Assembly: GCA_020850635.1 (NCBI GenBank)
Contig: JADZEH010000009.1
Span: 1 to 38,913, forward strand
DNA: 38,913 nucleotides
Origin: Candidatus Doudnabacteria bacterium
Lineage (GTDB): Bacteria; Patescibacteriota; Doudnabacteria; UBA920
Direction of reading: 5' to 3'
Part shown: one piece after another, positions 1-38,913 of the stretch
How the letters are laid out: each line of letters opens with the position of its first letter
How positions within the stretch are numbered: the first letter of the stretch is position 1
Notes under the pieces: model-generated
The model's database searches: none
Told to the model about the DNA's origin: nothing
The model's input: the letters and a program-made list of their open reading frames with translations, nothing else
Position numbers and translations under genes: made by a program

Positions 1-2
1 AA

Positions 3-620
3 TATCATTTGAAAGAGGGGAAGGGTCGTGCCGCTCAGATTGCAGAACAGCTCGGGATGGAATGTGTTTATGCTCCGGCTGCTGCTCGTAGTCGTAAAGC
101 CACTCACGGTTTGGCTGTGTTAACAAACTATCCGATAGATCAAATTGAAATTATTCGTTTACCTTTTCATGTTTTAGGATTTAGATCTCGTCAGCGCATT
201 GCACTCCGAATTGTTTTAGATACTCCTCACGGTAAAGCTCAGGTGTATAACGTACATCTCGATACACGAATTAATCCAAAGAAGCGAGTGGAACAGCTGC
301 GCGCAGTGATGGACAATATCAAACTCAATCAAACTATCCCAACTATTGTGGCCGGTGATTTAAATACGATTCAAGCCTGGTTTGTAGCTGGAACTTTTCC
401 GATATTCTTTGCGGATCAGCGCAAAGTGGTTAATGAGTTCTTTAATGAACACGGCTACGCCACTCAAACCGTAAAAGGTTATACGATGCGCCAAGGATTT
501 GTCCGCTTCAAGCTCGATGCGATTTATGTTAGTGGGTTTGATTTTATGCATTCAGCAGTGGAGCGGGGAGTCCAGGTTTCAGATCACGCGCCAATTTGGG
601 CTGATTTGCAATTTGTTTGA
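3..620 (+). CDS. Endonuclease/exonuclease/phosphatase (EEP) family protein, 5' truncated
   Basis: The open frame runs in from the window edge, so the N-terminus with the first metal-binding motif is missing; an apparent TTG start at position 9 is only an in-frame leucine. About 205 residues remain. Visible EEP (DNase I-like) motifs are VYNVHLD near residue 80, VAGDLNT near 118, KLDAIYVSG near 170 and the terminal catalytic SDHAPI near 195. These supply the Asn, Asp and His residues that in this superfamily coordinate Mg2+ and cleave phosphodiester or phosphomonoester bonds. The substrate cannot be told from the sequence. No clear plus-strand terminator follows directly: the hairpin at 633-658 has its T-tract on the minus strand. 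A second EEP gene lies at 18671-19438. Confidence 0.85.
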   Translation, partial: YHLKEGKGRAAQIAEQLGMECVYAPAAARSRKATHGLAVLTNYPIDQIEIIRLPFHVLGFRSRQRIALRIVLDTPHGKAQVYNVHLDTRINPKKRVEQLRAVMDNIKLNQTIPTIVAGDLNTIQAWFVAGTFPIFFADQRKVVNEFFNEHGYATQTVKGYTMRQGFVRFKLDAIYVSGFDFMHSAVERGVQVSDHAPIWADLQFV

Positions 621-632
621 ATATAAAAATGT

Positions 633-658
633 CCCCGGACGACAGATGTCGTCCGGGG
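633..658 (-). terminator. Rho-independent terminator of the TPR gene
   Basis: A perfect 11-bp stem (633-643 with 648-658) with an AGAT loop. Read on the minus strand it is followed by ACATTTTTATAT, so it serves the TPR gene whose stop is 10 nt upstream. On the plus strand the following bases (ctctttcg) make a poor T-tract. Confidence 0.85.
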
Positions 659-668
659 CTCTTTCGTT

Positions 669-1385
669 TCAGCTGAGTTGTGCAATCATGGGGATGAGTC
701 GATTGCGCAGGTTATGGGCTGGTATGAAATTTGGGTAGGTCTCGAGAACGTGGGTGACGGCATTGAGGGCCTGTCCCCACTGTTCAAGACTTGCACAGGC
801 CATTGCAAAGTAGTGGAACGAGATGATCTCGTCTCGATCGAGCCTGCTCGCGGTTTCGAAGCAGGTTTTGGCTTCGGCAAACCTTTCTTTGATCATGAGC
901 GCCGAGCCGAGGCAGTTGTGAGCGGCAGGGATGCTGGGGTTGATTTCGATTGCTCGACGTGCCGCCTGTTCCATTTCATCAACATTGTTGAGGACTTGAT
1001 GAAAAGTCGCGAGCGAGATGTACGCCGGTGCGTGATGAGGTTCGATCGCCAGACCCTTCTCGAAAGACTCGACAGCCTTGACCGTTTCTCCCAGCTCGTA
1101 CTGGCTGATGCCGAGCTTGAAGTAGATGTGGGCGTGCTTTTTACGGTTCTTAATCAGTTTCAGTGCAGACATGAAGTACATAACCGCACCAGTGTGGTCA
1201 CCCATTTCCTGTGAGCAATACCCGAGGTCTGCGAACAGTTGACCATCTTGGTGGTTGGCGACTGTACAGGCTCGGTTGAAGTAGTAAAACGCGATACCGA
1301 ACTCTTGAGCCTCCAGATGTTTGTAACCCTGCTTCACTAGTAGCTTGATCTCCTTGCGCTTCTTCCTGTTCAGCTGAGTTTTCAT
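669..1385 (-). CDS. Tetratricopeptide repeat protein
   Basis: 238 residues made almost wholly of TPR-type helical pairs: five to six repeats between about residues 15 and 225, with typical A-x-x-x-Y-x-x-L-G and A...F..A signatures (for example AVESFEKGLAIEP, PAAHNCLGSALM, AKTCFETASRL). There is no signal peptide or membrane segment, so it is probably a cytosolic scaffold; the partner is unknown. The ATG at 1383-1385 is preceded by a strong ribosome site (AGGAGGAG, 1392-1399). It is monocistronic, with its own extended -10 promoter and terminator. Codon use is visibly richer in G/C than mraZ, rsmH or ftsI next door. It lies between the EEP gene and a plus-strand terminator that has no gene in front of it. 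Confidence 0.8.
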   Translation of the reverse strand: MKTQLNRKKRKEIKLLVKQGYKHLEAQEFGIAFYYFNRACTVANHQDGQLFADLGYCSQEMGDHTGAVMYFMSALKLIKNRKKHAHIYFKLGISQYELGETVKAVESFEKGLAIEPHHAPAYISLATFHQVLNNVDEMEQAARRAIEINPSIPAAHNCLGSALMIKERFAEAKTCFETASRLDRDEIISFHYFAMACASLEQWGQALNAVTHVLETYPNFIPAHNLRNRLIPMIAQLS

Positions 1386-1416
1386 CGGTTTCTCCTCCTG
1401 CGGATTTCGACTTCCA

Positions 1417-1425
1417 AGTATAGCA
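1417..1425 (-). promoter_or_regulatory. Extended -10 promoter of the TPR gene
   Basis: On the minus strand TGC-TATACT (TATACT at 1422-1417) forms an extended -10 about 30 nt upstream of the ATG. The -35 region is weak (TAGCCA, 17 nt further upstream). The spacing leaves room for a short leader carrying the AGGAGG site. Confidence 0.6.
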
Positions 1426-1518
1426 ATCTCTTAATAACTTGGCTAGTATCGGGTAAATACCGACTAAGAATATTTAATCTGTGGATAGCAGGGGACAGGG
1501 TGTGAACCGGTTCCACAT

Positions 1519-1551
1519 TAACCGCTTTATTTGGCGGTTTTTTGCTTATTA
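1519..1551 (+). terminator. Orphan plus-strand terminator
   Basis: Hairpin AACCGC / GCGGTT followed by TTTTTTGC, plus-strand polarity. The T-tract sequence GGCGGTTTTTTG matches the terminators at 7250, 18650, 20235 and 21560. No plus-strand gene precedes it directly; the nearest upstream is the EEP gene ending at 620, with the minus-strand TPR gene in between. It may be the EEP gene's original terminator, or may insulate mraZ. The stretch 1386-1698 otherwise holds the TPR promoter and the mraZ promoter, with no further gene seen. Confidence 0.65.
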
Positions 1552-1569
1552 TCATAATTTTACTGAGCT

Positions 1570-1598
1570 TTGACCCGTGGGAACTGGTGGGGTATAAT
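1570..1598 (+). promoter_or_regulatory. mraZ promoter (TTGACC-17-TATAAT)
   Basis: -35 TTGACC at 1570-1575 and -10 TATAAT at 1593-1598, spaced by 17 nt. The two GTGG elements at 1577 and 1587 lie inside the spacer, so a protein bound there would block RNA polymerase. Start of transcription is expected near 1605, giving a leader of about 95 nt. Confidence 0.85.
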
Positions 1599-1653
1599 TT
1601 AGAAGTAATGGTAAAAAGTGGATAAAAGTGGGGACAAGTGGGTTAAACTGTGG
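1577..1653 (+). promoter_or_regulatory. MraZ-box array (GTGG direct repeats)
   Basis: GTGG(G) begins at 1577, 1587, 1618, 1628, 1638 and 1650: two copies 10 bp apart between -35 and -10, then a run with 10, 10 and 12 bp steps downstream, the two groups 31 bp apart. MraZ is known to bind TGGG- or AAAGTGG-type direct repeats with about 10-bp period in dcw promoters of E. coli and Mycoplasma. The helical phasing and position just upstream of mraZ make autoregulation of this cluster very likely. Confidence 0.85.
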
Positions 1654-1698
1654 ATAATAGAAACTTAGATAATTAAGCACGAAACTTAGGAAATCATC

Positions 1699-2130
1699 AT
1701 GTTTATCGGAGAATACACTGCAAGCATCGATGATAAGGGACGAACTTCTGTTCCAGCTAAGTTCCGAGCTCAGTTAAAATCAAAAGTTGTTGTTACCCGT
1801 GGTTTGGATAATTCTCTGTTTTTATACACGGTTGATGAGTGGAAAAAACTCGCGGAAAAATTGGCTAGTCTCCCAATCTCTACTGCTAATACTCGCGCGT
1901 TTTCCCGTCTAATGCTTGCCGGCGCCATGGATTGTGACGTCGACAAGCAGGGACGGATTATGTTACCAGGGTATCTTAAAGAGTTCGCCAAGATCGGAAA
2001 GAAGCTCGTGTTTGCCGGTTTGTATAATCGTATTGAAATTTGGAGTGAAGACTCCTGGAATGTTTACAAACAGCAAACTGAAAAAGACAGCAATGTCATT
2101 GCCGAACAACTTGGTGATTTAGGGGTATAA
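1699..2130 (+). CDS. mraZ: Transcriptional regulator MraZ
   Basis: 143 residues, the usual MraZ length, starting MFIGEYTASIDDKGR. Two SpoVT-AbrB-like DNA-binding halves are visible: DDKGRTSVPAKFR near residue 11 and DKQGRIMLPGYLKEF near residue 82. MraZ proteins form ring-shaped oligomers that bind GTGG-type repeats and repress the division and wall (dcw) cluster they head. Here the repeats are present upstream and rsmH, an FtsL-like gene and ftsI follow, the canonical order. No ribosome-binding site is evident before the ATG. Confidence 0.95.
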   Translation: MFIGEYTASIDDKGRTSVPAKFRAQLKSKVVVTRGLDNSLFLYTVDEWKKLAEKLASLPISTANTRAFSRLMLAGAMDCDVDKQGRIMLPGYLKEFAKIGKKLVFAGLYNRIEIWSEDSWNVYKQQTEKDSNVIAEQLGDLGV

Positions 2131-2134
2131 GGTG

Positions 2135-2207
2135 GTGTCGTTCTGGGCAGAGTGAAGAATAGGGGAATCTAGAGCCGCCAATTCCTTCACTGCGCTTAGG
2201 ATGACAC
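2135..2207. repeat. REP-like imperfect palindrome in the mraZ-rsmH gap
   Basis: The 81-nt gap is almost filled by an imperfect inverted repeat: the left arm (2135-2160, beginning GTGTCGTTCTG) matches the reverse complement of the right arm (2181-2207, ending GGATGACAC), with about 20 nt between. The arm core resembles the GTCATTCTGAGCGAAGCGAAG family of dispersed intergenic palindromes found in many bacteria. It would form a long hairpin in the mraZ-rsmH transcript. There is no T-tract after it, so it is not a simple terminator. Confidence 0.8.
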
Positions 2208-2211
2208 TATT

Positions 2212-3156
2212 ATGAATAAGTATCAGCATGTCCCAGTTCTTTTAAATGAAGTTTTAGAAATACTGCAACCGAGCCCAGAGCAACATTTTGTTGATGGCAC
2301 GCTTGGTGGGGGAGGATACAGTGCTGCATTACTGGAGCGAGTCGCGCCAAGTGGTAAAGTTCTGTCCATTGACCTCGATCAAGTGGCGATTGATAATTAC
2401 CGCACAAACTTGTCAGATGATCAATCTGCACGAGCAATTATCCATCATGGTAATTTCCGTGATCTCGATGAAATCGTGGAAAAACATGATTTCAGAGACA
2501 TCGCTGGAATAGTTGCCGACCTAGGTCTTAGTAGCTATCACATTGATGCTTCTGAGCGGGGAATAAGCTTTCAAAAGAAAGAACCGCTAGATATGCGCTT
2601 TGATGTGACAAAAGACACTCCCGACGCTCGTTTTATTCTCAATAATCACACTGAAGCTGAGCTAGTTAAGTTATTTACAGATTATGGTGAAGAAAAGTTT
2701 AGTCGTCAGATTGCTCATGCGATTGTGAGGCGAAGACAGGAAACCTTTTTGCATTACACGACCGATTTAGTCGAAGCGATTCAAGAAGCTCTGCCTAAAC
2801 CGGTAAAGCACTTGTATCAGGATAGTGCCAGAAGAATTTTCCAGGCGTTGCGGATTGCAGTTAATCACGAGTTGGAAAGTTTAGAGCAATTTTTACCAAA
2901 AGCTCTGGATCTTGTTGCTCCTGGTGGCAAGATCGTAATAATCAGCTTCCACTCACTTGAGGATCGGATTGTAAAACAGTTTTTTGTTGAAGCAGCCACA
3001 GGTTGCATCTGTCCTCCCGAATTTCCGATTTGTCAGTGTGGCAGGACTCCTCGAGCAAAGATTCTGACTAAGAAGCCAATCACGGCGACTGAACAAGAAT
3101 TATTACTCAATATGAGAAGTAAGCCGGCAAAACTTCGCGCTATTCAAAAGTTATAA
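2212..3156 (+). CDS. rsmH: 16S rRNA (cytosine-1402-N4)-methyltransferase RsmH
   Basis: 314 residues, family-typical length (also called MraW). The SAM-binding motif VDGTLGGGGYS is at residues 27-37, the acidic motif SIDLDQ near 54, and ADLGLSSYHID, PLDMRFD and IISFHSLEDRIVKQFF are all clear RsmH signatures. The enzyme methylates N4 of C1402 in the decoding centre of 16S rRNA. A Cys-rich stretch near residue 262 (CICPPEFPICQC) is usual for the family. The ATG has no ribosome site in front of it; it follows the REP-like palindrome directly and belongs to the mraZ operon. Confidence 0.96.
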   Translation: MNKYQHVPVLLNEVLEILQPSPEQHFVDGTLGGGGYSAALLERVAPSGKVLSIDLDQVAIDNYRTNLSDDQSARAIIHHGNFRDLDEIVEKHDFRDIAGIVADLGLSSYHIDASERGISFQKKEPLDMRFDVTKDTPDARFILNNHTEAELVKLFTDYGEEKFSRQIAHAIVRRRQETFLHYTTDLVEAIQEALPKPVKHLYQDSARRIFQALRIAVNHELESLEQFLPKALDLVAPGGKIVIISFHSLEDRIVKQFFVEAATGCICPPEFPICQCGRTPRAKILTKKPITATEQELLLNMRSKPAKLRAIQKL

Positions 3157-3214
3157 AAAGTAAAAACTAAAATTCACAATTAAGGTTTGTAAAATCAAAA
3201 TATAAATAAAAGTT

Positions 3215-3655
3215 ATGTCAAAAATCCTGTCTCTCGTCAATCCGTTTGTCTCGTTTAAAGGTGCCAGTGCAGTTGCTACTCCACGTAAGACTACCAGCGA
3301 AATCAATTTTGTGCCGGCCAAAGCGCGAAGTCTCAGCACTAAGCGCCATGCTAGCATTGTTTCCTCTGATTCAAAAATAGTCCAGTATGGAGTTTATGCT
3401 TTTGCGGCGTTGAATGTCGTAATGCTTTTAGGGTATATTATCTCTATTAATACTTCAGCAGCAGCAGGGTATGAATTTTCAAAGTTACAAAGAGGAGTGG
3501 CCAGTTTAACAGAAGAGAACAAAAAACTCACACTTCGTAACGCTGAAATTAACTCAATGACAGTTATTAATGACACTCTAAATCAGGAGGGGTTTGTTCC
3601 AGTCTCAGGGGCTGAGTACATTCAGACTACGGCACAGCACTTAACTCAGCGTTAA
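3215..3655 (+). CDS. FtsL-like bitopic division protein (probable)
   Basis: 146 residues: a basic, Ser/Lys-rich cytoplasmic N-terminus (1-55), one membrane segment (about 58-78, YGVYAFAALNVVMLLGYII), then a short periplasmic/extracytoplasmic helical region with coiled-coil character (FSKLQRGVASLTEENKKLTLRN, split by its heptads). Size, topology and position between rsmH and ftsI are those of FtsL, which binds FtsB and FtsQ and activates the septal synthase. Sequence identity alone is not diagnostic. Gap to ftsI is 10 nt; no ribosome site before the ATG. Confidence 0.7.
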   Translation: MSKILSLVNPFVSFKGASAVATPRKTTSEINFVPAKARSLSTKRHASIVSSDSKIVQYGVYAFAALNVVMLLGYIISINTSAAAGYEFSKLQRGVASLTEENKKLTLRNAEINSMTVINDTLNQEGFVPVSGAEYIQTTAQHLTQR

Positions 3656-3665
3656 TTTTTGGTTC

Positions 3666-5390
3666 ATGTCAAAACAAGCGAGTCAAACTATTCATAAGAG
3701 AGTCGTTGCTTTAACAGTGATTCTGTTATCGTTTTTTGCAATCGTGTTAACACGGTTATTTTTTTTACAAGTCGTGCAAGCAGATGAATACAAGGCTTTA
3801 GCGGAAGATCAGTACACTTTAGTTAAGAAGTTGACACCAAGCCGAGGTGAAATAAAAGTTACGGACAAGTTTTCGCCCACACCTTACACAGTAGCAACAA
3901 ACATTGAAAAAGATTTAGTTTTTGCTATCCCTTCTGCGATTGAAAACACCCGTGAAGTAGCAGAGAAGCTATCGCCAATTCTTGGTATTCCCGTGGCTGA
4001 TATTGAAGAGAAGATTGTCGATAAAAGTAAAAAGTACGTTCCATTAAAAAAACAAATAACTGAAGACGAGGTTCAAAAGATTAAAGATTTAAAAATTTCT
4101 GGGATTTCTTTCGATCCGCAAATTACTCGATTCTATCCCGAGAAAACTTTTTTAAGTAATGTTCTAGGTTTCGTTGGTTTCAAGGGTGATGAGAAAAAAG
4201 GATTATATGGTCTTGAAAGTTATTTCGATTTAGATTTAGCAGGAGTTCCAGGATCGTTAGCCCAAGAAAAAGATGCCACTGGTTCGTGGATTTTTGGGGC
4301 GAAGCGAGAACTTCGCGCGGCTGAAGACGGTGATACGTTACTGTTAACGGTAGACAAAACAATTCAGTTCAAAGTTGAGAGTGTTTTGAAAGAAGCTGTG
4401 GAGAATAACCAGGCCGATAGCGGTAGCATTGTGGTTATGGATCCGAAAACAGGAGCGATTATGGCCATGGCCAGTTATCCCAATTTTGATCCAAATGAAT
4501 ATGGCAAGACTACCGAGGTCAGTAATTTTAATAACTTGAACACGGTTGGTAACTATGAACCAGGGTCAGTGTTTAAGGCGTTCACTATGGCAGCGGCAAT
4601 TGATCAAGGGAAAGTCACACCGAACACAACTTACAATGACACGGGTGAAGTTGTGATCGATCAGTACACGATTAAAAACTCTGACAAAGAAGCTCATGGA
4701 ATTCAGACCATGACGCAAGCTTTAGAACAGTCTTTGAACACTGGTTTAATTTTTGCCAAAGAACAAATTGGTAATGCTAAGTTTTTAAATTACATTCAGG
4801 AGTTTGGCTTTGGTGAAAAAACAAATATTGAATTACCAGAGACATCTGGTAACTTAAGTAATTTGTCAGGCAAAATTCGAGTTAACTTCCATACCGCCTC
4901 GTTTGGACAGGGGATTAGCGTTACGCCAATTCAGTTAGTTAAAGCGTATGGCGCTTTAGCTAATGGCGGGAAGATGATGCAACCATATATTGTTCAGTCA
5001 ATAATTGAGCCTAATGGTCATACCACCGTGACAGAATCAAAAGTTGTAGGGAATCCGATCACCGACAAAACTGCAAGTACAATTTCGGCAATGTTAGTGA
5101 ACGTGGTTGAGAATGGCCACGGTAAGCGTGCCGGTGTTCCCGGTTATTACATTGCTGGAAAAACTGGAACAGCCCAGGTGCCTCGCCAAGATGGTAAAGG
5201 TTATGAGACGAATAATAACATCGGGTCGTTTGCTGGATATGGTCCGGTTGAAGATCCAAGGTTTGTGATGGTGGTTCGTATTAACCATCCTCGAACAGTG
5301 CAGTATGCGGAAAGTACAGCCGCTCCAGCGTTTGGTCAAATCGCTCAATTCATTTTAAATTACTATAATATTCAGCCAAACAGGAAATAA
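3666..5390 (+). CDS. ftsI: Septal peptidoglycan transpeptidase FtsI / PBP2-PBP3 type
   Basis: 574 residues. N-terminal anchor at about 12-35, PBP dimerisation domain about 55-215, transpeptidase domain about 240-570. The three penicillin-binding motifs are intact: SVFK with catalytic Ser301, SLN at 356-358 and KTG at 499-501. The enzyme cross-links peptidoglycan stem peptides outside the membrane during division. It closes the mraZ cluster, 10 nt after the FtsL-like gene, and is followed by a bidirectional terminator. Other division genes that often follow (murE, mraY, ftsW) are not in this window. Confidence 0.95.
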   Translation: MSKQASQTIHKRVVALTVILLSFFAIVLTRLFFLQVVQADEYKALAEDQYTLVKKLTPSRGEIKVTDKFSPTPYTVATNIEKDLVFAIPSAIENTREVAEKLSPILGIPVADIEEKIVDKSKKYVPLKKQITEDEVQKIKDLKISGISFDPQITRFYPEKTFLSNVLGFVGFKGDEKKGLYGLESYFDLDLAGVPGSLAQEKDATGSWIFGAKRELRAAEDGDTLLLTVDKTIQFKVESVLKEAVENNQADSGSIVVMDPKTGAIMAMASYPNFDPNEYGKTTEVSNFNNLNTVGNYEPGSVFKAFTMAAAIDQGKVTPNTTYNDTGEVVIDQYTIKNSDKEAHGIQTMTQALEQSLNTGLIFAKEQIGNAKFLNYIQEFGFGEKTNIELPETSGNLSNLSGKIRVNFHTASFGQGISVTPIQLVKAYGALANGGKMMQPYIVQSIIEPNGHTTVTESKVVGNPITDKTASTISAMLVNVVENGHGKRAGVPGYYIAGKTGTAQVPRQDGKGYETNNNIGSFAGYGPVEDPRFVMVVRINHPRTVQYAESTAAPAFGQIAQFILNYYNIQPNRK

Positions 5391-5394
5391 AGCT

Positions 5395-5423
5395 AAAAAC
5401 CGCCTATGATGAGCGGTTTTTTT
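5395..5423. terminator. Bidirectional terminator between ftsI and DUF2061 gene
   Basis: Stem AAAAACCGC (5395-5403) with GCGGTTTTT (5413 on), A-tract on one side and seven T on the other, so it can end both ftsI and the convergent DUF2061 gene. It overlaps the last codons of the DUF2061 gene. Confidence 0.85.
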
Positions 5424-5646
5424 GTCGGTGCTGTATGTGGACTTTTCCCCAGTGAATTTTGTTCCAAGCACGTTCGTGTAAGTAATAGAGAGCTGTACTG
5501 ACAATGCTAGCGACGATAGTAATTTGAGTGGTAGCGGTGGCATCTTCAGTGATGAAATAGACAATAATACCGTTCGATACAATAATCAGGATGCGATATG
5601 TAATTGTTTTGATAAGCGAGCGCGGCGCATGTTCGTGAAAGGTCAT
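5404..5646 (-). CDS. DUF2061 family small membrane protein
   Basis: 80 residues. The pattern RSLIKTITYRILI near residue 9 and YYLHERAWNKIHWG near residue 55 match the DUF2061 family of predicted two-helix membrane proteins; function is unknown. Membrane helices are at about 16-33 and 42-57. On the minus strand TGC-TATACT lies exactly 6 nt before the ATG with no ribosome site, so the mRNA is probably leaderless. It is codirectional with the CAP-domain gene 18 nt upstream, whose end contains this promoter. Confidence 0.8.
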   Translation of the reverse strand: MTFHEHAPRSLIKTITYRILIIVSNGIIVYFITEDATATTQITIVASIVSTALYYLHERAWNKIHWGKVHIQHRQKNRSS

Positions 5647-5664
5647 GAATATAGTATAGCAGAG

Positions 5665-6321
5665 TTATCGCATCAACAGTGTTGCGTAACCATTTTTTAT
5701 CCCTAAGCCAACTGAAGATAGATTTCTAAGTAAATTTTCATCGTGACTCGGACTAACTTGCCACATGTTTAATAAGTTTGAGGCTGAAGTAAAACCAATT
5801 GCGAGATTTTCCGCGTAGCATGTAATACCAGCTACAGAGCATCGCCCTACAAAGTTATTTCCATTTGTATCTATGTGACTAAAGGTTGTACTAGCACTCA
5901 TCCAGTCGGAGTAGTCTTGGGCAACATTCGCTAAATCGTTGGCATAGGACAGTCGGGCGATGCCTTTACTGACACGATACTCGTTTAACAAACACAAAAA
6001 TTCTTGGGTAAAGTTACCACCACAACTTTTGGTGGGTTCTATGACGTTTTGGGTTTTTATTTGAGGACTTGGTTTTGGAGCTGGGGTGGTTTGTTTGGTT
6101 GTTTTTGTTGATTGGGTTGAGAGTTTGTCTTGTGGAGTAAGGAGATCCTCACTAGCTAAAAGAGCTGGTTTTGCTATTTCAGTTGTCACACTTTCTACGA
6201 GTGGGGTAGGGGGAATTGGTACTTCTGTACGCATTATCGCGAGCGCGACAAAAAATATCCCAAGACTTATAAAAGCGAATGTGGCCTTAAGAAATAGTGA
6301 TTTCTTACTGAAATGTCTCAT
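5665..6321 (-). CDS. Membrane-anchored CAP/SCP-domain protein
   Basis: 218 residues. Membrane anchor or signal segment at about 11-30, a Thr/Pro/Lys-rich linker (about 35-95), then a CAP (SCP/PR-1-like) domain from about residue 100: LLNEYRVSKG, FSHIDTNG, CYAENLAIGF and MWQVSPSHDENLL. The family His and Glu residues of the cavity are present. Four Cys (99, 110, near 160 and 167) could form disulfides outside the cell. The role of bacterial CAP proteins is poorly defined. The start lies 7 nt after TGA-TATTCT, suggesting a leaderless message. Confidence 0.8.
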   Translation of the reverse strand: MRHFSKKSLFLKATFAFISLGIFFVALAIMRTEVPIPPTPLVESVTTEIAKPALLASEDLLTPQDKLSTQSTKTTKQTTPAPKPSPQIKTQNVIEPTKSCGGNFTQEFLCLLNEYRVSKGIARLSYANDLANVAQDYSDWMSASTTFSHIDTNGNNFVGRCSVAGITCYAENLAIGFTSASNLLNMWQVSPSHDENLLRNLSSVGLGIKNGYATLLMR

Positions 6322-6454
6322 TGCTTTAAGAATATCAAAGTTATGGTATAAGTAGAAGCGAAAAATCAGTTTTTGGTTGTAAACATGCCATGATTTTGCG
6401 AAAAAATAAATAATAACTCATGTATTAGCTCTTTTCAAAACCCTATATTTAAGC

Positions 6455-6460
6455 TATGAT
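6455..6460 (+). promoter_or_regulatory. Probable -10 of tRNA-Gln(TTG)
   Basis: TATGAT at 6455-6460, 33 nt before the mature tRNA. The -35 region is weak (TTTCAA, 17 nt upstream). The flanking stretch 6322-6493 holds no open reading frame that I can support. Confidence 0.5.
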
Positions 6461-6493
6461 ATGTGAGCCTTTTAGAAACAACACACGTACCAT

Positions 6494-6568
6494 TGCCCGG
6501 TAGCCAAGTGGTAAGGCAGCAGGTTTTGGTCCTGTCATTCGGGGGTTCGAATCCCTCCCGGGCAGCCA
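6494..6568 (+). tRNA. tRNA-Gln (anticodon TTG)
   Basis: Cloverleaf: acceptor TGCCCGG with CCGGGCA, D-arm GCCAAGTGGTAAGGC, anticodon arm GCAGG-TTTTGGT-CCTGT with anticodon TTG, T-arm GGGGG-TTCGAAT-CCCTC, discriminator G and an encoded CCA. Reads CAA (and CAG by wobble). It has its own promoter and terminator. Confidence 0.96.
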
Positions 6569-6569
6569 C

Positions 6570-6606
6570 AAAAAGATTGGAACAACTGTTCCAATCTTTT
6601 TGTATT
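6570..6606 (+). terminator. Terminator of tRNA-Gln(TTG)
   Basis: Perfect 14-bp stem (6570-6583 with 6588-6601), loop AACT, ending in five T. It starts directly after the encoded CCA. Confidence 0.92.
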
Positions 6607-6622
6607 TTGCGAGTACTATATT

Positions 6623-6647
6623 AAAAAACCCCATCATCGTGATGGGG
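6623..6647 (-). terminator. Terminator of the DUF84 gene, containing its stop codon
   Basis: Minus-strand stem CCCCATCA / TGATGGGG (6647-6640 with 6636-6629) followed by six T. The stop codon TGA (6636-6634) lies inside the stem, so the last codons of the gene form one arm. Confidence 0.88.
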
Positions 6648-7176
6648 TGAGCAGCTCCTTTGGGAGCAAGCTGAGGGCGTTGAACACCGCATCTTTGAGC
6701 AGTGTTGTTCTTGAGATGGCGCCCTTACTCAAGGTTGAGTGCGGATCAGCCGCGTCACCGCCTTGCATTCTCGCGACAATCGAGCCGACGGTTCTGTGGG
6801 CGAAACCTTCGAAGCGCGCCAACCTCACAAACTCCTCAGGGGCTTCGATTTTGTCGGACTGGGTGACGACGAAATCCTTTTTTTCCGTGATGATGACCAC
6901 GAAAGCCTTGTCGTACAGCTTTATCTTGTCTTCTTCTGTCTCGATTTCGAAGATTCCATTTTCGATACCGATGGCGATATCTTTTGGGTTGTGTGCGAGT
7001 GCTTGTATGGCACGGTTCCTTGCTCCCCAATACGTTTCATCCAAGCCGAATGGTTGTGCGTTCTGTCCCGAAATGGCTTCCACCCCGTACACGGTCATGT
7101 AGAGGTTAAGACGCCTGCAAGCTTGTTGAACAGCTTCGAGTTTGTGGGGGTTCGTCGAACCAACCGTGATGTTCAT
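6634..7176 (-). CDS. DUF84 / YjjX-family non-canonical NTP phosphatase
   Basis: 180 residues from the ATG at 7174-7176, chosen because a GGAGGA ribosome site lies 6-7 nt upstream; the frame stays open 32 codons further but that part lacks family similarity. Features of the inosine/xanthosine triphosphatase (YjjX) family: VGSTNPHKLEAV at the N-terminus, GQNAQPFGLDETYWGARNRA, IGIENGIFE, and VGSIVARMQGGDAADPHSTLSKG. These enzymes hydrolyse ITP/XTP to keep damaged purines out of nucleic acids. It is GC-richer than its neighbours and monocistronic, with its own TTGACA promoter. Confidence 0.85.
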   Translation of the reverse strand: MNITVGSTNPHKLEAVQQACRRLNLYMTVYGVEAISGQNAQPFGLDETYWGARNRAIQALAHNPKDIAIGIENGIFEIETEEDKIKLYDKAFVVIITEKKDFVVTQSDKIEAPEEFVRLARFEGFAHRTVGSIVARMQGGDAADPHSTLSKGAISRTTLLKDAVFNALSLLPKELLTPSR

Positions 7177-7209
7177 AAGCGTTCCTCCGCTATGATTTTC
7201 CGAAAGTAA

Positions 7210-7238
7210 AGTATGCTGGAATTTGGCTTTAATGTCAA
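7210..7238 (-). promoter_or_regulatory. DUF84 gene promoter (TTGACA-17-CATACT)
   Basis: Minus-strand -35 TTGACA at 7238-7233, 17-nt spacer, -10 CATACT at 7215-7210. It is divergent from the promoter of the Gmad2 gene; the -35 abuts the hairpin of the 7240 module. Confidence 0.75.
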
Positions 7239-7239
7239 C

Positions 7240-7269
7240 ATCGCCCTCTCGGCGGTTTTTTGATACAAT
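7240..7269 (+). promoter_or_regulatory. Terminator hairpin fused to extended -10 (Gmad2 gene)
   Basis: ATCGCC (7240-7245), 5-nt loop, GGCGGTTTTTTG, then A and TACAAT (7264-7269). The T-tract supplies the TG of an extended -10 (TGA-TACAAT). The gene starts 27 nt further on without a ribosome site. The terminator half has no plus-strand gene before it, since the minus-strand DUF84 gene lies in between. Confidence 0.75.
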
Positions 7270-7296
7270 CAAGCTAGATTAATAATCTTAAAACCT

Positions 7297-7782
7297 ATGA
7301 ACAATCGAATTTGGGTAGCTATCGTGATTATTTTAGTCGCCGCTTTAGCTATTGCCCTAACAGCTCGTGAAGGGGCTGATAGTACCAGGGAGAGTGTAAA
7401 GCAAACTCAAAACCAATCAGAAGAGGTTAAAACTGATTTAGAGTCTTCAGTCCCACAAAAGGATGATTTAATTCGGGTGACATCAATGAAAAATAATCAG
7501 GTTGTTGACGGTTCTTTTACGGTAACTGGTGAAGCTCGGGGTCAGTGGTATTTTGAGGGCTCATTTCCTGTTCGTATTGAGGACGCCAACGGTAAAGTTC
7601 TCGGAAGGGTAGCGGCAAAAGCAAAAGGAGAGTGGACAACAACCGAATATGTTCCTTTTGAGGTATTTGTAATTTTTGATAAGTATCAAACCTCCACAGG
7701 TTCTATTATCTTCGAAAAAGATAATCCATCAGGCTTACCAGAGAACGCCAGTGAGCTTCGTGTTCCAATTCGATTTGAGTAA
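7297..7782 (+). CDS. Membrane-anchored Gmad2 immunoglobulin-like domain protein
   Basis: 161 residues: one N-terminal membrane segment (about 5-23), a Gln/Glu/Ser-rich linker (24-55), then a Gmad2-type immunoglobulin-like domain (about 58-160) with IRVTSMKNNQVVDGSFTVTG, an extended beta pattern and the closing LRVPIRFE. Gmad2 domains occur in exported Gram-positive proteins, including spore germination proteins; the role is thought to be binding or structural. It is likely to face outward from the membrane. Start chosen as the only ATG; no ribosome site. Confidence 0.8.
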   Translation: MNNRIWVAIVIILVAALAIALTAREGADSTRESVKQTQNQSEEVKTDLESSVPQKDDLIRVTSMKNNQVVDGSFTVTGEARGQWYFEGSFPVRIEDANGKVLGRVAAKAKGEWTTTEYVPFEVFVIFDKYQTSTGSIIFEKDNPSGLPENASELRVPIRFE

Positions 7783-7830
7783 ATTTTATATTTAAGTTTG
7801 GAAAATAGCGTCGGGATATACTAAAAAACT

Positions 7831-8673
7831 ATGTCTGATTATTACAGCGGTAAACGCACAAAGAATTTATATGTTCCAGGAGCCTCAGAGCCGTTTCGTT
7901 TGTCTCGATCAAAGCTCGAACTGTTTTTGAATTGTCCGCGATGCTTTTACATGGATCGTCGTCTTGGGGTAGGGCAGCCACCAGGCTTTCCGTTTAATCT
8001 CAACTCTGCAGTAGATCACTTGCTCAAAAAAGAGTTTGATGTTCATCGTGCTCAAGGCAAGCCTCACCCTTTGATGGAAAGCTATGGTGTTGATGCCGTG
8101 CCATATCAGCACGATCAATTAGATGTTTGGCGAGAAAATTTCACTGGAGTTGGTTTCCATCATAAACCAACTAATTTATATATTTTTGGTGCAGTTGATG
8201 ATGTTTGGGTTAATCCAGCAGGGGAGTTAATTGTGGTTGATTACAAAGCGACCTCAAAAGATACTGAAGTTAACTTAGACGCAGCTTGGCAAGATGGTTA
8301 CAAGCATCAGATGGAAATCTATCAATGGTTGTTTCGCCAAAATGGTTTTAAGGTTTCACCGACAGGATATTTTGTTTACTGTAATGGTAAGCGCGATAAA
8401 GAAGCGTTTGACGCGAAGCTTGAGTTTGATATTAAACTCATTCCATATGTTGGCGATGACAGTTGGATCGAAGGCGTTATTCAAAAAGCTTCAGAATGCT
8501 TGAATGGAGAAATGCCACCAATCAGCACTTCTTGCGATTTCTGCGTGTATCGCCAAGCCGCTTCTTCTGTGGAGCATTCCGATTCACCGAAGACTGTTAG
8601 TGCTCCAAAATCAAAACCTGCTCGAACCAAGAAATCTGTTGCAAACACCGAAACTCAAACCTTGTTTGGTTAA
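7831..8673 (+). CDS. PD-(D/E)XK nuclease with four-Cys Fe-S-like signature
   Basis: 280 residues. Nuclease core: GAVDDVWV (Asp123/124), IVVDYKA (Asp137-Tyr-Lys139, a D-x-K variant of the catalytic pair) and QMEIYQW (Gln160) as in RecB-like enzymes. Cys35 and Cys38 (LNCPRCFY) and Cys235 and Cys238 (SCDFCVY) bracket the core, like the Fe-S clusters of Cas4 and AddB nucleases. The C-terminal 40 residues are a basic Ser/Lys/Pro tail. No cas genes are near, so a repair or DNA-processing role is more likely. TATACT lies 8 nt before the ATG and there is no ribosome site; the flavin reductase gene follows after 3 nt. Confidence 0.85.
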   Translation: MSDYYSGKRTKNLYVPGASEPFRLSRSKLELFLNCPRCFYMDRRLGVGQPPGFPFNLNSAVDHLLKKEFDVHRAQGKPHPLMESYGVDAVPYQHDQLDVWRENFTGVGFHHKPTNLYIFGAVDDVWVNPAGELIVVDYKATSKDTEVNLDAAWQDGYKHQMEIYQWLFRQNGFKVSPTGYFVYCNGKRDKEAFDAKLEFDIKLIPYVGDDSWIEGVIQKASECLNGEMPPISTSCDFCVYRQAASSVEHSDSPKTVSAPKSKPARTKKSVANTETQTLFG

Positions 8674-8676
8674 AAT

Positions 8677-9369
8677 ATGCAAACCTTTAGTCCTGAAATT
8701 ACGAAAATTGAAAAGCTGACTTCGAACATACTTGAGTTAAGTATGGTTATAGAAGGCGGCGAGTTTTTGACGTTCATCCCAGGGCAGTTCGTTCAGTTTA
8801 TCATCGGTGACAAAGTATTTCGTTCGTATTCAATAATTTCCTTACCCGAAGAGTTACCATTACTTAAATTTTGTATCAAGCTTGAAGACGGTGGCGTGGG
8901 TTCAGAGTATGTGCGCTTGCTCAAAGTAGGGGACAGTGTACCCATGCGTGGTCCTACCGGAAAGTTTGTAGTTGGTGAAGCACAAGAGTCTGCTGTCTTT
9001 GTAGCCAATGGAGTTGGGGTCGCCCCTTTCTATAGTATGATCCCAAACGTGCTAACCAAAAACCCAGAGGCTCAAGCCTCATTAATTTTTGGTGTTCGGA
9101 CTGAATCAGATATCTTTTATCATAAATTTTTTACATCGTTAGCCGAAAACCATAGTAATTTTAATTTTGTTCAAGCGCTTTCCCAACCTCAATCAGAGTG
9201 GCATGGCTATACTGGACGAGTTACAAAATACATAGAAGAAAATTATCACGAGCTTTCTAACTCAACATTTTATCTTTGCGGGAGTTTAGGAATGGTTCAA
9301 GATGTTCGGGCAATTTTAATGCAAAATGGTCATCCGACTGACAAAATTAAGTTGGAAATTTTTACTTAA
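8677..9369 (+). CDS. FAD/NAD(P)H-dependent oxidoreductase (ferredoxin reductase fold)
   Basis: 230 residues, one FNR module. FAD domain about 1-100 with RSYS (49-52) that binds the flavin; NAD(P) domain about 104-230 with NGVGVAPF (111-118) and CGS (201-203). It moves electrons between NAD(P)H and an acceptor; no ferredoxin or Fe-S domain is fused and the partner is unknown. It starts 3 nt after the nuclease stop without a ribosome site, so the two are cotranscribed and perhaps translationally coupled. The nuclease's putative Fe-S cluster could be related, but that is conjecture. Confidence 0.88.
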   Translation: MQTFSPEITKIEKLTSNILELSMVIEGGEFLTFIPGQFVQFIIGDKVFRSYSIISLPEELPLLKFCIKLEDGGVGSEYVRLLKVGDSVPMRGPTGKFVVGEAQESAVFVANGVGVAPFYSMIPNVLTKNPEAQASLIFGVRTESDIFYHKFFTSLAENHSNFNFVQALSQPQSEWHGYTGRVTKYIEENYHELSNSTFYLCGSLGMVQDVRAILMQNGHPTDKIKLEIFT

Positions 9370-9375
9370 ATTTGA

Positions 9376-9404
9376 TTGCTTTTTGAGTCTAAAAGTCGTA
9401 TACT
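9376..9404 (+). promoter_or_regulatory. Promoter of the bactofilin-like gene
   Basis: TTGCTT at 9376-9381, 17-nt spacer, TATACT at 9399-9404. Leader about 20 nt, with no ribosome site. Confidence 0.7.
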
Positions 9405-9430
9405 TAAGTAAATAATTAGCATAGAAACAT

Positions 9431-10588
9431 ATGAAAAAACTATGGGTAGTCGCAGGGTTAGTCCTTGCCTTGGGCTTGATGGCACCACGTGTGCAAGCCG
9501 CAGAGTTTATCGCTCCTAGTCCTAGTCAAAATGGCACAATTTCGGTGAGTGGTGAAGGTCATCGCAATCTTTACGTTGCTGGAGGAAGTGTTAATGTTTC
9601 ATCTAATGTCGCTGGTGATTTATTCGCTGCTGGTGGTAAAATTTTGATCACTGGTAATGTCGAACAAGATTTAGTTATTGGAGGTGGTTCTGTTACGGTT
9701 AATGGTAATGTTGGTGGTGATGTCCGTATTGGTGGTGGTGATATTACTATTACTGGTCAGGTTGCTGGAGATGTCTTAGTTGGTGGTGGTAGTGTGACTT
9801 TATCATCGACATCTCGTATTGGTGGTGATTTAATTGCTGGAGCAGGGGATATGACTATTGAGGCTCCTGTTGCTGGCCAAGTGCGTATTGGTGGTGGCAT
9901 AGTCTATATTAACAGTGCAATTACCGGAAATGTTTGGGTTCAATCTGATGAAGAGTTACGTTTTGGTCCCAAAGCCGTAATTACAAATCCAGTTACTCAC
10001 AAAGGTTTTAAAGAAGCTGTAACTGAAGAAGGTGCTCAGGTTTCAAAAATCGATTTCTCTCAAGTGGAGCGTCGACAAGGTCAAGCAATGGCAGGAATTT
10101 TAACCGGTGCCTTTGTTATTAAACTTCTTGCTTTAATCTTAGCCGCGTGGTTGTTGATTCACTTCTTGCCACGTCGAGTTCGAATAGTTGTTGAAGGTGT
10201 GCGACAAAAACCATGGATGAGTCTAGGACTTGGTTTTCTTGGTATGATTGCTTTCCCAGTCGGGATTATTATCTTACTTCTAACCTTTGTTGGTTATTAT
10301 GTTGCGTTTATTGCCTTGGCCTGGTTTATCCTTGCTATGCTAGTTACATGTTTGCTTAGTGCGATTGTTGTTGGTGCGTTTGTTGAAAAATTATTAATGA
10401 AGCGCTCTGAATTAAAAATTGATTGGCAAGCAGTGGTTATTGGTGTAGTCATTTCTGCAGTATTGTGTCTCATTCCAGTAATTGGTGGTTTGATTATGAT
10501 GGTCATTGCTTTCATGACGTTCGGTTCATTGCTCCGCATGGCTGGTCATCAAATTAATCTCGAACGACAAGCAGACTCACAGTCTTAG
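9431..10588 (+). CDS. Exported bactofilin-like beta-helix protein with C-terminal membrane domain
   Basis: 385 residues. A cleavable signal peptide (1-23, ending VQAAEF), then a beta-helix of short Gly-rich turns (about 38-170: repeats such as GGSVTVNGNVGGDVRIGGG), a helical linker, and four membrane helices from about 222 to 370. The repeats resemble the bactofilin / polymer-forming cytoskeletal fold (DUF583), but here the domain is exported and tied to the membrane instead of cytosolic. It may form an extracytoplasmic patch at the envelope; no experiment on such fusions is known to me. It is the first gene of a likely operon with ybaB and the carboxypeptidase. Confidence 0.78.
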   Translation: MKKLWVVAGLVLALGLMAPRVQAAEFIAPSPSQNGTISVSGEGHRNLYVAGGSVNVSSNVAGDLFAAGGKILITGNVEQDLVIGGGSVTVNGNVGGDVRIGGGDITITGQVAGDVLVGGGSVTLSSTSRIGGDLIAGAGDMTIEAPVAGQVRIGGGIVYINSAITGNVWVQSDEELRFGPKAVITNPVTHKGFKEAVTEEGAQVSKIDFSQVERRQGQAMAGILTGAFVIKLLALILAAWLLIHFLPRRVRIVVEGVRQKPWMSLGLGFLGMIAFPVGIIILLLTFVGYYVAFIALAWFILAMLVTCLLSAIVVGAFVEKLLMKRSELKIDWQAVVIGVVISAVLCLIPVIGGLIMMVIAFMTFGSLLRMAGHQINLERQADSQS

Positions 10589-10627
10589 TGAAAATTATTA
10601 GACGAATAACGAAAGGGGTAATTTCAG

Positions 10628-10906
10628 ATGGGAATTTTCGACAAGTTAAAAGATGTAAGCGAAATGCGCAAGCAAGCTAAGCAGATTGAAAGCATGCTTG
10701 CTAAAGAAATAGTAGTCGGACAGTCCGGTGGTGGGAAGATCAAAATTACTATTGATGGAAACCAGAATGTGCAGAGTGTAGAAGTTGATGAATCAATCGC
10801 GGGTGATAAAAGTGAAGTCGCCCGTCATATTCGTGCGGCCCTAGAAGATTTAACAAGTAAGCATAAGAAAATGTTGCAGTCTCAATTCGGCAGCATGATG
10901 AAATAA
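10628..10906 (+). CDS. ybaB: YbaB/EbfC family nucleoid-associated protein
   Basis: 92 residues, family-typical. The small alpha-beta-alpha fold is recognisable from the Gly-rich SGGGKIKITIDGNQNVQSVEVD core and the C-terminal helix ending MLQSQFGSMMK. YbaB dimers bind DNA with little sequence preference. It often sits next to recR or dnaX, neither of which is here. Unusually for this region it has a plausible ribosome site (AAGGGG, about 10 nt before the ATG). Confidence 0.92.
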   Translation: MGIFDKLKDVSEMRKQAKQIESMLAKEIVVGQSGGGKIKITIDGNQNVQSVEVDESIAGDKSEVARHIRAALEDLTSKHKKMLQSQFGSMMK

Positions 10907-10909
10907 CTC

Positions 10910-11818
10910 ATGATAAAACAAGTCCTCTATCTATTCATAGTTGTCGCCGTTTTGATGCCCGTTTCAGCATCTGCTTTGACCATGGATGAACTTATTTCTG
11001 GCCAAAGTGGTTTAAGTTTTGGTAATGGCCAAGTGTTGGGTACGCAAAACTTTACAGCACACTCAGTGGTGGTTTTAAATCAGATAACAGGGGAGACGTT
11101 GCTGTCACAGAATCCAACAGACTCATGGGAACCTGCGAGTTTAACTAAATTGCTTACTGCGCTGACCGTCCTCGATACTAAGCCAAACTTTAATCGGGTT
11201 TGTACAATTGATCGGGTTGATCAGGCTAGTGGGGCTCGTCTTGCGGCGGTTGATGGGGGAGCGTACTTAATGAAAGACTTATTCGCCGCCATGCTTGTTG
11301 GTTCGGCTAATAATGCAGCGAATGCGTTAGCGAATCAATGTACTGGACTATCAAAGCAAGCTTTTCTTAATAAAATGAATGAAAAAGCGAAGTCGCTCGG
11401 TGCGACTAATTCTCACTTTGTTGATCCCAGTGGTTTAAGTGAAAGTAATCGGACTACTGCCGCTGATATGGCCGTTATTGCCAACGCTGCGTTCAGTACT
11501 CAAATTATTCGTGAGTACGCTCAAATGCGCACGGTTAGTTTCTCCAGTCGTAATCGGCCAATAAAAACTCATAATTTAACCAGCACATCGAAATCAATGT
11601 TTGAAGACCCGAGTTTCAATCTCGTTGCTGGAAAAACAGGGTTACTTAACAATTATAATTACGCTGCGTCTACTCGCAATCCCGCAGGACAATATTTGAT
11701 TACGGTGGTGCTTGGAAGTCCGTCACAACAAGATTCCTTCAATAGCACTAAAGTTGCGGCATCCTTAGGCTTTGGCAAAATTGCCAGCAAGGTCGCGGCA
11801 GCATCAGCGAAAAAATAA
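10910..11818 (+). CDS. D-alanyl-D-alanine carboxypeptidase (peptidase S11)
   Basis: 302 residues with an N-terminal signal peptide (1-22). The S11 motifs are SLTK with catalytic Ser77, SAN at 132-134 and KTG at 242-244. It trims the terminal D-Ala from peptidoglycan pentapeptides outside the cell, limiting cross-linking. It lacks the long C-terminal beta domain of DacA and ends soon after the catalytic fold. The ATG lies 3 nt after the ybaB stop, so translation is probably coupled. Confidence 0.93.
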   Translation: MIKQVLYLFIVVAVLMPVSASALTMDELISGQSGLSFGNGQVLGTQNFTAHSVVVLNQITGETLLSQNPTDSWEPASLTKLLTALTVLDTKPNFNRVCTIDRVDQASGARLAAVDGGAYLMKDLFAAMLVGSANNAANALANQCTGLSKQAFLNKMNEKAKSLGATNSHFVDPSGLSESNRTTAADMAVIANAAFSTQIIREYAQMRTVSFSSRNRPIKTHNLTSTSKSMFEDPSFNLVAGKTGLLNNYNYAASTRNPAGQYLITVVLGSPSQQDSFNSTKVAASLGFGKIASKVAAASAKK

Positions 11819-11824
11819 ACACAA

Positions 11825-12250
11825 ATGCAACCATACATTTTCTACGCCATTCTTTCTGCTTTCTTTGCGTCTCTTGTCGCGATTTTCGGAAAGATTGGAA
11901 TTAAGGGTGTAGATAGTAACTTAGCGGTGGCAATTCGTACCGTGATTATTGTTGGTTTTGCGTGGATGATTGTCTGGGTGCAAGGCAATGCCGCTGATGT
12001 TTTTAAAATCACTAAGTACTCTTATGTCTTTATAATTCTTTCTGCAATCGCGACCGGTTTGTCGTGGTTGTTTTATTACAAAGCTTTGCAATTAGGCGAA
12101 GCTAGTCGTGTCGCGCCCATTGATAAGTTAAGTGTGGCTTTAACGGTGATTATGGCTTTTGTCTTTTTAGGAGAAAAAGCTACCCCAGGAAATGTTATTG
12201 GAGGCGCCTTAGTCGCAGCCGGTGTGCTGGTGACTGTGTTAGTAAAATAA
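11825..12250 (+). CDS. Single-domain EamA transporter-like membrane protein
   Basis: 141 residues with four to five hydrophobic helices (about 3-20, 31-50, 65-85, 93-115, 120-140) and the EamA ending VTVIMAFVFLGEKATPGNVIGGALVAAGVLV. It is half the size of usual DMT permeases, as in small-multidrug-resistance-sized proteins, so it must act as a dimer. Substrate unknown. It follows the carboxypeptidase by 6 nt and closes the plus-strand run. Confidence 0.85.
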   Translation: MQPYIFYAILSAFFASLVAIFGKIGIKGVDSNLAVAIRTVIIVGFAWMIVWVQGNAADVFKITKYSYVFIILSAIATGLSWLFYYKALQLGEASRVAPIDKLSVALTVIMAFVFLGEKATPGNVIGGALVAAGVLVTVLVK

Positions 12251-12261
12251 ATTTTGGATAA

Positions 12262-12306
12262 AAAAAATCGGCGGGGGACACGAGGATTCTTGATCCTGTG
12301 TCCCGC
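12262..12306 (-). terminator. Terminator of the 12317-13020 gene pair
   Basis: Minus-strand hairpin GGGACA ... TGTCCC extended inward by AGGAT/ATCCT, followed after CCGCCG by a run of eight T (12268-12261). The stop of the upstream gene is 10 nt away. Confidence 0.8.
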
Positions 12307-12316
12307 GCCTTTGGGT

Positions 12317-12730
12317 TCAGCCGTCGTTGGTGCAGCGAAGTGGCAACGACAATGGTTGTTTGCATTGGATGCAGTTGGTGTCGGTCGCGTGCGAGACATC
12401 CGGGTTGGTAATCTCGCGTGGAACGATCAGCTGGCTGCACTTCGGACAGCGTCCGGCCAGTTTGTCCGCCGTTTGCTTGATGCGTTGTCTCGCGATGGGC
12501 TTGATCGCATTGTTAGAGGCCAGTGCCTTGAGCATTGCGATGAACGACAGATGGTGTCGAACTCCGCAATTTTCGACTGACTTGCAGACCTCCTCCAGTC
12601 GTCGTCCGGTTGGGCTGTCGAGCGCCTGCTCGCCGAGCAGAATCGCGAGTTCGCGAATTTTATCGACCTCTTCACCGCGATACCTCGCATCCGAGATGGG
12701 GGTGTTGGGATCTTTCTTCGTCTGCGTCAT
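12317..12730 (-). CDS. Uncharacterised protein with C-terminal zinc ribbon
   Basis: 137 residues from the ATG at 12728-12730, preferred because GGAGGAA lies 7 nt upstream (12743-12737); a frame open seven codons earlier lacks one. The N-terminal two thirds are helical (IRELAILLGEQALDS, HLSFIAMLKALAS) with no family I recognise. The C-terminus has two Cys pairs, CPKC near residue 94 and CIQC near 120, plus a last Cys, typical of a zinc ribbon that may bind nucleic acid or protein. It lies 17 nt downstream of the 90-aa gene in the same operon. GC-richer than its neighbours. Confidence 0.7.
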   Translation of the reverse strand: MTQTKKDPNTPISDARYRGEEVDKIRELAILLGEQALDSPTGRRLEEVCKSVENCGVRHHLSFIAMLKALASNNAIKPIARQRIKQTADKLAGRCPKCSQLIVPREITNPDVSHATDTNCIQCKQPLSLPLRCTNDG

Positions 12731-12747
12731 GCGTGTTTCCTCCGTAA

Positions 12748-13020
12748 TCACTTGCGAGTGGTTTCCTCGAGTTTGACCTCGGAGAGGTCTCCCTCAAAAT
12801 TTTTCGGTACTTTCACGTACAGATAGTACGTGCTGAGCCCCTTAAGCTCATGGTCACACCAGTCCAGCTTGGGAATCCAGAGGCCATTTTGCTCCGCCCA
12901 TGCCACCGCCGCTGCGTGGAGCAAATCAAATGTTTTCCCGTACTCTGGTTTATCTTTGTGATGCGGTCCTCCCGATGGCGGGAAGGATTTGCTAAATTTC
13001 TTGATTTTGGTGATGGTCAT
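12748..13020 (-). CDS. Uncharacterised small protein
   Basis: 90 residues, soluble, with a basic N-terminus (MTITKIKKFSKSF) and a compact aromatic middle (HAAAVAWAEQNGLWIPKLDWCDHELKG). I do not recognise a family. The ribosome site GGAGGT is 7-8 nt before the ATG. It is the first gene of a two-gene minus-strand unit between the plus-strand EamA and mnmA genes, with the same GC-rich codon style as the other single inserts. I find no clear promoter in front of it. Confidence 0.65.
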   Translation of the reverse strand: MTITKIKKFSKSFPPSGGPHHKDKPEYGKTFDLLHAAAVAWAEQNGLWIPKLDWCDHELKGLSTYYLYVKVPKNFEGDLSEVKLEETTRK

Positions 13021-13087
13021 GGTATTTACCTCCGTACCCGACCCAAATTTCGTCCTACCAAGTAATCAGTAATAAATTTCTAACTAC

Positions 13088-13116
13088 TTGCTAAGACCAA
13101 ACTAATAATGTACAAT
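13088..13116 (+). promoter_or_regulatory. mnmA promoter
   Basis: TTGCTA at 13088-13093, 17-nt spacer, TACAAT at 13111-13116. The start of transcription would be near 13123, giving a leader of about 23 nt with no ribosome site. Confidence 0.7.
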
Positions 13117-13145
13117 TATCACATATTTTTATTGATTTGTCAATT

Positions 13146-14300
13146 ATGGAAGTAGGGGAGTTAACTTTAACTAAGCCTATCACCAAACCAGCAACGCGGA
13201 CAAAAAAGCCGCGTGTTTTAATGGCATTATCTGGTGGAATTGATTCCGCAGTATCAGCCCAACTTTTGTTAGAACAAGGTTATGAAGTTGAAGCAGCATT
13301 TATGAAAAATTGGTCTGATACGACTGGTTTGAAGTTAAATGAGTGTCCTTGGCTACAGGACAGGCAAGACGCGATGCGCGTTGCGGCATTTTTGCGCATC
13401 CCGCTTCATACAATCGATTTTGAGAAGGAGTATACTGAGCGTGTCATGAGTTATTTCTTTGAAGAGTACAAAAATGGGCGGACTCCAAACCCCGACGTGA
13501 TGTGTAACAAGGAGATCAAGTTCAAGTTGCTCTATGATTGGGCCATAGCTCATGGTTTTGAGTATATCGCCACTGGTCATTATGCACGTGTCGCACAATT
13601 AAAAGGTAGCGGTGGGGAAGTGACATATTCGCTGCAACGCAGTGCCGATGAGTTCAAAGATCAAACCTATTTCATCTACAACATCAAGACAGAACAACTC
13701 CCACACATATTATTTCCGATTGGTGGTATTCAAAAAAGCGATGTCAGAAAGCGTGCACAGGAGTTGAAGTTGCCCAATGCGGACAAAAAGGAATCGATGG
13801 GTTTATGTTTTGTCGGTAAGATTCGTTTGAAAGACTTTTTGGAACAACAGCTTAAACCTAAGCCTGGGCTAATTGTGGACCGGAACGGATTAAAAGTAGG
13901 CGAACATGAAGGCCTTCATAATTACACAATTGGTCAAAGACAGGGAATACGTATTGGTGGCGATGGCGGTCCGTGGTATGTCGCAAAAAAGTCACCTGTG
14001 GATAACTTATTAGTCGTTACAAACGACCCAAATGATGAAATTCTCCAAATTCGTGAAATTCAGATCCACTCTACCAACTGGATTAACTTTGATCCCCTTA
14101 AGACTGGTGCGCAGTTAACAGCGCGATATCGTCATCAAGGTGAGTTAGTGAAAGTCATACTCTCCCCTGTTCCCTCAGTTGATAAAAACGATCAGTATTA
14201 CAAAGTTGAGTTTGATGAGGTTCAGTTAGCTGTAGCCAGTGGACAAAGCTTGGTGTTGTATGATGGCGAGATCTGTGTTGGCGGTGGCGTTATTGTATAA
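13146..14300 (+). CDS. mnmA: tRNA-specific 2-thiouridylase MnmA
   Basis: 384 residues from ATG 13146; a TTG nine bases upstream is less likely as it extends into the leader. PP-loop ATP-binding motif SGGIDS at 29-34, first catalytic Cys120 in PNPDVMCNKEIKF, second Cys221 in ESMGLCFVG, and the tRNA-binding and beta-barrel domains to the end. MnmA makes 2-thiouridine at position 34 of tRNA-Gln, -Lys and -Glu. Two tRNA-Gln genes lie in the same window. An N-terminal extension of about 22 residues precedes the PP-loop domain. Confidence 0.95.
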   Translation: MEVGELTLTKPITKPATRTKKPRVLMALSGGIDSAVSAQLLLEQGYEVEAAFMKNWSDTTGLKLNECPWLQDRQDAMRVAAFLRIPLHTIDFEKEYTERVMSYFFEEYKNGRTPNPDVMCNKEIKFKLLYDWAIAHGFEYIATGHYARVAQLKGSGGEVTYSLQRSADEFKDQTYFIYNIKTEQLPHILFPIGGIQKSDVRKRAQELKLPNADKKESMGLCFVGKIRLKDFLEQQLKPKPGLIVDRNGLKVGEHEGLHNYTIGQRQGIRIGGDGGPWYVAKKSPVDNLLVVTNDPNDEILQIREIQIHSTNWINFDPLKTGAQLTARYRHQGELVKVILSPVPSVDKNDQYYKVEFDEVQLAVASGQSLVLYDGEICVGGGVIV

Positions 14301-14494
14301 AAAAGAGGCGCTGATTGCTCAGCGCCTTGTCGGATCCTCGTCGGAGAAATGACTCCTTTCTAAGAATCGGACTGACAAAAGATGGCTATGACGGTTAGAG
14401 AAGGGTTCGTCTCATGGAGAAAGTCGGGAGGACCAAGTTGCTTCCCGTGACTCGGAGACAGAGTGAACCTTCGTGGCTTGCCATCTTTAGACCT
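14298..14494 (-). ncRNA. Unidentified structured RNA with own promoter and terminator
   Basis: Minus-strand transcript of about 195 nt predicted from a TTGACT-17-TACTTT promoter (14529-14501) to a terminator (stem 14327-14319 with 14314-14306, then TCTTTTTT). The 5' domain is one long interrupted hairpin: AAAGATGGC near 14490 pairs with GCCATCTTT near 14380, enclosing GAAGGTTC/GAACCCTTC, GTCTC/GAGAC and GGGAAG/CTCCC. A second hairpin pairs GTCCGATTCTT with GAGGATCCGAC (10 of 11 pairs). No open reading frame over 29 codons exists and none has a ribosome site. Length and rod-like 5' domain recall 6S RNA, but I cannot assign a family; SRP, RNase P and tmRNA signatures are absent. Confidence 0.6.
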
Positions 14495-14500
14495 ATCTCT

Positions 14501-14529
14501 AAAGTAACACGCTGTTTATTTAGAGTCAA
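14501..14529 (-). promoter_or_regulatory. Promoter of the structured RNA
   Basis: Minus-strand -35 TTGACT (14529-14524), 17-nt spacer, TG-T-TACTTT extended -10 (14506-14501). The -35 begins 1 nt after the hppA terminator stem. Confidence 0.6.
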
Positions 14530-14530
14530 A

Positions 14531-14570
14531 GCATAAAAAAGACCCTCCAAATGGAGGGTCTTTTTTATGC
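14531..14570. terminator. Bidirectional terminator after hppA
   Basis: Perfect 18-bp stem (14531-14548 with 14553-14570), loop AAAT, with A-tract and T-tract inside the stem ends. It immediately follows the hppA stop codon on the minus strand. Confidence 0.95.
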
Positions 14571-16580
14571 TTATGGTTTGATGAACTTTACGAGGAGCAG
14601 AGCGACAATGTTGATGATTTTGATCATCGGGTTAATCGCAGGACCAGCAGTGTCTTTGTAAGGATCACCAACTGTGTCACCAGTAACCGCAGCTTTATGA
14701 GCTTCGCTACCCTTACCACCAAAGTTACCTTCTTCAATGTACTTCTTGGAGTTATCCCAAGCCGCACCACCGGTGGTCATAGAGATACCAACGAAGATAC
14801 CAGTGACGATAGTTCCAACAAGTAAACCACCTAAAGCTTCAGCACCAAGGGTTAGTCCAACCAGAATTGGCGCAACCACTGGAAGTAAAGCTGGAGCAAT
14901 CATTTGTTTGATGGCTGACTTAGTGACAATATCTACAGCTTTTGAATAGTCTGGTTTACCAGTGCCTTCTAAGATGCCTGGAATTTCACGGAATTGGCGA
15001 CGAACTTCTTCAACCACTGCTTTGGCAGCTTGTCCAACAGCGGACATCGCCATGCTAGCGAATAGATATGGAAGTAAACCACCGATAAGCAAACCAACTA
15101 AGACTTTGCTGTCTGCAAGGTCGAACACGACGATGATGTTATGAACAACAGCGAGTTCTTGGGTATAAGCGGCAAACAAGACCATAGCGGCAAGTCCGGC
15201 TGAGGCAATAGCGTAACCTTTTGTTACAGCTTTGGTAGTGTTCCCTACTGCATCTAATGGATCGGTAATGTTGCGAACGCTTTCAGGCATGTTAGCCATT
15301 TCAGCAATACCACCAGCGTTATCAGTGATTGGTCCGAACGCATCAATTGCTACGATAATACCAGTCAATGACAACATGCTCATAACTGACAAAGCAATTC
15401 CGTACAAACCTGCTAAGTGATATGCGCTCAAGATAGCGATAATAATCACCAAGACAGGTAAAGCAGTAGACTGCATTCCGATAGCCAAGCCTTGAATGAT
15501 GTTGGTACCGTGACCAGTAGTAGAGGCTTCAGCAATTTTTTTGACTGGACCAAAACTCTTGGAAGTATAGTATTCAGTGATAAGCACAATGGCAGCGGTC
15601 ACGAAGATACCAATCAAGGAAGCCCAGTACAAGTTCATGGTGGAGTACAAACCGTTATCTGCCATCAATCTTTGGGTAATAGGGTAAAAGGCGATTGCCG
15701 ATAAAACTCCCGTAACCGCAAGGCTCTTGTACAAAGCACCCATAATGTTTTGAGATTTGCCCAAGCGGACAAACCAAGTTCCAATGATAGTAGTAATAAT
15801 AGAGGCGCCACCTAGAACTAATGGGTAAATTATGGCGTTGTTGAAACTAGGGAAGACAGTATGACCGAGTAAGATAACGGCAATAGCAGAAACGGCGTAA
15901 GTTTCAAAAAGGTCAGCAGCCATTCCAGCACAGTCTCCTACGTTATCCCCTACGTTATCAGCAATAACACCAGGGTTGCGAGGATCGTCTTCAGGAATTC
16001 CACTTTCAATTTTACCAACCATGTCGGTACCGACATCAGCACCTTTGGTGAAAATTCCACCGCCTAGTCTGGCAAAAACTGAAATTAAACTGGAACCGAA
16101 CGCTAGTCCGATTAACGCACCTAAATCTTTAGTCAGAAAGTAAAAACCGGTAACACTAAGTAAGCCTAAACCAACCACAAACAAACCTGTAACCGCGCCA
16201 CCTTCAAAAGCTAGGCTGAGTGCGTTTTTTAAACTCACTGTCGCTGCTTGAGCAGTACGGACGTTGGCTCTAACAGAAATATGCATCCCAATAAAGCCAG
16301 CAACTGCAGAAAGAACTGCACCGACAATAAACGCGTAAATAGTGTTTGCAGAGAAATTGCCGAGGTACATTAAAATTCCAATAACCACCGCAACAATAGC
16401 AACAGTTTTATACTGGCGGGTAAGATAAGCTTTAGCACCAGCTTGAATTGCTGAAGCGATCTCTAGCATTTTTCCTTGACCAGGGCTGGATTTTAAAATT
16501 CGGTAAATTAAAAAAGCCCCATACAGGAGTGCAATGACGCTCGCGCCTATCGCGTACCACAAAAGTGAGTTTTCAGACAT
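14571..16580 (-). CDS. hppA: Membrane-bound proton-translocating pyrophosphatase
   Basis: 669 residues, about 16 membrane helices, family-typical. The catalytic region at 173-217 carries [24 protein letters not shown] and [10 protein letters not shown], which hold PPi-Mg. The enzyme pumps H+ (or Na+) with the energy of pyrophosphate. Lys450 in [10 protein letters not shown] occupies the position where K+-dependent members have Ala, so this one should be K+-independent and a proton pump. In a reduced bacterium it can recover energy from PPi made by tRNA charging and sugar activation. The promoter lies about 45-75 nt upstream and the leader holds an inverted repeat. Confidence 0.95.
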
Positions 16581-16595
16581 AGACTTAAAACCTTA

Positions 16596-16607
16596 GGTCA
16601 AATGACC
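16596..16607. promoter_or_regulatory. Inverted repeat in the hppA leader
   Basis: GGTCA-AA-TGACC (5-bp arms) 16 nt upstream of the hppA ATG and downstream of its -10. It could be an operator or a small hairpin near the start; no binding protein can be named. Confidence 0.4.
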
Positions 16608-16630
16608 ATTTCTTAATGATTGTTGCCATA

Positions 16631-16659
16631 ATTATAAGTAAAATAATGATTTTCATCAA
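16631..16659 (-). promoter_or_regulatory. hppA promoter (TTGATG-17-TATAAT)
   Basis: Minus-strand -35 TTGATG at 16659-16654, 17-nt spacer, consensus -10 TATAAT at 16636-16631. Confidence 0.78.
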
Positions 16660-16674
16660 CCCCTAGCCAAATTC

Positions 16675-16710
16675 AAAAAACTGTCCCGACATAATGCCGA
16701 AACAGTTTTT
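16675..16710 (-). terminator. Terminator of the PsbP-like gene
   Basis: Minus-strand AAAAACTGT pairs with ACAGTTTTTT, with a small inner CGGC/GTCG stem. The stop codon of the gene (16711-16709) overlaps the outer arm. Confidence 0.75.
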
Positions 16711-17242
16711 ATTTGGTAATTTCTACTGTGGACAACAAGGCTTTGAAGTATGGTAGTAATTCTGGCGAGGTCCCTAGGTCAAATGTGATGTAATTGTTTC
16801 CTTGGCGTATACCGACAAGCATATCGTTAACCGTTATTCCGTTGATACCGTTGATGGTTGTTTTGGTTGTGGTTAAGCCACTCGTTGCTACATAACCTTT
16901 TGCATTGATGTAAATCCGAATGTTATCTGCTTTATCGTTATCGGGTTTTAGAATAATGATGTAACCGATGTTTGGGTCTGTGGCCGAGTAAGTGGTTACG
17001 GTCCATTCTTTCGGGTATTTAAAGTCTAGTGGATATTTGGAATCTTCGTATTGATTCCAGTCTTTTGTCGAGAGTGGAACATTTGTTTGAGCATATGTTG
17101 TGTTGTTACTAAGTGATGGGTTAAGACCAGTTTTCTGAACAATAATAGGACCTAATTCCCTAGTCAAAAGCAGCGCTGAATAAATACTGACGACAGCGAT
17201 GAACAAAACCAGAAAGAAAGATTTTGATTGTGTGGAAAGCAT
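16709..17242 (-). CDS. Membrane-anchored PsbP-like protein
   Basis: 177 residues: an N-terminal membrane segment (about 8-27), a short Ser/Asn/Thr linker, then an alpha-beta domain from about residue 60 with YPLDFKYPKEWTV, ADNIRIYINAKG and the end PYFKALLSTVEITK. The Y-P-x-x-F-x-YP-x-x-W pattern is typical of PsbP-like/DUF1795-type domains common in Patescibacteria exported proteins, whose function is not known. It follows the 59-aa membrane gene by 20 nt and is probably cotranscribed with it. No ribosome site. Confidence 0.7.
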   Translation of the reverse strand: MLSTQSKSFFLVLFIAVVSIYSALLLTRELGPIIVQKTGLNPSLSNNTTYAQTNVPLSTKDWNQYEDSKYPLDFKYPKEWTVTTYSATDPNIGYIIILKPDNDKADNIRIYINAKGYVATSGLTTTKTTINGINGITVNDMLVGIRQGNNYITFDLGTSPELLPYFKALLSTVEITK

Positions 17243-17262
17243 TGTAAGTTGAAAATTAAGAG

Positions 17263-17442
17263 CTATTTGCTAAACAAGCTTTGTAAATCGGCCCCCGTAC
17301 CACAATAGTATAGGTGTTCGGTGAGTGGAGCGCAGTATCCTGGGTTCTTTTGGACAAAAGAGTATTTTGGTAAAAACCAATACAAAAAGACAACAATTGC
17401 GACAATGGCTACGTATCCAGTATATTTGATAATTTTAAACAT
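17263..17442 (-). CDS. Small single-pass membrane protein (59 aa)
   Basis: A 59-codon open frame, ATG at 17442-17440 and TAG at 17265-17263. The protein starts MFKIIKYTGYVAIVAIVVFL: a positive N-terminus, one membrane helix (about 8-24) and an extracytoplasmic tail with two Cys (NPGYCAPL and YYCGTG) that could form a disulfide. A TATACT -10 (17476-17471) lies about 28 nt upstream and the PsbP-like gene follows. The pattern of charge, helix and Cys spacing, and the fit to the gap, argue for a real gene. No ribosome site and no family that I recognise. Confidence 0.65.
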   Translation of the reverse strand: MFKIIKYTGYVAIVAIVVFLYWFLPKYSFVQKNPGYCAPLTEHLYYCGTGADLQSLFSK

Positions 17443-17501
17443 TTTGTTTCAGGAGCTAAGTTCTAGATATAGTATATACCAAAATATAACGAAAGGCGAT
17501 A

Positions 17502-18062
17502 TTAAGGGTTTTGAAGTGTGTTAATAATGCTATCGACTTGAGTTTTAAGTTCAGGCAACCCTTTGTTATTTAAAATTACGTAATCGGCGAGTTTGATACA
17601 ACCCAAAAGATTTTGCTTACCAGGATCGTTAGAAGTTAATTCCCTTTGTTCATCTTCTACAAATTTTTCAAACGAAATACTATCCGTTGAGCTTTCCCTA
17701 TTTTTAATTCGTTCGTATCTTTGTTTGATATCCGCATCAATTGCCAGTAAAGAAAAGTTTGGTTTATTTTTTAAAGTCTCGACTTCGCCAATAGTCCTCA
17801 CTGATTCAATAATTGTGTTACCGGAGTTTTGCTGGGCTCTCTTGTATAGTTCGCTCACGATATAGCCTGGGCCATGGGTGGCACGAAGGTCATTGGCTAC
17901 ATCAACCATGCTGTCCCGATTTACAGCTAGGCCACGGCGATTAATTTCTTCAATTAAAAAGTCACGAACAGAGTAAGACTTAAAACCGTAATTATCGGTT
18001 AAGTATTTTGTAACGGTGCCTTTACCTGCGCCAATCGTTCCTGTAATGCCGATAACTGTCAT
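17502..18062 (-). CDS. P-loop nucleoside/dephospho-CoA kinase-like protein
   Basis: 186 residues. Walker A GTIGAGKGT at 7-15, then a kinase-like layout: FKSYSVRDFL, an acidic/Arg helix near 45, TIIESVRTIGEVE near 84 as the Walker B-like strand, and a lid-like segment IKNRESSTDS near 118. This resembles dephospho-CoA and adenylate kinases but does not match either closely enough to name the substrate. It starts 5 nt after the engB stop, so it is the second gene of that unit. A different reading would be a nucleotide kinase dedicated to tRNA or cofactor metabolism. Confidence 0.7.
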   Translation of the reverse strand: MTVIGITGTIGAGKGTVTKYLTDNYGFKSYSVRDFLIEEINRRGLAVNRDSMVDVANDLRATHGPGYIVSELYKRAQQNSGNTIIESVRTIGEVETLKNKPNFSLLAIDADIKQRYERIKNRESSTDSISFEKFVEDEQRELTSNDPGKQNLLGCIKLADYVILNNKGLPELKTQVDSIINTLQNP

Positions 18063-18067
18063 ACTAA

Positions 18068-18634
18068 TTAAAGAATTTGCTTGATAAGTTCGCTGACGCC
18101 AATTTTTTCTGTGGCGGAATAGGGAATTACCGGATAGGGATGAACACTATCTTCAATATCTTCAATTTGTTTCTTGAGTTCGTTTTTCTTGAGCTTGTCG
18201 ATTTTGTTGGCAACAACTACAACATTTTTGTTGGCGTCTTCAAGTTTGCGGAGCATGTCGCGATCGGAGTCAGTAATACCAACTTTAGCATCGATAATTA
18301 AAACGATTTTCTTTTGGTCAATGTTTGGATGCAAAGCATACCAATCAATAATTTCGGCCATGTGTCCCCTATGTTCTTTGGAGCCTTTGGCAAAACCATA
18401 ACCAGGAACATCCATGAGGTAAAAGGAGTTGTTAACCAAAAAGGCGTTAACAATTTTAGTTAAGCCGGGCGTTGGGCTCGAAAACGCTAAATCTTTACGT
18501 TGCACGATGTTGTTGATCACGCTAGACTTTCCTACATTAGAACGGCCTAGAAAGGCGATTTGAGGAATGCCATCAAACAGAATTTCATCATCTTCAACTA
18601 AACCTTTGATAAACTTGGCGGAAAGGATTTTCAT
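18068..18634 (-). CDS. engB: Ribosome biogenesis GTP-binding protein EngB (YihA/YsxC)
   Basis: 188 residues, family-typical. GTPase motifs: G1 GRSNVGKSSVINN near residue 30, G2 region TPGLTK, G3 DVPGYGFAKG near 74, G4 NKIDKLKKNE near 142 and G5 SATEKIG near 173. EngB acts late in assembly of the 50S subunit. The ATG follows a TATGCT -10 by exactly 6 nt with no ribosome site, so the message is probably leaderless. It is the first gene after the 36-nt terminator-promoter module. Confidence 0.95.
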   Translation of the reverse strand: MKILSAKFIKGLVEDDEILFDGIPQIAFLGRSNVGKSSVINNIVQRKDLAFSSPTPGLTKIVNAFLVNNSFYLMDVPGYGFAKGSKEHRGHMAEIIDWYALHPNIDQKKIVLIIDAKVGITDSDRDMLRKLEDANKNVVVVANKIDKLKKNELKKQIEDIEDSVHPYPVIPYSATEKIGVSELIKQIL

Positions 18635-18672
18635 GCCTTAAGCATAACAAAAAACCGCCATTTAGGCGATTT
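18635..18672 (-). promoter_or_regulatory. 36-nt stop-terminator-promoter-start module (EEP to engB)
   Basis: Minus strand, in order: TAA stop of the EEP gene (18673-18671), ATCGCC, 5-nt loop, GGCGGTTTTTT, G, T, TATGCT, 6 nt, ATG of engB. The hairpin pairs AAATCGCC with GGCGGTTT through one T-G wobble. The T-tract ends in the TG of an extended -10 (TGT-TATGCT). Intergenic length is exactly 36 nt, as at 20214 and 21541. Confidence 0.85.
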
Positions 18673-19438
18673 ATGTGAAATCGAGGAGAAGTGGGGAGTG
18701 GTCAGAGACCTCGTCTGGTAAAACTTTAAATTCGGTAACGTTGAGGTTGGGGGAGACGAATATATAGTCAGCATATTTTTCGGGTTTGGTGTAATGTGAA
18801 GTTCTGGTTGAAGTGATGCCGTATTCGGCAATCAAGTTTCGCAGTCCAGCATCCTCGATGATTTTTAAACTCTGGGTGGTGGGTAGGAGATTAAAGTCTC
18901 CGCATAAAACTGTATCCCCTGCTGTTTTTGCAATAAAATTTTTAATGTTCTGTGACTGCAAAAGGCGATCATCGCTATCGTTTTTGCCTTGACCATTCCA
19001 GAGACCGTGAAAATTAATTACTGTAAGAGGTTTATTCTTGTAATTAATTTTCACGTATTGAATGTTACGAGCATGATTGCCAACATCAACTTCATGAACG
19101 TAACCCCTTTCTTTGTATACAAACTCCTCGCCTTCTTCAAGAACTTCGAAATCATCTTTAACTAGCATTAGTAAGCCGTAATGGTCGCCATGGTGTGGTC
19201 TGAAGAATGTTTTAAACTCCGGGAGAACAGCTGATATTTCTTGAAGTCCATAAACCATCGCTTTAGAATTGTCTATTTCTATTCCACCGGCCGATTTTCC
19301 TTCTAAGTGTTCATATGGAGCTGACCAAATTTCTTGTAAACAAAAAACATCAGTGGTCGCTGAATGTTCTTTGAAAAAATTGAGTAAACCTTCTTTCCCC
19401 GCTCGTCCTCCCCAGGTGTTCAGTGTAATAATTCGCAT
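18671..19438 (-). CDS. Endonuclease/exonuclease/phosphatase family protein
   Basis: 255 residues, complete. EEP motifs: RIITLNTWGG at the N-terminus, CLQEIW near residue 33 (metal-binding Glu), INFHGLWNG near 140, LCGDFNLLP near 178, YADYIFVSPN near 220 and SDHSPLLLDF at the end. These give the Mg2+-dependent phosphodiesterase/phosphatase core; no signal peptide, so it acts in the cytosol. Substrate not determinable. It lies third in an operon with the small pilin-like gene and the CYTH gene, 20 nt after CYTH, with a possible AAGGAC ribosome site. Confidence 0.87.
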   Translation of the reverse strand: MRIITLNTWGGRAGKEGLLNFFKEHSATTDVFCLQEIWSAPYEHLEGKSAGGIEIDNSKAMVYGLQEISAVLPEFKTFFRPHHGDHYGLLMLVKDDFEVLEEGEEFVYKERGYVHEVDVGNHARNIQYVKINYKNKPLTVINFHGLWNGQGKNDSDDRLLQSQNIKNFIAKTAGDTVLCGDFNLLPTTQSLKIIEDAGLRNLIAEYGITSTRTSHYTKPEKYADYIFVSPNLNVTEFKVLPDEVSDHSPLLLDFT

Positions 19439-19458
19439 AAAACTGTAGTCCTTTTAAG

Positions 19459-20007
19459 TTATTCAGTGAAGCGCATATCGTGCCAATTTTGGCCGTACTC
19501 TTTTTGGATTAAAGTTCGTTCCCCTTCAGCCACCGATTTATTCTGCTCAAGTCCTAGTAGTGTAATCGCTTGTTGTAAGTGTTGTTCATCATGGCCTTCG
19601 ATTTCTAAATAGGCTGGGATGTTTGGGTATTCATCAAGATCAAATCTCCAGTCTTCATATTTCCATGAAGTGCGGTATTTTTCCTGATGGCCATAAATAA
19701 CTAGCCCGATAGCTTTAAAAAGATCTGCCATAGATTCAGGGTCATTTGTTGGAATATTAATTTCTGTGACTTGTTTTGATATCCCAATAAATTCTGGTTT
19801 GGATTTCCAAGTGATTTCAGACTTTCCGTCTGAGGTAGTGCGAATTCTTAAATACCACGGGTCGTTATCATCTGTAACCTCAGTAGGGCGAAACCAATCG
19901 ACGGTTAACTTTGTTTCAAGAACTTTTGTTGCACCAAGAGTTGTGAGCTTGTTGGTAATTTCAGATTTGTCGATATTTAAGACCTTGGTTTCAATTTCTT
20001 TGTTCAT
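19459..20007 (-). CDS. CYTH-domain protein (triphosphate tunnel fold)
   Basis: 182 residues. The N-terminal MNKEIETKVLNI provides the E-x-E-x-K signature of the CYTH superfamily, followed by alternating charged strands (YLRIRTT, ITWKSK, YRTSWKYEDWRFDLDEYP, AYLEIEG) lining the tunnel. Relatives are class IV adenylate cyclases, thiamine triphosphatases and inorganic triphosphatases; which one this is cannot be said. The ATG overlaps the stop of the preceding gene in an ATGA, so translation is coupled. Confidence 0.85.
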   Translation of the reverse strand: MNKEIETKVLNIDKSEITNKLTTLGATKVLETKLTVDWFRPTEVTDDNDPWYLRIRTTSDGKSEITWKSKPEFIGISKQVTEINIPTNDPESMADLFKAIGLVIYGHQEKYRTSWKYEDWRFDLDEYPNIPAYLEIEGHDEQHLQQAITLLGLEQNKSVAEGERTLIQKEYGQNWHDMRFTE

Positions 20008-20213
20008 TGTTCTAATTCTAATTTAATTCGATTCGATTGTTCAACTGCTTGCTGATTTATTTCCTTGGCTTGCTCAATTCCTTCTTGACCTTGTTCAAAT
20101 TGTGACTTTTCACCGTTTGATCCTTTAGTAAAATACAAGCCCGTAAGCACAGCGACTATAGCAAGGCTTATAATTAGGACTATTAGCATTGATCCCTTTT
20201 GTTTTTGAGTCAT
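20004..20213 (-). CDS. Small pilin-like membrane protein
   Basis: 69 residues: KQKGSMLIVLIISLAIVAVL gives a short basic leader, a Gly and a single long membrane helix, as in type IV prepilins and PilX-like minor pilins, but the Glu at +5 is missing and the exported part is only a Gln/Glu-rich helix (about 33-69, coiled-coil-like). It could be a degenerate pseudopilin or simply a bitopic protein. First gene of the operon with CYTH and EEP; TATCCT lies exactly 6 nt before the ATG, so the message should be leaderless. Confidence 0.65.
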   Translation of the reverse strand: MTQKQKGSMLIVLIISLAIVAVLTGLYFTKGSNGEKSQFEQGQEGIEQAKEINQQAVEQSNRIKLELEQ

Positions 20214-20252
20214 ATCGTTAGGATATCAAAAAACCGCCTTTTCGGCGATTTA
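20214..20252 (-). promoter_or_regulatory. 36-nt module before the pilin-like gene, with orphan stop
   Basis: Same architecture as at 18635: TAA (20252-20250), ATCGCC, 5-nt loop, GGCGGTTTTTT, G, A, TATCCT, 6 nt, ATG. Here the TAA ends no gene: the sequence before it is the terminator of the kinase gene at 20281. The module therefore looks like the surviving end of an earlier gene, separated by insertion of the kinase cassette. Confidence 0.8.
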
Positions 20253-20260
20253 CAAGATAT

Positions 20261-20292
20261 AAAAAAGACCGGCCCCATGGCTATGGGCCGGT
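20261..20292 (-). terminator. Terminator of the 20281 kinase gene
   Basis: Minus-strand stem ACCGGCCC / GGGCCGGT (20292-20285 with 20275-20268), then CTTTTTTAT. The TAG stop (20283-20281) lies in the loop. Confidence 0.88.
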
Positions 20293-20853
20293 ACGAGAAC
20301 AAATCATGGTTTCCGGAGCATCGACTAGCGGATCCAGTCTGGTCACCTCGTGGAACCCGTCGCGGTCGATTTTCTTCGCGAGCTGATGAAAAAGTTCGTA
20401 TGAGCGTCGTACTTCGTCTTCTCTGAAGAAAGACAGATTTTCGTGTTGTCTGGTTCTCATCTCCGACATCTTTGCGATACCGGGTTTCTGCCAGAACCAC
20501 TCGGAAACGTATTCAATCGAAGTGGTGAAGTACCAAGCGCTGATTCGACTGGCGCCGAGTTTATCGAGACGACTGATAATGCTCGTCCTGTCGCCGCTCG
20601 ACCCGTTCCAGGTGTCGAGAATGATTCTTGTTCTTGAGTTCGTTCTGAGGTTCTCCTCCAGCATCTTCCACATCATCCCCAAGGCATTGCGATGTCCGTC
20701 GGAGTACGGATCGAGATCTGTTTTTCCGCAGAGCTCGATGATGAGATTGTCGCGACTGATCAAGACGATGTCAGAATCTACTGCGACCACTCTCTCGCAG
20801 AAACTCGACTTTCCAGAAGCGCGCGGGCCAACGGTTAAGATGACTTCCTTCAT
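20281..20853 (-). CDS. P-loop kinase-like protein (polynucleotide kinase fold)
   Basis: 190 residues from the ATG at 20851-20853, chosen for the GGAGGAG site just upstream; ten extra codons in frame precede it. Walker A GPRASGKSS at 8-16, then VLISRDNLI near 30, RIILDTWNGSSGDR near 77 (Walker B-like) and an Arg-rich lid region RTRQHENLSFFREDEVRRSYE near 133, read in parts. This is the layout of the AAA_33/zeta-toxin/PNK-like kinases that phosphorylate nucleic-acid ends or small molecules; the substrate is unknown. Monocistronic, GC-rich, own promoter. Confidence 0.7.
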   Translation of the reverse strand: MKEVILTVGPRASGKSSFCERVVAVDSDIVLISRDNLIIELCGKTDLDPYSDGHRNALGMMWKMLEENLRTNSRTRIILDTWNGSSGDRTSIISRLDKLGASRISAWYFTTSIEYVSEWFWQKPGIAKMSEMRTRQHENLSFFREDEVRRSYELFHQLAKKIDRDGFHEVTRLDPLVDAPETMICSRTGP

Positions 20854-20886
20854 AACTCCTCCAGCGGGGTCGGAATTTACCACACA

Positions 20887-20915
20887 AGTTTAGCTTAAAA
20901 TTGAGGATATGTAAA
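20887..20915 (-). promoter_or_regulatory. Promoter of the 20281 kinase gene
   Basis: Minus-strand TTTACA (20915-20910), 17-nt spacer, TAAACT (20892-20887). The -35 lies 5 nt after the M23 terminator stem. Confidence 0.68.
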
Positions 20916-20938
20916 TAGAAACCGCCTTTAGGGCGGTT
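20915..20938 (-). terminator. Terminator of the M23 gene
   Basis: AACCGCC / GGCGGTT stem (20938-20932 with 20926-20920) followed on the minus strand by TTCTATTT; the T-tract is imperfect. Confidence 0.7.
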
Positions 20939-20949
20939 GTAGAAAAGAT

Positions 20950-21540
20950 TTAGTTTGAGACTGTTTGATCACCTTCTGGTTCAGCGTCTTGGACAAGTTT
21001 ATCATCAACGGTAATTTCTGTGAACTGAGCGGGGAGTCCTTTGGCATTGTGCATATTTGGACCATCTTGGAGATGGTAATGAATATGTGGTTCGCTTGTG
21101 TTGCCGGTGTTGCCGCAAAGTCCCAAGACATCTCCTTGTTTTACTTTGTCGCCAACTTTTACCGAAATAGAGTTATGTTTGAAATGGGCAAGTACACTCC
21201 ATTCACCATTGCCATGATCAATGACGATTGTATTGCCAGATAACATTACCCAGTCACTTTCTCCGATGGGATTATCTTGATTACCATCAATAACTTGTGA
21301 AATGACACCGTCAGCAGGAGCGATAACTTCTGATCCAAAAGCTTCGTAATCTTCTAAGTCCTTTCCTTCGTTAGAATGATCCTTTGTGAAGTCGTAAGCG
21401 AACATTTGGTTTTCAGGTCCATCCCCATCTTGGCCAAGGTGATTGTTTTTAGATGGATTTCTCCCACCGTTGCCAACTATCCAAGTTCCTTTGAAAGGAA
21501 GGGCTAGGGGAGTTTTGGTTTTATAATCTGAGGTGTTCAT
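20950..21540 (-). CDS. M23-family metallopeptidase domain protein
   Basis: 196 residues. LytM/M23 zinc motifs: HLGQDG with YDF (His35 and Asp near 50) and HIHYH near residue 152, with ADGVISQVID and VKVGDKVKQGDVLGLCGNTGN between them. M23 enzymes cut peptide cross-links of peptidoglycan. No signal peptide or membrane anchor is visible, so either export is atypical or the substrate is internal. Start chosen by the TATGCT -10 exactly 6 nt upstream, implying a leaderless message. Confidence 0.85.
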   Translation of the reverse strand: MNTSDYKTKTPLALPFKGTWIVGNGGRNPSKNNHLGQDGDGPENQMFAYDFTKDHSNEGKDLEDYEAFGSEVIAPADGVISQVIDGNQDNPIGESDWVMLSGNTIVIDHGNGEWSVLAHFKHNSISVKVGDKVKQGDVLGLCGNTGNTSEPHIHYHLQDGPNMHNAKGLPAQFTEITVDDKLVQDAEPEGDQTVSN

Positions 21541-21579
21541 GGTCTAAGCATATCAAAAAACCGCCAAGGAGGCGATTTA
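21541..21579 (-). promoter_or_regulatory. 36-nt stop-terminator-promoter-start module (HD to M23)
   Basis: TAA stop of the HD gene (21579-21577), ATCGCC, 5-nt loop, GGCGGTTTTTT, G, A, TATGCT, 6 nt, ATG of the M23 gene. Exactly 36 nt between stop and start, the same internal spacing as at 18635 and 20214; only loop, one -10 base and the last 6 nt differ. Confidence 0.87.
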
Positions 21580-22155
21580 GACGATGGCGTGATTATACTT
21601 CTTTGATAGTGGTTCTAAATCAGGAATACCAAACTTATCAGCGAATGCTTCAAATTTGGTCACATTTTCCTCGCCAAATTTGCGAGCATGTTCCTTATAG
21701 TTTTCGTAGGAGTTAAAGCGTGGTGGTTTGGAATGGAACTTGTCGGCGTACATAATTAGCTGTTCCTCGAGAGTTTCAGCTACTAAATCACGGTGGGGTA
21801 GTGGTAAGTTTGATTCTATAATGTGTTCTTTAGTTAGACCAACTCCTGTGTGGCGTTCTGCAATCCTACAAAGTTCTTCAGGTGCATTTTCTTGTTTCAA
21901 GATTGCACAGCCTTCAACTCCGTGGCAAATATATTCGCCGAAGAATTCTCCATCCTTATCGATGAACTTATAACCACCAATGTCGTGAAGTAAGGCACCG
22001 GTACGGACTAAGTCTTTGTCAATGTCGATATTATTTGAGTCTATGAGTTGTTCTGCAATATCAGCCACCGCTTGGCAGTGAACGAATATGAGGTCGTAAG
22101 CAATGTCACTCGCCGCATATTTATAATGTAGCGCTTGAATTTGTTCTAAGGTCAT
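21577..22155 (-). CDS. HD-domain phosphohydrolase
   Basis: 192 residues. HD metal ligands: His in FVHCQAV near residue 26, LLHDIGG near 56 (His-Asp), CHGVEG near 78, ERHTG near 100 and the distal YADKFHSK near 137. The layout is that of small stand-alone HD hydrolases acting on nucleotides or similar phosphates. The ATG lies 6 nt after TGC-TATCCT, again leaderless, and directly downstream of a long T-tract that ends the preceding gene. Confidence 0.87.
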   Translation of the reverse strand: MTLEQIQALHYKYAASDIAYDLIFVHCQAVADIAEQLIDSNNIDIDKDLVRTGALLHDIGGYKFIDKDGEFFGEYICHGVEGCAILKQENAPEELCRIAERHTGVGLTKEHIIESNLPLPHRDLVAETLEEQLIMYADKFHSKPPRFNSYENYKEHARKFGEENVTKFEAFADKFGIPDLEPLSKKYNHAIV

Positions 22156-22225
22156 ATAATTAGGATAGCATAAAAAAAAATAGCCTAGTCAAATACACCG
22201 CTAAGGTGTAATAGTCCAGGCCAGA
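22156..22225 (-). terminator. Terminator of the exported Cys gene, overlapping the HD promoter
   Basis: Minus-strand imperfect hairpin with core TACACC-TTAGC-GGTGTA extended by GCCT...AGGC, then nine T, A, TGC and TATCCT: the T-tract runs straight into the extended -10 of the HD gene, whose ATG follows after 6 nt. Confidence 0.75.
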
Positions 22226-22251
22226 TGGTAAAGTTGGTTACCGAGCTCAGT

Positions 22252-22878
22252 CTAGCAATAGGGGCAAAGTCCTTTTCGGATAGGCTTCGCTAATCCTTCC
22301 GCGTCAACTGTATTCAGGTGAGGAGCCCATCTATTCTTGCAAAAGAGGCAGATCGTGATCTCCCCACGGTCATTGTGACCATAACCGAACAAGAAGATAT
22401 CCTTTCGATCTGGTGACCAATAGTAATACACGACGTATTGATCACCGCGTACGAAGTCCTTAACCCACTGAGGTAGATCTTCTTCTTGTGGGTAGGTCGC
22501 CGTGGTGTATGCGAATTGCTGATTGCCGCCTTCGTCGAGGATAGGTTTTCCCGTTCGCTGACGAAGGGCGTATCGAAGTGGGAAGAATAGTCCATCCTCA
22601 GATGGTCCGCCATTAACAGGTTGTCGGTTGTAGTAAAAACCTTCGACGCCGTTTCGGTACGCACGGCGGATAATGTAACGTTGACCGTCTGGTATTCTAA
22701 CGCCGTGTTTGTCGGCGGGATTGAGGTTGACCTCAATAGCTAGATAGTTAGCGATTTCTGGTGCTGTCGCGAGCACCATATCAGTAACTAAAGGTTTCTT
22801 CGGAGATGATGTTGGTTGGGCGACCGACAAAGGTGTGAATACAACACTAAACAGTATTGTAAAAAGCAAGATCTTCAT
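22252..22878 (-). CDS. Exported protein with C-terminal double CxxC, unknown function
   Basis: 208 residues with a signal peptide (1-20, ending SVAQP). The body is rich in Tyr and Gly (GQRYIIRRAYRNGVEGFYYNRQ, read in parts) with no family that I recognise. The C-terminus ends with two Cys pairs, CLFC near residue 177 and CPYC as the last residues, which could bind a metal or form disulfides outside the membrane. A GGGGG-type ribosome site lies 6 nt before the ATG. It is GC-richer than its neighbours and stands alone between tRNA-Gln(CTG) and the HD gene. Confidence 0.7.
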   Translation of the reverse strand: MKILLFTILFSVVFTPLSVAQPTSSPKKPLVTDMVLATAPEIANYLAIEVNLNPADKHGVRIPDGQRYIIRRAYRNGVEGFYYNRQPVNGGPSEDGLFFPLRYALRQRTGKPILDEGGNQQFAYTTATYPQEEDLPQWVKDFVRGDQYVVYYYWSPDRKDIFLFGYGHNDRGEITICLFCKNRWAPHLNTVDAEGLAKPIRKGLCPYC

Positions 22879-22991
22879 GGTTCCCCCTTGGAGTCATGTG
22901 GGTTTGTGTGTACAAAAAGAAAAACGTTATTTCCCTTTTTCTACATACAATTTTTTGTGATGTGCAAGTAAAAGTGTTGGCACTAATCTTT

Positions 22992-23065
22992 TGGCTGGGG
23001 TACCAGGATTCGAACCTGGGATGAGCGGACCAGAACCGCTTGCCTTACCGCTTGGCTATACCCCA
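22992..23065 (-). tRNA. tRNA-Gln (anticodon CTG)
   Basis: Minus-strand cloverleaf: acceptor TGGGGTA with TACCCCA, D-arm GCCAAGCGGTAAGGC, anticodon arm AGCGG-TTCTGGT-CCGCT with anticodon CTG, T-arm CCAGG-TTCGAAT-CCTGG, discriminator G and encoded CCA. Reads CAG. I see no clear terminator downstream. Confidence 0.96.
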
Positions 23066-23086
23066 TCTTTTATGCGTAACTGTGGC

Positions 23087-23115
23087 AGTATAGCAATTTC
23101 AGGGATATTTTTCAA
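23087..23115 (-). promoter_or_regulatory. Promoter of tRNA-Gln(CTG)
   Basis: Minus-strand TTGAAA (23115-23110), 17-nt spacer, TGC-TATACT extended -10 (23092-23087), about 21 nt before the mature 5' end. Confidence 0.82.
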
Positions 23116-23134
23116 TCAAGTATATCTGCCACCA

Positions 23135-23160
23135 AACAAAAACCCCCGCAAAAGCGGGGG
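23135..23160 (-). terminator. Terminator of the cupredoxin gene
   Basis: CCCCCGC-TTTT-GCGGGGG stem (23160-23154 with 23149-23143) followed by TTTTTG on the minus strand, 16 nt after the stop. Confidence 0.92.
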
Positions 23161-23176
23161 CCAAGTCCTGTAAAAT

Positions 23177-23695
23177 TTATTCTGTAACCATAAGCTGACC
23201 AACCATACCCTTGGCACGATGTTCGCCAACTGAACAGTAGAAGGTGAATGTTCCGGCTTTGTCAGCAGTAAACATCACGAAATCGGTGTTACCTGGTTGG
23301 ATGACTTTAGTTTTGACACCAGTATAGCCTTCCAAGACGAAATCATGGGGCATATCTTGAGCGAGCAACATGACTTTAACTTTGTCACCCTTTTTAACTT
23401 TGATTTGGTTTGGAGCGAAGGAGAAATCACTTCCAACTAAGCTGAAAACTTTGGTACCATCGTCCATAACTGAGCCATTGGCCCATTCTTCTGGAGAGTG
23501 AACAACTTCTTCGCCACCAGGGGTGGTTGCGGTATCAGTTGTTGTGGTCTGAGTGGTTTCGCTTGCAGTTTTTTTATCATCACCATTTTGGGTGTAATAA
23601 TAGGCGCCGGCGATAACAACAATGATCGCGATGATGATAGTCGTGATCATCGTGGTGTTTTTTGACCCTGGGGTCTGTGGGGCTTGAGAATCCAT
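23177..23695 (-). CDS. Membrane-anchored cupredoxin (type 1 copper protein)
   Basis: 172 residues: membrane helix at about 17-34, a Thr/Asp/Lys-rich linker (35-65), and a cupredoxin domain (about 75-172). Type 1 copper ligands are visible as His in MPHDF near 116, then Cys, His and Met in FYCSVGEHRAKGM near 152-162. It should be an electron carrier or copper binder outside the membrane. No partner oxidase is in the window, and in a presumably fermentative cell its role is open. TTGACA-17-TAAGGT promoter at 23767-23739. Confidence 0.88.
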   Translation of the reverse strand: MDSQAPQTPGSKNTTMITTIIIAIIVVIAGAYYYTQNGDDKKTASETTQTTTTDTATTPGGEEVVHSPEEWANGSVMDDGTKVFSLVGSDFSFAPNQIKVKKGDKVKVMLLAQDMPHDFVLEGYTGVKTKVIQPGNTDFVMFTADKAGTFTFYCSVGEHRAKGMVGQLMVTE

Positions 23696-23738
23696 AATGC
23701 TTTGTTTCTTAATGATTTTTACTTAAGTTAGTACTTTA

Positions 23739-23767
23739 ACCTTAGCGAGGATAGGTGGAGATGTCAA
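23739..23767 (-). promoter_or_regulatory. Cupredoxin promoter
   Basis: Minus-strand TTGACA (23767-23762), 17-nt spacer, TAAGGT (23744-23739). Confidence 0.7.
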
Positions 23768-23791
23768 AGTCTTTCTCCCTGAGCTGTGTAT

Positions 23792-23827
23792 AAAAAGAGC
23801 GCACACAATTAGGGGTCTTGTGTGCGC
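23792..23827 (-). terminator. Terminator of the 68-aa gene
   Basis: Minus-strand GCGCACACAA / TTGTGTGCGC stem (23827-23818 with 23808-23799) followed by TCTTTTTAT. Confidence 0.9.
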
Positions 23828-23860
23828 GAACGCGGGGGTCGGCTGGGCGGTGTTGTGCCG

Positions 23861-24067
23861 CTAGCCGGGGGTGTGGATCTTGTTCATGTCGCTCCGAGGA
23901 GTTGAGCTCCTCGTGGAGATCGAGGAGATCTTCTTGCCTTCGTTCTTCATGAACGTCCGCATCTTCTCCACGGTTTCTTCCAGCAAGGCAGACCTTTCAC
24001 GGAATTCGGTTTGAAGTCCCGCCCAGGTCTGACCCACATCTCGTAGGTAATCCTTGTCGTTGGCCAT
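23861..24067 (-). CDS. Small helical protein of unknown function (68 aa)
   Basis: 68 residues, with a helical, charged middle (ERSALLEETVEKMRTFMKN) that may form a coiled coil, and a Ser/Thr/Arg-rich end. No family that I recognise and no signal or membrane segment. It has a complete unit of its own: TTGATT-17-TATAAT promoter, GGACGG ribosome site 9 nt before the ATG, and a strong terminator. Codon use is GC-richer than PBP1A or the cupredoxin on either side, like the other single inserts. Confidence 0.65.
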   Translation of the reverse strand: MANDKDYLRDVGQTWAGLQTEFRERSALLEETVEKMRTFMKNEGKKISSISTRSSTPRSDMNKIHTPG

Positions 24068-24118
24068 CTAGATACCGTCCTTTGATTGTAATGTCGCTGG
24101 CGATGTCAGCGATCGCTC

Positions 24119-24147
24119 ATTATACGTAACTTCAGTAAATTAATCAA
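24119..24147 (-). promoter_or_regulatory. Promoter of the 68-aa gene, -35 inside the PBP1A terminator
   Basis: Minus-strand TTGATT (24147-24142), 17-nt spacer, TATAAT (24124-24119). The -35 lies in the 3' arm of the hairpin that ends the PBP1A gene. The leader contains the palindrome AGCGATCGCT. Confidence 0.78.
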
Positions 24148-24168
24148 GCCCTTGGGCAAGGGCTTGAT
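24143..24168 (-). terminator. Terminator of PBP1A
   Basis: ATCAAGCCCTT-GCCC-AAGGGCTTGAT, an 11-bp stem 16 nt after the stop codon, followed by TAATTTAC; the T-tract is short. Confidence 0.7.
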
Positions 24169-24183
24169 GCGTTATCTTAAGTT

Positions 24184-26379
24184 TTAATTAATCGGCTGGA
24201 GTTGTGATGGCGTGAAGATCCGTCTCGGCTTTGGCGTTAAATCTGTTTCTTGCCCTCTTAATGGGTTTTCATCATCGGAGATACCACCAACACCATCAAT
24301 TTCAGTTGGTGGGGTAGTTATGACTTCAGGTGTAATAATTTGCTGAACTTGGGTTGTTGTAGCTGCAAGCTTGGTTGGGAGGGGGATATTGTTGTTGCGT
24401 CGGTTAGGTAAGTTGTAATCAGCGAAGATTTCGGTTTTGCCTCCAGCGAAAGCCAGTTGTCCGTTTGCGGCGACTTTAGCTTCAAGAATACCTTCGGGAC
24501 GGCCAAAGGTTTCCACAGGTAGGTTTTGATGAACCTTTTTCATAAAGGCGTTCCAGATTGGAGCGGCAACGAAGACGCCGTCAGCACCAGCACGCAGTAG
24601 TGTGCCATCGTTGTTACCAGCCCACACTCCAGCCGTTATTTGTGGAGTGAAGCCAAGAGTCCAACCATCGTGAAATTTTTGAGTAGTGCCGGTTTTAGCA
24701 GCGATAGGGCGGTCTTCAAGAATGAGCGGGGAGCGTTTGCCAAAGACGAAACTACGTGCGTCGTTGTCGGTCATAACGTTGATGACTTGATAGGCTGCGC
24801 GGGCATCAACCGCTTGCACGTTTTGGGCTTGGTATTCTTCAAGGATTTTCCCATTTCGGTCTTCAATGCGGAGGATAGAATGAGTCCCGTTGTTTAATCC
24901 CCCATTGCCGATTACTGAATAGGCGGCAGTGTGTTCGAGGAGTTTAACTTCACAGCCACCGAGAGTTAGTGAGAGTCCGCAGTTATCAAACGAAGAGGTA
25001 ATGCCAAGTTTGCGCATTGTGTTAACCATGCTTGGAATCCCTACAGCTTCTAAAGTTCGTACAGCCGAGATGTTTAAGCTACCAGCGAAAGCTTTACGCA
25101 TGGAGATAGCGCCGTATTGCTTACCATTGTAGTTTTTTGGAACATATGGTTTAGCTTTGCCCTTTGCAAAGTTTTTAGACACATCCATAACTATAGATGA
25201 TGGGGCGTATTTAAACTCTGGGCCAAATGCGGTGAGGTAGGTGTAAGGCTTCATACTACTACCAGCTTGAAGATCGGAGATAGCGGCGTTAACGTTGGGA
25301 TCGAACAAACAGTTCAGACCAGAGACGCATCCAGCAGGTTCAGCTTGGCCAAAGTAGTTTTTGCCGCCTACCATGGCTAGAATTTGGCCAGTTTTGGTAT
25401 CCATAGCGACTAAGCTTGCATTGTGAGCGTTGTACTTCGTTGAATTCTTTTCCACCCCTTCCGCTATGACGTCTTCAGCGATGCGTTGAACGTTCATATC
25501 AAGTGTGGTGTAGACTTTGAAACCACCCTCTTCTAAATGTTTTTTGTCGTAAGTTTCGTTAAGGTATTTTTCTACCCACATCACAAAGTGAGGCGCTTGA
25601 AGTTCGGTTTTGGTTTTACGAAACACAACTTTTTCATCTTTGGCGGTATTGTACTCACCTTCGCTGATATATTTTTGCTCATACATCAGCCGTAAGATGT
25701 CGTTTTTGCGTGCAGTGAGCGCATCCCGGTTGTCGGTACGCATGTAATATGATGGCGCTTGAGGAAGGGCAGCGATGTAAGCGCTTTCAGCTAAAGTTAA
25801 ATCCTTTGCCGCTTTACCAAAATAGGTTTCGCTTGCCGCTTCTACACCGTAAGCGTTACGTCCATATGGAATTTGATTCAAGTACATTCCCAGAATTTGT
25901 TTTTTGGAAAACTCTTGTTCAAGTTTAATTGCGAGTAACGCTTCTTTAATTTTGCGTTCCCAAGAACGTTCACGTGTAAGTAACGCGTTTTTGGCAAGCT
26001 GTTGAGTAATGGTACTACCACCTTGGCTTATTGAACGGGCTTTGTAGTTAACCCAAGCCGCACGACCAATAGCTTCTATAGATAATCCGTGATGGTTATA
26101 GAAGCTTTTGTCTTCGATGGCGATGGTCGCATCGATTAAATTTTGGTTAATTTCCTCTAATTCTACAGGAGAACGCTTGTATTCCCCGTGAATTTCGTAA
26201 AGAAGTTCGCCGTTGCGATCAAAAATTTTACTGGAAGCGGGGATAGTCCCATGAACTAAAATTGAGGTGTCGGGAAGTGAGCGGACGTAGTCGCGCACCT
26301 GCACAAACGCCACGATAGAAAAACCTGCGAGTACAGCTGAGCTGTAGTAGAAGATTTTTTTGAGCGTTTGTGTTTGCAT
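24184..26379 (-). CDS. Class A penicillin-binding protein (PBP1A type)
   Basis: 731 residues from the ATG at 26377-26379, preferred because AGAGGGAG lies 6 nt upstream; another ATG seven codons earlier is possible. Membrane anchor about 9-28; glycosyltransferase (GT51) domain about 50-220 with catalytic Glu89 in EDKSFYNHHG, GGSTITQQLAKN and KKQILGMYLNQ; transpeptidase domain about 310-600 with Ser374 in SSMK, SLN at 434-436 and KTG at 562-564. It polymerises and cross-links peptidoglycan, complementing FtsI. The C-terminal 100 residues are a Pro/Thr-rich tail. Confidence 0.95.
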   Translation of the reverse strand: MQTQTLKKIFYYSSAVLAGFSIVAFVQVRDYVRSLPDTSILVHGTIPASSKIFDRNGELLYEIHGEYKRSPVELEEINQNLIDATIAIEDKSFYNHHGLSIEAIGRAAWVNYKARSISQGGSTITQQLAKNALLTRERSWERKIKEALLAIKLEQEFSKKQILGMYLNQIPYGRNAYGVEAASETYFGKAAKDLTLAESAYIAALPQAPSYYMRTDNRDALTARKNDILRLMYEQKYISEGEYNTAKDEKVVFRKTKTELQAPHFVMWVEKYLNETYDKKHLEEGGFKVYTTLDMNVQRIAEDVIAEGVEKNSTKYNAHNASLVAMDTKTGQILAMVGGKNYFGQAEPAGCVSGLNCLFDPNVNAAISDLQAGSSMKPYTYLTAFGPEFKYAPSSIVMDVSKNFAKGKAKPYVPKNYNGKQYGAISMRKAFAGSLNISAVRTLEAVGIPSMVNTMRKLGITSSFDNCGLSLTLGGCEVKLLEHTAAYSVIGNGGLNNGTHSILRIEDRNGKILEEYQAQNVQAVDARAAYQVINVMTDNDARSFVFGKRSPLILEDRPIAAKTGTTQKFHDGWTLGFTPQITAGVWAGNNDGTLLRAGADGVFVAAPIWNAFMKKVHQNLPVETFGRPEGILEAKVAANGQLAFAGGKTEIFADYNLPNRRNNNIPLPTKLAATTTQVQQIITPEVITTPPTEIDGVGGISDDENPLRGQETDLTPKPRRIFTPSQLQPIN

Positions 26380-26526
26380 GGGTGCTCCCTCTATTGTCAT
26401 GACTCTGTGTTAGCGCTACTTTCGATGTCAAAGCGTGCGCGCAACTCTCATGTCAATTTTATTTTTAGTTTTTTTATTGCATAGCTTATTAGTGTAACAA
26501 ATGAGACGAACTGCAGCAACGTTTGC

Positions 26527-26532
26527 TATACT
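26527..26532 (+). promoter_or_regulatory. Extended -10 of the YdcF-like gene
   Basis: TGC-TATACT at 26524-26532; the ATG follows after 8 nt, so the message has little or no leader. The gap 26401-26540 holds this and the PBP1A promoter region, with nothing else seen. Confidence 0.65.
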
Positions 26533-26540
26533 ATGTCTAG

Positions 26541-27116
26541 ATGATTAGAATTATAAAAATAATTTTTAGTACAATAGTTGTCGTCACGCTCTCTGTAGTC
26601 GTGCTTGATGCCGGATTAGTTTTCTTTTTTGCGCATTACCGACCAGAAATAAAAGAGGCAGATGCAATAATTGTGCTTGGTGCTGCGATAAATAGTGATG
26701 CAGCGCGTAACCGTGCACTCGAAGGCTTAAGGTTGTACGAAGATGGTAAAGCACCGGTCATTGTTGCTACTGGTGGGAAGATTGCAGACCCAGATATTTC
26801 CGAAGCTCAGTTTATTCAAAAAGTTATCAACAAGAATTCGCAAAAAAAACCAGAAATAATTTTGGAAGACCAATCCGGTAACACTTACGAGAACATAAAA
26901 AATTCTCGAGAGAAGTTAGGTGATGCTGACAGCGTGATTATTGTCAGTGACGATTATCACTTGGCTAGAGGAGTGTTGCTTGCAAAAAAGTTTGGGTTCA
27001 AGGATATCTCATGGAGTTCACCTGCGCAAGAGTACTACAAAGACCCAGAACACCGCTTTTATTACTTCCGTGAGTTTGTAGCGATGCTGAACTACATTCC
27101 CCGGTTTTTGGAATAA
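26541..27116 (+). CDS. YdcF/ElyC-like DUF218 membrane protein
   Basis: 191 residues: one membrane helix (about 5-30), then the DUF218 domain with ADAIIVLGAAI, RALEGLRLYEDGKAP, VIVATGG, GNTYENIKNSREKL and VIIVSDDYHLARGVLLAKKFG. ElyC and SanA in this family influence envelope and peptidoglycan integrity; the biochemical activity is not settled. It is divergent from PBP1A, which fits an envelope role. No ribosome site. Confidence 0.88.
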   Translation: MIRIIKIIFSTIVVVTLSVVVLDAGLVFFFAHYRPEIKEADAIIVLGAAINSDAARNRALEGLRLYEDGKAPVIVATGGKIADPDISEAQFIQKVINKNSQKKPEIILEDQSGNTYENIKNSREKLGDADSVIIVSDDYHLARGVLLAKKFGFKDISWSSPAQEYYKDPEHRFYYFREFVAMLNYIPRFLE

Positions 27117-27142
27117 ATACCGATAAATATCGGCTTCTTTTC
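27117..27142 (+). terminator. Weak terminator of the YdcF-like gene
   Basis: CCGAT / ATCGG short stem (27120-27133) followed by CTTCTTTT. Confidence 0.5.
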
Positions 27143-27156
27143 CCTCTCCTTAATTT

Positions 27157-27186
27157 TTGACAGTTTTCACTGCATTATGCTATAAT
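27157..27186 (+). promoter_or_regulatory. rplJ operon promoter (TTGACA-18-TATAAT)
   Basis: Consensus -35 TTGACA at 27157-27162, 18-nt spacer, TGC-TATAAT extended -10 at 27181-27186. One of the two best promoters in the window, as expected for ribosomal protein genes. Confidence 0.9.
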
Positions 27187-27192
27187 CTCAGT

Positions 27193-27330
27193 AATTGAAT
27201 ATCCATAGACAGTTGGCAGCTCTTAGAGCTTCAAACCCGCAAGGGACCGCCCACCGAGGAATATTATTACGCAACTATCTAGTAGTTCGTACTTTTGTAC
27301 TCGGGTTAGCCCGAGTTTTGTGTTTTATAG
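27193..27330 (+). promoter_or_regulatory. Ribosomal protein L10 leader with attenuator-like hairpin
   Basis: The roughly 190-nt leader before rplJ contains the GC-rich segment CAAACCCGCAAGGGACCGCC and the GGAATATTATTACG stretch typical of bacterial L10 leaders, which bind the L10-L7/L12 complex. Downstream, ACTCGGG-TTAG-CCCGAGT (27299-27316) followed by TTTGTGTTTT forms a terminator-like hairpin, so control may be by premature termination in addition to translation. The L10-leader assignment rests on position and these motifs. Confidence 0.7.
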
Positions 27331-27385
27331 CACATTTTCCGGATCATTCAAGATATTAAAGGTCGAAGTAATATAGGAAAACTAT

Positions 27386-27907
27386 ATGGCAAAAAGTAAA
27401 TCACAAAAAGAACAGGATTTAGCTGAATTAACTGAAAAGTTAAAAGAAGCTAAATCTGTAGTGCTTTCCGAATACCGTGGGACAACTGTGAAAGATATTG
27501 AATCTTTCCGTAAACAGATGCGTGGAGAACAAGTTTTCACTAAAGTTTACAAAGTCTCATTACTTCGCAAAGCTCTCGAAGCCAATGGTATTGATGCTTC
27601 CAGCATCGATTACAAGCAACCAGTTATTTTGTCTATCTCTCAAGATGACGAAACAACTCCAGCTCGCTTAGTTAAAAACATCTCTAAAGATGTTAAGACT
27701 ATCGGTGTGCTCGCAGGTGTGCTTGATAACCATTTGGTAGATAAAGTCCAAGTCTTGGCGCTCGCTGATCTTCCTAGTAAGGATCAGTTACGTGCTCAAG
27801 TCGTGGGTACAATTAACGCTCCAATTTCTGGATTCGTTAACGTCTTGGCTGGCAACGTTCGTTCGATTCTCAACGTTTTGAACGCGATCGCCGCAAAGCA
27901 AGCTTAA
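27386..27907 (+). CDS. rplJ: Ribosomal protein L10 (uL10)
   Basis: 173 residues, family-typical. Clear L10 features: AKSKSQKEQDLAELTEKLKE (start), SVVLSEYRGTTVKDIESFRK, FTKVYKVSLLRKALE and the C-terminal helix INAPISGFVNVLAGNVRSIL that binds L7/L12. It anchors the stalk on the 50S subunit and, with L7/L12, represses its own mRNA through the leader. AGGA lies 8 nt before the ATG. Confidence 0.96.
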   Translation: MAKSKSQKEQDLAELTEKLKEAKSVVLSEYRGTTVKDIESFRKQMRGEQVFTKVYKVSLLRKALEANGIDASSIDYKQPVILSISQDDETTPARLVKNISKDVKTIGVLAGVLDNHLVDKVQVLALADLPSKDQLRAQVVGTINAPISGFVNVLAGNVRSILNVLNAIAAKQA

Positions 27908-27930
27908 TCAGTATTAATTAATCAAACGAT

Positions 27931-28305
27931 ATGGCAGATTTTACATCTATTGTTGAACAAATCGAAAAGCTTTCCGTTTTGGAACTTTCCGAATTAGTTA
28001 AAGTGTTAGAAGAAAAGTTTGGTGTTAGCGCAGCCGCTCCTATGATGATGGGTGCAGCTCCAGCAGCCGCTGGTGCCGCCGCCGCCGAAGAACAGACCGA
28101 ATTTACAGTTGAACTTACCGAAGCCGGTGCAAACAAGATCAACGTTATCAAAGCTGTTCGTGAAGCAACTGGTCTTGGTTTGAAAGAAGCTAAGGACTTG
28201 GTAGACGGTGCACCTCTAGCAGTTAAAGAAAACATTGCTAAAGCAGACGCTGAAGAATTGAAGAAAAAGCTTGAAGAAGCTGGTGCCAAAGTTACTTTAA
28301 AGTAA
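27931..28305 (+). CDS. rplL: Ribosomal protein L7/L12 (bL12)
   Basis: 124 residues. N-terminal dimerisation helix pair ([20 protein letters not shown]), an Ala/Pro/Met-rich hinge (about 36-52) and the C-terminal domain [21 protein letters not shown]...[13 protein letters not shown]. It recruits elongation and release factor GTPases to the ribosome. It lies 23 nt after rplJ with no visible ribosome site, and is followed by a strong terminator. Confidence 0.97.
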
Positions 28306-28319
28306 TTAGGTCACTGTTT

Positions 28320-28349
28320 AAAAAAGACCCTCGTTTGAGGGTCTTTTTT
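28320..28349 (+). terminator. Terminator of rplJ-rplL
   Basis: 13-bp stem AAAAAAGACCCTC / GAGGGTCTTTTTT with GTTT loop (28320-28349). The core AAGACCCTC matches one arm of the hppA terminator. Confidence 0.93.
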
Positions 28350-28355
28350 GATGCC

Positions 28356-28384
28356 TTGTTTATTTATGAAAAATATTGTATAGT
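28356..28384 (+). promoter_or_regulatory. Promoter of the 28429 orphan gene
   Basis: TTGTTT (28356-28361), 17-nt spacer, TATAGT (28379-28384), starting 7 nt after the rplL terminator. Confidence 0.68.
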
Positions 28385-28428
28385 GATCAGTCGCCTAGTG
28401 CGATGAATCTGGTTTGGAGGAAAAGTTC

Positions 28429-29640
28429 ATGTCCGCACTGTGTTTTGTGTTTTCAGTGAACCTTATGCATGCGGACTTGTCAGATTCCGCTGCAGATGCG
28501 ACTTCGTATTCCCCGATGGTCCGTTGGTTGTCGGGTGACTTGGAGGACGTTCTCTCTGGCGCTAAGGGAATTAAGTGTTCAGTGTCGATTGAGGAACTGG
28601 ATTGCCAGTTTGTCCTTCCACTTCAAGAGTTCTGCTTGGATTCCGGCGACGCTGAAGTGATTGGGCGAGAGTGGGCCCATGTCATTCCTGCCGACTGGAT
28701 CCCTAGTGATCTTGTGTTGAAGAACTTCGCATTGGGAGGGGAGAATTCTCACCCCGTGCAGTTTGTCTCTGAGTATAGCATCCCGTCACCGACAGTGATC
28801 CAAGAGCTGGTGAAGATGCGCGGAGAGACTGCTTTCTATCTTCTCGACACTTGGACTCGGCTTTACTCGATGGACTACGCGTCTCTGGAGATGCCGACCA
28901 GTGAAGCCCTGTCTGATGAAGTGAATGCGCTTGAGTATGAGGGCGCGGTGCTTCTCCGGATGCGCAGTGAGCTCTTTGATCCGATCTTGCGGGCGTGGTA
29001 TGCATATCAGGCTCAGCCAAGCGACAGATTACTTGGCCAGCTTGAGAAGGCAATCGCTGCTGCGCTTCGCTTTGCGGATCGGAGTGGAGTCCCATTCATT
29101 TTCGTTCCAATCGATCTCGAGGCCTGTGTGGTCGGATCACATTATGGAAGCCAGGTCTTTCATGATGTGATCAATATGTGTGTCAATGCAGGTTTTCCTA
29201 TGGTCACACCGAGTGAAGCCTATCGAGAACTTCGCATTCAGGCTCGGCATACAGACTTGCGCCCAGCTAGGTCCACACCGAAGTGGGAAGGCTATTTCCT
29301 GCAAGACGTGCTGAAACAGCGCTGGCTTTATGCGTCTTTGGATCTAGACTTCAAAGATCCCTTGGTAGTGAAGAATTGTCTCATGGCCGGGGGCAGTGAC
29401 GGGTTGGTTGTTATGGGGTATCAGAGCGGAAAAGGTAAGGCGTCTGCAAAGACGGATACCACTCCAATCTCCATTGGCGGTGATAACACGGCCGCGTACT
29501 TGCTTCAGCAGTACGCCATCGCTTGTGGGTTCAAGGCTGAAGAACTCCTCGAAAAAATCCAGTCAAATCGCCAAAGCTTGGCGTTGCTGGATTTAGTCGG
29601 AGTTTGGTTGTCGGATGAGATCCGACTTCGTAGTGGGTGA
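28429..29640 (+). CDS. Uncharacterised 403-aa protein, possibly GH57/deacetylase-like fold
   Basis: 403 residues from ATG 28429, chosen because GGAGG lies 8 nt upstream; an in-frame TTG five codons earlier overlaps that site. No signal peptide. The stretch VPFIFVPIDLEACVVGSHYG near residue 220 followed by VINMCVNAGFPMVTPSEAYREL resembles the C-terminal catalytic part of GH57-type or related beta/alpha-barrel glycosidases (Asp-x-Glu, then a TPSE motif), but the N-terminal HxHQP of GH57 is not evident. Function is therefore open. Codons are clearly GC-richer than rplL or the PPM-like gene. Own promoter and terminator. Confidence 0.65.
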   Translation: MSALCFVFSVNLMHADLSDSAADATSYSPMVRWLSGDLEDVLSGAKGIKCSVSIEELDCQFVLPLQEFCLDSGDAEVIGREWAHVIPADWIPSDLVLKNFALGGENSHPVQFVSEYSIPSPTVIQELVKMRGETAFYLLDTWTRLYSMDYASLEMPTSEALSDEVNALEYEGAVLLRMRSELFDPILRAWYAYQAQPSDRLLGQLEKAIAAALRFADRSGVPFIFVPIDLEACVVGSHYGSQVFHDVINMCVNAGFPMVTPSEAYRELRIQARHTDLRPARSTPKWEGYFLQDVLKQRWLYASLDLDFKDPLVVKNCLMAGGSDGLVVMGYQSGKGKASAKTDTTPISIGGDNTAAYLLQQYAIACGFKAEELLEKIQSNRQSLALLDLVGVWLSDEIRLRSG

Positions 29641-29662
29641 CGGTCAAACGTCACCCCTTTTT
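29635..29662 (+). terminator. Terminator of the 28429 gene, containing its stop
   Basis: GGGTGACG / CGTCACCC stem (29635-29642 with 29649-29656) followed by CTTTTTT. The TGA stop (29638-29640) lies in the 5' arm. Confidence 0.9.
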
Positions 29663-29666
29663 TATT

Positions 29667-31676
29667 CTAAAAATTTAACTTCAGTAAGGTCGTATCGTTT
29701 AAAACCAAGATGATTCGGTTTTTTTCGTCGACAATAAAATCTTTTGGATTAGTAAGTTGGTTGCTGTAAATCGACTGAACGAGTCCACCGTTTTTATTTA
29801 GAACTAAGATTCTTTTGTTGTCGCTATCAAGCACATAAACATTCGTTGTAGTGCTGTCTGTAAAGATACGTCCACGTCCTGACAAAGGTGTACCAAGCTT
29901 TGGAAAATCAAAGGCGATTGGTTTACCAGATTGATACTTTAGTATTGCTGTCTTGGTTAAGACATACATATTGCCATCAACAGCGATGTCTAAGGCGTCA
30001 GCAAGTTCAGGGGCGGTAAATGACACGGTTGGCTTAGTAATATCCCGTTCACTTACAGTGTAGTTAATAACTTGTTTGGTAGATTTATCAATTAAATATA
30101 CACGGTTATTAGTCGGATAGAAGAACAAGCCTGCCCAATTTTCGGGTTTAGGAACCTGAGTATCAATTCCGGTGCCAGTTGTGGTGTTAACAAAATTCCA
30201 GAGGAATAAGCGGTCGCCACTATAAATTACTGCTTGATTCCCTCGAACAAATTGAGCGGCCTCAATAGCCTGGCTTGAAATCAAGACATTGTCTTCAACT
30301 TTGTCGGTATTTCGATCAAAACTGACAATGCTTTGGCCAGTGTGAGTGGCGATGTAGCGAGGAAGGTTGATAAGGCGGTCAGCTAAGCTAAGTGTTGCCA
30401 CAGACGTTGCTTCGATAGTGGTTTTCTTTTCAAGCTTGCCTTCAAGTTCGTTGAGTTGTTGACGCAAAGCATCAGCTGTTGAGATCTGATCGTCTTCTTC
30501 GAGCTTGGGTAAACTATTGAATTGGTCTTTGGCTTGAGTGAATAATTCTCGACTCTGATTCTCATCACCATACAAGAATGCAGCGTTACCATCGTTAACT
30601 AAACTTTGGACATTGCTCAGTATAATTTTGGCCGCAGCGAGTTCACCTTCACTACTTCGGAACTTTTGAGCTAAGAAAATATTTGTACCAAGTGCTAACA
30701 ATAGCACGAGCGCTGAGACGACTAAAAACTTTTTTTGTTTGGAAAGTTTGGCGAAATTATCAAGTGTAAAATTGTTTTTGGCGTGATTCCCAACGGCATT
30801 CAATAAGTTTTTGTTTTTGATTAAAACCGTTTTAATATCGCCCGTATCTTGTTTGGCCACCCGATCTTTAGTTTTTAGTGCAAAAGCTTTAGTGCTTTCC
30901 CAAGCGCGTTGAGCAGCAAGCTTACCACTATGCATAGCTTGTAGCGCCACTTTTTTGTGCATTTTTGCAGGAGCAATGTAGTCTTCCAAAGCGACGTGCT
31001 CAACTTGAGTTGTGCCTGGCTCAACCATCAAACCTAAAAGACTGCCAAAAGCAGTCTCAGGTCCGGTATTTTCTTGCAAAATTCGTAAAATCTCTTGGCC
31101 AGCAAGTGGTAGAGTGTGATTATTTAAAATGTTACGGATACGGTCCGCAGAGATGTTGCTAAAGAGTTGGTTGGTGGAAAGAATAACAACGTCACCTAAA
31201 TGAAGTTTACCAACTGAAAAGTCTTCAAAAGTTTTTAGCGGACTGCTTGTGGCAGGTGCCTCTGTAACTGAAGTGAAGTCATCATCACGATAGAGTAGGG
31301 CAGTAATTTTTCCAGTACTTGCCACGGATAACTTTGAGCCATCTTTTACAGCAACTAGGGCATTAAGTTTACCTACCCAGTGAGTTTTACCTTGGGCTGT
31401 TAGTTTTCCAAGTTCTTCGTTTAAACCAGCTAAAGCGTGTTCAAAGTTGTCGTTGTGGGGACGAGCCCGATAGGTTCGTCTTAAGCTTGCTGCTAATGCG
31501 TTGGCAATACGTTCACAGTCTTCCAGCGCTGCAGGATTGAACATTGGCAGCTCAGTAATCAAATAGAGTTCAGAGGACCCATTAAAAGCCTGTTCTGCCA
31601 TGACAAAAACATGGGTTGTGGTTTGTTTCGGATTGCCGAACTGAATCTTGGCTATTTGCGTCTCTAGTTCAGTCAT
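29667..31676 (-). CDS. PPM-phosphatase-like membrane protein with C-terminal beta-propeller-like domain
   Basis: 669 residues from the second ATG (31674-31676). The first ATG (31685) is only 2 nt after the -10 TATAAT and so would lie upstream of the transcription start. N-terminal domain (about 1-220) resembles PP2C/PPM phosphatases (VASTGKITALLYRD, LHLGDVVILSTNQLF) but the metal-binding Asp signature motifs are not evident, so it may be a pseudophosphatase. One membrane helix at about 318-338, a coiled-coil (340-420), then a repeated-blade domain (about 450-669) with RVYLIDKSTKQVINY and NVYVLDSDNKRILVLNKNGG, as in NHL/YVTN propellers. It may link an outside sensor to a cytosolic regulator. 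Confidence 0.7.
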   Translation of the reverse strand: MTELETQIAKIQFGNPKQTTTHVFVMAEQAFNGSSELYLITELPMFNPAALEDCERIANALAASLRRTYRARPHNDNFEHALAGLNEELGKLTAQGKTHWVGKLNALVAVKDGSKLSVASTGKITALLYRDDDFTSVTEAPATSSPLKTFEDFSVGKLHLGDVVILSTNQLFSNISADRIRNILNNHTLPLAGQEILRILQENTGPETAFGSLLGLMVEPGTTQVEHVALEDYIAPAKMHKKVALQAMHSGKLAAQRAWESTKAFALKTKDRVAKQDTGDIKTVLIKNKNLLNAVGNHAKNNFTLDNFAKLSKQKKFLVVSALVLLLALGTNIFLAQKFRSSEGELAAAKIILSNVQSLVNDGNAAFLYGDENQSRELFTQAKDQFNSLPKLEEDDQISTADALRQQLNELEGKLEKKTTIEATSVATLSLADRLINLPRYIATHTGQSIVSFDRNTDKVEDNVLISSQAIEAAQFVRGNQAVIYSGDRLFLWNFVNTTTGTGIDTQVPKPENWAGLFFYPTNNRVYLIDKSTKQVINYTVSERDITKPTVSFTAPELADALDIAVDGNMYVLTKTAILKYQSGKPIAFDFPKLGTPLSGRGRIFTDSTTTNVYVLDSDNKRILVLNKNGGLVQSIYSNQLTNPKDFIVDEKNRIILVLNDTTLLKLNF

Positions 31677-31687
31677 ACTTAACATTA

Positions 31688-31693
31688 ATTATA
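31688..31693 (-). promoter_or_regulatory. -10 of the PPM-like gene
   Basis: TATAAT on the minus strand at 31693-31688. It decides the start choice of the gene: the ATG at 31676 lies 11 nt downstream and would be within 4-5 nt of the mRNA 5' end. Confidence 0.65.
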
Positions 31694-31762
31694 CCACAAA
31701 CAACTTGCTCCTCAAAAAGTTAGAAATAACCACAGAAAAGCGTAATAATAGAGTTTTGAATA

Positions 31763-31771
31763 TGATATACT
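31763..31771 (+). promoter_or_regulatory. Extended -10 of the 31808 gene
   Basis: TGA-TATACT (31763-31771) about 36 nt before the ATG; no convincing -35. Confidence 0.6.
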
Positions 31772-31807
31772 AAAACAGTCATTGTTATTAATCAGGATTT
31801 TTAGAGA

Positions 31808-32383
31808 ATGCTCCAAGAAATTATCGAGTCGAAATACAAGTCAGTTATTGTTCCATTTTTGTTACTTGCTACAGCCCGCAGTTATTCTATTTTAGAGTTA
31901 TCAAAGCGTTTAGGTTTTTCAGTTGATAAGCTAAATCATGAACTTTCAGATTTGATGAAACTCGGTTTGGTTCGCAGTTTCACCAAGAATCGCCAAACTT
32001 ATTATCTCGTAAATACTCGTCACAAGTCGTTGATAGAGTTAAAGCAGTCGCTCGTTAAAAATCAAAAACATTTTGATGATGAGTTGTTTATCGCCATCAA
32101 AAGACTTGGTGAGGTAAAGGGAGCATTCTTGAGCGGTATCTTTACTGGTAACCCAGAACTTCCCGTTGATATTTTGATTGTTGGTAAACCAAACTTGAAC
32201 AAGCTCGATGAATTTTTACAGAATTGTAAGAAAATGATGGGTCAAGATGTAAATTACAGCATCATGAGTGAAGATGAGTACACTTTACGCCGCGATACTT
32301 TCGACAGGTTTATTAAAGATGTTTTTGATTACCCACATTTGGTGGTTTTTGATAACCTTCATAAAACTAAAAAGAAAAAATAA
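31808..32383 (+). CDS. Winged-helix protein with nucleotidyltransferase-like C-terminal domain
   Basis: 191 residues. N-terminal winged helix (about 10-75): LLATARSYSILELSKRLGFSVDKLNHELSDLMKLGLV, read in parts, then the wing RQTYYLVN. C-terminal part (about 95-185) with GEVKGAFLSGIFTG and PVDILIVGKP resembles minimal nucleotidyltransferase folds (GxxS...D-x-L) in which the catalytic residues look incomplete. Probably a DNA-binding regulator; target unknown. The gene for a small two-helix membrane protein follows after 6 nt. Confidence 0.72.
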   Translation: MLQEIIESKYKSVIVPFLLLATARSYSILELSKRLGFSVDKLNHELSDLMKLGLVRSFTKNRQTYYLVNTRHKSLIELKQSLVKNQKHFDDELFIAIKRLGEVKGAFLSGIFTGNPELPVDILIVGKPNLNKLDEFLQNCKKMMGQDVNYSIMSEDEYTLRRDTFDRFIKDVFDYPHLVVFDNLHKTKKKK

Positions 32384-32389
32384 AATATC

Positions 32390-32623
32390 ATGCAACAAAT
32401 TCAAGATTTCTACGTAGGGTTCCTAAATTTGTTCCCAGGTTTCTTGCATCCAGCCATATCGATTGGCTTAGCGATCCTCTTGGTTGTTTCTGTGATTCAA
32501 GTGCTTAAAAGAAATTTCGTTTATCTTATCTTGCTGGTTATCCTGCTCCCAGCTTCAATCCCGATTCTAAAAAACATTCTCGATACGCTAATCGGGTTCG
32601 TGAAGTTTGTGTTAGGGATATAG
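32390..32623 (+). CDS. Small two-helix membrane protein
   Basis: 77 residues with two hydrophobic helices (about 20-38 and 43-57) and an amphipathic C-terminal helix. No family that I recognise. It follows the winged-helix gene by 6 nt, without a ribosome site, and ends before a strong terminator, so the two form an operon. Confidence 0.7.
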   Translation: MQQIQDFYVGFLNLFPGFLHPAISIGLAILLVVSVIQVLKRNFVYLILLVILLPASIPILKNILDTLIGFVKFVLGI

Positions 32624-32634
32624 CAAAGCCATGC

Positions 32635-32663
32635 TTGACTAGTGTTATAAAATATCGTAAGAT
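32635..32663 (+). promoter_or_regulatory. Possible promoter of the cold-shock-like gene
   Basis: TTGACT (32635-32640), 17-nt spacer, TAAGAT (32658-32663). The -10 overlaps the 5' arm of the terminator hairpin that follows, so transcripts from here would start inside the hairpin and escape it. Confidence 0.5.
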
Positions 32664-32686
32664 GCTAGATCACTAGCATCTTTTTT
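32659..32686 (+). terminator. Terminator after the small membrane gene
   Basis: AAGATGCTAG / CTAGCATCTT 10-bp stem (32659-32668 with 32673-32682), loop ATCA, followed by TTTT. Confidence 0.9.
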
Positions 32687-32737
32687 GATGCGCCAGGTGA
32701 TGTACATTCGAAGCGTATCACGTATCATGGAGGACAC

Positions 32738-33157
32738 ATGAGCGAAGCACGGCAGAGTCAGAATCCACCGGAACCCAAATACGTTGAGGTTCATGTCGAG
32801 ATTTACAAATCCCTGGCTCACAAGGGATATGCCTTCGGAACCGCAATCATCAACGGTACCAGGAAGGATGTCTTCGTTGGCAAGAAGGGCCACTCCTATC
32901 AGAACGAGAATGGGTACTGGGAGAAGTATCGTGAGGGGATGCAACGTGCGCCCTTTGAGGGTGACGTCGTTCGCGCCAGGGTTTGTCTCAGAGTGGATCC
33001 GGGCAAGAGTCCTTTCGCAGCGTTCTGGTATTTCCTTTCCGAAGCCTCTGACGAGGGCAACAATGAGGGATTCAGCATTCTTGAGGAGGACTACGAAGCT
33101 CGCTATCTTTGCGATGATTGCGGCATGTCTCCTTGTAGATGCGCTCAGGAGTACTAG
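32738..33157 (+). CDS. Cold-shock/OB-like protein with C-terminal Cys cluster
   Basis: 139 residues. YKSLAHKGYAFGTAII...KDVFVGKKGHSY near 23-53 and FEGDVVRARVCLRV near 73-86 follow the cold-shock-domain pattern (Gly-Tyr/Phe-x-Phe, then D-V/I-F-V, then GD-V-x-A) though the RNA-binding aromatic motifs are diverged. The C-terminus carries CDDCGMSPCRC (about 125-135), a tight four-Cys zinc cluster. A nucleic-acid role is likely but inferred. GGAGG lies 7-8 nt before the ATG. GC-rich codons, own terminator. Confidence 0.65.
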   Translation: MSEARQSQNPPEPKYVEVHVEIYKSLAHKGYAFGTAIINGTRKDVFVGKKGHSYQNENGYWEKYREGMQRAPFEGDVVRARVCLRVDPGKSPFAAFWYFLSEASDEGNNEGFSILEEDYEARYLCDDCGMSPCRCAQEY

Positions 33158-33181
33158 GTGCGATTCGTTCGGATCGTGTGT

Positions 33182-33229
33182 GGCACATGGTCGATCTTCA
33201 TTGGTCGATTATGTGCCTCTTTATTTTTA
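33182..33229 (+). terminator. Terminator of the cold-shock-like gene
   Basis: GGCACAT / ATGTGCC outer stem (33182-33188 with 33211-33217) followed by TCTTTATTTTT. Confidence 0.78.
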
Positions 33230-33254
33230 TAAATATATTTGTGGATAACTGCAG

Positions 33255-33282
33255 GGTGTACGTCGGTACACCTTGTTTTTAT
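33255..33282 (+). terminator. Second terminator before lexA
   Basis: GGTGTAC-GTCG-GTACACC (33255-33272) followed by TTGTTTTT. It is redundant with the hairpin at 33182 and lies 6 nt before the lexA -35. It could insulate lexA or be left from an earlier gene order. Confidence 0.8.
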
Positions 33283-33287
33283 TAGCT

Positions 33288-33316
33288 TTGACACAGGGTG
33301 AACGACCGTATACTAT
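33288..33316 (+). promoter_or_regulatory. lexA promoter (TTGACA-17-TACTAT)
   Basis: TTGACA at 33288-33293, 17-nt spacer, TACTAT at 33311-33316. The leader to the ATG is about 125 nt; a second extended -10 (TGC-TATAGT near 33365) may give a shorter transcript. The 292-nt gap 33158-33449 holds these and the two terminators. Confidence 0.7.
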
Positions 33317-33323
33317 AATAGTA
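33311..33323. promoter_or_regulatory. Candidate LexA operator palindrome
   Basis: TACTAT-A-ATAGTA, a perfect 6-bp inverted repeat that contains the lexA -10. A repressor here would block its own promoter. It is not the Bacillus (GAAC-N4-GTTC) or E. coli (CTGT-N8-ACAG) SOS box, though GAACGACCGTAT just upstream matches half of the former. Confidence 0.4.
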
Positions 33324-33449
33324 CTGATTAAGTAGCATTTAATTGAAGCTCAGCTAAAGGATCTTGCTATAGTATTCTCATTCGAAATTGGGTACTTGTG
33401 CACCGCAAGATTCTCTATCTGCCCTTCAGGAAAGTGGGAGGATAAAAAC

Positions 33450-34061
33450 ATGTCGATTACTGAGAGACAAAAAGAGTTGCTAAAGTTTATTAGCAAACAA
33501 ATTCGCGAGCATAATATGCCACCGTCAATATCTGAGATGGCTGAATACTTGGAAGTTAAATCTAAAAATGCTGTTGCGAAACTTCTTAATTCACTAGAAG
33601 AAGAAGGTTATATCAAAACCAGTGGTAAAGCTCGAGGTATTACAGTACTTAACAGTCTGACCGATAGTTTAGAAAAAGGCTTTATCCGAGTTCCGCTCCT
33701 AGGCTCAATTCAAGCTGGTAGTCCTCACTTGGCCGAAGAACAAATTGAAGAGTGGGTGAACTTACCTCAAACAATGATCAAAGGCCGGCGCGATGTCTTT
33801 CTGCTTAAAGTTCGTGGTGAGAGTATGATTAACGCTGGAATTTACGAAGGGGACTTAGTTATCGTTCGTCCGACTAAAGAAGCTCGTAATAACGATATCG
33901 TTGTCGCTCTGCTCCACGATGAAGCTACGGTTAAACGTTTCGTTCAGATCAAAAACAGAGCTTACTTGAAAGCTGAGAATCCTGATTATCCAAACATCTA
34001 TCCAAAAGAAGAGTGGATGATCCAAGGAAAAGTGGTTGGTGTGATAAGAAACTTAGAATAA
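33450..34061 (+). CDS. lexA: SOS repressor LexA
   Basis: 203 residues from ATG 33450, with GGGAGGA 8 nt upstream; the frame is open 18 codons further but without LexA similarity. N-terminal winged helix with PSISEMAEYLEVKSKNAVAK (24-43); cleavage site Ala89-Gly90 in SIQAGSP; catalytic Ser125 in RGESMI and Lys162 in DEATVKRF. It represses SOS genes and cleaves itself when stimulated by RecA filaments. None of the classical SOS genes is adjacent; a small zinc-ribbon gene follows. Confidence 0.95.
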   Translation: MSITERQKELLKFISKQIREHNMPPSISEMAEYLEVKSKNAVAKLLNSLEEEGYIKTSGKARGITVLNSLTDSLEKGFIRVPLLGSIQAGSPHLAEEQIEEWVNLPQTMIKGRRDVFLLKVRGESMINAGIYEGDLVIVRPTKEARNNDIVVALLHDEATVKRFVQIKNRAYLKAENPDYPNIYPKEEWMIQGKVVGVIRNLE

Positions 34062-34094
34062 GAAATAAATCTTTATTTAAACAAATTATTAATT

Positions 34095-34115
34095 CATTCT
34101 GATGGACTCAGAATG
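34095..34115. promoter_or_regulatory. Inverted repeat before the 59-aa Cys gene
   Basis: CATTCTGA-TGGAC-TCAGAATG, a perfect 8-bp inverted repeat 15 nt before the ATG at 34131 and just upstream of its ribosome site. It may be a weak lexA terminator, a leader hairpin or an operator. Confidence 0.5.
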
Positions 34116-34130
34116 CATGGGGGTTTTATT

Positions 34131-34310
34131 ATGTCCGATTTAGAATTGTCCAAAAGCAGAATCCTAAAGCAGTTACGCGGTTTATGTGCCCATTGTGCTA
34201 ATGCTCGTGAACACACATGTCCTGTTCAGCGCATCGCGATTCAAGTAAAAGCTATAAATGGTATTCCACTTATAGTAAACAGCGAGTTTCGAGGTGTGTT
34301 GTGGGCATAA
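34131..34310 (+). CDS. Small Cys-containing protein (59 aa)
   Basis: 59 residues from ATG 34131, with GGGGG about 9 nt upstream; an in-frame ATG six codons earlier overlaps the inverted repeat. The middle GLCAHCANAREHTCPVQ has a CxxC, a His and a further Cys, a likely zinc-binding knuckle. No membrane segment. It follows lexA by 69 nt in the same direction and is closed by a strong terminator, so it may be coregulated with lexA. Confidence 0.65.
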   Translation: MSDLELSKSRILKQLRGLCAHCANAREHTCPVQRIAIQVKAINGIPLIVNSEFRGVLWA

Positions 34311-34342
34311 CCGCAAATTCGGTAAACAAAATAGCGAAGCTG

Positions 34343-34384
34343 AAATAATCTGGATACAAGCATGTGTATCCAGATTATTTTTAA
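34343..34384 (+). terminator. Terminator after the 59-aa Cys gene
   Basis: 16-bp stem AAATAATCTGGATACA / TGTATCCAGATTATTT (34343-34358 with 34365-34380) and T-rich end. Confidence 0.88.
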
Positions 34385-34424
34385 AATGACATGTAAGCTC
34401 TAAAAGTATTACAATAATGTTACT

Positions 34425-34652
34425 ATGATTTCTCAGAATATCGTTCAAGTTGAGTTTGTGGCGTCTACCCAGTATGCCATTGGTGCCAGAGTCCCGCGGA
34501 CTGGGTTGTATGTTTGCGTGCCTTGTGGTTATGTTGAGCAATTTCAGGAAGGGGAGCTGTTTCCGACTTGTGAAGCTTGTTTGGCGGGCACCGAGAACGG
34601 TCCAGAAGGGTTTCAAGAAGAAGAGGTTGAGTTCTGGGAATTCGTCAGCTAA
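34425..34652 (+). CDS. Small zinc-ribbon protein (75 aa)
   Basis: 75 residues: GARVPRTGLYVCVPCG near 20-35 and GELFPTCEAC near 43-52 give the CxxC...CxxC layout and the G-x-Y-x-C-x-x-CG / FPxCxxC pattern of short rubredoxin-like zinc ribbons found next to many unrelated genes. Function unknown. A TACAAT -10 lies 9 nt before the ATG (-35 ATGACA, 18 nt upstream), so the leader is 2-3 nt at most; no ribosome site. Confidence 0.75.
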   Translation: MISQNIVQVEFVASTQYAIGARVPRTGLYVCVPCGYVEQFQEGELFPTCEACLAGTENGPEGFQEEEVEFWEFVS

Positions 34653-34682
34653 ATCTAAACACGTCTTTGACCTCAGAAAAAT

Positions 34683-34704
34683 CGCTTAAGAATAAGCGTT
34701 TTTT
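34683..34704 (+). terminator. Terminator of the zinc-ribbon gene
   Basis: CGCTTA-AGAA-TAAGCG (34683-34698) followed by six T; the next promoter's -35 begins 14 nt later. Confidence 0.82.
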
Positions 34705-34717
34705 GTTAATTTAAAAC

Positions 34718-34746
34718 TTGACAAATTCCCGTATATACTATATAAT
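34718..34746 (+). promoter_or_regulatory. Consensus promoter of the surface protein gene
   Basis: TTGACA (34718-34723), exactly 17 nt, TATAAT (34741-34746): full consensus in both boxes, the strongest promoter in the window. It predicts high expression of the protein that follows. Confidence 0.92.
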
Positions 34747-34762
34747 AATCAGATTTGAACAA

Positions 34763-34882
34763 CCGCGTTTAAATATCTGCGGAAGTCTAATCATTTTAAG
34801 ATAATCCTTGTTTGTTGCTATTTGGCAACGAAATTGGAATACTATTACATTAAACTCCTATTACCGCTAATCGTTAAGCGGT
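34763..34882 (+). promoter_or_regulatory. Structured 150-nt leader of the surface protein mRNA
   Basis: Three hairpins in series: CCGC/GCGG (34763-34782), GTTGC-TATTTG-GCAAC (34814-34829) and ACCGCT/AGCGGT (34863-34882), the last ending 9 nt before an AAAGGA ribosome site. Such leaders often stabilise very abundant mRNAs; that role is inferred. Confidence 0.6.
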
Positions 34883-34900
34883 TGGGAAAAGGAACTCTGT

Positions 34901-37861
34901 ATGACTAATTTACAGAAATTGAAGCAGTTTGTGATTACTCGCTTCTCTCGCAAAAACACTGCTATTGCCGCAGCTGGTTTGGTTATGGTAACCGCTTTTG
35001 GTTTGTTTTTACCAAACCAAGAACGTGTTACTAATGCCCAAGACAATATTGCTTGTGCTAATGGACCAACTGATAACCGTCCTCACTTGAATACTTTTCC
35101 AGTGCGTTCGGTAAATAATAACGCTCCAGTGTTAAATCCTGACGGGACTTATACCTGTTATGATTTTCCATTTATGGCTGCTCGCAAGGGCAATGGTAGT
35201 TTTACTACCGGCTCAGTGAATAACGTCGCTAATGGCGATATGATTCAAGTTCGTTTGTATGTGCACAACACTGCACCAGCAAACGGTCCTGCTTCAACTG
35301 TTGCTAATGATGTTTCTATCACTAGCAATTTCACTAACAATGTTAATAAGGCTGTAATTACCGCCAGCGCTTCTGCGACTAATGCTCCAGAGCATCCAAG
35401 CGGTCGTTTTGAAGTTAACTTAGCTTCAGGTCAGCGCTTAGAGTTGGTTGAAAACAGCGGACAGATCCAGCACTATGGTGGTGGTTATGGCCGTAGCGAT
35501 TTTCAAATTGGTAACAATACTGTTACTTTATTCCCAACTCTTGAAGGTTGTTACGACAAGAGTAAATTCGTCTATTACAAGTTCCGCGTTGTCCAAGATA
35601 CACCACAACAGGGCAACTTACAAATCACCAAAGAAGTTCGCAATGTCACACGCAGTACCTCTTACGCACCCCAGACCACTGCTCGTACTAACGATACCGT
35701 GCAGTACCGTATTTCCGTAAGTGCAACTACTGCTAGTGTCCCTAATGTAGTAGTGACCGATACTCTTCCTCAGGGAATTGTCGCTAATAATGATCTGACT
35801 TTAAATGGTACCCCGGTTAATAACGGGAATATCCATAGTTCAGGTGGTTATACTTTGCCGTCAGTCAGTACAACTTTCCCACAAACCTTTATCTTTACTG
35901 CGCGTGTTACCTCTACTCAGTGTAACGCTAGTTTGATTAACACTGCTCGCGCTGTTTCTGGTTCAATTTCGGTTTCAGATACCGCGACTGTTACCACTCA
36001 GTGTGATCAACCAGTTACTGTTGTTTGTGCACCAAACTCTCAGACTGTAAACATTAATCAGTTCGCTACCTTAAGCGCTTCTGGTGGAAATGGTAGTTAT
36101 TCTTGGTCTGCTCCAAGCGGTAACCCTACTACTGGCAACCAATCAACTTTCTCAGTCCGTTATCCAAGCGCTGGGACTTACAACGTTACTGTGACCTCAG
36201 CTGGTCAGAGTGATTCTTGTACCGTGGTTGTTCGCGATATCATTATCACCCCAGATTTAGTTTGTTTCCCAGCTAGCCAAACTGCTGACATTAATCAGTT
36301 GGTCAGTTTCTCAGTGAGCGGTGCCACAAGCACTGTAACCTGGTCTGCTCCATCTGGATCTCCTGCAACTGGTAGTGGGACATCTTTCTCCACACGCTAT
36401 GCCACTTCTGGTAACAAAGTTGTTACCGCTACTTCTGGTAACCGTACCGCCAACTGTTCCGTGTTTATTCGTGAAGTGACCAATCCTAATGTGGTTTGTG
36501 CACCAAAAACCCAGACTGTGAATATCAATCAGTATGCGTACTTTAACGCAACTGGTGGTAATGGCACTTATAGCTGGACTGCTTCTGGTGGTAATCCAAC
36601 TTCTGGTTCTACACAAAGCTTTAGCACTCGCTATGCTTCATCTGGTACTTACACGGTAACCGTGTCTTCCGATGGTCGTATCGATTCTTGTACGGTTTAT
36701 GTCCAGCCAGACATTAACTTAGATGTTTTCTGTGTCCCAGATAATCAGGAAGCTGATATTAATGAAAACGTAACTGTTTCTGCCACTGGTGGTAATGGTT
36801 TCTATTCCTGGTTTACTTCAGGTGGAAACCCATCAAGCGGTACAGGCCGTGATTTCACTACTCGATACAATTCCGAGGGTACTAAAACCATTACGGTAAC
36901 TTCTGGTAATCGTTCAGATACTTGTACTGTCAGAGTTGATGAAGATAATGATAACAATCGTGATGCTCGCATTACTATTGTAAAATCTGTCCGTAACCTT
37001 ACTACTAGTACCGGTTTTGAGAATAGCGTAAACGCTAGCCGTAACGACCGGGTTCAGTTCGAAGTTATTGTTCGCAGTACCGGTTCTCGCACTGCTCATG
37101 ACGTTGTTTTAACTGACACCTTCCCAGACGAATTAACTTTAGACCGTGATTCTATCCGTGTTGATGGTTCTTCTCGAAGTACCTCAGCATCTAACTTCAG
37201 ATTGTCGTTAGGCGATATTGATCGTAACGATCAAGTCCGTATTACCTTCAACGCGACTGTAAATACAAACTCTTCTGAGAACATTCGTAACCTTGCTCGC
37301 GCTACCGCAAGCAACGCTTCTAGTGTTCAAGATGATGCTCATGTCTTTGTAGGCGTTAGCCATGGTAACCCAAGCATTCAGTTGTCTAAGATTGTCCGTA
37401 ATGACCGTACAGGTGAACAGGGGACTAACGTTAAAGCTGCTCGTGAAGATTACCTAACCTATACTTTAACCGTACGCAACAATGGTAACAGTACCGCTGA
37501 TAACTTCGTGATCTCTGATGATCTTTCCGGTATCTTATCCTTTGCTGATGTGGTAGATATGGGCGGTGGTCATATGAATGGTCAGACTCTAACCTACTCT
37601 GCAATGGATATTCGTGCTGGCCAGACTGTGACTAAGACTTTCCGCGTTCGCGTAAAGTATCACTTAGCGGCAGAACAAAGCTACGTCTTACAGAATACCT
37701 ATGGTAACCTTGTTACTGTAAACGTTCCTGGAACCAGTACTTTCGTTGCCCCTAAAACTGGTAGCTCTGGAACAAGTGCTGCAGTTTTCGCAGGTTTACT
37801 TACTTCTGGTTTTGTCTTGTATCGCAAGCGCCAGCAGTTATTCAGCTTTATCCTAGCTTAA
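34901..37861 (+). CDS. Large surface protein: DUF11 domains, four Ig/PKD-like repeats, PKTG-type C-terminus
   Basis: 986 residues. Signal segment about 20-47 (IAAAGLVMVTAFGLFLPNQ, then NAQ cut site). N-terminal domain 48-232; DUF11 domain 237-366; four tandem beta-sandwich repeats of about 76 residues (373-446, 452-525, 530-604, 607-680), each with one Cys at the start (VVCAP, LVCFP, VVCAP, VFCVP) and one near the end (DSCTV, ANCSV, DSCTV, DTCTV); DUF11 domains 690-818 and 825-942. The end is APKTG (950-954), a hydrophobic helix (about 957-974) and YRKRQQ, the architecture of a sortase or exosortase-like sorting signal. The consensus promoter and structured leader suggest a main surface or S-layer-like protein. 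Confidence 0.85.
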   Translation: MTNLQKLKQFVITRFSRKNTAIAAAGLVMVTAFGLFLPNQERVTNAQDNIACANGPTDNRPHLNTFPVRSVNNNAPVLNPDGTYTCYDFPFMAARKGNGSFTTGSVNNVANGDMIQVRLYVHNTAPANGPASTVANDVSITSNFTNNVNKAVITASASATNAPEHPSGRFEVNLASGQRLELVENSGQIQHYGGGYGRSDFQIGNNTVTLFPTLEGCYDKSKFVYYKFRVVQDTPQQGNLQITKEVRNVTRSTSYAPQTTARTNDTVQYRISVSATTASVPNVVVTDTLPQGIVANNDLTLNGTPVNNGNIHSSGGYTLPSVSTTFPQTFIFTARVTSTQCNASLINTARAVSGSISVSDTATVTTQCDQPVTVVCAPNSQTVNINQFATLSASGGNGSYSWSAPSGNPTTGNQSTFSVRYPSAGTYNVTVTSAGQSDSCTVVVRDIIITPDLVCFPASQTADINQLVSFSVSGATSTVTWSAPSGSPATGSGTSFSTRYATSGNKVVTATSGNRTANCSVFIREVTNPNVVCAPKTQTVNINQYAYFNATGGNGTYSWTASGGNPTSGSTQSFSTRYASSGTYTVTVSSDGRIDSCTVYVQPDINLDVFCVPDNQEADINENVTVSATGGNGFYSWFTSGGNPSSGTGRDFTTRYNSEGTKTITVTSGNRSDTCTVRVDEDNDNNRDARITIVKSVRNLTTSTGFENSVNASRNDRVQFEVIVRSTGSRTAHDVVLTDTFPDELTLDRDSIRVDGSSRSTSASNFRLSLGDIDRNDQVRITFNATVNTNSSENIRNLARATASNASSVQDDAHVFVGVSHGNPSIQLSKIVRNDRTGEQGTNVKAAREDYLTYTLTVRNNGNSTADNFVISDDLSGILSFADVVDMGGGHMNGQTLTYSAMDIRAGQTVTKTFRVRVKYHLAAEQSYVLQNTYGNLVTVNVPGTSTFVAPKTGSSGTSAAVFAGLLTSGFVLYRKRQQLFSFILA
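36017..36940 (+). repeat. Four tandem Ig/PKD-like coding repeats
   Basis: Four direct repeats of about 230 nt encoding residues 373-680. Shared positions: Cys-x-P at the start, Q-x-x-x-IN-Q/E, GG-N-G-x-YSW, G-NP-x-(S/T)G, (F)-x-x-RY, G-x-x-x-VT-x-(S/T)-G, and (D)-x-C-(T/S)-V at the end. Repeat 2 deviates most (ATSTVTW in place of GNGxYSW). Confidence 0.85.
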
Positions 37862-37870
37862 TTAGCCACT

Positions 37871-37900
37871 AAAAAACGCCCCTTTGTGGGGCGTTTTTGT
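37871..37900 (+). terminator. Terminator of the surface protein gene
   Basis: AAAAACGCCCC / GGGGCGTTTTT stem (37872-37898), ten nt after the stop. Its T-tract also contains TTGTTT, a possible -35 of the next gene. Confidence 0.92.
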
Positions 37901-37924
37901 TTTGCCTAAAAAGTGTGCTATCCT
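37897..37924 (+). promoter_or_regulatory. Epimerase gene promoter overlapping the terminator tail
   Basis: TTGTTT (37897-37902), 16-nt spacer, TGC-TATCCT extended -10 (37919-37924). An A-rich leader of about 65 nt follows with no ribosome site. Confidence 0.62.
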
Positions 37925-37993
37925 AGAAAAAATAAAGCAAAAAAACAAAAACAAAACCAGGCAGGGGCTCGGTTTTTTATATTGCTTAATTTT

Positions 37994-38913
37994 ATGGATT
38001 CTACACAACTAAGCGAGCTTTTACAGCTTTTAAAACAACAAAATGGTGGGGTAGTCTTGCAGCAGGATGGGAAGTCCGAAGCTGTTTTGTTGAGTATCGA
38101 GCGGTACTATCAGTTACTCGAAAAGCAACAGTCCGCATCAACCCATGCTACACTTTTTCAACAAAAACGATTAACCATTGTGGTTACGGGTGGGGCTGGG
38201 TATATTGGTGCTCACGTCGTTCGCCAGCTTTTAAAAAATGGACATACGGTTATTGTCATTGATAACTTTGTCACAGGTAAGCGAGAGTTTGTGCCCGAAG
38301 AGGCAATCTTGGTTGAGGGTTCGATTGGTGACAGAGAAGTACTCGACCATGCTTTTGCAGATAGAAAGGTTGATGTGGTTATGCACTTTGCGGCCAGTAT
38401 TGAAGTTGCAGAAAGCTTTAAACGGCCCTTTGATTACTATGAAAATAATGTTACAGCCACGCAGGTTTTACTCAAGGCCATGCAAGATTATTCGGTACCG
38501 CGTATTATTTTCGCTTCGAGCGCAACAGTGTATGGTGATTTGGTTCAAGTTCCAACCAACGAAGATCAAGAGTTAAAACCAGATGACCCATATGGTCACA
38601 ATAAGTTTTTAGCTGAGAAGATCATTGGGTACTATGTGGCCAACAGTCCAATGAAAGCTACCATTCTCAGATATTTTAATGTTTGCGGGGTTGACCCTGA
38701 GAGCGAGCTTTATGATACGCATCCTGGATCAAAGATTATCCCAACTATTCTAGATGTTGCCTATGGTAAGCGTGACAAGCTTATTATCTTTGGAAATGAT
38801 TTTGATACTTTTGATGGTACATGCATCCGTGATTACGTTCATGTTATGGATGTTGTTCAAGCGAATATATTGGCTTTAGAAAATCCAGAAGACCAAGCTT
38901 TGAGAATTTATAA
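37994..38913 (+). CDS. galE: UDP-glucose 4-epimerase with antitoxin-like N-terminal extension, 3' truncated
   Basis: 306 codons to the window edge, no stop. Residues about 1-52 form an extension whose core VVLQQDGKSEAVLLSIERYY resembles the Phd/YefM antitoxin DNA-binding fold (hydrophobic strand, Gly-Lys, AVL, S-x-E-x-Y). From about 60 the short-chain dehydrogenase-type epimerase begins: TGGAGYIG (NAD binding), HFAASIEVAES, SSATVYGD (catalytic Ser/Thr) and DPYGHNKFLAEK with the YxxxK pair. GalE interconverts UDP-glucose and UDP-galactose for envelope sugars. The start is the first ATG in frame; a later start would remove the extension but no ribosome site supports one. Confidence 0.85.
   Translation, partial: MDSTQLSELLQLLKQQNGGVVLQQDGKSEAVLLSIERYYQLLEKQQSASTHATLFQQKRLTIVVTGGAGYIGAHVVRQLLKNGHTVIVIDNFVTGKREFVPEEAILVEGSIGDREVLDHAFADRKVDVVMHFAASIEVAESFKRPFDYYENNVTATQVLLKAMQDYSVPRIIFASSATVYGDLVQVPTNEDQELKPDDPYGHNKFLAEKIIGYYVANSPMKATILRYFNVCGVDPESELYDTHPGSKIIPTILDVAYGKRDKLIIFGNDFDTFDGTCIRDYVHVMDVVQANILALENPEDQALRIY

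Follow-up and report, generated by a model that had tools for sequence, protein, structure and literature searches.

Four short elements in a 38,913-nucleotide stretch of a Doudnabacteria genome, referred to here as the window, are each probably (roughly 0.8) an intrinsic terminator and a complete sigma-70-type promoter superimposed on the same DNA, a design that would serve a leaderless gene. In the RNA of the upstream gene, a AAATCGCC/GGCGGTTT hairpin and the U-tract that follows would end transcription. Read as DNA, the same stretch would provide a -35 element in the upper part of the hairpin 5′-arm (TCGCCN) and a 17-bp spacer made up of loop, 3′-arm, T6 and GN; the TG of an extended -10 would come from the final T of the tract and the G after it, and TATNCT would be the -10 itself. 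The 6 nt past the -10 would then place +1 on the A of the ATG, and the downstream gene would be translated from a leaderless mRNA. The register of these parts, the hairpin and its RNA polarity, the embedded -35 and the pyrimidine at -1 are established by sequence statistics. The design was probably reached repeatedly, with different stems, because in a compact genome one short stretch must accommodate terminator, promoter and start-codon spacing.

Four elements in the window

The motif ATCGCC-N5-GGCGGTTTTTTG is present four times in the window, with ~0.01 copies expected by chance, and the more relaxed CGCC-N3-8-GGCGGTTTT is also found four times versus 0.01 expected from dinucleotide shuffles. 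The copies, three on the minus strand (A, B and C) and a variant on the plus strand at 7240 (D), have the sequences and positions that an earlier sequence-only reading had assigned to them (Table 1). All four have ATCGCC-N5-GGCGGTTTTTTG-N-TANNNT in common. In three of the four, the minus-strand copies, the motif is followed by N-TATNCT-N6-ATG and, as claimed, the interval from TAA to ATG is exactly 36 nt. Folded as RNA, the hairpins have predicted energies of ~-10.3 kcal/mol in copies A, B and C and -7.5 kcal/mol in copy D, and the former three have the features of an intrinsic terminator, namely an 8-bp stem of this stability and then T6. An Rfam scan of the window returned two tRNAs only.

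Table 1. Positions and predicted functions of the four elements and of the neighbouring terminator-like hairpin in the window
Feature	Position (strand)	Details
Copy A	18635..18673 (-)	stop TAA 18673-18671 of Exo_endo_phos gene; TAA-to-ATG interval 18670-18635
Copy A hairpin	18672-18652 (-)	AAATCGCC-TAAAT-GGCGGTTT; T6 18654-18649
Copy A promoter parts	(-)	-35-like TCGCCT 18669-18664; TG 18649/18648; -10 TATGCT 18646-18641
Copy A target	ATG 18634 (-)	engB-like GTPase, predicted leaderless
Copy B	20214..20252 (-)	TAA 20252-20250, not any gene's stop; TAA-to-ATG interval 20249-20214
Copy B hairpin	20251-20231 (-)	AAATCGCC-GAAAA-GGCGGTTT; T6 20233-20228
Copy B promoter parts	(-)	-35-like TCGCCG 20248-20243; -10 TATCCT 20225-20220
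Copy B target	ATG 20213 (-)	69-aa membrane-anchored ORF 20213-20004, predicted leaderless
Copy C	21541..21579 (-)	stop TAA 21579-21577 of HD-domain gene; TAA-to-ATG interval 21576-21541
Copy C hairpin	21578-21558 (-)	AAATCGCC-TCCTT-GGCGGTTT; T6 21560-21555
Copy C promoter parts	(-)	-35-like TCGCCT 21575-21570; -10 TATGCT 21552-21547
Copy C target	ATG 21540 (-)	M23 peptidase, predicted leaderless
Copy D	7240..7269 (+)	hairpin 7240-7256 ATCGCC-CTCTC-GGCGGT; T6 7256-7261
Copy D promoter parts	(+)	-35-like TCGCCC 7241-7246; TG; -10 TACAAT 7264-7269
Copy D target	ATG 7297 (+)	Gmad2-domain protein; leadered version
AAA_33 terminator-like hairpin and T-tract	20261..20288 (-)	GGCCCATAGCCATGGGGCC then GGTCTTTTTT; just upstream of copy B; read from sequence

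The proposal that the A's of a gene's stop codon pair in the stem holds for copies A and C but not for copy B. The TAA of copy B is in a frame that is open for only 17 codons, and the upstream AAA_33 ORF (20883-20281, minus strand) ends in TAG 20283-20281, overlapped by a hairpin of its own; that a terminator already lies upstream is a counterpoint to a terminator role for copy B. The stop codon of the 69-aa ORF downstream of this copy overlaps the start of a CYTH gene. Copy D has the same terminator/-10 fusion as the other copies (TGATACAAT) but, with the start codon 27 nt past the -10, is not leaderless.

The hairpin as an RNA element

A set of 132 distinct leaderless starts fused to a T-tract was collected by pattern from loci and genome stretches within the order to which the source genome belongs. 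A hairpin with a score of at least 8 and ending in the T-tract is present at 80 of these, versus a mean of 2.65 and a maximum of 7 when the upstream bases were shuffled; among all T6-7G runs, 144 of 1,570 have such a hairpin. The stem is something other than CGCC/GGCG in 53 of the 80. Within the CGCC class, ATCGCC..GGCGGT, with a U.G wobble, occurs at 22 sites (counted by hand). The mirror variant, ACCGCC..GGCGAT, would keep the symmetry of the DNA yet break the RNA pair; it occurs at one site, and this is one of the 22 read from the complementary strand, so that the independent ratio is 22:0. Wobble in one polarity only is predicted for an RNA hairpin and not for a DNA operator, and argues that the hairpin acts as RNA, as a terminator.

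This bears directly on the possibility that ATCGCC-N5-GGCGAT is the operator of a dimeric DNA-binding regulator, positioned over the -35 region, with the hairpin being incidental. Such an operator would explain why a 5-nt loop is fixed in most CGCC-type copies and why the motif lies over the -35/spacer region, but we consider it very unlikely given that, in addition to the strand-polar wobble, the T-tract is on one side, dozens of unrelated stems occupy the same register and the CGCC stem is common to terminators that are not fused to promoters. Neither the strand-independent symmetry nor the constant sequence of a palindromic operator was found, as judged from wobble polarity and stem diversity.

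The orientation of the neighbouring genes is less informative. The upstream gene is co-directional with the fused hairpin in 46 cases and not in 7 (27 are unclear), and the corresponding numbers for promoters that lack a hairpin are 31 and 8. Hairpin and no-hairpin promoters do not differ in this comparison (p=0.4), so orientation alone is no proof of a terminator role.

Extended -10, embedded -35-like hexamer and predicted leaderless start

In three samples of terminators in the order, -10 hexamers are enriched exactly 2 nt past the T-run, with 4.1, 1.9 and 2.6 per 100 terminators versus 0.6-0.9 at other offsets and 0.4-0.5 for T-runs without hairpins. The suggestion that the T-tract supplies the TG of an extended -10 is thus upheld, the two bases concerned being the final T of the run and the G that succeeds it. 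TG is likewise seen at this position in the ordinary leaderless promoters of the order (T 62%, G 62%).

A feature missed by the earlier reading is a -35-like hexamer, contained in the 5′-arm or loop of the hairpin and separated by exactly 17 bp from the predicted -10. In the window copies, the hexamer that begins at -23 relative to the -10, and so has a 17-bp spacer, is TCGCCN and is located in the 5′-arm. This is a weak match to TTGACA, at only 3-4 of the 6 positions. The CGCC class presumably retains a loop of 5 and T6 because these fix the distance of TCGCC from the -10 at 17 bp. With all CGCC stems excluded, a T is present at -23 in 42 of 53 fused hairpins (79%) and in 69 of 374 non-fused terminators (18%; p=2.5e-18), and T-N-G beginning at -23 in 51% and 6%, respectively. 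When all TCGC arms are removed, T at -23 is still found in 31 of 42 (p=6e-13). The signal from T at -23 and G at -21 peaks only at spacer 17 and is absent in other registers. The T at -23 is also found in 66% of the ordinary leaderless promoters from these genomes, and in a sample that was not selected on the ATG it is present in 22 of 28, with a distance of 6 nt to the start codon being the most frequent.

Alternatively, an ordinary terminator and an ordinary promoter might simply abut in a compact intergenic space, with no -35 inside the hairpin. Under this reading, the shared register is ascribed solely to T-rich DNA being favourable in front of an extended -10. T-tract promoters without a hairpin do exist (52 of 132), as do, outside the order, fused hairpins that lack a T at -23 (0 of 9). 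Inside the order, in contrast, the hairpin arm shows a strong excess of T at -23 and G at -21, and only at spacer 17, which makes simple abutment quite improbable; the 0 of 9 outside the order also indicates that the -23 signal is not produced by the procedure. We therefore retain the overlay of terminator and promoter as the preferred reading.

The gap between -10 and ATG is 6 nt in copies A, B and C, a distance that puts the A of the ATG at the canonical +1. A C or T precedes the ATG at 130 of 132 fused starts versus 129 of 223 starts led by a Shine-Dalgarno sequence. A pyrimidine at -1 followed by a purine at +1 is the usual signature of a transcription start site, and the pyrimidine found here fits transcription that starts on the A of the ATG. 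That transcription really terminates here, begins on the A and yields a leaderless mRNA that is translated is inferred from sequence. EngB, predicted to be encoded downstream of copy A, matches relatives from residue 1, the best named matches being in Nomurabacteria, Magasanikbacteria and Falkowbacteria; this one protein would place the organism in the Patescibacteria, probably in the Parcubacteria/Paceibacteria group. The Nomurabacteria engB is preceded by TAGTAT-N6-ATG but the terminator is not conserved there, and the comparison of orthologous engB upstream regions from named relatives did not reveal position-by-position conservation. A scan of the first ATG of genes in the sampled genome revealed a mild peak of -10 sequences at 6 nt, with Shine-Dalgarno-led genes being commoner, and leaderless starts are therefore a minority, one of two modes.

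Distribution and relation to known systems

The source genome consists of 868,613 bases in 38 contigs, of which 310 kb of stretches plus the window served as the own-genome sample. A scan of the genome and its relatives, as the earlier reading had proposed, gave a divided result. There is no copy of the exact motif elsewhere in the 869-kb genome, but the architecture recurs with other stems, at three more sites in the same genome (C1:7861, C1:8171 and C9:3062) and in relatives, where dozens of unrelated stems build the same register. With one mismatch allowed, the motif is present in 31 of 60 relatives, all 31 inside the order of the source genome, and in none of 11 genomes of other orders; in many of the 31 it is followed by N-TATNNT-N6-ATG. 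Across 49 genomes of the order, TTTTTTGNTATNNTN6ATG has 123 matches versus 1 for the reversed-pattern control and, in a phylum-wide sample, the wider pattern TTTTTTGNTATNNT-N6-ATG is present in 28 of the 30 genomes that belong to the order and in 110 of 303 others (hand count), although some of the genomes are close relatives and the counts are not all independent. In a 349-kb sample, 6 of 44 N6 candidates use the fused design but, as fused starts were found by pattern, its share among all leaderless genes is only roughly known. The design thus appears to recur at scattered places across one order of tiny-genome Patescibacteria.

Of the two origins previously suggested for the elements, a dispersed cassette or a strongly selected regulatory design, the latter gains support from the 123 to 1 ratio. 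A small REP- or MITE-like repeat carrying terminator and promoter would be in keeping with the location of all four exact genomic copies within 14.3 kb. The loops, six-base spacers and flanks nevertheless all differ, with the 100-bp flanks only 19-40% identical, there are four copies only, without fixed boundaries, and other stems give the same register; such a cassette is extremely improbable. The shared, bounded unit of a dispersed repeat or mobile element was not found, as judged from the flank identity.

To our knowledge, little is known of how transcription starts and stops in uncultured Patescibacteria. The composite provides a concrete promoter model, -35 TNGNC/TCGCC, 17 bp, TGN, TATNNT, 6 nt, ATG. 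It also provides a model of the terminator and directly predicts where RNA 5′- and 3′-ends should fall. As a space-saving design, it illustrates the extent to which signals may be overlaid in a compact genome, and it offers a natural setting in which to ask whether RNA polymerase, once terminated, reinitiates at a promoter that overlaps the terminator. There is a small chance that the element does recycle polymerase in this way, with the enzyme that has just terminated staying on the DNA and restarting at the overlapping promoter, so coupling the genes. Terminator and promoter overlap here, and terminated E. coli RNA polymerase is reported often to stay on the DNA, to diffuse and to be able to reinitiate nearby (PMC6978380, PMC6978322). 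Recycling would add to, but not replace, the superimposed terminator and promoter. In this order, terminator and next promoter might even be one object with a functional overlap, the polymerase released at the U-tract being handed directly to a promoter whose -35 is in the same hairpin, and neighbouring genes being coupled without a shared transcript, although we regard this as rather unlikely.

As in intrinsic (Rho-independent) terminators, a G+C-rich hairpin is followed by a T-tract, the stop codon may overlap the stem and stems vary freely; here, in contrast, the 5′-arm or loop is also held to T-N-G at a constant 21 nt upstream of where the T-tract ends, and this tract leads straight into TG-N-TATNNT. 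Extended -10 sigma-70 promoters have TGN-TATNNT and a 17-bp spacer to a weak -35, features shared by the elements described here, in which, however, the terminator hairpin and T-tract furnish, as DNA, both the spacer and the -35. The TA-led leaderless genes of bacteria have TANNNT with its first T ~12 bp upstream of the start codon (PMC3160421), and resemble the present genes in having a -10 hexamer that ends 6 nt before the ATG, the same distance, and no Shine-Dalgarno sequence. Terminators are not mentioned in that study, whereas here the preceding terminator would supply both TG and -35. Engineered terminator-promoter bifunctional elements exist in yeast (PMC10298055), and in these too a single DNA segment terminates one gene and initiates another, but they are designed and eukaryotic, with no mechanism in common. 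The best reading is a terminator, a promoter and a start codon superimposed on one another, an arrangement arrived at many times independently. The parts are known; a recurring overlay of this kind, in which the terminator hairpin contains the -35, did not turn up in the open-licence papers searched.

Promoter elements of the fused and hairpin-less starts

Among the leaderless starts collected from genomes of the order, an A is present at position 4 of the -10 hexamer in only 1 of 27 fused elements with a CGCC/GGCG stem vs 34 of 52 hairpin-less T-tract promoters (p=4e-8). The hexamers seen in the CGCC-type elements include TATGCT, TATGAT and TATCAT, and there are also examples in the window. 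Across the same order-wide set, the hairpin-less T-tract promoters have TNGCCA at the -35 in place of TTGACA, with T at 62%, G at 58%, C at 44/50% and A at 50%; promoters that have no T-tract lean towards TTG. The TNGCCA sequences are possibly weak, sub-threshold hairpins or, alternatively, a lineage-specific -35.

Genes and motif copies in the window

All four exact motif copies of the 869-kb genome lie within 14.3 kb (7240-21576) and, when compared, their flanks are dissimilar. The 69-aa ORF ends in a TGA that shares bases with the CYTH gene's ATG start codon (as ATGA, minus strand), and this stop/start overlap suggests that the two are translationally coupled. The window also carries two tRNA-Gln genes, with anticodons TTG and CTG.

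Features located in the window
Feature	Position	Strand
-10 without A at position 4	18646-18641	-
-10 without A at position 4	21552-21547	-
69-aa membrane-anchored ORF	20213-20004	-
tRNA-Gln gene	6494-6568	+
tRNA-Gln gene	22992-23065	-

A Portnoybacteria counterpart

At L227, a locus from a differently named Patescibacteria lineage (Portnoybacteria), AATCGCTAAGCAAGCGGTTTTTTAGTATAAT precedes an engB-like gene, within ~70 nt upstream of position 2306. Its hairpin, -35 and -10 have the register of the fused elements, and the gene has a leader.
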